DNA of 64,000 bases, from positions 124,001 to 188,000 of the forward strand of contig CANTAL010000148.1 of the NCBI GenBank assembly GCA_947650365.1. The letters are read 5' to 3'. The stretch is from Chamaelirium japonicum (taxonomy: Eukaryota > Streptophyta > Magnoliopsida > Liliales > Melanthiaceae). This document shows, in pieces, positions 1 to 64,000 of this stretch; the first letter of the stretch is position 1; each line of letters starts with the position of its first letter. Position numbers and translations under genes: made by a program. The notes under the pieces were generated by a model. The model made no database searches. It was given only the letters and a program-made list of their open reading frames with translations, and was not told the DNA's origin.

Positions 1-3000
1 TGAATTAGAATGGATTGTGCGAATGAATTAGAATGGATTGTGCGAATGAATTAGAATGGATCGTACGAATGAATTAGAATGGATCGTGCGAATGAATTAG
101 AATGGATCGTACGAATGAATTAGAATGGATTGTGCGAATGAATTAGAATGGATCGTAGGAATGAATTACAATGGATCGTACGAATGAATTAGAATGGTTA
201 CATTCGTGCGAATGAATTAGAATGGATCGTACGAATGGATTAGAATGGATCATACGAATGGTTTAGAATGGATCGTACGAATGAATTAGAATGGATCGTA
301 CAAATGAATTAGAAAGGTTACATTTGTGAGAATGAATTAGAGTGGATTGTACGAATGAATTAGAATGGATCGTACGAATGGATTAGAATGGATCGTACGA
401 GTGGATTAAAATGGATCGTACGAATGAATTAGAATGGATCATACAAATGAATTAGAAAGGTTACATTCGTGAGAATGAATTAGAATGGATCGTACGAATG
501 AATTAGAATGGATCGTATGAATAAATTAGAATGGATCGTACGAATGAATTAGAATGGATACATTTGTGCGAATGATTTATAATGGATCGTACGAAAGAAT
601 TTGAATGGATCGTTCGAATGAATTAGAATGGATCGTAATGGATTAGAATGGATCGTACGAATGAATTAGAATGGATCGTACAAATGAATTAGAATGGTTA
701 CATTCGTGCGAATGAATTAGAATGGATCGTACGAATGAATTAAAATGGATACATTCATACGACTGAATTAGAATGGATCGTACGAATGAATTAGAATGGA
801 TCGTACGAATGAATTAGAATGGATCATAGGAATGAATTAGAATGGATCGTACAAATGAATTAGAATAAATCGTGCAAATGAATTAGAATGGATCGTACGA
901 ACGAATTAGAATGGATCATACGAACGAATTAGAATGGATCATATGAATGAGTTAGAATGGATCGTACGAATAGATTAGAATGGATCGTACGAATGGATCA
1001 TACGAATGAATTAGAATGGATCGTACAAATGAATTAAAATGGATCGTACGAATGAATTAGAATGGATACATTCGTGCGAATGAATTAGAATGGATTGTAC
1101 GAATGAATTAGAACGGATTGTGCGCATGAATTAGAATGGATTGTATGAATGAATAAGAATGGATCGTACGAATGAATTAGAATGGATACATTCGAGTGAA
1201 TGAATTAGAATAGATTAGAATGGATCGTACGATTTAATTGGAATGGATCGTACGAATGAATTAGAATGGATCGTACAAATGAATTAGAATGGATCGTACG
1301 AATGAATTAGAATGGATCGTACGAATAGATTAGAACGCATTGTACGAATGAATTAGAATGGATCGTACGAATGGATTAGAATGGATCGTATGAATGAATT
1401 AGAATGGATCGTACGAATGAATTAGAATGGATACATTCGAGCGAATGAATTAGAATGGGTCGTACGAATGAATTAGAATGGATCATAGGAATGAATTAGA
1501 ATGGATCATGCAAATGAATTAGAATAGATACATTCGTGCGAATGAATTAGAATGGATCGTAGGAATGAATTAGAATGGATCATAGGAATGAATTAGAATG
1601 GTTACATTCGAACGAATGAATTAGAATGGATCGTACGAATGGATTAGAATAGATCGTACGAATTAGAATGGCTCGTACGAATGAATTAAAATGGATACAT
1701 TGATACGACTGAATTAGAATGGATCGTGCGAAATAATTAGAATTGATCGTTCGAATGAATTTGAATGGATACATTTGTGCGAATGAATCTGAATGGATTG
1801 TACGAATGAATTAGAATGGATCGTATGAATGAATTAGAATGGATACATTCGAGCGAATGAATTAGAATGGATCGTACGAATGAGTTAGAATGGATCATAG
1901 GAATGAATTAGAATGGATCGTGCAAATGAATTAGAATGGATCGTATGAATGAATTAGAATGGATAATACGAATGAATTAGAATAGATACATTTATGCGAA
2001 TGAATTAGAATGGATACATTTATGCGAATGAATTAGAATGGATACACTCGTGCGAATGAATTAGAATGGATCGTACGAATGAATTAGAATGGATCATAGG
2101 AATGAATTAGAATAGATCGTGCAAATGAATTAGAATGGATACATTCGTGCGAATGAAATATAATGGATCGTAGGAATGAATTAGAATGGATCGTACGAAT
2201 GAATTAGAATGGTTACATTCGTGCGAATGAATTAGAATGGATCGTAGGAATGAATTAGAATGGATCGTACGAATGAATTAGAATGGTTACATTCGTGCGA
2301 ATAAATTAGCATGGATCGTACGAATGAATTAGAATGAATCGTACGAATGAATTAGAATGGATCGTGCGAATGAATTTGAATGGATCGTACGAATGAGTTA
2401 GAATGGATACATTCGTGTGAATGAATATGAATGGATTCTACGAATGAATTAGAATGGATCGTGCGAATGAATTAGAATAGATCATATGAATAAATTAAAA
2501 TGGATACATTTGTACGAATAAATTAGAATGGATTGTACGAATGAATTAGAATGTATACATTCTTGCGAATAAATTAGAATGGATCGTATATTCGTGCAAA
2601 TAAATTAGAATGGATCATACGAATGAATTAGAATGGATCATGCGAATGAATTAGAATGAATCGTACGAAGGCATTAGAATGGATCGTACGAATGAATTAG
2701 AATGAATCGTACGATCCATTCTAATTCACTCATCCGATCTATTCTAATTCATTCGCACGAATGTATCCATTCTAATTCATTCGTACAATCCATTCTAATT
2801 CATTCGCACGATCCATTCTAATTCATTCGTATGATCCATTCTAATTCATTCCTACGATCTATTCTAATTCATTCGGTCGAATGTATCCATTCTAATTCAT
2901 TCGTTCGATCCATTCTAATTCATTCGTACGATCCATTCAAATTCATTCGCATGATCCATTCTAATTCATTCGTACGATCCATTCTAATTCATTCTCACGA

Positions 3001-4470
3001 ATGTAACCTTTCTAATTCATTTGTATGATCCATTCTAATTCATTCGTACGATCCATTCTAATCCATTCGTACGATCCATTCTAATCCATTCGTACGATCC
3101 ATTCTAATTCATTCTCATAAATGTAACCTTTCTAATTCATTTGTACGATCCATTCTAATCCATTCGTACGATCCATTCTAATTCATTCGCACGAATGTAA
3201 CCATTCTAATTCATTCATACGATCCATTCTAAATCATTCCTACGATCCATTCTAATTCATTCGCACGAATGTATCCTTTCTAATTCATTTGCACGATCCA
3301 TTCTAATTCATTCCTATGATCAATTCTAATTCATTCGTATGATCCATTCTAATTCATTCGCTCGAATGTATCCATTCAAATTCATTCGTACGATCCATTC
3401 TAATTCGTTCATACGATCCATTCTAATTCGTTCGTACGATCCATTCTAATTCATTTGTACGATCCATTCTAATCCATTCGTACGATCCATTCTAATTCAT
3501 TCGTATGATCCATTCTAATTCATTCATATGATACATTCTAATTCACTCGTATGATCCATTCTAATTCATTCGTACGAACCATTCTAATTCATTCGCTCGA
3601 ATGTATCCATTTTAATTCATTCGTACGATCCATTCTAATTCATTCTCACGAATGTAACCTTTCTAATTCATTTGTATGTATCCATTCTAATTCATTCGTA
3701 CGATCCATTCTAATTCATTCGCACGATTTATTCTAATTCATTCGTACGATCCATTCTATTTCATTCGCATGATCCATTCTAATTCATCCATATGATCTAT
3801 TCTAATTCATTCGCACGAATGAATCCATTCAAATGCATTCATACAATTCATTCTAATTCATTCGCATGATCCATTCTAATTCATTCGTACGATCCATTCT
3901 AATTCATTCATTCGATCCATCCTAATTCATTCGCACGAATGTATCCATTCTAATTCATTCGTACAATCCATTCTAATTCATTCGCACGAATGTATCCATT
4001 CTAATTCATTCGTACGATCCATTCTAATTCATTCGCACGATCCATTCTAATTCATTCGTACGATCCAGTCTAATTCATTCGTACGATCCATTCTAATTCA
4101 TTCGCACGAATGTAACCATTCTAATTCATTCGTACGATCCATTCTAATTCATTCCTACGATCCATTCTAATTCATTCGCACGAATGTATCCATTCTAATT
4201 CATTTGCACGATCCATTCTAATTCATTCCTATGATCCATTCTAATTCATTCATACGATCCATTCTAATTCATTCGCTCGAATGTATCCATTCTAATTCAT
4301 TCGTACGATCCATTCTAATTCATTCGCTCGAATGTATCCATTCTAATTCATTCATACGATCCATTCTAATTCGTTCGTACGATCCATTCTAATTCGTTCG
4401 TACGATCCATTCTAATTCATTCTCACGAATGTAACCTTTCTAATTCATTAGTACGATCCATTCTAATTAT
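1..4470. repeat. HOR-A unit A0, right-hand part (cut by window start)
   Basis: Position 1 falls inside a unit. The segment matches unit A1 at an offset of 7903 near position 151, changing to 7907 by 2831. The 4-bp difference fits length changes near 1660, where A0 has a 19-bp monomer. It is F to 2710 and R from 2711 to the junction before 4471. Variants such as AGATCGTACGAATT near 1650 and GATCATGCAAATG near 1505 are shared with unit A4 but not with A1. Confidence 0.93.
2711..4469 (-). repeat. R domain of unit A0 (full form)
   Basis: About 1.76 kb of monomers in reverse orientation. The left edge is centred on GTAC at 2710/2711; the right edge is the CTAATTAT/AAAGG junction. The first 180 bp (2711-2890) are an inverted copy, at roughly 97% by eye, of F sequence at 5864-6043. 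Near 4099-4290 there is a reverse-oriented copy of the 190-bp module. The domain recurs at 10618, 25899 and 33825. Confidence 0.93.
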
Positions 4471-5185
4471 AAAGGTTACATTCGAGCGAATGAATTAGAA
4501 TAGATCGTAGGAATGAATTAGAATGGATCATACGAATGAATTAGAATGGATCGTGCGAATGAATTAGAATGAATCGTATGAATGCATTAGAATGGATCGT
4601 ACGAATGAATTAGAATGAATCGTACGAACGAATTAGAATGGATCGTATGAACGAATTAGAATGGATCGAATGAATGAATTAGAATGGATCGTACGAATGA
4701 ATTAGAATGGATACTTTCGAGCGAATGAATTAGAATGGATTGTACGAATGAATTAGAATGGATCATAGGAATGAATTAGAATGGATCGTGCAAATGAATT
4801 AGAATGGATACATTCGTGCGAATGAATTAGAATAGATCATACGAATGAATTTGAATGGATCGTACGAATGAATTAGAATGGATCGTGCGAATGAATTAGA
4901 ATGAATCGTATGAATGAATTTGAATGGATCGTACGAATGAATACATTTGTACGAATGAATTAGAATGGATCATACGAATGAATTAAAATGGATCGTGCGA
5001 ATGAATTAGAATTGATCGTACGAATGAATTTGAATGGATTGTACGAATGAATTAGAATGGATCGTATGAATGAATTAGAATGGATCGTACGAATGGATTA
5101 GAATGGATCGTACGAATGGATCATGCGAATGAATTGGAATGGATCGTACGAATGAATTAGAATGGATCGTACGAATGAATTAGAA

Positions 5186-5371
5186 TGGATACATTCGAGC
5201 GAATGAATTAGAATGGATCGTACGAATGAATTAGAATGGATCATAGGAATGAATTAGAATGGATCGTGCAAATGAATTAGAATGGATACTTTCGTGCGAA
5301 TGAATTAGAATGGATCGTAGGAATGAATTAGAATGGATCATACGAATGAATTAGAATGGTTTCATTCGTGC
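5186..5371 (+). repeat. 190-bp module, F copy in unit A1
   Basis: A fixed order of variant monomers, named by their 3' ends: ACATTCGAGC (28-bp class), CGTAC, CATAGG, CGTGCAAATG, ATACWTTCGTGC (28-bp class), CGTAGG, then CRTAC and a GGTT-type 28-mer. The same order appears, whole or nearly so, near 1431-1620, 38284-38470, 40733-40920, 51962-52148 and 56700-56850, and reversed near 4099-4290, 42097-42250 and 43648-43800. Confidence 0.8.
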
Positions 5372-6043
5372 GAATGAATTAGAATGGATCATAGGAATGA
5401 ATTAGAATGGATCGTGCGAATGAATTAGATTGGATCGTACGAATGAATTAGAATGGATCGTACGAATGAATTAGAATGGATCGTATGAATGAATTAGAAT
5501 GGATACCTTTGTGCATATGAATTAGAATGGATCGTGCGGATGAATTAGAATGGATCATAGGAATGAATTAGAATGGATCGTACGAATGAATTAGAATGGT
5601 TACATTCGTGCGAATGAATTTGAATGGATCATACGAATGGATTAGAATGGATCGTACGAATGGATTAGAATGGATCGTGCGAATGAATTAGAATGGATAC
5701 ATTCGAGCGAATGAATTAGAATAGATCGTACGAATGAATTAGAATGGATCATAGGAATGAATTAGAATGGATCGTGCAAATGAATTAGAAAGGATACATT
5801 CGTGCGAATGAATTAGAATGGATCGTGCGAATGAATTAGAATGGATCGTACGAATGAATTAGAATGGATACATTCGAGCGAATGAATTAGAATAGATCGT
5901 AGGAATGAATTAGAATGGATCATACGAATGAATTAGAATGGATCGTGCGAATGAATTAGAATGGATTATACGAATGAATTAGAATAGATACATTCGTGCG
6001 AATGAATTAGAATGGATCGGACGAATGAATTAGAATGGATCGT

Positions 6044-7006
6044 ACGATTCATTCTAATTCATTCATACGATCCATTCTAATGGATTCGTACGATTCATTC
6101 TAATTAGAATGCATTGTACGAATGAATTAGAATGGATCGTACGAATGGATTGGAATGGATCGTACGAATGAATTAGAATGCATTGTACGAATGAATTAGA
6201 ATAGATACATTTGTGCGAATGAATTAGATTGCATCGTACGAATGAATTTGAATGGATTGTACGAATGAATTAGAATGGATCGTACGAATGAATTAGAATG
6301 GATCATGCGAATGAATTAGAATAGATCGTACGAATTAATTAGAATGGATCGTGCGAACGAATTAGAATGGATCGTATGAACGAATTAGAATGGATCGTAC
6401 GAATGATTTAGAATGGATCGTACAAATGAATTAGAAAGGTTACATTTGTGAGAATGGATTAGAACGCATTGTACGAATGAATTAGAATGGATCGTACGAA
6501 CGAATTAGAATGGATCGTATGAACGAATTAGAATGGATCGTACGAATGAATTAGAATGGATACATTCGAGCGAATGAATTAGAATGGATCGTACGAATGA
6601 ATTAGAATGGATCATAGGAATGAATAAGAATGGATCGTACGAATGGATTAGAACGCATTGTATGAATGAATTAGAATGGATCGTACGAATGAATTAGAAT
6701 GGTTACATTCGTGCGAATGAATTAGAATGGATCGTACGAATGAATTTGAATGGATTTCGTGCGAATGAATTAGAATGGATCGTACGAATGAATTAGAATG
6801 GATCGTACGATTCATTCTAATTCATTCGTACGATCCATTCTAATGCATTCATGCGAATGAATTAGAAAGGATTGTACGAATGAATTAGAATGGATCGTGC
6901 GAATGAATTAGAATTGATCATACGAATGAATTAGAATGGATCGTACGATCCATTCTAATTCATTCGCACGATCCATTCTAATTCATTCGTACGATCCAAT
7001 ATAATT
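6044..7006. repeat. Cluster of three reverse islets in unit A1
   Basis: Reverse monomers interrupt the F array at 6044-6103, 6807-6851 and 6945-7006. The first begins on a GTAC centre and ends in the 16-bp palindrome CATTCTAATTAGAATG (6096-6111). The second begins with the same ACGATTCATTCTAATTC as the first. The third begins at the centre of a 44-bp palindrome and ends in the degenerate CCAATATAATTTGCG. The first islet is an inverted copy of F sequence at 2651-2710. Confidence 0.9.
6923..6966. repeat. 44-bp perfect palindrome (unit A1)
   Basis: One F monomer meets one R monomer exactly at GT/AC (6944/6945). Each arm is 22 bp, from CGAATGAATTAGAATGG outward, with no spacer. Beyond the arms pairing continues with mismatches. 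It could extrude as a cruciform; that is inference. Confidence 0.92.
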
Positions 7007-10000
7007 TGCGAATGAATTAGAATGGATCGTAGGAATGAATTAGAATGGATCGTACGAATGAATTAGAATGGTTACATTCGTGCGAATGAATTAGAATGGG
7101 TCGTACGAATGGATTAGAATGGATCGTACGAATGGATTAGAATGGATCGTACGAATGAATTAGAATGGATCGTACAAATGAATTAGAAAGGTTACATTTG
7201 TGAGAATGAATTAGAATGGATCGTACGAATGGATTAGAATGGATCGTATGAATGGATTAGAATGGATCATACAAATGAATTAGAAAGGTTACATTCGTGA
7301 GAATGAATTAGAATGGATCGTACAAATGAGTTAGAATGGATCGTACGAATAAATAAGAATGGATCGTACGAATGGATTAGAATGGATCGTACGAATGGAT
7401 TAGAATGGATCGTACGAATGAATTAGAATGGATCGTACAAATGAATTAGAAATGTTACATTTGTGAGAATGAATTACAATGGATCGTACGAATGAATTAG
7501 AATGGATCGTACGAATGAATTAGAATGGATCGTACGAATGCATTAGAATGGATACATTCATGCGAATGAATTAGAATGGATCGTACGAATGAATTAGAAT
7601 GGATCGTGCGAATGGATTAGAATGGATCGTACAAATGAATTAGAATGGATCGTGCGAATGAATTAGAATGGATCGTACGAATGATTTAGAATGGTTACAT
7701 TCGTGCGAATGAATTAGAATGGATCGTACGAATGGATTAGAAAGGATCGTACGAATGGATTAGAATGGATCGTAGGAATGAATTAGAATGGATCGTACAA
7801 ATGAATTAGAAAGGTTACATTTGTGAGAATGAATTAGAATGGATCGTACGAATGAATTAGAATGGATCGTACGAATGGATTAGAATGGATCGTACAAATG
7901 AATTAAAATGGATCGTACGAATGCATTAGAATGGATACATTCGTGCGAATGAATTAGAATGGATCGTACGAATGAATTAGAATGGATCGTGCGAATGAAT
8001 TAGAATGGATCGTACGAATGAATTAGAATGGATTGTGCGAATGAATTAGAATGGATCGTAGGAATGAATTACAATGGATCGTACGAATGAATTAGAATGG
8101 TTACATTCGTGCGAATGAATTAGAATGGATCGTACGAATGGATTAGAATGGATCATACGAATGGTTTAGAATGGATCGTACGAATGAATTAGAATGGATC
8201 GTACAAATGAATTAGAAAGGTTACATTTGTGAGAATGAATTAGAGTGGATCGTACGAATGAATTAGAATGGATCGTACGAATGGATTAGAATGGATCGTA
8301 CGAGTGGATTAGAATGGATCGTACGAATAAATTAGAATGGATCATACAAATGAATTAGAAAGGTTACATTCGTGAGAATGAATTAGAATGGATCGTACGA
8401 ATGAATTAGAATGGATCGTATGAATAAATTAGAATGGATCGTACGAATGAATTAGAATGGATACATTTGTGCGAATGATTTATAATGGATCGTACGAAAG
8501 AATTTGAATGGATCGTTCGAATGAATTAGAATGGATCGTAATGGATTCGAATGGATCGTACGAATGAATTAGAATGGATCGTACAAATGAATTAGAATGG
8601 TTACATTCGTGCGAATGAATTAGAATGGATCGTACGAATGAATTAAAATGGATACATTCATACGACTGAATTAGAATGGATCGTACGAATGAATTAGAAT
8701 GGATCGTACGAATGAATTAGAATGGATCATAGGAATGAATTAGAATGGATCGTACAAATGAATTAGAATAAATCGTGCAAATGAATTAGAATGGATCGTA
8801 CGAACGAATTAGAATGGATCATACGAACGAATTAGAATGGATCATATGAATGAGTTAGAATGGATCGTACGAATAGATTAGAATGGATCGTACGAATGGA
8901 TCATACGAATGAATTAGAATGGATCGTACAAATGAATTAAAATGGATCGTACGAATGAATTAGAATGGATACATTCGTGCGAATGAATTAGAATGGATTG
9001 TACGAATGAATTAGAACGGATTGTGCGCATGAATTAGAATGGATCGTATGAATGAATAAGAATGGATCGTACGAATGAATTAGAATGGATACATTCGAGC
9101 GAATGAATTAGAATAGATTAGAATGGATCGTACGATTGAATTGGAATGGATCGTACGAATGAATTAGAATGGATCGTACAAATGAATTAGAATGGATCGT
9201 ACGAATGAATTAGAATGGATCGTACGAATAGATTAGAACGCATTGTACGAATGAATTAGAATGGATCGTACGAATGGATTAGAATGGATCGTATGAATGA
9301 ATTAGAATGGATCGTACGAATGAATTAGAATGGATACATTCGAGCGAATGAATTAGAATGGGTCGTACGAATGAATTAGAATGGATAATAGGAATGAATT
9401 AGAATGGATCGTGCAAATGAATTAGAATAGATACATTCGTGCGAATGAATTAGAATGGATCGTAGGAATGAATTAGAATGGATCGTAGGAATGAATTAGA
9501 ATGGTTACATTCGAACGAATGAATTAGAACGGATCGTACGAATGGATTAGAATGGATCGTACGAATGCATTAGAATGGATCATACGAATGAATTAAAATG
9601 GATACATTGATACGACTGAATTAGAATGGATCGTGCGAAATAATTAGAATTGATCGTTCGAATGAATTTGAATGGATACATTTGTGCGAATGAATCTGAA
9701 TGGATTGTACGAATGAATTAGAATGGATCGTATGAATGAATTAGAATGGATACATTCGAGCGAATGAATTAGAATGGATCGTACGAATGAGTTAGAATGG
9801 ATCATAGGAATGAATTAGAATGGATCGTGCAAATGAATTAGAATGGATCGTATGAATGAATTAGAATGGATAATACGAATGAATTAGAATAGATACATTT
9901 ATGCGAATGAATTAGAATGGATACATTTATGCGAATGAATTAGAATGGATACACTCGTGCGAATGAATTAGAATGGATCGTACGAATGAATTAGAATGGA

Positions 10001-10617
10001 TCATAGGAATGAATTAGAATAGATCGTGCAAATGAATTAGAATGGATACATTCGTGCGAATGAAATATAATGGATCGTAGGAATGAATTAGAATGGATCG
10101 TACGAATGAATTAGAATGGTTACATTCGTGCGAATGAATTAGAATGGATCGTAGGAATGAATTAGAATGGATCGTACGAATGAATTAGAATGGTTACATT
10201 CGTGCGAATAAATTAGCATGGATCGTACGAATGAATTAGAATGAATCGTACGAATGAATTAGAATGGATCGTGCGAATGAATTTGAATGGATCGTACGAA
10301 TGAGTTAGAATGGATACATTCGTGTGAATGAATTTGAATGGATTCTACGAATGAATTAGAATGGATCGTGCGAATGAATTAGAATGGATCGTATGAATAA
10401 ACTAAAATGGATACATTTGTACGAATAAATTAGAATGGATTGTACGAATGAATTAGAATGTATACATTCTTGCGAATAAATTAGAATGGATCGTATATTC
10501 GTGCAAATAAATTAGAATGGATCATACGAATGAATTAGAATGGATCGTGCGAATGAATTAGAATGAATCGTACGAAGGCATTAGAATGGATCGTACGAAT
10601 GAATTAGAAGGAATCGT

Positions 10618-12376
10618 ACGATCCATTCTAATTCATTCATCCGATCTATTCTAATTCATTCGCACGAATGTATCCATTCTAATTCATTCGTACAATCCAT
10701 TCTAATTCATTCGCACGATCCATTCTAATTCATTCGTATGATCCATTCTAATTCATTCCTACGATCTATTCTAATTCATTCGGTCGAATGTATCCATTCT
10801 AATTCATTCGTTCGATCCATTCTAATTCATTCGTACGATCCATTCAAATTCATTCGCATGATCCATTCTAATTCATTCGTACGATCCATTCTAATTCATT
10901 CTCACGAATGTAACCTTTCTAATTCATTTGTATGATCCATTCTAATTCATTCGTACGATCCATTCTAATCCATTCGTACGATCCATTCTAATCCATTCGT
11001 ACGATCCATTCTAATTCATTCTCATAAATGTAACCTTTCTAATTCATTTGTACGATCCATTCTAATCCATTCGTACGATCCATTCTAATTCATTCGCACG
11101 AATGTAACCATTCTAATTCATTCATACGATCCATTCTAAATCATTCCTACGATCCATTCTAATTCATTCGCACGAATGTATCCTTTCTAATTCATTTGCA
11201 CGATCCATTCTAATTCATTCCTATGATCCATTCTAATTCATTCGTATGATCCATTCTAATTCATTCGCTCGAATGTATCCATTCAAATTCATTCGTACGA
11301 TCCATTCTAATTCGTTCATACGATCCATTCTAATTCGTTCGTACGATCCATTCTAATTCATTTGTACGATCCATTCTAATCCATTCGTACGATCCATTCT
11401 AATTCATTCGTATGATCCATTCTAATTCATTCATATGATACATTCTAATTCACTCGTATGATCCATTCTAATTCATTCGTACGAACCATTCTAATTCATT
11501 CGCTCGAATGTATCCATTTTAATTCATTCGTACGATCCATTCTAATTCATTCTCACGAATGTAACCTTTCTAATTCATTTGTATGTATCCATTCTAATTC
11601 ATTCGTACGATCCATTCTAATTCATTCGCACGATTTATTCTAATTCATTCGTACGATCCATTCTATTTCATTCGCATGATCCATTCTAATTCATCCATAT
11701 GATCTATTCTAATTCATTCGCACGAATGTATCCATTCAAATGCATTCATACAATTCATTCTAATTCATTCGCATGATCCATTCTAATTCATTCGTACGAT
11801 CCATTCTAATTCATTCATTCGATCCATCCTAATTCATTCGCACGAATGTATCCATTCTAATTCATTCGTACAATCCATTCTAATTCATTCGCACGAATGT
11901 ATCCATTCTAATTCATTCGTACGATCCATTCTAATTCATTCGCACGATCCATTCTAATTTATTCGTACGATCCAGTCTAATTCATTCGTACGATCCATTC
12001 TAATTCATTCGCACGAATGTAACCATTCTAATTCATTCGTACGATCCATTCTAATTCATTCCTACGATCCATTCTAATTCATTCGCACGAATGTATCCAT
12101 TCTAATTCATTTGCACGATCCATTCTAATTCATTCCTATGATCCATTCTAATTCATTCATACGATCCATTCTAATTCATTCGCTCGAATGTATCCATTCT
12201 AATTCATTCGTACGATCCATTCTAATTCATTCGCTCGAATGTATCCATTCTAATTCATTCATACGATCCATTCTAATTCGTTCGTACGATCCATTCTAAT
12301 TCGTTCGTACGATCCATTCTAATTCATTCTCACGAATGTAACCTTTCTAATTCATTAGTACGATCCATTCTAATTA
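10618..12376 (-). repeat. R domain of unit A1 (full form)
   Basis: Offset of 7907 from the A0 domain with only scattered substitutions visible; the reverse module lies near 12006-12197. The left edge GAATCGT/ACGATCC is centred at 10617/10618. Confidence 0.93.
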
Positions 12377-13950
12377 TAAAGGTTACATTCGAGCGAATGA
12401 ATTAGAATAGATCGTAGGAATGAATTAGAATGGATCATACGAATGAATTAGAATGGATCGTGCGAATGAATTAGAATGAATCGTATGAATGCATTAGAAT
12501 GGATCGTACGAATGAATTAGAATGAATCGTACGAACGAATTAGAATGGATCGTATGAACGAATTAGAATGGATCGTATGAATGAATTAGAATGGATCGTA
12601 CGAATGAATTAGAATGGATACTTTCGAGCGAATGAATTAGAATGGATTATACGAATGAATTAGAATGGATCATAGGAATGAATTAGAATGGATCGTGCAA
12701 ATGAATTAGAATGGATACATTCGTGCGAATGAATTAGAATAGATCATACGAATGAATTTGAATGGATCGTACGAATGAATTAGAATGGATCGTGCGAATG
12801 AATTAGAATGAATCGTATGAATGAATTTGAATGGATCGTACGAATGAATACATTTGTACGAATGAATTAGAATGGATCATACGAATGAATTAGAATGGAT
12901 CGTGCGAATGAATTAGAATTGATCGTACGAATGAATTTGAATGGATTGTACGAACGAATTAGAATGGATCGTATGAATGAATTAGAATGGATCGTACGAA
13001 TGGATTAGAATGGATCGTACGAATGGATCATGCGAATGAATTGGAATGGATCGTACGAATGAATTAGAATGGATCGTACGAATGAATTAGAATGGATACA
13101 TTCGAGCGAATGAATTAGAAAGGATCGTACGAATGAATTAGAATGGATCATAGGAATGAATTAGAATGGATCGTGCAAATGAATTAGAATGGATACTTTC
13201 GTGCGAATGAATTAGAATGGATCGTAGGAATGAATTAGAATGGATCATACGAATGAATTAGAATGGTTTCATTCGTGCGAATGAATTAGAATGGATCATA
13301 GGAATGAATTAGAATGGATCGTGCGAATGAATTAGATTGGATCGTACGAATGAATTAGAATGGATCGTACGAATGAATTAGAATGGATCGTATGAATGAA
13401 TTAGAATGGATACCTTTGTGCATATGAATTAGAATGGATCGTGCGGATGAATTAGAATGGATCATAGGAATGAATTAGAATGGATCGTACGAATGAATTA
13501 GAATGGTTACATTCGTGCGAATGAATTTGAATGGATCATACGAATGGATTAGAATGGATCGTACGAATGGATTAGAATGGATCGTGCGAATGAATTAGAA
13601 TGGATACATTCGAGCGAATGAATTAGAATAGATCGTACGAATGAATTAGAATGGATCATAGGAATGAATTAGAATGGATCGTGCAAATGAATTAGAATGG
13701 ATACATTCGTGCGAATGAATTAGAATGGATCGTGCGAATGAATTAGAATGGATCGTACGAATGAATTAGAATGGATACATTCGAGCGAATGAATTAGAAT
13801 AGATCGTAGGAATGAATTAGAATGGATCATACGAATGAATTAGAATGGATCGTGCGAATGAATTAGAATGGATTATACGAATGAATTAGAATAGATACAT
13901 TCGTGCGAATGAATTAGAATGGATCGGACGAATGAATTAGAATGGATCGT

Positions 13951-14936
13951 ACGATTCATTCTAATTCATTCATACGATCCATTCTAATGGATTCGTACGA
14001 TTCATTCTAATTAGAATGCATTGTACGAATGAATTAGAATGGATCGTACGAATGGATTAGAATGGATCATACGAATGGATTGGAATGGATCGTACGAATG
14101 AATTAGAATGCATTGTACGAATGAATTAGAATAGATACATTTGTGCGAATGAATTAGATTGCATCGTACGAATGAATTTGAATGGATTGTACGAATGAAT
14201 TAGAATGGATCGTACGAATGAATTAGAATGGATCATGCGAATGAATTAGAATAGATCGTACGAATTAATTAGAATGGATCGTGCGAACGAATTAGAATGG
14301 ATCGTATGAACGAATTAGAATGGATCGTACGAATGATTTAGAATGGATCGTACAAATGAATTAGAAAGGTTACATTTGTGAGAATGGATTAGAACGCATT
14401 GTACGAATGAATTAGAATGGATCGTACGAACGAATTAGAATGGATCGTATGAACGAATTAGAATGGATCGTACGAATGAATTAGAATGGATACATTCGAG
14501 CGAATGAATTAGAATGGATCGTACGAATGAATTAGAATGGATCATAGGAATGAATAAGAATGGATCGTACGAATGGATTAGAACGCATTGTATGAATGAA
14601 TTAGAATGGATCGTACGAATGAATTAGACTGGTTACATTCGTGCGAATGAATTAGAATGGATCGTACAAATGAATTTGAATGGATTTCGTGCGAATGAAT
14701 TAGACTGGATCGTACGAATGAATTAGAATGGATCGTACGATTCATTCTAATTCATTCGTACGTTCCATTCTAATGCATTCGTGCGAATGAATTAGAAAGG
14801 ATTGTATGCATGAATTAGAATGGATCGTGCGAATGAATTAGAATTGATCATACGAATGAATTAGAATGGATCGTACGATCCATTCTAATTCATTCGCACG
14901 ATCCATTCTAATTCATTCGTACGATCCAATATAATT
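13951..14936. repeat. Cluster of three reverse islets in unit A2
   Basis: Islets at 13951-14010, 14737-14781 and 14875-14936. The CATTCTAATTAGAATG palindrome is at 14003-14018. The first islet is offset 7907 from A1 and the later two 7930, because A2 has one extra 23-bp monomer after the first. Confidence 0.9.
14853..14896. repeat. 44-bp perfect palindrome (unit A2)
   Basis: Same palindrome as in A1, centre 14874/14875, both arms intact. Confidence 0.92.
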
Positions 14937-17764
14937 TGCGAATAAATTAGAATGGATCGTAGGAATGAATTAGAATGGATCGTACGAATGAATTAGAATG
15001 GTTACATTCGTGCGAATGAATTAGAATGGGTCGTACGAATGGATTAGAATGGATCGTACGAATGGATTAGAATGGATCGTACGAATGAATTAGAATGGAT
15101 CGTACAAATGAATTAGAAAGGTTACATTTGTGAGAATGAATTAGAATGGATCGTACGAATGGATTAGAATGGATCGTATGAATGGATTAGAATGGATCAT
15201 ACAAATGAATTAGAAAGGTTACATTCGTGAGAATGAATTAGAATGGATCGTACAAATGAGTTAGAATGGATCGTACGAATAAATAAGAATGGATCGTACG
15301 AATGGATTAGAATGGATCGTACGAATGGATTAGAATGGATCATACGAATGAATTAGAATAGATCGTACAAATGAATTAGAAATGTTACATTTGTGAGAAT
15401 GAATTAGAATGGATCGTACGAATGAATTAGAATGGATCGTACGAATGAATTAGAATGGATCGTACGAATGCATTAGAATGGATACATTCATGCGAATGAA
15501 TTAGAATGGATCGTACGAATGAATTAGAATGGATCGTGAGAATGGATTAGAATGGATCGTACAAATGAATTAGAATGGATCGTGCGAATGAATTAGAATG
15601 GATCGTACGAATGATTTAGAATGGTTACATTCGTGCGAATGAATTAGAATGGATCGTACGAATGGATTAGAAAGGATCGTACGAATGGATTAGAATGGAT
15701 CGTAGGAATGAATTAGAATGGATCGTACAAATGAATTAGAAAGGTTACATTTGTGAGAATGAATTAGAATGGATCGTACGAATGAATTAGAATGGATCGT
15801 ACGAATGGATTAGAATGGATCATACAAATGAATTAAAATGGATCATACGAATGCATTAGAATGGATACATTCGTGCGAATGAATTAGAATGGATCGTACG
15901 AATGAATTAGAATGGATCGTGCGAATGAATTAGAATGGATCGTACGAATGAATTAGAATGGATTGTGCGAATGAATTAGAATGGATCGTAGGACTGAATT
16001 ACAATGGATCGTACGAATGAATTAGAATGGTTACATTCGTGCGAATGAATTAGAATGGATCGTACGAATGGATTAGAATGGATCATACGAATGGTTTAGA
16101 ATGGATCGTACGAATGAATTAGAATGGATCGTACAAATGAATTAGAAAGGTTACATTTGTGAGAAAGAATTAGAGTGGATCGTACGAATGAATTAGAATG
16201 GATCGTACGAATGGATTAGAATGGATCGTACGAGTGGATTAGAATGGATCGTACGAATGAATTAGAATGGATCATACAAATGAATTAGAAAGGTTACATT
16301 CGTGAGAATGAATTAGAATGGATCGTACGAATGAATTAGAATGGATCGTATGAATAAATTAGAATGGATCGTACGAATGAATTAGAATGGATACATTTGT
16401 GCGAATGATTTATAATGGATCGTACGAAAGAATTTGAATGGATCGTTCGAATGAATTAGAATGGATCGTAATGGATTAGAATGGATCGTACGAATGAATT
16501 AGAATGGATCGTACAAATGAATTAGAATGGTTACATTCGTGCGAATGAATTAGAATGGATCGTACGAATGAATTAAAATGGATACATTCATACGACTGAA
16601 TTAGAATGGATCGTACGAATGAATTAGAATGGATCGTACGAATGAATTAGAATGGATCATAGGAATGAATTAGAATGGATCGTACAAATGAATTAGAATA
16701 AATCGTGCAAATAAATTAGAATGGATCGTACGAACGAATTAGAATGGATCATACGAACGAATTAGAATGGATCATATGAATGAGTTAGAATGGATCGTAC
16801 GAATAGATTAGAATGGATCGTACGAATGGATCATACGAATGAATTAGAATGGATCGTACAAATGAATTAAAATGGATCGTACGAATGAATTAGAATGGAT
16901 ACATTCGTGCGAATGAATTAGAATGGATTGTACGAATGAATTAGAACGGATTGTGCGCATGAATTAGAATGGATCGTATGAATGAATAAGAATGGTTCGT
17001 ACGAATGAATTAGAATGGATACATTCGAGCGAATGAATTAGAATAGATTAGAATGGATCGTACGATTGAATTGGAATGGATCGTACGAATGAATTAGAAT
17101 GGATCGTACAAATGAATTAGAATGGATCGTACGAATGAATTAGAATGGATCGTACGAATAGATTAGAACGCATTGTACGAATGAATTAGAATGGATCGTA
17201 CGAATGGATTAGAATGGATCGTATGAATGAATTAGAATGGATCGTACGAATGAATTAGAATGGATACATTCGAGCGAATGAATTAGAATGGGTCGTACGA
17301 ATGAATTAGAATGGATCATAGGAATGAATTAGAATGGATCGTGCAAATGAATTAGAATAGATACATTCGTGCGAATGAATTAGAATGGATCGTAGGAATG
17401 AATTAGAATGGATCGTAGGAATGAATTAGAATGGTTACATTCGAACGAATGAATTAGAATGGATCGTACGAATGGATTAGAATGGATCGTACGAATGCAT
17501 TAGAATGGATCGTACGAATTAGAATGGATCGTACGAATGAATTAAAATGGATACATTGATACGACTGAATTAGAATGGATCGTGCGAAATAATTAGAATT
17601 GATCGTTCGAATGAATTTGAATGGATACATTTGTGCGAATGAATCTGAATGGATTGTACGAATGAATTAGAATGGATCGTATGAATGAATTAGAATGGAT
17701 ACATTCGAGCGAATGAATTAGAATGGATCGTACGAATGAGTTAGAATGGATCATAGGAATGAAT

Positions 17765-18308
17765 ATGATTCATTCAAATTCATTCGCACGATCCATTCTA
17801 ATTCATTCCGACGATCTATTCTAATTCATTCGCTCGAATGTATCCATTCTAATTCATCCGTTCGATCCATTCTAAATCATTCGTACGATCCATTCTAAAT
17901 CATTCGTACGATCCATTCAAATTCATTCGCATGATCCATTCTAATTTATTCGTACGATCCATTCTAATTCATTCTCACGAACATAACCTTTCTAATTCAT
18001 TTGTATGATCCATTCTAATTCATTCGTACGATCCATTCTAATTCATTCGCATGAATCTGTTATAATTCATTCGTACGATTCATTCTAATTCATTCGCACG
18101 ATCCATTCAAATTCATTTGCACGATCCATTCTAATTCATTCCTATGATCCATTCTAATTCGTTCGTATGATCCATTCTAATTTATTCGCTCGAATGTATC
18201 CATTCTAATTCATTCGTACGATCCATTCTAATTCATTCGTACGATCCATTCTAATTCATTCTCACGAATGTAACCTTTCTAATTCATTAGTACGATCCAT
18301 TCTAATTA
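17765..18308 (-). repeat. Short, reorganised R domain of unit A2
   Basis: This is 0.54 kb of reverse monomers ending at the same right junction as the full domains. It resembles the start of the full R domain (near 2805 onward) but with many more differences than the F parts show between units, for example an added TCTAAATCATTCG monomer near 17870-17905 and GAATCTGTTATAATTC near 18053. It therefore looks like a separate R lineage rather than a plain deletion of the 1.76-kb domain. Confidence 0.85.
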
Positions 18309-19882
18309 TAAAGGTTACATTCGAGCGAATGAATTAGAATAGATCGTAGGAATGAATTAGAATGGATCATATGAATGAATTAGAATGGTTCGTGCGAATG
18401 AATTAGAATGAATCGTATGAATGCATTAGAATGGATCGTACGAATGAATTAGAATGAATCGTACGAACGAATTAGAATGGATCGTATGAACGAATTAGAA
18501 TGGATCGTATGAATGAATTAGAATGGATCGTATGAATGAATTAGAATGGATACTTTCGAGCGAATGAATTAGAATGGATTGTACGAATGAATTAGAATAG
18601 ATCATAGGAATGAATTAGAATGGATCGTGCAAATGAATTAGAATGGATACATTCGTGCGAATGAATTAGAATAGATCATACGAATGAATTTGAATGGATC
18701 GTACGAATGAATTAGAATGGATCGTGCGAATGAATTAGAATGAATGGTATGAATGAATTTGAATGGATCGTACGAATGAATACATTTGTACGAATGAATT
18801 AGAATGGATCATACGAATGAATTAGAATGGATCGTGCGAATGAATTAGAATTGATCGTACGAATGAATTTGAATGGATTGTACGAACGAATTAGAATGGA
18901 TCGTATGAATGAATTAGAATGGATCGTACGAATGGATTAGAATGGATCGTACGAATGGATCATGCGAATGAATTGGAATGGATCGTACGAATGAATTAGA
19001 ATGGATCGTACGAATGAATTAGAATGGATACATTCGAGCGAATGAATTAGAATGGATCGTACGAATGAATTAGAATGGATCATAGGAATGAATTAGAATG
19101 GATCGTGCAAATGAATTAGAATGGATACTTTCGTGCGAATGAATTAGAATGGATCGTAGGAATGAATTAGAATGGATCATACGAATGAATTAGAATGGTT
19201 TCATTCGTGCGAATGAATTAGAATGGATCATAGGAATGAATTAGAATGGATCGTGCGAATGAATTAGATTGGATCGTACGAATGAATTAGAATGGATCGT
19301 ACGAATGAATTAGAATGGATCGTATAAATGAATTAGAATGGATACCTTTGTGCATATGAATTAGAATGGATCGTGCGGAAGAATTAGAATGGATCATAGG
19401 AATGAATTAGACTGGATCGTACGAATGAATTAGATTGGTTACATTCGTGCGAATGAATTTGAATGGATCATACGAATGGATTAGAATGGATCATACGAAT
19501 GGATTAGAATGGATCGTGCGAATAAATTAGAATGGATACATTCGAGCGAATGAATTAGAATAGATCGTACGAATGAATTAGAATGGATCATAGGAATGAA
19601 TTAGAATGGATCGTGCAAATGAATTAGAATGGATACATTCGTGCGAATGAATTAGAATGGATCGTGCGAATGAATTAGAATGGATCGTACGAATGAATTA
19701 GAATGGATACATTCGAGCGAATGAATTAGAATAGATCGTAGGAATGAATTAGAATGGATCATACGAATGAATTAGAATGGATCGTGCGAATGAATTAGAA
19801 TGGATTATACGAATGAATTAGAATAGATACATTCGTGCGAATGAATTAGAATGGATCGGACGAATGAATTAGAATGGATCGT

Positions 19883-20868
19883 ACGATTCATTCTAATTCA
19901 TTCATACGATCCATTCTAATGGATTCGTACGATTCATTCTAATTAGAATGCATTGTACGAATGAATTAGAATGGATCGTACGAATGGATTAGAATGGATC
20001 GTACGAATGGATTGGAATGGATCGTACGAATGAATTAGAATGCATTGTACGAATGAATTAGAATAGATACATTTGTGCGAATGAATTAGATTGCATCGTA
20101 CGAATGAATTTGAATGGATTGTACGAATGAATTAGAATGGATCGTACGAATGAATTAGAATGGATCATGCGAATGAATTAGAATAGATCGTACGAATTAA
20201 TTAGAATGGATCGTGCGAACGAATTAGAATGGATCGTATGAACGAATTAGAATGGATCGTACGAATGATTTAGAATGGATCGTACAAATGAATTAGAAAG
20301 GTTACATTTGTGAGAATGGATTAGAACGCATTGTACGAATGAATTAGAATGGATCGTACGAACGAATTAGAATGGATCGTATGAACGAATTAGAATGGAT
20401 CGTACGAATGAATTAGAATGGATACATTCGAGCGAATGAATTAGAATGGATCGTACGAATGAATTAGAATGGATCATAGGAATGAATAAGATGGGATCGT
20501 ACGAATGGATTAGAACGCATTGTATGAATGAATTAGAATGGATCGTACGAATGAATTAGAATGGTTACATTCGTGCGAATGAATTAGAATGGATCGTACG
20601 AATGAATTTGAATGGATTTCGTGCGAATGAATTAGACTGGATCGTACGAATGTATTAGAATGGATCGTACGATTCATTCTAATTCATTCGTACGATCCAT
20701 TCTAATGCATTCGTGCGAATGAATTAGAAAGGATTGTACGAATGAATTAGAATGGATCGTGCGAATGAATTAGAATTGATCATACGAATGAATTAGAATG
20801 GATCGTACGATCCATTCTAATTCATTCGCACGATCCATTCTAATTCATTCGTACGATCCAATATAATT
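19883..20868. repeat. Cluster of three reverse islets in unit A3
   Basis: Islets at 19883-19942, 20669-20713 and 20807-20868, offset 5932 from A2. The CATTCTAATTAGAATG palindrome is at 19935-19950. Confidence 0.9.
20785..20828. repeat. 44-bp perfect palindrome (unit A3)
   Basis: Same palindrome, centre 20806/20807, both arms intact. Confidence 0.92.
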
Positions 20869-23695
20869 TGCGAATGAATTAGAATGGATCGTAGGAATGA
20901 ATTAGAATGGATCGTACGAATGAATTAGAATGGTTACATTCGTGCGAATGAATTAGAATGGGTCGTACGAATGGATTAGAATGGATCGTACGAATGGATT
21001 AGAATGGATCGTACGAATGAATTAGAATGGATCGTACAAATGAATTAGAAAGGTTACATTTGTGAGAATGAATTAGAATGGATCGTACGAATGGATTAGA
21101 ATGGATCGTATGAATGGATTAGAATGGATCATACAAATGAATTAGAAAGGTTACATTCGTGAGAATGAATTAGAATGGATCGTACAAATGAGTTAGAATG
21201 GATCATACGAATAAATAAGAATGGATCGTACGAATGGATTAGAATGGATCGTACGAATGGATTAGAATGGATCGTACGAATGAATTAGAATGGATCGTAC
21301 AAATGAATTAGAAATGTTACATTTGTGAGAATGAATTACAATGGATCGTACGAATGAATTAGAATGGATCGTACGAATGAATTAGAATGGATCGTACAAA
21401 TGCATTAGAATGGATACATTCATGCGAATGAATTAGAATGGATCGTACGAATGAATTAGAATGGATCGTGCGAATGGATTAGAATGGATCGTACAAATGA
21501 ATTAGAATGGATCGTGCGAATGAATTAGAATGGATCGTACGAATGATTTAGAATGGTTACATTCGTGCGAATGAATTAGAATGGATCGTACGAATGGATT
21601 AGAAAGGATCGTACGAATGGATTAGAATGGATCGTAGGAATGAATTAGAATGGATCGTACAAATGAATTAGAAAGGTTACATTTGTGAGAATGAATTAGA
21701 ATGGATCGTACGAATGAATTAGAATGGATCGTACGAATGGATTAGAATGGATCGTACAAATGAATTAAAATGGATCGTACGAATGCATAGAATGGATACA
21801 TTCGTGCGAATGAATTAGAATGGATCGTACGAATGAATTAGAATGGATCGTGCGAATGAATTAGAATGGATCGTACGAATGAATTAGAATGGATTGTGCG
21901 AATGAATTAGAATGGATCGTAGGAATGAATTACAATGGATCGTACGAATGAACTAGAATGGTTACATTCGTGCGAATGAATTAGAATGGATCGTACGAAT
22001 GGATTAGAATGGATCATACGAATGGTTTAGAATGGATCGTACGAATGAATTAGAATGGATCGTACAAATGAATTAGAAAGGTTATATTTGTGAGAATGAA
22101 TTAGAGTGGATCGTACGAATGAATTAGAATGGATCGTACGAATGGATTAGAATGGATCGTACGAGTGGATTAGAATGAATCGTACGAATGAATTAGAATG
22201 GATCATACAAATGAATTAGAAAGGTTACATTCGTGAGAATGAATTAGAATGGATCGTACGAATGAATTAGAATGGATCGTATGAATAAATTAGAATGGAT
22301 CGTACGAATGAATTAGAATGGATACATTTGTGCGAATGATTTATAATGGATCGTACGAAAGAATTTGAATGGATCGTTCGAATGAATTAGAATGGATCGT
22401 AATGGATTAGAATGGATCGTACGAATGAATTAGAATGGATCGTACAAATGAATTAGAATGGTTACATTCGTGCGAATGAATTAGAATGGATCGTACGAAT
22501 GAATTAAAATGGATACATTCATACGACTGAATTAGAATGGATCGTACGAATGAATTAGAATGGATCGTACGAATGAATTAGAATGGATCATAGGAATGAA
22601 TTAGAATGGATCGTACAAATGAATTAGAATAAATCGTGCAAATAAATTAGAATGGATCGTACGAACGAATTAGAATGGATCATACGAACGAATTAGAATG
22701 GATCATATGAATGAGTTAGAATGGATCGTACGAATAGATTAGAATGGATCGTACGAATGGATCATACGAATGAATTAGAATGGATCGTACAAATGAATTA
22801 AAATGGATCGTACGAATGAATTAGAATGGATACATTCGTGCGAATGAATTAGAATGGATTGTACGAATGAATTAGAACGGATTGTGCGCATGAATTAGAA
22901 TGGATCGTATGAATGAATAAGAATGGTTCGTACGAATGAATTAGAATGGATACATTCGAGCGAATGAATTAGAATAGATTAGAATGGATCGTACGATTGA
23001 ATTGGAATGGATCGTACGAATGAATTAGAATGGATCGTACAAATGAATTAGAATGGATCGTACGAATGAATTAGAATGGATCGTACGAATAGATTAGAAC
23101 GCATTGTACGAATGAATTAGAATGGATCGTACGAATGGATTAGAATGGATCGTATGAATGAATTAGAATGGATCGTACGAATGAATTAGAATGGATACAT
23201 TCGAGCGAATGAATTAGAATGGGTCGTACGAATGAATTAGAATGGATCATAGGAATGAATTAGAATGGATCGTGCAAATGAATTAGAATAGATACATTCG
23301 TGCGAATGAATTAGAATGGATCGTAGGAATGAATTAGAATGGATCGTAGGAATGAATTAGAATGGTTACATTCGAACGAATGAATTAGAATGGATCGTAC
23401 GAATGGATTAGAATGGATCGTACGAATGCATTAGAATGGATCGTACGAATTAGAATGGATCGTACGAATGAATTAAAATGGATTCATTGATACGACTGAA
23501 TTAGAATGGATCGTGCGAAATAATTAGAATTGATCGTTCGAATGAATTTGAATGGATACATTTGTGCGAATGAATCTGAATGGATTGTACGAATGAATTA
23601 GAATGGATCGTATGAATGAATTAGAATGGATACATTCGAGCGAATGAATTAGAATGGATCGTACGAATGAGTTAGAATGGATCATAGGAATGAAT

Positions 23696-24239
23696 ATGAT
23701 TCATTCAAATTCATTCGCACGATCCATTCTAATTCATTCCGACGATCTATTCTAATTCATTCGCTCGAATGTATCCATTCTAATTCATCCGTTCGATCCA
23801 TTCTAAATCATTCGTACGATCCATTCTAAATCATTCGTACGATCCATTCAAATTCATTCGCATGATCCATTCTAATTTATTCGTACGATCCATTCTAATT
23901 CATTCTCACGAACATAACCTTTCTAATTCATTTGTATGATCCATTCTAATTCATTCGTACGATCCATTCTAATTCATTCGCATGAATCTGTTATAATTCA
24001 TTCGTACGATTCATTCTAATTCATTCGCACGATCCATTCAAATTCATTTGCACGATCCATTCTAATTCATTCCTATGATCCATTCTAATTCGTTCGTATG
24101 ATCCATTCTAATTCATTCGCTCGAATGTATCCATTCTAATTCATTCGTACGATCCATTCTAATTCATTCGTACGATCCATTCTAATTCATTCTCACGAAT
24201 GTAACCTTTCTAATTCATTAGTACGATCCATTCTAATTA
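23696..24239 (-). repeat. Short, reorganised R domain of unit A3
   Basis: Matches the A2 short R domain with very few differences (for example TTCATTCGCTC near 24112 against TTTATTCGCTC near 18181). The entry junction GAATGAATATGATTC is the same at 17761 and 23692, so the two share one breakpoint. Confidence 0.88.
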
Positions 24240-24240
24240 T

Positions 24241-27200
24241 AAAGGTTACATTCGAGCGAATGAATTAGAATAGATCGTAGGAATGAATTAGAATGGATCA
24301 TATGAATGAATTAGAATGGTTCGTGCGAATGAATTAGAATGAATCGTATGAATGCATTAGAATGGATCGTACGAATGAATTAGAATGAATCGTACGAACG
24401 AATTAGAATGGATCGTATGAACGAATTAGAATGGATCGTACGAATGAATTAGAATGGATCGTACAAATGAATTAGAATGGATCGTACGAATGAATTAGAA
24501 TGGATCGTACGAATAGATTAGAACGCATTGTACGAATGAATTAGAATGGATCGTACGAATGGATTAGAATGGATCGTATGAATGAATTAGAATGGATCGT
24601 ATGAATGAATTAGAATGGATACATTCGAGCGAATGAATTAGAATGGGTCGTACGAATGAATTAGAATGGATCATAGGAATGAATTAGAATGGATCATGCA
24701 AATGAATTAGAATAGATACATTCGTGCGAATGAATTAGAATGGATCGTAGGAATGAGTTAGAATGGATCATAGGAATGAATTAGAATGGTTACATTCGAA
24801 CGAATGAATTAGAATGGATCGTACGAATGGATTAGAATAGATCGTACGAATTAGAATGGATCGTACGAATGAATTAAAATGGATACATTGATACGACTGA
24901 ATTAGAATGGATCGTGCGAAATAATTAGAATTGATCGTTCGAATGAATTTGAATGGATACATTTGTGCGAATGAATCTGAATGGATTGTACGAATGAATT
25001 AGAATGGATCGTATGAATGAATTAGAATGGATACATTCGAGCGAATGAATTAGAATGGATCGTACGAATGAGTTAGAATGGATCATAGGAATGAATTAGA
25101 ATGGATCGTGCAAATGAATTAGAATGGATCGTATGAATGAATTAGAATGGATAATACGAATGAATTAGAATAGATACATTTATGCGAATGAATTAGAATG
25201 GATACATTTATGCGAATGAATTAGAATGGATACACTCGTGCGAATGAATTAGAATGGATCGTACGAATGAATTAGAATGGATCATAGGAATGAATTAGAA
25301 GAGATCGTGCAAATGAATTAGAATGGATACATTCGTGCGAATGAAATATAATGGATCGTAGGAATGAATTAGAATGGATCGTACGAATGAATTAGAATGG
25401 TTACATTCGTGCGAATGAATTAGAATGGATCGTAGGAATGAATTAGAATGGATCGTACGAATGAATTAGAATGGTTACATTCGTGCGAATAAATTAGCAT
25501 GGATCGTACGAATGAATTAGAATGAATCGTACGAATGAATTAGAATGGATCGTGCGAATGAATTTGAATGGATCGTACGAATGAGTTAGAATGGATACAT
25601 TCGTGTGAATGAATTTGAATGGATTCTACGAATGAATTAGAATGGATCGTGCGAATGAATTAGAATGGATCGTATGAATAAATTAAAATGGATACATTTG
25701 TACGAATAAATTAGAATGGATTGTACGAATGAATTAGAATGTATACATTCTTGCGAATAAATTAGAATGGATCGTATATTCGTGCAAATAAATTAGAATG
25801 GATCATACGAATGAATTAGAATGGATCGTGCGAATGAATTAGAATGAATCGTACGAAGGCATTAGAATGGATCGTACGAATGAATTAGAATGAATCGAAC
25901 GATCCATTCTAATTCATTCATCCGATCTATTCTAATTCATTCGCACGAATGTATCCATTCTAATTCATTCGTACAATCCATTCTAATTCATTCGCACGAT
26001 CCATTCTAATTCATTCGTATGATCCATTCTAATTCATTCCTACGATCTATTCTAATTCATTCGGTCGAATGTATCCATTCTAATTCATTCGTTCGATCCA
26101 TTCTAATTCATTCGTACGATCCATTCAAATTCATTCGCATGATCCATTCTAATTCATTCGTACGATCCATTCTAATTCATTCTCACGAATGTAACCTTTC
26201 TAATTCATTTGTATGATCCATTCTAATTCATTCGTACGATCCATTCTAATCCATTCGTACGATCCATTCTAATCCATTCGTACGATCCATTCTAATTCAT
26301 TCTCATAAATGTAACCTTTCTAATTCATTTGTACGATCCATTCTAATCCATTCGTACGATCCATTCTAATTCATTCGCACGAATGTAACCATTCTAATTC
26401 ATTCATACGATCCATTCTAAATCATTCCTACGATCCATTCTAATTCATTCGCACGAATGTATCCTTTCTAATTCATTTGCACGATCCATTCTAATTCATT
26501 CCTATGATCCATTCTAATTCATTCGTATGATCCATTCTAATTCATTCGCTCGAATGTATCCATTCAAATTCATTCGTACGATCCATTCTAATTCGTTCAT
26601 ACGATCCATTCTAATTCGTTCGTACGATCCATTCTAATTCATTTGTACGATCCATTCTAATCCATTCGTACGATCCATTCTAATTCATTCGTATGATCCA
26701 TTCTAATTCATTCATATGATACATTCTAATTCACTCGTATGATCCATTCTAATTCATTCGTACGAACCATTCTAATTCATTCGCTCGAATGTATCCATTT
26801 TAATTCATTCGTACGATCCATTCTAATTCATTCTCACGAATGTAACCTTTCTAATTCATTTGTATGTATCCATTCTAATTCATTCGTACGATCCATTCTA
26901 ATTCATTCGCACGATTTATTCTAATTCATTCGTACGATCCATTCTATTTCATTCGCATGATCCATTCTAATTCATCCATATGATCTATTCTAATTCATTC
27001 GCACGAATGTATCCATTCAAATGCATTCATACAATTCATTCTAATTCATTCGCATGATCCATTCTAATTCATTCGTACGATCCATTCTAATTCATTCATT
27101 CGATCCATCCTAATTCATTCGCACGAATGTATCCATTCTAATTCATTCGTACAATCCATTCTAATTCATTCGCACGAATGTATCCATTCTAATTCATTCG

Positions 27201-27658
27201 TACGATCCATTCTAATTCATTCGCACGATCCATTCTAATTCATTCGTACGATCCAGTCTAATTCATTCGTACGATCCATTCTAATTCATTCGCACGAATG
27301 TAACCATTCTAATTCATTCGTACGATCCATTCTAATTCATTCCTACGATCCATTCTAATTCATTCGCACGAATGTATCCATTCTAATTCATTTGCACGAT
27401 CCATTCTAATTCATTCCTATGATCCATTCTAATTCATTCATACGATCCATTCTAATTCATTTGCTCGAATGTATCCATTCTAATTCATTCGTACGATCCA
27501 TTCTAATTCATTCGCTCGAATGTATCCATTCTAATTCATTCATACGATCCATTCTAATTCGTTCGTACGATCCATTCTAATTCGTTCGTACGATCCATTC
27601 TAATTCATTCTCACGAATGTAACCTTTCTAATTCATTAGTACGATCCATTCTAATTAT
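24241..27658. repeat. HOR-A unit A4, internally deleted fusion unit (3418 bp)
   Basis: About the first 200 bp match the start of A3, with its CATATGAATG and GGTTCGTGCG variants. Near 24440 the sequence jumps to what lies about 4.7 kb into the unit, just before the GAATAGATTAGAACGC marker (24511 here, 9226 in A1). The remaining 3.15 kb is the full-form right end, including the whole R domain. Relative to A3 about 4.5 kb is missing from the F part. The breakpoint lies in canonical monomers, as expected for unequal exchange. The right part shares private variants with A0, which lies 23188 bp upstream. Confidence 0.9.
25899..27657 (-). repeat. R domain of unit A4 (full form)
   Basis: Full 1.76-kb R domain, offset 15281 from A1 and 23188 from A0. 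The central GTAC of its left edge is changed (AATCGAACGATCC near 25893). The reverse module lies near 27287-27478. Confidence 0.92.
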
Positions 27659-29231
27659 AAAGGTTACATTCGAGCGAATGAATTAGAATAGATCGTAGGA
27701 ATGAATTAGAATGGATCATACGAATGAATTAGAATGGATCGTGCGAATGAATTAGAATGAATCGGATGAATGCATTAGAATGGATCGTACGAATGAATTA
27801 GAATGAATCGTACGAACGAATTAGAATGGATCGTATGAACGAATTAGAATGGATCGTATGAATGAATTAGAATGGATCGTACGAATGAATTAGAATGGAT
27901 ACTTTCGAGCGAATGAATTAGAATGGATTGTACGAATGAATTAGAATGGATCATAGGAATGAATTAGAATGGATCGTGCAAATGAATTAGAATGGATACA
28001 TTCGTGCGAATGAAATAGAATAGATCATACGAATGAATTTGAATGGATCGTACGAATGAATTAGAATGGATCGTGCGAATGAATTAGAATGAATCGTATG
28101 AATGAATTTGAATGGATCGTACGAATGAATACATTTGTACGAATGAATTAGAATGGATCATACAAATGAATTAGAATGGATCGTGCGAATGAATTAGAAT
28201 TGATCGTACGAATGAATTTGAATGGATTGTACGAACGAATTAGAATGGATCGTATGAATGAATTAGAATGGATCGTACGAATGGATTAGAATGGATCGTA
28301 CGAATGGATCATGCGAATGAATTGGAATGGATCGTACGAATGAATTAGAATGGATCGTACGAATGAATTAGAATGGATACATTCGAGCGAATGAATTAGA
28401 ATGGATCGTACGAATGAATTAGAATGGATCATAGGAATGAATTAGAATGGATCGTGCAAATGAATTAGAATGGATACTTTCGTGCGAATGAATTAGAATG
28501 GATCGTAGGAATGAATTAGAATGGATCATACGAATGAATTAGAATGGTTTCATTCGTGCGAATGAATTAGAATGGATCATAGGAATGAATTAGAATGGAT
28601 CGTGCGAATGAATTAGATTGGATCGTACGAATGAATTAGAATGGATCGTACGAATGAATTAGAATGGATCGTATGAATGAATTAGAATGGATACCTTTGT
28701 GCATATGAATTAGAATGGATCGTGCGGATGAATTAGAATGGATCATAGGAATGAATTAGAATGGATCGTACGAATGAATTAGAATGGTTACATTCGTGCG
28801 AATGAATTTGAATGGATCATATGAATGGATTAGAATGGATCGTACGAATGGATTAGAATGGATCGTGCGAATGAATTAGAATGGATACATTCGAGCGAAT
28901 GAATTAGAATAGATCGTACGAATGAATTAGAATGGATCATAGGAATGAATTAGAATGGATCGTGCAAATGAATTAGAATGGATACATTCGTGCGAATGAA
29001 TTAGAATGGATCGTGCGAATGAATTAGAATGGATCGTACGAATGAATTAGAATGGATACATTCGAGCGAATGAATTAGAATAGATCGTAGGAATGAATTA
29101 GAATGGATCATACGAATGAATTAGAATGGATCGTGCGAATGAATTAGAATGGATTATACGAATGAATTAGAATAGATACATTCGTGCGAATGAATTAGAA
29201 TGGATCGGACGAATGAATTAGAATGGATCGT

Positions 29232-30217
29232 ACGATTCATTCTAATTCATTCATACGATCCATTCTAATGGATTCGTACGATTCATTCTAATTAGAATGC
29301 ATTGTACGAATGAATTAGAATGGATCGTACGAATGGATTAGAATGGATCGTACGAATGGATTGGAATGGATCGTACGAATGAATTAGAATGCATTGTACG
29401 AATGAATTAGAATAGATACATTTGTGCGAATGAATTAGATTGCATCGTACGAATGAATTTGAATGGATTGTACGAATGAATTAGAATGGATCGTACGAAT
29501 GAATTAGAATGGATCATGCGAATGAATTAGAATAGATCGTACGAATTAATTAGAATGGATCGTGCGAACGAATTAGAATGGATCGTATGAACGAATTAGA
29601 ATGGATCGTACGAATGATTTAGAATGGATCGTACAAATGAATTAGAAAGGTTACATTTGTGAGAATGGATTAGAACGCATTGTACGAATGAATTAGAATG
29701 GATCGTACGAACGAATTAGAATGGATCGTATGAACGAATTAGAATGGATCGTACGAATGAATTAGAATGGATACATTCGAGCGAATGAATTAGAATGGAT
29801 CGTACGAATGAATTAGAATGGATCATAGGAATGAATAAGAATGGATCGTACGAATGGATTAGAACGCATTGTATGAATGAATTAGAATGGATCGTACGAA
29901 TGAATTAGAATGGTTACATTCGTGCGAATGAATTAGAATGGATCGTACCAATGAATTTGAATGGATTTCGTGCGAATGAATTAGAATGGATCGTACGAAT
30001 GAATTAGAATGGATCGTACGATTCATTCTAATTCATTCGTACGATCCATTCTAATGCATTCGTGCGAATGAATTAGAAAGGATTGTACGAATGAATTAGA
30101 ATGGATCGTGCGAATGAATTAGAATTGATCATACGAATGAATTAGAATGGATCGTACGATCCATTCTAATTCATTCGCACGATCCATTCTAATTCATTCG
30201 TACGATCCAATATAATT
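29232..30217. repeat. Cluster of three reverse islets in unit A5
   Basis: Islets at 29232-29291, 30018-30062 and 30156-30217, with the CATTCTAATTAGAATG palindrome at 29284-29299. Unit A4 has no such cluster because its deletion removed the region. Confidence 0.9.
30134..30177. repeat. 44-bp perfect palindrome (unit A5)
   Basis: Same palindrome, centre 30155/30156, both arms intact. Confidence 0.92.
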
Positions 30218-33200
30218 TGCGAATGAATTAGAATGGATCGTAGGAATGAATTAGAATGGATCGTACGAATGAATTAGAATGGTTACATTCGTGCGAATGA
30301 ATTAGAATGGGTCGTACGAATGGATTAGAATGGATCGTACGAATGAATTAGAATGGATCGTACAAATGAATTAGAAAGGTTACATTTGTGAGAATGAATT
30401 AGAATGGATCGTACGAATGGATTAGAATGGATCGTATGAATGGATTAGAATGGATCATACAAATGAATTAGAAAGGTTACATTCGTGAGAATGAATTAGA
30501 ATGGATCGTACAAATGAGTTAGAATGGATCGTACGAATAAATAAGAATGGATCGTACGAATGGATTAGAATGGATCGTACGAATGGATTAGAATGGATCG
30601 TACGAATGAATTAGAATGGATCGTACAAATGAATTAGAAATGTTACATTTGTGAGAATGAATTACAATGGATCGTACGAATGAATTAGAATGGATCGTAC
30701 GAATGAATTAGAATGGATCGTACGAATGCATTAGAATGGATACATTCATGCGAATGAATTAGAATGGATCGTACGAATGAATTAGAATGGATCGTGCGAA
30801 TGGATTAGAATGGATCGTACAAATGAATTAGAATGGATCGTGCGAATGAATTAGAATGGATCGTACGAATGATTTAGAATGGTTACATTCGTGCGAATGA
30901 ATTAGAATGGATCGTACGAATGGATTAGAAAGGATCGTATGAATGGATTAGAATGGATCGTAGGAATGAATTAGAATGGATCGTACAAATGAATTAGAAA
31001 GGTTACATTTGTGAGAATGAATTAGAATGGATCGTACGAATGAATTAGAATGGATCGTACGAATGGATTAGAATGGATCGTACAAATGAATTAAAATGGA
31101 TCGTACGAATGCATTAGAATGGATACATTCGTGCGAATGAATTAGAATGGATCGTACGAATGAATTAGAATGGATCGTGCGAATGAATTAGAATGGATCG
31201 TACGAATGAATTAGAATGGATTGTGCGAATGAATTAGAATGGATCGTAGGAATGAATTACAATGGATCGTACGAATGAATTAGAATGGTTACATTCGTGC
31301 GAATGAATTAGAATGGATCGTACGAATGGATTAGAATGGATCATACGAATGGTTTAGAATGGATCGTACGAATGAATTAGAATGGATCGTACAAATGAAT
31401 TAGAAAGGTTACATTTGTGAGAATGAATTAGAGTGGATCGTACGAATGAATTAGAATGGATCGTACGAATGGATTAGAATGGATCGTACGAGTGGATTAG
31501 AATGGATCGTACGAATGAATTAGAATGGATCATACAAATGAATTAGAAAGGTTACATTCGTGAGAATGAATTAGAATGGATCGTACGAATGAATTAGAAT
31601 GGATCGTATGAATAAATTAGAATGGATCGTACAAATGAATTAGAATGGATACATTTGTGCGAATGATTTATAATGGATCGTACGAAAGAATTTGAATGGA
31701 TCGTTCGAATGAATTACAATGGATCGTAATGGATTAGAATGGATCGTACGAATGAATTAGAATGGATCGTACAAATGAATTAGAATGGTTACATTCGTGC
31801 GAATGAATTAGAATGGATCGTACGAATGAATTAAAATGGATACATTCATACGACTGAATTAGAATGGATCGTACGAATGACTTAGAATGGATCGTACGAA
31901 TGAATTAGAATGGATCATAGGAATGAATTAGAATGGATCGTACAAATGAATTAGAATAAATCGTGCAAATGAATTAGAATGGATCGTACGAACGAATTAG
32001 AATGGATCATACGAACGAATTAGAATGGATCATATGAATGAGTTAGAATGGATCGTACGAATAGATTAGAATGGATCGTACGAATGGATCATACGAATGA
32101 ATTAGAATGGATCGTACAAATGAATTAAAATGGATCGTACGAATGAATTAGAATGGATACATTCGTGCGAATGAATTAGAATGGATTGTACGAATGAATT
32201 AGAACGGATTGTGCACATGAATTAGAATGGATCGTATGAATGAATAAGAATGGATCGTACGAATGAATTAGAATGGATACATTCGAGCGAATGAATTAGA
32301 ATAGAGTAGAATGGATCGTACGATTGAATTGGAATGGATCGTACGAATGAATTAGAATGGATCGTACAAATGAATTAGAATGGATCGTACGAATGAATTA
32401 GAATGGATCGTACGAATAGATTAGAACGCATTGTACGAATGAATTAGAATGGATCGTACGAATGGATTAGAATGGATCGTATGAATGAATTAGAATGGAT
32501 CGTACGAATGAATTAGAATGGATACATTCGAGCGAATGAATTAGAATGGGTCGTACGAATGAATTAGAATGGATCATAGGAATGAATTAGAATGGATCGT
32601 GCAAATGAATTAGAATAGATACATTCGTGCGAATGAATTAGAATGGATCGTAGGAATGAATTAGAATGGATCGTAGGAATGAATTAGAATGGTTACATTC
32701 GAATGAATGAATTAGAATGGATCGTACGAATGGATTAGAATGGATCGTACGGATGCATTAGAATGGATCGTACGAATTAGAATGGATCGTACGAATGAAT
32801 TAAAATGGATACATTGATACGACTGAATTAGAATGGATCGTGCGAAATAATTAGAATTGATCGTTCGAATGAATTTGAATGGATACATTTGTGCGAATGA
32901 ATCTGAATGGATTGTACGAATGAATTAGAATGGATCGTATGAATGAATTAGAATGGATACATTCGAGCGAATGAATTAGAATGGATCGTACGAATGAGTT
33001 AGAATGGATCATAGGAATGAATTAGAATGGATCGTGCAAATGAATTAGAATGGATCGTATGAATGAATTAGAATGGATAATACGAATGAATTAGAATGGA
33101 TACATTTATGCGAATGAATTAGAATGGATACATTTATGCGAATGAATTAGAATGGATACACTCGTGCGAATGAATTAGAATGGATCGTACGAATGAATTA

Positions 33201-33824
33201 GAATGGATCATAGGAATGAATTAGAATAGATCGTGCAAATGAATTAGAATGGATACATTCGTGCGAATGAAATAGAATGGATCGTAGGAATGAATTAGAA
33301 TGGATCGTACGAATGAATTAGAATGGTTACATTCGTGCGAATGAATTAGAATGGATCGTAGGAATGAATTAGAATCGATCGTACGAATGAATTAGAATGG
33401 TTACATTCGTGCGAATAAATTAGCATGGATCGTACGAATGAATTAGAATGAATCGTACGAATGAATTAGAATGGATCGTGCGAATGAATTTGAATGGATC
33501 GTACGAATGAGTTAGAATGGATACATTCGTGCGAATGAATTTGAATGGATTCTACGAATGAATTTGAATGGATCGTGCGAATGAATTAGAATGGATCGTA
33601 TGAATAAATTAAAATGGATACATTTGTACGAATAAATTAGAATGGATTGTACGAATGAATTAGAATGTATACATTCTTGCGAATAAATTAGAATGGATCG
33701 TATATTCGTGCAAATAAATTAGAATGGATCATACGAATGAATTAGAATGGATCGTGCGAATGAATTAGAATGAATCGTACGAAGGCATTAGAATGGATCG
33801 TACGAATGAATTAGAATGAATCGT

Positions 33825-35536
33825 ACGATCCATTCTAATTCATTCGTCCGATCTATTCTAATTCATTCGCACGAATGTATCCATTCTAATTCATTCATAC
33901 AATCCATTCTAATTCATTTGCACGATCCATTCTAATTCATTCGTATGATCCATTCTAATTCATTCCTACGATTTATTCTAATTCATTCGGTCGAATGTAT
34001 CCATTCTAATTCATTCGTTCGATCCATTCTAATTCATTCGTACGATCCATTCAAATTCATTTGCATGATCCATTCTAATTCATTCGTACGATCCATTCTA
34101 ATTCATTCTCACGAATGTAACCTTTCTAATTTATTTGTATGATCCATTCTAATTCATTCGTACGATCCATTCTAATCCATTCGTACGATCCATTCTAATC
34201 CATTCGTACGATCCATTCTAATTCATTCTCATAAATGTAACCTTTCTAATTCATTTGTACGATCCATTCTAATCCATTCGTACGATCCATTCTAATTCAT
34301 TCGCACGAATGTAACTATTCTAATTCATTCATACGATCCATTCTAATTCATTCCTACGATCCATTCTAATTCATTCGCACGAATGTATCCTTTCTAATTC
34401 ATTTGCACGATCCATTCTAATTTATTCCTATGATCCATTCTAATTCATTCGTATGATCCATTCTAATTCATTCGCTCGAATGTATCCATTCAAATTCATT
34501 CGTACGATCCATTCTAATTCGTTCATATGATCCATTCTAATTCGTTCGTACGATCCATTCTAATTCATTTGTACGATCCATTCTAATCCATTCGTACGAT
34601 CCATTCTAATTCATTCGTATGATCCATTCTAATTCATTCATATGATACATTCTAATTCACTCGTATGATCCATTCTAATTCATTCGTACGAACCATTCTA
34701 ATTCATTAGCTCGAATGTATCCATTTTAATTCATTCGTACGATCTATTCTAATTCATTCTCACGAATGTAACCTTTCTAATTCATTTGTATGTATCCATT
34801 CTAATTCATTCGTACGATCCATTCTAATTCATTCGCACGATTTATTCTAATTCATTCGTACGATCCATTCTATTTCATTCGCATGATCCATTCTAATTCA
34901 TCCATATGATCCATTCTAATTCATTCGCACGAATGTATCCATTCTAATGCATTCATACAATTCATTCTAATTCATTCGCATGATCCATTCTAATTCATTC
35001 GTACGATCCATTCTAATTCATTCATTCGATCCATCCTAATTCATTCGCACGAATGTATCCATTCTAATTCATTCGTACAATCCATTCTAATTCATTCGCA
35101 CGAATGTATCCATTCTAATTTATTCGTACGATCCATTCTAATTCATTCGCACGATCCATTCTAATTCATTCGTACGATCCAGTCTAATTCATTCGTACGA
35201 TCCATTCTAATTCATTCGCACGAATGTAACCATTCTAATTCATTCGTACGATCCATTCTAATTCATTCCTACGATCCATTCTAATTCATTCGCACGAATG
35301 TATCCATTCTAATTCATTTGCACGATCCATTCAAATTCATTCCTATGATCCATTCTAATTCATTCGTACGATCCATTCTAATTCATTCGCTCGAATGTAT
35401 CCATTCTAATTCATTCGTACGATCCATTCTAATTCATTCGCTCGAATGTATCCATTCTAATTCATTCATACGATCCATTCTAATTCGTTCGTACGATTCA
35501 TTCTAATTCGTTCGTACGATCCATTCTAATTCATTC
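33825..35536 (-). repeat. R domain of unit A5, ending at the array edge
   Basis: Aligned with A0 at offset 31114 from 33825 to about 35536. It carries several changes not seen in the other copies (for example ATTTATTC near 33970 and TAACTATTC near 34313), so it is the most diverged full R domain. Diversification near an array edge is common in satellites; that reading is inference. Confidence 0.88.
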
Positions 35537-35865
35537 GCACAAATGTATCCATTCTAATGCATTCGTACGATTCATTCTAATTCATTCGCACGATCCATTC
35601 TAATTCATTCGTACGATCCATTCTTATTCATTCATACGATCCATTCTAATATATTTGCATGAATATACGATCCATTATAATTTATTCGCAAGAATGTATC
35701 GATTCTAATTCATTCGTACAATCCATTCTAATTTATTCGTACGATCCATTCTAATCCATTCGTATGATGCATTCTAATCCATTCGTATGATCCATTCTAA
35801 TTCATTTGTATGATCCATTATAATTCATTCGCATGATCCATTCTAATTCATTCGTATGATACATT
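35537..35865 (-). repeat. Irregular R block after HOR-A
   Basis: Reverse monomers continue past the HOR-A edge but no longer align with it. Unusual pieces include CATGAATATACGATCC near 35660. The block switches to F through GATACATTCATACGACTG near 35860, a variant also used at other switches. Confidence 0.85.
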
Positions 35866-36490
35866 CATACGACTGAATTAGAATGGATCGTACGAATGAA
35901 TTAGAATGGATACATTCGAGCGAATGAATTAGAATGGATCGTACGAATGAATTAGAATGGATCATAGGAATGAATTAGAATGGATCCACCGAATGTGTTA
36001 GAATGGATCGTATGAATGGATTAGAATGGATCGTACGAATGAATTAGAATGGATCGTACGAATGAATTAGAATGGATTGTACGAATGAATTAGAATGGAT
36101 ACATTCGAGCGAATGAATTAGAATGGATCGTACGAACGAATTAGAATGGATCATAGGAATAAATTAGAATGGATCGTGCAAATGAATTAGAATGGATCGT
36201 GCGAATGAATTAGAATGAATCGTACGAATGCATTAGAATGGATCCACCGAATGAGTTAGAATGGATCATACTAATGAATTAGAATGGATCGTACGAATGG
36301 ATTAGAATGGATCGTACGAATGGATTAGAATGGATCGTACGAATGCATTAGAATGGATCGTACGAACGAATTAGAATGGATCGTACGAACGAATTAGAAT
36401 GGATCGTACGAACGAATTAGAATGGATCGTATGAACGAATTAGAATGGATCATACGAATGAATTATAATGGATACGAATGAATTATAATG
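35866..36490 (+). repeat. Irregular F block
   Basis: Contains two partial module starts (GATACATTCGAGCG near 35910 and 36105) and two copies of the rare GGATCCACCGAATG variant (35982 and near 36240). Three consecutive CGTACGAACG monomers lie near 36357-36425. It ends in AATTATAATGAATCC. Confidence 0.85.
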
Positions 36491-37318
36491 AATCCATTCT
36501 AATTCATTCGTACGATCCATTCTAATCCATTCGTACGATCCATTCTTATTCATTCGTACAATTCATTCTAATTCATTCGCACGATCCATTCTAATTCATT
36601 CGTACGATCCATTCTAATTCATTCGCACGAATATATCCATTCTAATTTATTCGTACGATCCATTCTAATCCATTCGTACGATCTATTCTAATCCATTCGC
36701 ACGATCTATTCTAATTCATTCGCATGATCCATTCTAATTCATTCGTATGATCCATTCTAATTCATTCGTACGATCCATTCAAATTCATTCGCACGATCCA
36801 TTCTAATGCATTCGTACGATCCATTCTAATTCATTTATACGATCCATTCTAATTCATTCGCACGATCCATTCTAATTCATTTGTACGAATGTATCCATTC
36901 TAATTCATTCGCACGATCCATTCTAATGCATTCGTACGATTCATTCTAATTCATTCGCATGATCCATTCTAATTCATTCGTACGATCCATTCTAATTCAT
37001 TTGTACGATCCATTCTAATTCATTCGTATAATCCATTCTAATTCATTCGCACGATCCATTCAAATTCATTCGTATGATTCATTCTAATTCATTCCTACGA
37101 TCTATTATAATTCATTCGTATGATCCATTCTAATTCATTCGTACGAATGTATCCAGTCTAATTCATTCGTACGATCCATTCTAATTCATTCGTACGATCC
37201 ATTCTAATTCACTCGTACGATCCATTCTAATCCATTCGTATGATCTAATTCTAATCCATTCGTACGATCCATTCTAATTCGTTCGTATGATCCAATCTAA
37301 TTCATTCGTATGATACAT
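36491..37318 (-). repeat. Irregular R block
   Basis: About 0.83 kb of mostly 23-bp reverse monomers with few 28-bp ones and no internal long period that I could see. It passes into F through TATGATACATTCGTGAGAATG near 37310-37329. Confidence 0.85.
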
Positions 37319-39514
37319 TCGTGAGAATGAATTAGAATGTATCGTACGAATAAATTAGAATGGATACATTCGTGCGAATGAATTAGAATGGATCGTACAA
37401 ATGAATTAGAATGGATCGTACGAATGAATTAGAATGGATCATGCGAATGAATTAGAATGGATTGTACGAATGAATTAGAATGGATACATTTGTGCGAATG
37501 AATTAGAATGGATCGTGCGAATGAATTAGAATGGATCGTACGAATGGATTAGAATGGATCGTACGAATGAATTAGAATGGATCGTACGAACGAATTAGAA
37601 TGGATCGTGCGAATGAATTAGAATGGATCGTACGAATGAATTAAAAAAGATACATTTGTGCGAATGAATTAGAATGGATCATACGATTGAATTTGAATGG
37701 ATCGTACGAATGAATTAGAATGGATACATTTGTGTGAAGTAATTAGAATGGATCGTACGAATGAATTAGAATGGATCATACAAATGAATTAGAATGGATC
37801 GTACGAATGAATTAGAATGGATCTTGCGATTGAATTAGAATAGATCGTACGAATGAATTAGAATGGATACATTCGTGCGAATGAACTAGAATGGATACAT
37901 ATATTCTTGCGAATGAATTAGAATGGATCGTATGAATGAGTTAGAATGGATCATATGAATGAATTAGAATGGATTGCATAAATGAATTAGAATGGATCAT
38001 ACGAATGAATTGGAATGGATCGTACGAATGAATTAGAATGGATACATTCATGCAAATGAATTAGAATGGATCGTGCGAATGAATTAGAATGGATCATACG
38101 AATGAATTAGAATGGATATATTCGTGCGAATGAATTAGAATGGATCGTACGAATGAATTAGAATGGATCGTACGAATGAATTAGAATGGATCGTGCAAAT
38201 GAATTAGAATAGATCGTATGAATGAATAAGAATGGATCGTACAAATGAATTAGAATGGATACATTTGTGCGATTGAATTAGAATGGATACATTCGTGCGA
38301 ATGAATTAGAATGGATCGTACGAATGAATTAGAATGGATCATAGGAATGAATTAGAATGGATCGTGCAAATGAATTAGAATGGAAACATTCGTGCGAATT
38401 AATTAGAATGGATCGTAGGAATGAATTAGAATGGATCGTACGAATGAATTAGAATGGTTACGTTCGTGCGAATGAATTAGAATGGATCGTAGGAATGAAT
38501 TAGAATAGATCGTACGAATAAATTAGAATGGTTACATTCGTGCGAATAAATTTGAATGGATCGTACGAATGAATTAGAATGAATCATACGAATGAATTAG
38601 AATGGATCGGACGAATGAATTAGAATGGATCGTGCGAATGAATTAGAATAGATCGTGCGAATGAATTAGAATGGATCATACAAATGAATTAGAAAGGTTA
38701 CATTCGTGAGAATGAATTAGAATGGATTGTACGAATGAATTAGAATGGATCATGCGAATTAATTAGAATGGATACATTCGTGCGAATAAATTAGAATGGA
38801 TCATACGAATGAATTAAAATGGATCATACAATTGAATTAGAAAGGTTACATTCGTGAGAATGAATTAGAATGGATTGTACGAATGAATTAGAATGGATCA
38901 TGCGAATTAATTAGAATGGATACATTCGTGCGAATAAATTAGAATGGATCATACGAATGAATTAGAATGGATCGTATGAATGGATTAGAATGGATCGTAC
39001 GAATGGATTAGAATGGATCGTACGAATGAATTAGAATGGATCGTACAAATGAATTAGAATGGATCGAACGACTGAATTAGAATGGATCGTACGAATGAAT
39101 TAGAATGGATCGTACGAATGAATTAGAATGGATCGAACGAATGAATTAGAATGGATACATTCGAGTGAATCAATTAGAATAGATCGTAGAAATGAATTAG
39201 AATGGATCGTACGAATGAATTAGAATGGATCATACGAATGGATTAGAATGGATCATACGAATGGATTAGAATGGATCGTACGAATGGATTAGAATGGATC
39301 GTACAAATGAATTAGATCGTACGAATGAATTAGAATGGATCGTACGAATGAACTAAAATGGATACATTCGTGCGAATGAATTAGAATGGATCATACGAAT
39401 GGATTAGAATGGATCATAGGAATGAATTAGAATGGATCGTACGAATGAATTAGAATGGATCGTACAAATGAATTAGAAAGGTTACATTTGTGAGAATGAA
39501 TTAGAATGGATCGT
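37319..39514 (+). repeat. Irregular F block with module and local duplication
   Basis: The longest F block outside HOR-A. It holds a module copy near 38284-38470 and a 148-bp tandem duplication at 38673-38968. It ends on GGATCGT/ACGATTTATTC, centre 39514/39515. Confidence 0.87.
38673..38968 (+). repeat. 148-bp local tandem duplication
   Basis: 38673-38820 and 38821-38968 carry the same monomer order, including AAAGGTTACATTCGTGAG and the rare CATGCGAATTAATT. The spacing of 148 bp equals four 23-mers and two 28-mers. Only a few substitutions separate the copies, so it looks recent. Confidence 0.88.
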
Positions 39515-40132
39515 ACGATTTATTCTAATTCATTCGTACGATCAATTCAAATTCATTCGCACGATCCATTCTAATTCATTCGCACGATCCATTCTAATTC
39601 ATTCGTACGATCCATTCTAATTCATTCGCATGATCCATTCTAATTCATTCGTACGATCCATTCTAATTCATTCGTACGATCCATTCTAATTCATTCGTAC
39701 GATCCATTCTAATTCATTCGTCCGATCCATTCTAATTCATTTGCACGAATGTATCCATTCTAATTCATTCGTACAATCCATTCTAATTCATTTGCATGAT
39801 CCATTCTAATTCATTCATATGATCCATTCTAATTCATTCCTACGATCTATTCTAATTCATTCGCTCGAATGTATCCATTCTAATTCATTCGTACGATCCA
39901 TTCTAATTCATTCGCACGATCCATTATAATTCATTCGCAGGAATGTATCCAATCTAATTTATTTGCACGATCCATTCTAATTCATTCCTATGATCCATTC
40001 AAATTCATTCGTACGATCCATTCTAATTCATTCGCTCGAATGTATCCATTCTAATTCATTCGCACGATCCATTCTAATCCGTTCGCACGATCTATTCTAA
40101 TCCATCTGTACGATTCATTCTAATCCATTCGT
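39515..40132 (-). repeat. Irregular R block
   Basis: Reverse monomers between two GTAC-centred switches (39514/39515 and 40132/40133). A partial reverse module with CATTTGCACG and CATTCCTATG lies near 39958-40040. Confidence 0.86.
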
Positions 40133-40730
40133 ACGAATGAATTAGAATGGATCGTACGAATGGATTAGAATGGATCGTACGAATTAGAATGGATCGTATG
40201 AATAAATTAGAATGGATCGTACGAATGAATTAGAATGGATCGTAGGAATGAATTAGAATGGATCGCACGAATGAATTAGAATGAATCGTACGAATGAATT
40301 AGAATGGATACATTCGAGCGAATGAATTTCGAATGCATTAGAATAGATACATTCGTGCGAATGAATTAGAATGGATCGTACGAATGAATTAGAATGGATC
40401 GTGCGAATGAATTAGAATGGATCGTACGAATGAATTAGAATGGATCGTGCGAATGAATTAGAATGGATCGTCTTGCGAATAAATTAGAATGGATCGTATA
40501 TTCGTGCAAATAAATTAGAATGGATCATACGAACGAATTAGAATGGATCGTGCGAATGAATTAGAATGAATCGTACGAATGCAGTAGAATGGATCGTACG
40601 AATGGATTAGAATGGATCGTACGAATGGATTAGAATGGATCGTACGAAGGAATTAGAATAGATACATTTGTGCGAATAAGTTAGAATGGATCATACAAAT
40701 GAATTAGAATGGATCGTATGAATGGATTAG
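40133..40730 (+). repeat. Dispersed 0.6-kb segment, copy 1
   Basis: Shares with 60815-61450 a run of rare features: GAATTTCGAATGCATTAG near 40325 (GAATTTTGAATGC in the other copy), ATCGTCTTGCGAATAAATT near 40468, CGTATATTCGTGCAAATA near 40496 and CGTACGAAGGAATT near 40641. At the CTTGCG marker the copies are 20674 bp apart. The CTTGCG/ATATTCGTGC part is also in HOR-A (near 2562, 10469, 25750 and 33676). Confidence 0.85.
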
Positions 40731-41745
40731 AATGGATACATTCGAGCGAATGAATTAGAATGGATCGTACGAATGAATTAGAATGGATCATAGGAATGAA
40801 TTAGAATGGATCGTGCAAATGAATTAGAATGGATACATTCGTGCGAATGAATTAGAATGGATCGTAGGAATGAATTAGAATGGATTGTACGAATGAATTA
40901 GAATGGTTACATTCGTGCGAATGAATTAGAATGGATCGTACGAATGGATTAGAATGGATCGTACGAATGAATTAGAATGGATCGTACAAAAGAATTAGAA
41001 AGGTTATATTTGTGAGAATGAATTAGAATGGATCGTACGAATGAATTAGAATGGATCATACGAATGGATTAGAATGGATCGTACGAATGGATTAGAATGG
41101 ATCATACGAATGAATTAGAATGGATCATCCGAATGGATTAGAATGGATTGTACGAATGAATTAGAATGGATACATTTGTGTGAATGAATTAGAATGGATC
41201 GTGCGAATGAATTAGAATGGATCGTACGAATGAATTAGAATGGATATATTTATGCGAATGAATTAGAATGGATCGAACGGATGAATTAGAATGGATACAT
41301 TTGTGCGAATGAATTAGAATGGATCGTACGAATGAATTAGAATGGATCGTACGAATGAATTAGAATGGATCGTACAAATGAATTAGAATGGATCGTACAA
41401 ATGAATTAGAAAGGTTACATTTGTGAGAATGAATTAGAATAAATCGTACGAATGAATTAGAATGGATTGTACCAATGGATCGTACTAATGGATTAGATGG
41501 ATCGTATGAATGGATTAGAATGGATCATACGAATGGATTAGAATGGATCATACAAATGAATTAGAAAGATTATATTCATGAGAATGAATTAGAATGGATC
41601 GTACGAATGAATTAGAATGGATCATATGAATGAATTAGAATGGATCGTACGAACGAATAAGAATGGATCGTACGTACGAATTAGAATGGTTCATATGAAC
41701 AAATTAGAATGGATCATACGAATGAATTAGAATGGATACATTCGT
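40133..41745 (+). repeat. F block with shared 0.6-kb segment and a module copy
   Basis: The first 0.6 kb is related to 60815-61450. A full module lies near 40733-40920. The right end is ATTCGT/ACGATCC, centre 41745/41746. Confidence 0.86.
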
Positions 41746-42960
41746 ACGATCCATTCTAATTCATTCGTACGATCCATTCTTATTCAATCGTACGATCCAT
41801 TCAAATTCATTCGCATGATCCATTCTAATTCATTCGTACGATCCGTACGATCCATTCTAATTCATTCGTACGATCGATTCTAATTCATTCGCACGATCCA
41901 TTCTAATTCATTCGTACGATCCATTCTAATTCATTCGTATGATCCATTCTAATTTATTTGTACGATCCATTCTAATTCATTCTCACAAATGTAACCTTTC
42001 TAATTCATTTGTACGATCCATTCTAATTCATTCGTACGATCCATTCTAATCCATTCGTACGATCCATTCTAAACCATTCGTACGATCCATTCTAATTCAT
42101 TCGCACGAATGTAACCATTCTAATTCATTCGTACGATCCATTCTAATTCATTCCTACGATCCATTCTAATTCATTCGCTTGAATGTATCCATTCTAATTC
42201 ATTTGCACAATCCAATCTATTTCATTCCTATGATCCATTATAATTCATTTGTACGATCCATTCTAATTCGTTCGTGCAAATGTATCCATTCTAATTCATT
42301 CGTACGATCCATTCTAATTCGTTCGTATGATTTAATTCATTCGTACGATCCATTCTAATTCATTCGTGCGATCCATTCTAATTCATTCGCACAAATGTAT
42401 CCATTCTAATTCATTCGTACGATCCATTCTAATTCATTCGTACGATCCATTCTAATTCATTCGCACAAATGTATCCATTCTAATTCATTCGTTCGATCTA
42501 TTCTAATTCATTCGCATAAATATATCCATTCTAATTCATTCGTATGATCCATTCTAATTCATTCGCACGATCCATTCTAATTCATTCGCACAAATGTATC
42601 CATTCTAATTCATTCGTACAATCCATTCTAATTCATTCGCATGATCCATTCTAATTCATTCGTACGATCCATTCTAAATCATTCGTATGATCCATTCTAA
42701 TCAATTCGTACAATCCATTCTAATCCATTCGTACGATCCATTCTAATTCATTCTCACAAATGTAACCTTTCTAATTTATTCGTATGATCCATTCTAAATC
42801 ATTCGTACGATCCATTCTAATCCATTCGTACGATCCATTCTAATTCATTTGTACGATCCATTCTAATCCATTTGTACGATCCATTCTAATCCATTCGTAC
42901 GATCCATTCTAATCTATTCGTACGATCCATTCTAATCCATTCGCACGATCCATTCTAATC
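41746..42960 (-). repeat. Irregular R block leading into HOR-B
   Basis: Reverse monomers with a module copy near 42097-42250, diverged in its last monomers. A small scar, GTACGATCCGTACGATCC near 41837, is a shortened monomer. From about 42840 CTAATCCATTCG monomers dominate and blend into the first HOR-B unit. Confidence 0.84.
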
Positions 42961-43010
42961 CATTCGTACGATCCATTCTAATCCATTCGTACGATCCATT
43001 CTAATCCATT

Positions 43011-45161
43011 CGTACAGTCCATTCTAATTCATTCCCATGATCCATTCTAATCCATTCGTACGATCCATTCTAATCCATTCGTACGATCCATTCTAATTCA
43101 TTCGTACGATCCATTCTAATCCATTCGTACGATCCATTCAAATCCATTCGTACGATCCATTCTAATCCATTCGTACGATCCATTCTAATTCATTCGTACG
43201 AACATTCTAATTCATTCGCACGATCCATTCTAATTCATTCGTGCGAATGAATTAGAATGGATCGTACGAATGAATTAGAATTAGATCGTACGAATTAATT
43301 AGAATGGATCGTACGAATGAATTAAAATGGATACATTCATACGACTGAATTAGAATTCATTCGTATGATCCATTCTAATTCATCCGTACGAATGAATTAG
43401 ACTAGATCATACAAATGAATTAGAATGGATCATGCGAATGAATTAGAATGGATCGTATGAACGAATTAGAATGGATCGTGGAAATGAATTAGAATGGATA
43501 CATTCGTGCGAATGAATTAGAATGGATCGTGCGAATGAATTAGAATGGATACATTCGTGACAAAGAATTAGAATGGATCGAGCGAATGACTTAAAATGGA
43601 TACCTTCATACGATCCATTCTTATTCATTTGTATGATCCATTCTAATTCATTCGCACGAATGTAACCATTCTAATTCATTCGTACGATCCATTCTAATTC
43701 GTTCCTACGATCCATTCTAATTCATTCGCACGAATGTATCCATTCTAATTCATTTGCACGATCCATTCTAATTCATTCCTATGATCCATTCTAATTCATT
43801 CGTACGATCCATTCTAATTCAAACGTACGATCCATTCTAATTCATTCGTACGATCCATTCTAATTCATACCTACGATCTTTTCAAATTCATTCGCTCGTA
43901 TGTATCCATTCTAATTCATTCGTACGATCCTTTCTTATTCATTCGTACGATCCATTCAAATTCATTCGCATGATCCATTCTAATTCATTCGTACGATCCT
44001 TTCTAATTCATTCGCACGAATGTATCCATTCTAATTCATTCGTACAATCCATTCTAATTCATTCGCACGATCCATTCTAATTCATTCGTATGATCCATTC
44101 TAATTCATTCCTACGATCTATTCTAATTCATTTGTATGATCCATTCTAATTCATTCGTACGAATGAATTAGAAAGGATCATACGAATGAATTCTAATTCA
44201 GTCGTTTGAATGTATCCATTTTAATTCATTCGTACGATCCATTCTAAATCATTCGTACGATCTAATTCATTCGTACGATCCATTCTAATTCATTCGTAAG
44301 ATCCATTCTAATTTATTCACACGAATGAATTAGAATGGATCGTGCGAATGAATTAGAATGGATCGTACGAATGAATTAGAATAGATCGTACGAATGAATT
44401 AGAATGGATCGTGCGAATGGATTAGAATGGATCGTACGAATGAATTAGATTGGTTCGTTCAAATATATCCATTCCAATTCATTCGCACAAATGTATCCAT
44501 TCTAATTCATTCGTACGATCTATTGTAATTCATTCGTATGATCCATTCTAATTTATTTGCACGATCTATTCTAATTCATTCGTACGATTCATTCTAATTC
44601 ATTCGCACGATCCATTCTAATTCATTCGTATGATCCATTCTAATTAATTCGCATGATCGATTCTAATTCATTCGTATGATCCATTCTAATTCATTCGTAC
44701 GATCCATTCTAATTCTTTCGTACGATCCATTCTAATTCATTCGCACGATCTATTCTAATTCATTCGTACAATCCATTCTAATTTATTCGTACGATCCATT
44801 CTAATTCATTCACACTATCCATTCTAATTCATTCGTACGATCCATTCTAATTAGATCGTATGATCCATTCTAATTCATTCGCACAAATGTATCCATTTTA
44901 ATTCATTCGTACGATCCATTCTAATTTATTCATACGATCCATTCTAATTCATTCGCACGATCCATTCTAATTCATTCGTACGATCCATTCTAATTCATTC
45001 GTATGATCAATTCTAATTCATTCGCACAATCCATTCTAATTCATTCTCACGATCCATTCTAATTCAATTCGTGCAATCCATTCTAATTCATTCACACTAT
45101 CCATTCTAATCAATTCGTACGATCCATTCTAATCCATTCGTACGATCCATTCTAATCCATT
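43011..45161. repeat. HOR-B unit a (2151 bp)
   Basis: Predominantly R. F inserts lie near 43243-43355, 43388-43604, 44159-44191 and 44321-44458. The 31-bp F insert is flanked on its left by a palindrome centred at 44158/44159 (19-bp arms, one mismatch). A reverse module lies near 43648-43800. A private variant is GTACGAACATTC near 43198, where the other copies read GTACGACCATTC. Confidence 0.93.
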
Positions 45162-47289
45162 CGTACAGTCCATTCTAATTCATTCCCATGATCCATTCTA
45201 ATCCATTCGTACGATCCATTCTAATCCATTCGTACGATCCATTCTAATTCATTCGTACGATCCATTCTAATCCATTCGTACGATCCATTCAAATCCATTC
45301 GTACGATCCATTCTAATCCATTCGTACGATCCATTCTAATTCATTCGTACGACCATTCTAATTCATTCGCACGATCCATTCTAATTCATTCGTGCGAATG
45401 AATTAGAATGCATCGTACAAATGAATTAGAATTAGATCGTACGAATTAATTAGAATGGATCGTACGAATGAATTAAAATGGATACATTCATACGACTGAA
45501 TTAGAATTCATTCGTATGATCCATTCTAATTCATCCGTACGAATGAATTAGACTAGATCATACAAATGAATTAGAATGGATCATGCGAATGAATTAGAAT
45601 GGATCGTATGAACGAATTAGAATGGATCGTGGAAATGAATTAGAATAGATACATTCGTGCGAATGAATTAGAATGGATCATGCGAATGAATTAGAATGGA
45701 TACATTCGTGACAAAGAATTAGAATGGATCGAGCGAATGACTTAAAATGGATACCTTCATACGATCCATTCTTATTCATTTGTATGATCCATTCTAATTC
45801 ATTCGCACGAATGTAACCATTCTAATTCATTCGTACGATCCATTCTAATTCGTTCCTACGATCCATTCTAATTCATTCGCACGAATGTATCCATTCTAAT
45901 TCATTTGCACGATCCATTCTAATTCATTCCTATGATCCATTCTAATTCATTCGTACGATCCATTCTAATTCAAACGTACGATCCATTCTAATTCATTCGT
46001 ACGATCCATTCTAATTCATACCTACGATCTATTCAAATTCATTCGCTCGTATGTATCCATTCTAATTCATTCGTACGATCCTTTCTTATTCATTCGTACG
46101 ATCCATTCAAATTCATTCGCATGATCCATTCTAATTCATTCGTACGATCCTTTCTAATTCATTCGCACGAATGTATCCATTCTAATTCATTCGTACAATC
46201 CATTCTAATTCATTCGCACGATCCATTCTAATTCATTCGTATGATCCATTCTAATTCATTCCTACGATCTATTCTAATTCATTTGTATGATCCATTCTAA
46301 TTCATTCGTACGAATGAATTAGAAAGGATCATACGAATGAATTCTAATTCAGTCGTATGAATGTATCCATTTTAATTCATTCGTACGATCCATTCTAAAT
46401 CATTCGTACGATCTAATTCATTCGTACGATCCATTCTAATTCATTCGTAAGATCCATTCTAATTTATTCACACGAATGAATTAGAATGGATCGTGCGAAT
46501 GAATTAGAATGGATCGTACGAATGAATTAGAATAGATCGTACGAATGAATTAGAATGGATCGTGCGAATGGATTAGAATGGATCGTACGAATGAATTAGA
46601 TTGGTTCGTTCAAATATATCCATTCCAATTCATTCGCACAAATGTATCCATTCTAATTCATTCGTACGATCTATTTTAATTCATTCGTATGATCCATTCT
46701 AATTTATTCGCACGATCTATTCTAATTCATTCGTACGATTCATTCTAATTCATTCGCACGATCCATTCTAATTCATTCGTATGATCCATTCTAATTAATT
46801 CGCATGATCGATTCTAATTCATTCGTATGATCCATTCTAATTCATTCGTACGATCCATTCTAATTCTTTCGTACGATCCATTCTAATTCATTCGCACGAT
46901 CTATTCTAATTCATTCGTACAATCCATTCTAATTTATTCGTACAATCCATTCTAATTCATTCACACTATCCATTCTAATTCATTCGTACGATCCATTCTA
47001 ATTAGATCGTATGATCCATTCTAATTCATTCGCACAAATGTATCCATTTTAATTCATTCGTACGATCCATTCTAATTTATTCATACGATCCATTCTAATT
47101 CATTCGCACGATCCATTCTAATTCATTCGTATGATCAATTCTAATTCATTCGCACAATCCATTCTAATTCATTCTCACGATCCATTCTAATTCAATTCGT
47201 GCAATCCATTCTAATTCATTTACACTATCCATTCTAATCAATTCGTACGATCCATTCTAATCCATTCGTACGATCCATTCTAATCCATT
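45162..47289. repeat. HOR-B unit b (2128 bp, one monomer short)
   Basis: Same plan as unit a. One GTACGATCC-type 23-mer present in units a, c and d is missing near 47125. Private changes include GAATGCATCGTAC near 45408 and GGATCATGCG near 45677. Confidence 0.93.
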
Positions 47290-49440
47290 CGTACAGTCCA
47301 TTCTAATTCATTCCCATGATCCATTCTAATCCATTCGTACGATCCATTCTAATCCATTCGTACGATCCATTCTAATTCATTCGTACGATCCATTCTAATC
47401 CATTCGTACGATCCATTCAAATCCATTCGTACGATCCATTCTAATCCATTCGTACGATCCATTCTAATTCATTCGTACGACCATTCTAATTCATTCGCAC
47501 GATCCATTCTAATTCATTCGTGCGAATGAATTAGAATGGATCGTACAAATGAATTAGAATTAGATCGTACGAATTAATTAGAATGGATCGTACGAATGAA
47601 TTAAAATGGATACATTCATACGACTGAATTAGAATTCATTCGTATGATCCATTCTAATTCATCCGTACGAATGAATTAGACTAGATCATACAAATGAATT
47701 AGAATGGATCATGCGAATGAATTAGAATGGATCGTATGAACGAATTAGAATGGATCGTGGAAATGAATTAGAATGGATACATTCGTGCGAATGAATTAGA
47801 ATGGATCGTGCGAATGAATTAGAATGGATACATTCGTGACAAAGAATTAGAATGGATCGAGCGAATGACTTAAAATGGATACCTTCATACGATCCATTCT
47901 TATTCATTTGTATGATCCATTCTAATTCATTCGCACGAATGTAACCATTCTAATTCATTCGTACGATCCATTCTAATTCGTTCCTACGATCCATTCTAAT
48001 TCATTCGCACGAATGTATCCATTCTAATTCATTTGCACGATCCATTCTAATTCATTCCTATGATCCATTCTAATTCATTCGTACGATCCATTCTAATTCA
48101 AACGTACGATCCATTCTAATTCATTCGTACGATCCATTCTAATTCATACCTACGATCTATTCAAATTCATTCGCTCGTATGTATCCATTCTAATTCATTC
48201 GTACGATCCTTTCTTATTCATTCGTACGATCCATTCAAATTCATTCGCATGATCCATTCTAATTCATTCGTACGATCCTTTCTAATTCATTCGCACGAAT
48301 GTATCCATTCTAATTCATTCGTACAATCCATTCTAATTCATTCGCACGATCCATTCTAATTCATTCGTATGATCCATTCTAATTCATTCCTACGATCTAT
48401 TCTAATTCATTTGTATGATCCATTCTAATTCATTCGTACGAATGAATTAGAAAGGATCATACGAATGAATTCTAATTCAGTCGTATGAATGTATCCATTT
48501 TAATTCATTCGTACGATCCATTCTAAATCATTCGTACGATCTAATTCATTCGTACGATCCATTCTAATTCATTCGTAAGATCCATTCTAATTTATTCACA
48601 CGAATGAATTAGAATGGATCGTGCGAATGAATTAGAATGGATCGTACGAATGAATTAGAATAGATCGTACGAATGAATTAGAATGGATCGTGCGAATGGA
48701 TTAGAATGGATCGTACGAATGAATTAGATTGGTTCGTTCAAATATATCCATTCCAATTCATTCGCACAAATGTATCCATTCTAATTCATTCGTACGATCT
48801 ATTTTAATTCATTCGTATGATCCATTCTAATTTATTCGCACGATCTATTCTAATTCATTCGTACGATTCATTCTAATTCATTCGCACGATCCATTCTAAT
48901 TCATTCGTATGATCCATTCTAATTAATTCGCATGATCGATTCTAATTCATTCGTATGATCCATTCTAATTCATTCGTACGATCCATTCTAATTCTTTCGT
49001 ACGATCCATTCTAATTCATTCGCACGATCTATTCTAATTCATTCGTACAATCCATTCTAATTTATTCGTACGATCCATTCTAATTCATTCACACTATCCA
49101 TTCTAATTCATTCGTACGATCCATTCTAATTAGATCGTATGATCCATTCTAATTCATTCGCACAAATGTATCCATTTTAATTCATTCGTACGATCCATTC
49201 TAATTTATTCATACGATCCATTCTAATTCATTCGCACGATCCATTCTAATTCATTCGTACGATCCATTCTAATTCATTCGTATGATCAATTCTAATTCAT
49301 TCGCACAATCCATTCTAATTCATTCTCACGATCCATTCTAATTCAATTCGTGCAATCCATTCTAATTCATTCACACTATCCATTCTAATCAATTCGTACG
49401 ATCCATTCTAATCCATTCGTACGATCCATTCTAATCCATT
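47290..49440. repeat. HOR-B unit c (2151 bp)
   Basis: Complete unit with the same four F inserts. By eye it differs from a and b by only scattered substitutions. Confidence 0.93.
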
Positions 49441-51511
49441 CGTACAGTCCATTCTAATTCATTCCCATGATCCATTCTAATCCATTCGTACGATCCATTC
49501 TAATCCATTCGTACGATCCATTCTAATTCATTCGTACGATCCATTCTAATCCATTCGTACGATCCATTCAAATCCATTCGTACGATCCATTCTAATCCAT
49601 TCGTACGATCCATTCTAATTCATTCGTACGACCATTCTAATTCATTCGCACGATCCATTCTAATTCATTCGTGCGAATGAATTAGAATGGATCGTACAAA
49701 TGAATTAGAATTAGATCGTACGAATTAATTAGAATGGATCGTACGAATGAATTAAAATGGATACATTCATACGACTGAATTAGAATTCATTCGTATGATC
49801 CATTCTAATTCATCCGTACGAATGAATTAGACTAGATCATACAAATGAATTAGAATGGATCAAGCGAATGAATTAGAATGGATCGTATGAACGAATTAGA
49901 ATGGATCGTGGAAATGAATTAGAATGGATACATTCGTGCGAATGAATTAGAATGGATCGTGCGAATGAATTAGAATGGATACATTCGTGACAAAGAATTA
50001 GAATGGATCGAGCGAATGACTTAAAATGGATACCTTCATACGATCCATTCTTATTCATTTGTATGATCCATTCTAATTCATTCGCACGAATGTAACCATT
50101 CTAATTCATTCGTACGATCCATTCTAATTCGTTCCTACGATCCATTCTAATTCATTCGCACGAATGTATCCATTCTAATTCATTTGCACGATCCATTCTA
50201 ATTCATTCCTATGATCCATTCTAATTCATTCGTACGATCCATTCTAATTCAAACGTACGATCCATTCTAATTCATTCGTACGATCCATTCTAATTCATAC
50301 CTACGATCTATTCAAATTCATTCGCTCGTATGTATCCATTCTAATTCATTCGTACGATCCTTTCTTATTCATTCGTACGATCCATTCAAATTCATTCGCA
50401 TGATCCATTCTAATTCATTCGTACGATCCTTTCTAATTCATTCGCACGAATGTATCCATTCTAATTCATTCGTACAATCCATTCTAATTCATTCGCACGA
50501 TCCATTCTAATTCATTCGTATGATCCATTCTAATTCATTCCTACGATCTATTCTAATTCATTTGTATGATCCATTCTAATTCATTCGCACGAATGAATTA
50601 GAAAGGATCATACGAATGAATTCTAATTCAGTCGTATGAATGTATCCATTTTAATTCATTCGTACGATCCATTCTAAATCATTCGTACGATCTAATTCAT
50701 TCGTACGATCCATTCTAATTCATTCGTAAGATCCATTCTAATTTATTCACACGAATGAATTAGAATGGATCGTGCGAATGAATTAGAATGGATCGTACGA
50801 ATGAATTAGAATAGATCGTACGAATGAATTAGAATGGATCGTGCGAATGGATTAGAATGGATCGTACGAATGAATTAGATTGGTTCGTTCAAATATATCC
50901 ATTCCAATTCATTCGCACAAATGTATCCATTCTAATTCATTCGTACGATCTATTTTAATTCATTCGTATGATCCATTCTAATTTATTCGCACGATCTATT
51001 CTAATTCATTCGTACGATTCATTCTAATTCATTCGCACGATCCATTCTAATTCATTCGTATGATCCATTCTAATTAATTCGCATGATCGATTCTAATTCA
51101 TTCGTATGATCCATTCTAATTCATTCGTACGATCCATTCTAATTCTTTCGTACGATCCATTCTAATTCATTCGCACGATCTATTCTAATTCATTCGTACA
51201 ATCCATTCTAATTTATTCGTACGATCCATTCTAATTCATTCACACTATCCATTCTAATTCATTCGTACGATCCATTCTAATTAGATCGTATGATCCATTC
51301 TAATTCATTCGCACAAATGTATCCATTCTAATTCATTCGTACGATCCATTCTAATTTATTCATACGATCCTTTCTAATTCATTCGCACGATCCATTCTAA
51401 TTCATTCGTACGATCCATTCTAATTCATTCGTATGATCAATTCTAATTCATTCGCACGATCCATTCTAATTCATTCGTATGGTCCATTCTAATTCAATTC
51501 GTGCAATCCAT
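49441..51511. repeat. HOR-B unit d, last copy, right end diverged
   Basis: Follows unit c until about 51511 and falls short of a full unit by about 80 bp. Local changes include CATTCGCACGAATG near 50582, where the other units have the perfect CATTCGTACGAATG palindrome, and GTATGGTCC near 51477. Confidence 0.9.
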
Positions 51512-51740
51512 TCAAATTCATTCGCACGATCCATTCTAATTCATTCGTTCGAATAAATTAGAGTGGATCGTACGAATGAATTAGAATGGATCGCACGAAT
51601 GAATTAGATCGTACGAATGAATTAGAATGGATCGTACGAATGAATTAAAATGGATACATTCATACGACATAATTAGAATTCATTCATATGATCCATTCTA
51701 ATTCATTCGTACGAATGAATTAGAATGGATCATACAAATG
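51512..51740. repeat. Degenerate fragment resembling a fifth HOR-B copy
   Basis: After the array edge, F near 51551-51678 and R near 51679-51709 repeat HOR-B landmarks in the same order: GAATTAGATCGTACGAAT, GATACATTCATACGAC, then TTAGAATTCATTC and a GTACG switch. They carry more differences than the units show between themselves. It looks like an older, truncated copy left at the edge. Confidence 0.7.
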
Positions 51741-52383
51741 AATTAGAAAGGTTACATTCGTGAGATTGAATTAGAATGGATCGTGCGAATGAATTAGAAT
51801 TGATCATACGAATGGATTTGAATGGCTCGTACGAATGAATTAGAATAGATCGTGCGAATGAATTAGAATGGATCGTACGAACGAATTAGAATGGATCGTA
51901 CGATCGAATTAGAATTGATCGTATGAATGAATTAGAATGGATCGTACGAATGAATTCGAATGGATACATTCGAGCGAATCAATTAGAATGGATCGTACGA
52001 ATGAATTAGAATGGATCATAGGAATGAATTAGAATGGATCGTGCAAATGAATTAGAATGGTTACATTCGTGCGAATGAATTAGAATGGATCGTAGGAATG
52101 AATTAGAATGGATCGTACGAATGAATTAGAATAGTTACATTCGTGCGAATTAATTGGAATGGATCGTACAAATGAATTAAATGGATCATAGGAATGAATT
52201 AGAATGGATACATTTGTACGAATGAATTAGAATAGATCGTACGAATGAATTAGAATGGATCATACGAATGAATTAGAATGGATTGTGTGAATGAATTAGA
52301 ATAGATCGTGCGAATGAATTAGAATGGATACATTCGTGCGAATGAATTAGAATGGATTGGACGAATGAATTAGAATGGATCGT
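51710..52383 (+). repeat. F block with a module copy
   Basis: A module lies near 51962-52148. The last 65 bp (CATTCGTGCG, then a GATTGGACG monomer, then GGATCGT) match the F side of the HOR-A islet-1 switch at 6043. Confidence 0.86.
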
Positions 52384-53021
52384 ACGATTCATTCTAATTC
52401 ATTCGTACGATCCATTCTAATGCATTCGTACGATTCATTCTAATTCATTCGCATGATCCATCCTAATTCTTTTGTACGATCCATTCTTATTCATTCATAC
52501 GATCCATTCTAATTCATTCGTACGATCCATTCTAATTAGATCGTATGATCCATTCTAATTCATTCGCACAAATGTATCCACTTTAATTCATTCGCACAAT
52601 CCATTCTAATTTATTCATAAGATCCATTCTAATTCGTTCGCACTATCCATTCTAATCCATTTGTATGATCTATTCTAATTCATTCATACGATCCATTCTA
52701 ATTCATCCCTACGTACGATCCATTCTAATTCATTCGCACGAATGTAACCAATCTAATTCATTCGTATGATCAATTCTAATTTATTTGCACGATCCATTCT
52801 AATTCATTCGTACGATCCATTCTAATTCATTCTCACGAATGTAACCATTCTAATTCATTCGCACGATCCATTCTAATTCATTCGTATGATCCATTCTAAT
52901 TTATTTGTACAATCCATTCTAATTCATTCGTACTATCCTTTCTAACTCATTCGTATGATCAATTCTAATTCATTCGTACGATCCATTCTAATCCATTCGT
53001 ACCATCCATTCTAATACATTC
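52384..53021 (-). repeat. Irregular R block starting at the recurrent switch
   Basis: The first 75 bp are an inverted match to F sequence at about 2635-2710 of HOR-A, including the rare TAATGCATTCG and ACGATTC pieces. A duplicated CCTACGTACGATCC scar lies near 52708. It ends in CATTCGTGCGAATG near 53020. Confidence 0.85.
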
Positions 53022-53447
53022 GTGCGAATGATTTAGAATGGATCGTACGAATGAATTAGAATGGATCGTACGAATGGTTTAGAATGGATCGTACGAATGG
53101 ATTAGAATGGATCGTACGAATGAATTAGAATGGATACATTCGAGCGAATGAATTAGAATGGATCGTACGAATGAATTAGAATGGATCGTACGAATGGATC
53201 AGAATGGATCGTACGAATGGATTAGAATGGATCGTATGAATGAATTAGAATGGATCATGCAAATGAATTAGAAAGGTTACATTCGTGAGAATGAATTAGA
53301 ATGGATCGTGCGAATGAATTAGAATTGATCATACGAATGGATTAGAATGGATCGTACGAATGAATTAGAATAGTTCGTGCGAATGAATTAGAACGGATCG
53401 TACGAACGAATTAGAATGGATCATGCGAATGAATTAGAATGGATCGT
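53022..53447 (+). repeat. Irregular F block
   Basis: 0.43 kb of F monomers, with an AAAGGTTACATTCGTGAG monomer near 53273. The right edge is centred on GTAC at 53447/53448. Confidence 0.84.
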
Positions 53448-53697
53448 ACGATTCGTTCTAATTCATTCATACGATCCATTCTAATTCATTCGTACGATCC
53501 ATTCTAATTCATTCGCACGAATATATCCATTCTAATTCATTTGCATGATCCATTCTAATTCATTCCTATGATCAATTCTAATTCATTCGTACGATCCATT
53601 CTAATTCATTCGCTCGAATGTATCCATTCTAATTCATTCGTACGATCCATTCTAATTCATTCGCATGATCCATTCTAATTCATTCGTATGATACATT
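53448..53697 (-). repeat. Irregular R block
   Basis: 0.25 kb of R monomers including CATTCCTATG and a CATTCGCTCGAATG 28-mer, part of a reverse module. It switches to F through GATACATTCATACGACTA, as at 35860. Confidence 0.84.
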
Positions 53698-55102
53698 CAT
53701 ACGACTAAATTAGAATGGATTGTAATTAGAATGGATCGTACGAATGAATTAGAATGGATCGTGCGAATGAATTAGAATGGATCGTACGAATGAATTAGAA
53801 TGGATCCGCCGAATGAGTTAGAATGGATCATACGAATGAATTAGAATGGATCGTACAAATGGATTAGAATGGATCGTACGAATGGATTGTGCGAATGAAT
53901 AAGAATGGAGCGTACGAATGAATTAGAATGGATCGTACGAATGGATTAGAATGGATCGTACGAATGGATTAGAATGGATCGTGCGAATAAATTAGAATGG
54001 ATCGTGCGAATAAATTAGAATGGATCGTGCGAATGAATTAGAATGGATCGTACGAATGAATTAGAATGGATCCACCGAATGGGTTAGAATGGATCATACG
54101 AATGAATTAGAATGGATCGTACGAAGGAATTAGAATGGATCGTACGAATGAATTAGAATGGATCGTGCGAATGAATTAGAATGGATCGTACGAATGAATT
54201 AGAATGGATCGTACGAATGAATTAGAATGGATATATTTGTGCGAATGAATTATAATGGATCGTACAAATGAATTAGAATGGATCGAACGAATGAATTAGA
54301 ATGGATACATTTGAGCGAATGAATTAGAATAGATCGTACGAATGAATTAGAAAGGATCGTACGAATAAATTAGAATGGATACATTCATGCAAATGAATTA
54401 GAATGATCGTACGAATAAATTAGAATGGGTCATACGAATGAATTAGAATAGATCGAACGAATAAATTAGAATGGATCGTACGAATGTATTAGAATGGATC
54501 GTACGAATGAATTAGAATGGATACATTCATACGACTGAATTAGAATGGATTGCACGAATGAATTAGAATGGATCGTACGAATGAATTAGAATGGATCGTA
54601 CGAATGGATTAGAATAGATCGTACGAATGAATTAGAATTGATCATACGAATGAATTAGAATGGATCGTACGAATGGATAAGAATGGATCGTACGAATGTA
54701 TTAGAATGGATCGTACGAATGGAATAAATTAGAATGGATCGTACGAATGAATTAGAATGGATCAGGCGAAATAATTAGAATGGATCGTACGAATGAATTA
54801 GAATGGATACATTCGTGCGAATGAATTATAATGGATTGTAAGAATGAATTAGAATGGATCGTACGAATGAATTAGAATGGATCTTACGAATGAATTACAA
54901 TGGATCGTACGAATGAATTAGAATGGACACATTCGAGTGAATGAATTAGAATGGATCGTACGAATGAATTAGAATGGATCATAGGAATGAATTAGAATGG
55001 ATCGTGCAAATGAATTAGAATGGATACATTCGTGCGAATGAATTAGAATGGATTGTACGAATGAATTAGAATGGATCGTACGAATGAATTAGAATGAATC
55101 GT
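53698..55102 (+). repeat. Irregular F block with rare CC variants
   Basis: Holds GGATCCGCCGAATG at 53802 and GGATCCACCGAATG at 54068, a truncated monomer at 53878-53890 (GAATGGATTGTGC) and a partial module near 54924-55040. The end is GAATCGT/ACGATCC, centre 55102/55103. Confidence 0.85.
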
Positions 55103-55178
55103 ACGATCCATTATAATTCATTCGCACAATCCATTCTAATTCGTTCGTACGATCCATTGAAATTCATTCGCACAATCT
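55103..55178 (-). repeat. Short R islet
   Basis: Three reverse monomers (76 bp) between F blocks, entering on a GTAC centre and leaving at CACAATCTACGAATG. Confidence 0.83.
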
Positions 55179-56920
55179 ACGAATGAATTAGAATGGAACA
55201 TGCGAATGAATTAGAATGGATCTCACGAATGAATTAGAATGGATATATTTGAACGAATAAATTAGAATGGATCATATGAATGAATTAGAATGGATCGTAC
55301 GAATGCATTAGAATGGATCGTACAAATGAACTAGAATGGATACATTCGTGCGAATAAGTTCATTCGTACGACTCATTGAATTAGAATGGATTAGAACGCA
55401 TCGTACGATCCATTCTAACTCATTAGAATGGATCATAGGAATGAATTTGAATGGATCGTACGAATGAATTAGAATGGATCGTGCGAATGAATTAGAATGG
55501 ATCGTACGAATGAATTTGAATGGTTACATTCGTACGAATGAATTTGAATGGATCGTACGAATGAATTAGAATGGATCGTACAAATTAGAATGGATCGTGC
55601 GAATGATTAAGAATGGATACATTCGTGCGAATGAATTAGAATAGATCGTGCGAATGAATTAGAATGGATCGTACGAATGAATTAGAATGGATACATTCAT
55701 ACGACTGAATTAGAATGGATCGTGCGAATTAATTAGAATGGATCGTACGAATGAATTTGAATAGATACATTTGTGCGAATGAATCTGAATGGATTGTATG
55801 AATAAATTAGAATGGATCGTACGAATGAATTAGAATGGATCGTACGAATGAATTAGAATAGCTCATACGAATGAATTAGAATGAATTAGAATGGATAGTA
55901 CGAATGAATTAGAATGGATCGTACGAATGAATTAGAATAGATCGTGCGAATGAATTAGAATGGATCGTACAAATGAATTAGAAAGGTTACATTTGTGAGA
56001 ATGAATTAGAATAGATCGTACGAATGGATTAGAATGGATCGTACGAATTGATTAGAATGGATCATACGAATGAATTAGAATGAATCATACAAATGAATTA
56101 GAAAGGTTACATTCGTGAGAATGAATTAGAATGGATCGTGCGAATGAATTAGAATGGATCGTACGAATGGATTAGAATGTATCGTACGAATGAATTAGAA
56201 TGGATCATACAAATGAATTAGAAAGGTTACATTTGCGAGAATGAATTAGAATGGATCGTACGAATGGATTAGAATGGATCGTACGAATGGATTAGAATGG
56301 ATCGTACGAATGGATTAGAATAGATACATTCGTGCGAATGAATTAGAATGGATCATAGGAATGAATTAGAATGGATCGTACGAATGAATTAGAATGGTTA
56401 CATTCGTGCGAATGAATTAGAATGGATCGTACGAATGGATTAGAATGGATCATACGAATGAATTAGAATGGATACATTCGAGCGAATGAATTAGAATAGA
56501 TCATAGGAATGAATTAGAATGGATCATATGAATGAATTAGAATGGATTTTGCGAATGAATTAGAATGGATTGTATGAAAGAATTAGATTGGATCGTACGA
56601 ATGAATTAGAATGGATACATAGGAATGAATTAGAATGGATCGTATGAATGATTCGAGCGAATGAATTAGAATAGATCGTAGGAATGAATTAGAATGGATC
56701 GTACGAAAGAATTAGAATGGATCATAGGAATGAATTAGAATGGATCGTGCAAATGAATTAGAATGGATACATTCGTGCGAATGAATTAGAATGGATCGTA
56801 GGAATGAATTAGAATGGATCGTCCGAATGAATTAGAATGGTTACATTCGTGCGAATGAATTAGAATGGATCGTACGAATGGATTAGAATGGATCGTACGA
56901 ATGGATTAGAATGGATCGTA
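55179..56920 (+). repeat. F block with broken short switches
   Basis: Small reverse scraps lie near 55359-55375 and 55403-55424, each shorter than one monomer, so this stretch has been rearranged repeatedly. Three AAAGGTTACATT-type 28-mers recur near 55980, 56100 and 56220. A partial module lies near 56700-56850. Confidence 0.82.
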
Positions 56921-57513
56921 CTTCTTATTCATTCATACGATCCATTCTCATTCGTTCGTACGATCCATTCTAATTCATTCGTACGATCTATTCTAATTCA
57001 TTCGTATGATCCATTCTAATTCATTCGTACGATCCATTCTAATTCATTCGCACGATCCATTCTAATTCATTCACACGATCCATTCTAATTCATTCGTATG
57101 ATCAATTCTAATTCATTTGTACGATCCATTCTAATTCATTCGTACGATTTATTCTAATTCATTCATACAAATGTATCCATTCTAATTCATTCGTACGATC
57201 CATTCTAATGCATTCGTACGATTCATTCTAATTCATTCACACGATCCATTCTAATTCATTCGTACGATCCATTCTAATTTATTCTTATGATCAATTCTAA
57301 TTCATTCGTACGATCCATTCTAATTCATTCGTACGATCCATTCTAATTCATTCGCATAAATGTATCCATTCTAATTCATTCGTATGATCCATTCTAATGC
57401 ATTCGTACGATTCATTCTAATTCATTCCCACGAATGTATCCATTCTAATTCATTCGCACAATCCATTCAAATCCATTCGTATGATCCATTCTAATCCATT
57501 CTAATTCATTCGC
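56921..57513 (-). repeat. Irregular R block
   Basis: 0.59 kb of R monomers. TAATGCATTCGTACGATTC occurs twice (near 57207 and 57397), the same rare pair seen at the recurrent switch. Confidence 0.84.
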
Positions 57514-57679
57514 ACAAATGAATTAGAGTGGATCGTACAAATGATTTAGAATGGATACATTCGTACGAATGGATTTGAATGGATCGTACGAATGGATTAG
57601 AGTGGATCGTACGAATGGATTAGAATGGATCGTACGAATGAATTAGAATGGATCGTACGAATAAATTAGAATGGATCAT
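57514..57679 (+). repeat. Short F block
   Basis: Seven or so F monomers; two carry GAGTGG instead of GAATGG. It ends in GATCATATCATTCGTAC, an imperfect switch. Confidence 0.83.
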
Positions 57680-58192
57680 ATCATTCGTACGATCCATTCT
57701 ATTCCATTCGTACGATCCATTCTAATCCATTCGTACGATCCATTCTAATTCATTCGTATGATCCATTCTAATTCATTCTCACAAATGTAACCTTTCTAAT
57801 TCATTTGTACGATCCATTCTAATTCATTCGTATGATCCATTCTAATTCATTCATACGATCCATTCTAATTCATTTGCATGAATGTATCCATTCTAATTCA
57901 TTCGTACAATCCATTCTAATTCATTCGCACGATCCATTCTAATTCATTCGTATGATCCATTCTAATTCATTCCTACGATCCATTCTAATTTATTCACACA
58001 AAACATTCATATTCATTCGTACGATCCATTCAAATTCATTCGCATGATCCATTCTAATTCATTCGTACGATCCATTCTAATTCATTCTCACGAATGTAAC
58101 CTTTCTAATTCATTTGTATGATCCATTCTAATTCATTCGCACGATCTATTCTAATTAATTCGCACGATCCATTCTAATTCATTCGTCCGATC
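57680..58192 (-). repeat. Irregular R block
   Basis: Includes the order CATTCGCACG, CGTATG, CCTACG seen at the start of HOR-A R domains. It leaves through GATCTAGAATGG near 58189, a TCTAGA-centred switch rather than a GTAC one. Confidence 0.83.
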
Positions 58193-58633
58193 TAGAATGG
58201 ATCGTGCGAATGAATTAGAATGGATCGTACGAATGCATTAGAATGGATACATTCGTGCGAATGAATTAGAATGGATCATACGAATGAATTAGAATGGATA
58301 CATTTGTGCGAATGAATTTGAATGGATTGCACGAATTGAATTAGAATGGATCGTACGAATGGATTAGAATGGATCGTACGAATGAATTAGAATGGATCAT
58401 ACAAATGAATTAGAAAGGTTACATTCGTGAGAATGAATTAGAATGGATCGTACAAATGAATTAGAATGGATCATGCGAATGAATTTGATTGGATCGTACG
58501 AATGAATAAGAATGTTTTGTGCGAATGAATTAGAATAGATCGTAGGAATGAATTAGAATGGATCATACGAATGAATTAGAATGGATCGTGCGAATGAATA
58601 AGAATGGATTGTACGAATGAATTAGAATGGATA
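58193..58633 (+). repeat. Short F block
   Basis: F monomers with a partial L1-like order (CGTAGG, CATACG, CGTGCG) near 58540-58600. It ends at GGATACATTCTAATTC. Confidence 0.83.
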
Positions 58634-59344
58634 CATTCTAATTCATTCGTATGATCCATTCTAATCCATTCATACGATCCATTCTAATCCATTCGTACGA
58701 TCCATTCTAATCTATTCGTGTGAATGTATCCATTCTAATTTATTCGTACGATCCAGTCTACTTCATTCGTATGATCCATTCTAACTCATTCGCACAAATG
58801 TATCCATTCAAATTTATTCGTACGATCCATTCTAATTAATTCGCACGATCCATTCTAATTCAGTCGTATGAATGTATCCATTTTAATTCATTCTTACGAT
58901 CCATTCTAATTCGTACGATCCATTCTAATTCTTTCATACGATCCATTCTAATTCATTCGCACGAATGTATTCATTCTAATTCATTCGCACGAATGTATCC
59001 ATTCTAATTCATTTGTACGATCCATTCTAATTCATTCGCACGATCCATTCTAATTCATTCGTATGATCCATTCTAATTCATTCGCATGATCCATTCTAAT
59101 TCGTCCGATCCATTCTAATTCATTTGTACGATCCATTCTAATCTATTCGCAGGATCCATTCTAATTCTTTCATATGATCCATTCTAATTCATTCGCACGA
59201 ATGTATCCATTCTAGTTCATTCGTACGCTCCATTCTAATTCATTCGTATACTCCATTCAAATTCATTCGTACGATCCATTCTAATTCATTCGTACAATCT
59301 ATTCTAATTCATTCGTACGAATGTAACCATTCTAATTCATTCGT
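58634..59344 (-). repeat. R block forming one arm of an inverted duplication
   Basis: Contains the rare run CTTTCATATG, CTAGTTCATTC, GTACGCTCC and GTATACTCC near 59165-59262. The reverse complement of this run recurs in the following F block. The right edge is centred on GTAC near 59344. Confidence 0.85.
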
Positions 59345-59774
59345 ACGAATGAATGCATTAGAATGGATTGTACGAATGCATTGTACGAATGAATTAGAAT
59401 GGATACATTTGTACGAATGAATTAGAATGGATCGTGCGAATGAATTAGAATGGATACATTCGTGCGAATGAATTAGAATGAAGCGTACGAATGAATTAGA
59501 ATGGAGCGTACGAATGAACTATAATAGATACATTCGTGCGAATGAATTAGAATGGATCATATGAAAGAATTATAATGGATCGTGCGAATGAATTAGAATG
59601 GATCGTGCGAATGAATTATAATGGATCGTACGAATGAATTAGAATGGATCGTACGAATGAATTAGAATGGATCGTGCGAATGAATTAGAATAGATCATAC
59701 GAATGAATTAAAATGGATACATTATTGAGAATGAATTAGAATAGATTAGAATGGATCGTACGAATGGATTAGAA
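59345..59774 (+). repeat. F block forming the other arm
   Basis: GAAGCGTACG, GGAGCGTACG, GAACTATAATAG and CATATGAAAGAATT near 59477-59570 mirror the rare variants of the preceding R block in reverse order. Confidence 0.85.
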
Positions 59775-60455
59775 TCCATTCTAATTCAATTGTATGATCC
59801 ATTCTAATTCATCGCACGATCTATTCTAATTCATTCACTCGAATGTATCCATTCTAATTCATTCGTACGATCCATTCTAATGCATTCGTACGATCCATTC
59901 TAATTCATTCGTATGATCCATTCTAATTTATTCGTTCAAATATATCCATTCTAATTCTTTCGTACGATCCATTCTAATTCATTCGCACGATCCATTCTAA
60001 TTCATTCGCACGATCCATTCTAATTCATTCGTATGATCAATTCTAATTCATTCGGTGGATCCATTCTAATTCATTCGTACGATACATTCTAATTCATTCG
60101 TACGATCAATTCCAATTCATTCGTACAATCCATTCTAATTCATTCGCACGATCCATTCTAATTCTTTAATATGATCCATTCTAATTCATTCGAATGAATG
60201 TATCTATTCTAGTTCATTCGTACGCTCCATTCTAATTCATTTGTACGCTCCATTCAAATTCATTCGTATGATCCATTCTAATTCATTCGCACGATCCATT
60301 CTAATTCATTCGTCCGATCCACTCTAATTCATTCGCACGAATGTATCCATTCTAATTCATTCACATGATCCATTCTAATTCATTCGTACAAATGTATCCA
60401 TTCTAATTCATTCGTATAATGCGTTCGTACGATCCATTCTAATGCATTCATTCGT
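59775..60455 (-). repeat. R block, second inverted duplication, left arm
   Basis: CTTTAATATG, CTAGTTCATTC and two GTACGCTCC monomers near 60163-60260 repeat the run near 59165-59262, 997 bp away. Confidence 0.85.
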
Positions 60456-61574
60456 ACGAATGAATTAGAATGGTTACATTCGTGCGAATGAATTAGAATA
60501 GATCGTACGAATGAATTAGAATGGATCGTACGAATGAATTAGAATGGATCGTACGAATGAATTAGAATGGATCGTGCGAATGAATTTGAATGGAGCGTAC
60601 GATTGAATTAGAATGGAGCGTACGAATGAACTAGAATGGATACATTCGTGCGAATGAATTAGAATGGATTATATAAAAGAATTAGAATGGATCGTGCAAA
60701 TGGATTAAAATGGATCGTACGAATGAATTAGAATGGATCGGACGAATTAGAATGGATAATGCGAATGAATTAGAATGGATCGTATGAATGAATTAGAATG
60801 GATCGTGCGAATGAATTAGAATGGATCGTACGAATGAATTAGAATGGATCGTACGAATGGATTAGAATGGATCGTACGAATTAGAATGGATCCTGCGAAT
60901 GAATTAGAATAGATCGTATGAATAAATTAGAATGGATCGTACGAATGAATTAGAATGGATCGTACGAATGAATTAGAATGAATTGTATGAATGAATTAGA
61001 ATGGATACATTCGAGCGAATGAATTTTGAATGCATTAGAATGGATACATTCGTGCGAATGAATTAGAATGGATCGTGCGAATGAATTAGAATGGATCGTA
61101 CGAATGAATTAGAATGGATCGTGCGAATGAATTAGAATGGATCGTCTTGCGAATAAATTAGAATGGATCGTATATTCGTGCAAATAACTTAGAATGGATC
61201 ATACGAATGAATTAGAATGGATCGTGCGAATGAATTAGAATGAATCGTACGAATGCAATAGAATGGATCGTACGAATAGATTAGAATGGATCGTACGAAT
61301 GGATTAGAATGGATCGTACGAATGGATTAGAATGGATCGTACGAATGGATTAGAATGGATCGTACGAAGGAATTAGAATTGATACATTTGTGCGAATGAG
61401 TTAGAGTGGATCATACGAATGAATTAGAATGGATCTTACGAATGGATTAGAATGGATCGTAGGAATGGATTAGAATGGATCGTGCGAATGAATTAGAATG
61501 GATCGTGCGAATGAATTAGAATGGATCGTGCGAATGAATTAGAATGGATCGTACGAATGGATTAGAATGGATCA
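60456..61574 (+). repeat. F block, second inverted duplication right arm, then shared segment
   Basis: Two GGAGCGTACG monomers and GAACTAGAATGG near 60590-60640 mirror the R arm near 60163-60260. The rest, from about 60815, is copy 2 of the dispersed segment. It ends on GGATCA/CGATCC near 61574. Confidence 0.85.
60815..61450 (+). repeat. Dispersed 0.6-kb segment, copy 2
   Basis: Partner of 40133-40730. It has one extra monomer near 60890 (CCTGCGAATG) and several extra GAATGGATT monomers near 61320, so the copies differ by whole-monomer changes as well as substitutions. Confidence 0.84.
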
Positions 61575-61957
61575 CGATCCATTCTAATTCATTCGCACGA
61601 TCCATTCTAATTTATTCGTACGATCCATTCTAATTCATTCATACGATCTATTCTTATTCATTCGCACGAATGTATCCAATCTAATTCATTCGCACAATCC
61701 AATCTAATTTATTCGCAAGAATGTATCCATTCTAATTTATTCGTACAATCCAATTTAATTTATTCGTACAAATGTATTCATTCTAATTCATTCGCATGAT
61801 CCATTCTAATTCATTCGTACGATCCATGCTAATTCATTCATACGATCCATTATATTTCATTCCTACGTACGATCCATTCTAATTCATTCACACGATCCAT
61901 TCTAATTCATTTGTACGAATGTATCCATTCTAATTCATTTGCACGATCCATTCTAAT
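61575..61957 (-). repeat. Irregular R block
   Basis: Rather diverged R monomers (CCAATCTAATTTATTCGC, CAATTTAATTTATTCG near 61670-61760) and another CCTACGTACGATCC scar near 61861. It switches at CATTCTAATGGATCG near 61950. Confidence 0.82.
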
Positions 61958-63056
61958 GGATCGTACGAACGAATTAGCATGGATCGTATGAATTAATTAG
62001 AATGGATCGTACGAATGGATTAGAATGGATCGTACGAATAAATTAGAATGGATCGTACGAATGAATTAGAATGGATTGTACGAATGAATTAGAATGGATA
62101 CATACAAATGAATTAGAAAGGTTACATTCGTGAGAATGAATTAGAATGGATCGTAGGAATGAATTAGAATGGATCGTACGAATAAATTAGAATGGTTACA
62201 TTCGAGCGAATGAATTAGAATGGATCGTACGAATGAATTAGAATGGATCGTACGAATGAATTAGAATTGATCATACGAATAAATTAGAATGGATCGTGCG
62301 AATGAATTAGAATGGATCGTACGAATGAATTAGAATGGATTGGAATGGATTGTACGAATGAATTAGAATGGATCATACGAATGAATTAGAATGGATCGTA
62401 CAAATGAATTAGAATGGATCGTGCGAATGAATTAGAATGGATCGTACGAATGAATTAGAATGGATTCGTACGAATGAATTAGAATGGATCGTATGAATGT
62501 ATTAGAATGGATCGTATGAATTAGAATGGGTCGTACGAATGAATTAGAATGGTTACATTCCACCGAATGAGTTAAAATGGATCATACGAACGAATTAGAA
62601 TGGATCGTACGAATACATTAGAATGGATCGTATGAATGAATTAGAATGAATCGTACAAATGAATTAGAAATGGATCGTACGAATGAATTAGAATGGTTAC
62701 ATTTGTGCGAATGAATTAGAATGGATCTTACGAATGGATTAGAATGGATCGTACGAATGAATTAGAATGGATCGTACGAATGGATTAGAATGGATCGTAC
62801 GAATGGATTAGAATGGATCGTACAAATGGATTAGAATGGATCGTACGAATGAATTAGAATGGATCATATAAAAGAATTAGAATGGATCGTGCGAATGAAT
62901 TAGAATGGATCGTGCGAATGAATTAGAATGAATCGTACGAACGAATTAGAATGGATCGTACGAACGAATTAGAATGGATCGTATGAACGAATTAGAATGG
63001 ATCATATGAACGAATTATAATGGATCGTACGAATGAATAAGAATGGATACATTCGT
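61958..63056 (+). repeat. Irregular F block
   Basis: Includes a CCACCGAATGAGTT variant at 62550, fused to a GGTTACATT 28-mer, and a four-monomer run of CGAACG/TGAACG variants near 62935-63020. The right edge is centred on GTAC at 63056/63057. Confidence 0.83.
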
Positions 63057-63503
63057 ACGATCCATTCTAATTCATTCGTACGATCCATTCTAATCCATTC
63101 GTACGATCCATTCTAATCCATTCGTACGATCCATTCTAATTCATTCGTATGATCAATTCTAATTTATTCGCGCGATCTATTCAAATTCATTTGTACGATC
63201 CATTCTAATTCATTCGTACTCTAATTCATTCGCACGATCCATTCTAATTCATTCGTACGATCTATTCTAATTCATTCGTATAATCCACTCTAATTTATTC
63301 GTTCAAATATATCCATTCTAATTCATTCGTACGATCCATTCTAATTCATTGGCACGATCCATTCTAATTCATTCCTACGATCCATCTAATTCATTCGTAT
63401 GATCAATTCTAATTCATTCGCACGATCCATTCTAATTCATTTGTACGATCTATTCTAATTCATTCGTACGATCCATTCTAATTCATTCGTACGATCCATT
63501 CTA
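63057..63503 (-). repeat. Irregular R block
   Basis: R monomers with a truncated piece CGTACTCTAATTC near 63217. It leaves at CATTCTAAAATGAGTTAG near 63500. Confidence 0.82.
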
Positions 63504-64000
63504 AAATGAGTTAGAATGGATCATACGAATGAATTAGAATAGATCGTACGAATGAATTAGAATGGATTGTGCGAATGAATTAGAATGGAACATATAAATG
63601 AATAAGAATGGATCGTACGAATGAATTAGAATGGATCGTGCGAATGAATTTCAATGGATCGTACAAATGAATTAGAATGGATCGTACGAATGAATTAGAA
63701 TGGATACATTCGTGCGAATGGATTAGAATGGATCGTTGGAATGAATTAGAATGGATCGTACGAATAAATTAGAGTGGTTACATTCATGTGAATGAATTAG
63801 AATGGATCGTACGTAGGAATGAATTAGAATGGATCGTACGAATGAATTAGAATGGATCGTACGAATGGATTAGAATGGATCGTGCGAATGAATTAGAATG
63901 GATCGTATGAATAAATTAGAATGGATCGTACGAATGAATTAAAATGGATACATTTGTGCGAATGAATTAGAATGGATCATACGATCTAATTAGAATGGAT
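63504..64000 (+). repeat. Irregular F block running off the window
   Basis: F monomers to the end. CGTACGTAGGAATG near 63808 is a small duplication scar. The last bases (CATACGATCTAATTAGAATGG) hint at another tiny switch. The array continues beyond the window. Confidence 0.82.

Follow-up and report, generated by a model that had tools for sequence, protein, structure and literature searches.

Junctions A and B, two oppositely oriented copies of a switch from forward (F) to reverse (R) satellite blocks, are probably (at a probability of about 0.7) two members of an old, genome-wide family of F-to-R junctions that formed at a dyad, moved as blocks in either orientation and were amplified locally. 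Although the pair lies within one repeat unit, each member appears to have closer kin on other contigs than in its neighbour.

The window is an array of the Chio satellite in alternating orientation

The window, meaning the whole 64,000-nt stretch analysed, consists almost certainly of Chio, the 23/28-bp satellite found in the centromeres of the holocentric plant Chionographis japonica (listed by NCBI as Chamaelirium japonicum, taxid 119999). According to the accessible text of Kuo et al. 2023 (PMC10264360), Chio1 and Chio2 are 23- and 28-bp monomers that lie 5 bp and one substitution apart, and the satellite is enriched for CENH3. Monomer lengths read over the first 10.6 kb fit this account, with units of 23 and 28 bp, the short one lacking 5 bp and carrying one substitution; the match was made to the published description. 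TTAGAATGGATCGTACGAATGAA and TTAGAATGGATACATTCGTGCGAATGAA rank among the most frequent 23- and 28-mers in that 10.6 kb. The word TTCGTACGA published for Chio (PMC12722358, accessible text) is found as TTCGTACGAT in R blocks, and the 8-bp dyad TCGTACGA lies within the monomer. An Rfam scan of the window gave no match, and a full-text literature search with 13-16-letter monomer pieces gave no matching paper. The direction blocks are of widely unequal lengths, and part of the array forms a local higher-order repeat.

1..64000, unstranded: Chio1/Chio2 satellite of 23-bp and 28-bp monomers in about 97 alternating direction blocks (self-analysis of the window)
1..35582, unstranded: local higher-order repeat region bearing A and B (self-comparison and junction positions)

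Self-comparison matched 1078-12375 to 24281-35582 at 97.2% and 1-9815 to 7899-17764 at 93.7%, and the junction copies of this region are spaced by 7.9 kb, also by 5.9 and 9.3 kb. Genome searches covered the assembly of 1,518,659,071 bases in 3,253 contigs, in which the window's contig is C160; contigs C12 and C14 of the same assembly measure 69.9 Mb and 3.3 Mb. A COX1 of 527 aa encoded in it reads open under the standard code, as in plants. An estimate of 701 Mb of total Chio from exact 45-mers was discarded as unusable because exact dimers are scarce in the window.

Copies A, B and C share a junction and both arms

The window holds four A copies and four B copies, multiplied with the local higher-order repeat, and a further copy, C.

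2635..2950, + strand: junction copy A, with an F arm, a switch near 2710 that has CGTACG at its centre, and an R arm beyond it; 231/240 to the reverse complement (rc) of 5864-6103 and 288/300 to rc(5804-6103)
5804..6103, - strand: junction copy B, opposite to A, with an F arm, a switch near 6044 and an R arm cut down to about 60 bp; ungapped match to A
6097..6110, unstranded: back-switch from R to F at ATTCTAATTAGAAT, truncating copy B; a 106-bp pattern spans it
10558..10857, + strand: A copy in the higher-order repeat; 238/240 to A over 10558-10797, 288/300 to rc(13711-14010)
13711..14010, - strand: B copy in the higher-order repeat; 231/240 to A over 13771-14010, 288/300 to rc(10558-10857)
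19703..19942, - strand: B copy in the higher-order repeat; 231/240 to A
25839..26138, + strand: A copy in the higher-order repeat; 238/240 to A over 25839-26078, 288/300 to rc(28992-29291)
28992..29291, - strand: B copy in the higher-order repeat; 231/240 to A over 29052-29291, 288/300 to rc(25839-26138)
33765..34004, + strand: A copy in the higher-order repeat; 235/240 to A
52204..52459, - strand: junction copy C, in B-like orientation, its R arm not cut at 60 bp; 242/256 to A 2635-2890

A preliminary description of this DNA had called 2651-2890 nearly the reverse complement of 5864-6103, with about six mismatches in the 180-bp arm. The two indeed align without gaps at 231/240 positions, 57/60 in the F arm and 174/180 in the R arm. 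The match extends to 2950/5804 (288/300) and ends at 2651, where B switches back from R to F at 6103. The third version, previously placed at about 52310-52450 with an R arm matching 2635-2710, is real (75/76 in that arm) but wider, as listed above, with 226/240 to A over 52204-52443.

The claimed likeness also stands out from the other junctions of the window. When copy A was compared with each of 48 F-to-R junctions, those outside A, B and C reached at most 205/240 without gaps (39517) and 0.865 with gaps (55102), against 231/240 for A and B. High identity by itself was nevertheless dropped as proof of kinship, because 19 of 150 random 240-bp windows also have an inverted match of at least 226/240 (at least 231 in 11/150), some of which may overlap A or B copies. 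Other junction families occur in opposite copies too, namely 53453 with 55102 (228/240) and 44190, 46341, 48469 and 50620 with 51678 (226-227/240). As for markers, GATCGGAYG, which had been listed as shared, is present in the A and B copies but not restricted to them: on both strands taken together it recurs at six sites elsewhere (38605, 39719, 58184, 59102, 60311 and 60736), and copy C has GATTGGACG in its place. The R arm of copy A carries the marker CATCCGATC at 2731, which reads GATCGGATG on the opposite strand. A, B and C are thus distinguished by the junction and both arms together, rather than by any one marker.

The junction belongs to a genome-wide family

With up to 3 mismatches allowed, a 117-bp junction pattern in its commoner form (F arm 60 bp, R arm 57 bp) matched the genome 2,332 times on the + and 2,160 times on the - strand, about 4,492 in all; these are copies and not events, and the haplotigs or duplicates apparently contained in the assembly (sampled loci L016/L026 and L018/L019) inflate them. 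The B form of the pattern gave 829 + and 731 - matches at the same threshold, and among the matches listed for it are sites on C2-C7 and C10-C12, which puts the family on nine or more of the twelve largest contigs. A 48-mer count of 12,636 + and 12,532 - at 3 mismatches is not family-specific and was not taken as copy number. The 106-bp pattern across the back-switch at 6103, searched genome-wide at up to 3 mismatches, gave five copies, all on the + strand of C160, and this back-switch is the only private, local event found.

The loci compared more closely stood at the top of a ranking by similarity to copy B and are a non-random sample. At 8 of 20 such loci, one of them a duplicate, opposite family copies (at most 6 mismatches) lie within the same 10 kb. 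Among 38 sampled copies, the median pairwise identity is at least 0.95 to about 80 bp on each side of the junction, partly owing to how the copies were selected. The right arm still shows 0.875-0.90 at 200-279 bp, and the left arm shows 0.85, then 0.82 over 80-160 bp, the level of ordinary Chio (background 0.80-0.825). Other switch families are also present at several loci.

A and B fall into different dispersed lineages

In a tree of 41 rows, a clade uniting A and B was rejected (p-AU 6.3e-6); left out were L019 (same hits as L018), L024 and L036 (a second switch inside the arm, or a long branch) and L051 (a long branch). Outside its own repeat, the rows nearest to A come from C4 and C3, and those nearest to B from C55, C4, C3 and C53. 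In a preceding tree A had shared a starred clade of 14 rows with copies on C3-C7 and on unplaced contigs, and the 41-row tree starred this clade again. Chromosome labels change 16 times across 26 chromosome rows and orientation labels 9 times, each the maximum possible, with no clustering by chromosome. Gene conversion can mislead both the tree and the AU test, and many forks are weak; read with this in mind, the trees place A and B in what appear to be different dispersed lineages. By plain distances over +57 to +300 in the first 20 loci, B is nearest to L025 (10 mismatches, 3 gaps), and the A copies come second (12 mismatches, 5 gaps), tied with L029 and L023.

These results divide the earlier proposal that one ancestral junction was copied and inverted, then amplified with the higher-order repeat (HOR-A). 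One ancestral junction shared by A, B and C is retained, as is the multiplication of A and B with the repeat; the copying and inverting at this site is not, in view of the genome-wide family and the rejected A+B clade.

Switches are over-represented at the 8-bp dyad

For the phase analysis we kept 338 of 361 switches (both blocks at least 35 bp, 80 bp around the joint) and read the phase 6-21 bp from the joint, an earlier rule having left 108 of 178 R-to-F switches without one; denominators count only switch groups with an assigned phase. The CGTACG phase, corresponding to the dyad TCGTACGA, was used by 13/59 F-to-R groups and 17/63 R-to-F groups, against an expected 1/23 (P 1e-6 and 1e-9), and looser grouping lowers the F-to-R excess to 7/49 (P 0.005). 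Phase 22 is likewise in excess among R-to-F groups (9/63; 15/86 under strict grouping). A simple dyad join does not explain this second excess; we suspect that it stems from the 5 bp inserted in the 28-bp unit. Genome counts of 30-mers at up to one mismatch run in the order CGTACG, GATC and AATT for both F-to-R switches (21,360, 3,591 and 90) and R-to-F switches (16,102, 6,229 and 1,177). The 8-bp word common to both strands is used most, and the phase sample shows no enrichment of the 4-bp words GATC and AATT. The preference is indistinguishable from plain microhomology joining, because the dyad is also the longest word seen to be shared by both strands.

The two arms of a switch show no special likeness. 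Across 26 dyad switch groups, arm-versus-arm identity over 130-bp flanks averages 0.819 against a background of 0.823, and a fold-back origin of the switches, of any but very old date, was rejected on this ground. A palindrome of whole arms, 2710-4477 against 4478-6044, aligned at 1483/1838 columns, no better than unrelated Chio; the 3.4-kb block is therefore not a single inverted duplication.

Origin of the junction pair

We propose that two opposed Chio stretches were joined at the 8-bp dyad of the monomer; since TCGTACGA reads alike on both strands, such a joint needs only a short shared word. The distribution of the family suggests that blocks bearing the junction then passed from one centromere unit or chromosome to another, in either orientation, as Chio arrays exchanged sequence. 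This may have happened by interlocus conversion, by unequal exchange or by circles that re-inserted. For the spread of Chio to about 100 centromere units, the accessible text of PMC10264360 considers inter-unit conversion, inversions and circular DNA as possible routes. Lineages A and B, which lie 3.3 kb apart in opposite orientation on the contig, would have come together by such movement; the private back-switch at 6103 would then have shortened B, and the block would have been amplified as a higher-order repeat.

It is unlikely that A or B was instead duplicated and inverted inside the array and then amplified with HOR-A. The two are indeed opposed, 3.3 kb apart in one repeat unit and 96% alike, and A copies are among the nearest to B over +57 to +300, but the A+B clade is rejected, each has closer kin on other contigs in the tree, and the likeness between the long arms is confined to the surroundings of the junction (1483/1838 overall, against 0.80-0.83 for unrelated Chio). 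Separate joins of A, B and C that came to look similar through use of the same dyad are highly improbable: switches do recur at the dyad, but 288/300 positions agree across both arms, far from the 205/240 that bounds outside junctions. No more credible than separate joins are switches made by fold-back library molecules or repeat misassembly. In favour of such an artefact, C160 is presumably an unplaced contig and, at 1,519 Mb, the assembly is larger than the 1368 Mb that the accessible text of PMC10264360 states for the genome, but fold-backs yield identical arms, whereas those at 2710 and 6044 are only 68-77% alike, the 26 dyad switches stay at background arm identity, and the same junction recurs on large scaffolds.

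By analogy with what is suggested for Tribolium madens sites by their authors, the switch might have been kept and multiplied for a palindrome or hairpin role in centromeric chromatin. The roughly 4,492 matches, the partly selection-dependent identity of at least 0.95 to about 80 bp on each side and the 0.875-0.90 of the right arm at 200-279 bp would agree with such a role; the left arm, however, is down to ordinary Chio by 80-160 bp, and other switch families also occur at several loci, as expected from hitch-hiking, so that we regard this as quite improbable. The dispersed family of dyad-formed junctions that we favour is a structural scar and a tracer, rather than a demonstrated regulatory 'switch'. 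More broadly, we raise tentatively, at somewhat less than even odds, that strands switch recurrently at the 8-bp dyad and that a few ancient switches spread to most centromere units by orientation-blind exchange of blocks between chromosomes. If so, the junctions preserve a record of how the satellite spread while the holocentromere was being made. Chio monomers are too similar for tracing, but marked arms make a direction switch easy to recognise, and the junction, present in thousands of copies, on many chromosomes and in both orientations, is a useful tracer. With it, published data can be used to ask between which centromere units DNA was exchanged, how long ago and with what orientation.

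Comparison with known systems

Chio as published (PMC10264360) likewise has an 8-bp dyad, mixed forward and reverse arrays and a higher-order repeat cluster; the accessible text describes mixed orientation without giving a switch-point sequence, a shared switch family or a dyad bias. Alternating orientation is thus already published, and the switch family and the dyad bias look new. The Chama satellite of Chamaelirium luteum has the 9-bp TTCGTACGA in common with Chio, and its arrays are reported, in the accessible text of PMC12722358, to be consistently oriented, unlike those of Chio; TTCGTACGA alone therefore does not make arrays switch. Short inverted sequences at the joint are also a feature of fold-back inverted duplications (Hermetz et al. 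2014, PMC3907307, accessible text), but these carry inverted copies, whereas the arms of Chio switches are at background identity. The conserved inversion sites INV_1a, INV_1b and INV_2 in the macro-dyad satellites of Tribolium madens are also near-identical direction-switch sites present by the thousand in megabase satellite regions, with 2044 INV_1a and 3486 INV_1b sequences reported, and marked by diverged subunits; the Tribolium arrays mostly consist of two subarrays that tend to be symmetrical, and they originate from an element of some 110 bp (PMC13081366, accessible text). Chio, by contrast, has many unequal blocks, arms no more alike than unrelated Chio and a switch at the dyad within a 23-bp monomer. 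The Chio junction is Tribolium-like in its conservation over thousands of copies and is not classed as that type, because about 97 unequal blocks fill 64 kb in place of two equal subarrays.

The satellite and its assembly

The window, 124001-188000 of contig C160, consists over all its 64,000 bases of 23-bp tandem repeats among which 28-bp units are scattered, and is split into about 97 blocks of alternating direction (F and R). In the first 10.6 kb, on which monomer lengths were measured, the commonest 23- and 28-mers lie a 5-bp gap and one substitution apart, as the available text of PMC10264360 describes for the Chionographis japonica monomers Chio1 and Chio2. The satellite also contains the 9-bp word TTCGTACGA, ascribed to Chio in the text available for PMC12722358, and the assembly comprises 1,518,659,071 bases in 3,253 contigs, the published primary assembly 1,526,137,861 bp (PMC10264360). 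Because these features match the published description, we take the satellite and organism to be Chio of C. japonica, which NCBI names Chamaelirium japonicum. One exact 45-bp dimer occurs 206,927 times on the plus and 209,338 times on the minus strand of the genome.

The assembly also contains a full-length, 527-aa COX1 whose reading frame stays open when translated with the standard code. Plant mitochondria use the standard code. Among the COX1 matches listed, on contigs C514 to C3216, 59 of 100 tie at the best score over the full model span, and many organelle contigs seem to have been left in the assembly.

Opposite copies of a junction in the window

The junction (a point where block direction changes) occurs in the window as follows:

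2635..2950, plus strand, junction copy A
5804..6103, minus strand, opposite copy B
52204..52459, minus strand, third copy C
10558, 25839 and 33765, further copies of A
13771, 19703 and 29052, further copies of B

The preliminary description held A to be nearly the reverse complement of B, and alignment bears this out: 2651-2890 matches the reverse complement of 5864-6103 at 231/240 positions with zero gaps (F arm 57/60, R arm 174/180). The likeness extends to 2950/5804 (288/300) and stops at 2651, where B reverts from R to F at 6103. The third version is likewise real and wider than first noted, with 52204-52459 matching 2635-2890 at 242/256. The window has 48 F-to-R junctions; compared with A, the best outside the A/B/C group reached 205/240 ungapped (0.865 gapped), so that no junction outside this group is as like A as its members are. 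The proposed shared marker GATCGGAYG is present in A and B, but it is altered in C and also found elsewhere in the window.

Opposite copies are nevertheless a habit of the Chio satellite and not peculiar to this pair, since 19 of 150 windows drawn at random have an inverted match of at least 226/240, and opposite copies also exist in two further junction families, namely 53453 with 55102 (228/240; 53394-53633 and 54917-55156) and the 44190 group with 51678 (226-227/240; 44130-50740 and 51499-51738). We also considered a large palindrome, with 2710-4477 and 4478-6044 as full-length inverted copies, and rejected it because the global alignment matched in only 1483/1838 columns, no better than unrelated Chio (mean identity 0.823; medians 0.80-0.825 in a separate comparison). 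Another higher-order repeat spans 42333-51540 in about four copies, its period being close to 2.13-2.15 kb, and several short F blocks sit within its R array.

A genome-wide junction family

Searching the genome with a 117-bp pattern (F arm 60 bp, R arm 57 bp, at most three mismatches) gave 829 plus- and 731 minus-strand matches for the B form and 2,332 and 2,160 for the commoner family form, counts that miss more divergent copies and are inflated by haplotigs and assembly duplicates. Reversed (read-backwards) 117-bp patterns gave zero genome matches. Among the matches listed, the B form lies on C2-C7, C10-C12 and many smaller contigs, and no fewer than nine of the twelve largest contigs carry the family. 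The data show a single ancestral junction and several thousand matches to it, in either orientation and spread over many chromosomes.

From the top of the listing we sampled 10-kb stretches for 20 copies and 901-bp stretches for 20 more. Opposite family copies (at most six mismatches) share the same 10 kb in 8 of the 20 longer loci, the duplicate L019 included. Median pairwise identity (38 copies, 703 pairs) is at least 0.95 up to about 80 bp from the switch, partly owing to copy selection. To the left it falls to 0.85 at 80-119 bp and to the background of 0.82 farther out; to the right it dips to 0.825 at 160-199 bp, yet recovers at 200-279 bp, where it reaches 0.875-0.90; a portion of the right arm is therefore common to copies farther out. 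Several hundred bp are common within sublineages. Loci L018 and L019 (C10, near 54.28 and 55.90 Mb) carry family hits that recur with matching spacing about 1.61 Mb apart, owing either to the recent duplication of a large segment or to a duplicate in the assembly. L016 (C6) and L026 (C72) have nearly identical junction regions that continue into one and the same non-satellite sequence, the pattern expected of a haplotig.

Two lineages adjoin on the contig

In a junction tree of 41 rows, A falls within a starred 14-row clade holding copies from C3, C4, C5, C6, C7 and unplaced contigs. Apart from the members of its own repeat, A has rows L045 (C4), L037 (C3) and L044 (C4) as its closest neighbours, and B has L025 (C55), L042 (C4), L035 (C3) and L023 (C53). 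A tree constrained to unite A with B is worse by 33.7 log units (p-AU 6.3e-6), although gene conversion could blur such a tree and many of its forks are weak. The tree places A and B in different lineages. Counting against this, plain distances over +57 to +300 in the first 20 loci rank the A copies second in nearness to B, tied with L029 and L023. The 26 large-scaffold rows show no sign of clustering by chromosome or direction, since 16 changes are required for the chromosome labels and 9 for orientation, both the maximum possible.

The back-switch at 6103 leaves B with an R arm of only some 60 bp. At three or fewer mismatches it has five matches in the genome, all on the contig of the window (C160) and all on the plus strand, four inside the window and one just ahead of it. 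The back-switch and the higher-order amplification are local; the A/B junction itself is not. Of the proposal that one ancestral junction was copied and inverted, then amplified with the local higher-order repeat, the single ancestral junction and the local amplification hold; copying and inversion within this array is not supported, a clade of A with B being rejected. Two junction lineages adjoin in the window, with a private back-switch and local amplification.

Switches favour the Chio dyad

We surveyed 264 kb (the window and the 20 longer loci), found 361 switches and retained 338. Between the two directions 23 phases are possible; look-alike switches were grouped, and only groups with a phase were counted. 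The phase centred on CGTACG, at the 8-bp dyad of the monomer, was found in 13 of 59 F-to-R groups (P 1.2e-6) and 17 of 63 R-to-F groups (P 1.1e-9), against 1/23 expected. Stricter grouping gave 18/64 and 29/86, looser grouping 7/49 (P 0.005) and 11/48 (P 5e-6), respectively. Switches are thus biased to the dyad. R-to-F phase 22 is likewise over-represented (9/63), F-to-R phase 0 accounts for 6/59, and the 4-bp shared words GATC and AATT showed no enrichment in this sample.

Across the genome, perfect-palindrome joints (30 bp, at most one mismatch; copies rather than events) number 21,360 at CGTACG, 3,591 at GATC and 90 at AATT for F-to-R, where the first figure may include the A/B/C family, and 16,102, 6,229 and 1,177 for R-to-F, where the order of GATC and AATT differs from the 264-kb sample. 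The 28-bp unit itself contains CATTCGTGCGAATG (2750-2763, reverse strand), a sequence similar to an R-to-F joint at the dyad. One R-to-F group, with a CGTATG...CATACG inverted pair and a short loop, numbers 29 members spread over 14 of the 21 sources (window 35860 and 13 sampled loci).

Origin of the junction and comparison with known systems

Our preferred reading, to which we give a probability of about 0.7, is an old switch at the dyad, followed by orientation-blind exchange of blocks between units and then local amplification. Local inversion and a functional inversion site are rival readings of much lower probability. The original joint would have used the dyad as a word common to both strands, and satellite blocks may then have been swapped between centromere units irrespective of orientation. 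Such movement could have come about through conversion between units, through unequal exchange or by re-insertion of circles, all three being compatible with the data. Fold-back duplication, in replication or in the library, left no trace, as the two arms in 26 dyad switch groups are 0.819 identical compared with 0.823 by chance.

Mixed Chio orientation is already published (available text of PMC10264360 and PMC12722358). For a shared switch family or dyad-phased switches in Chio we found no report in a search of main texts, mostly open-access. The junction can serve as a tracer of how the satellite spread. In Tribolium madens, inversion sites conserved across thousands of copies have been reported, and in the text available its authors state that such macro-dyads are documented only in that genus (PMC13081366). 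Conservation is common to both systems, whereas the two-subarray symmetry described there is absent from the Chio case, and we therefore class the Chio junction as a variant.
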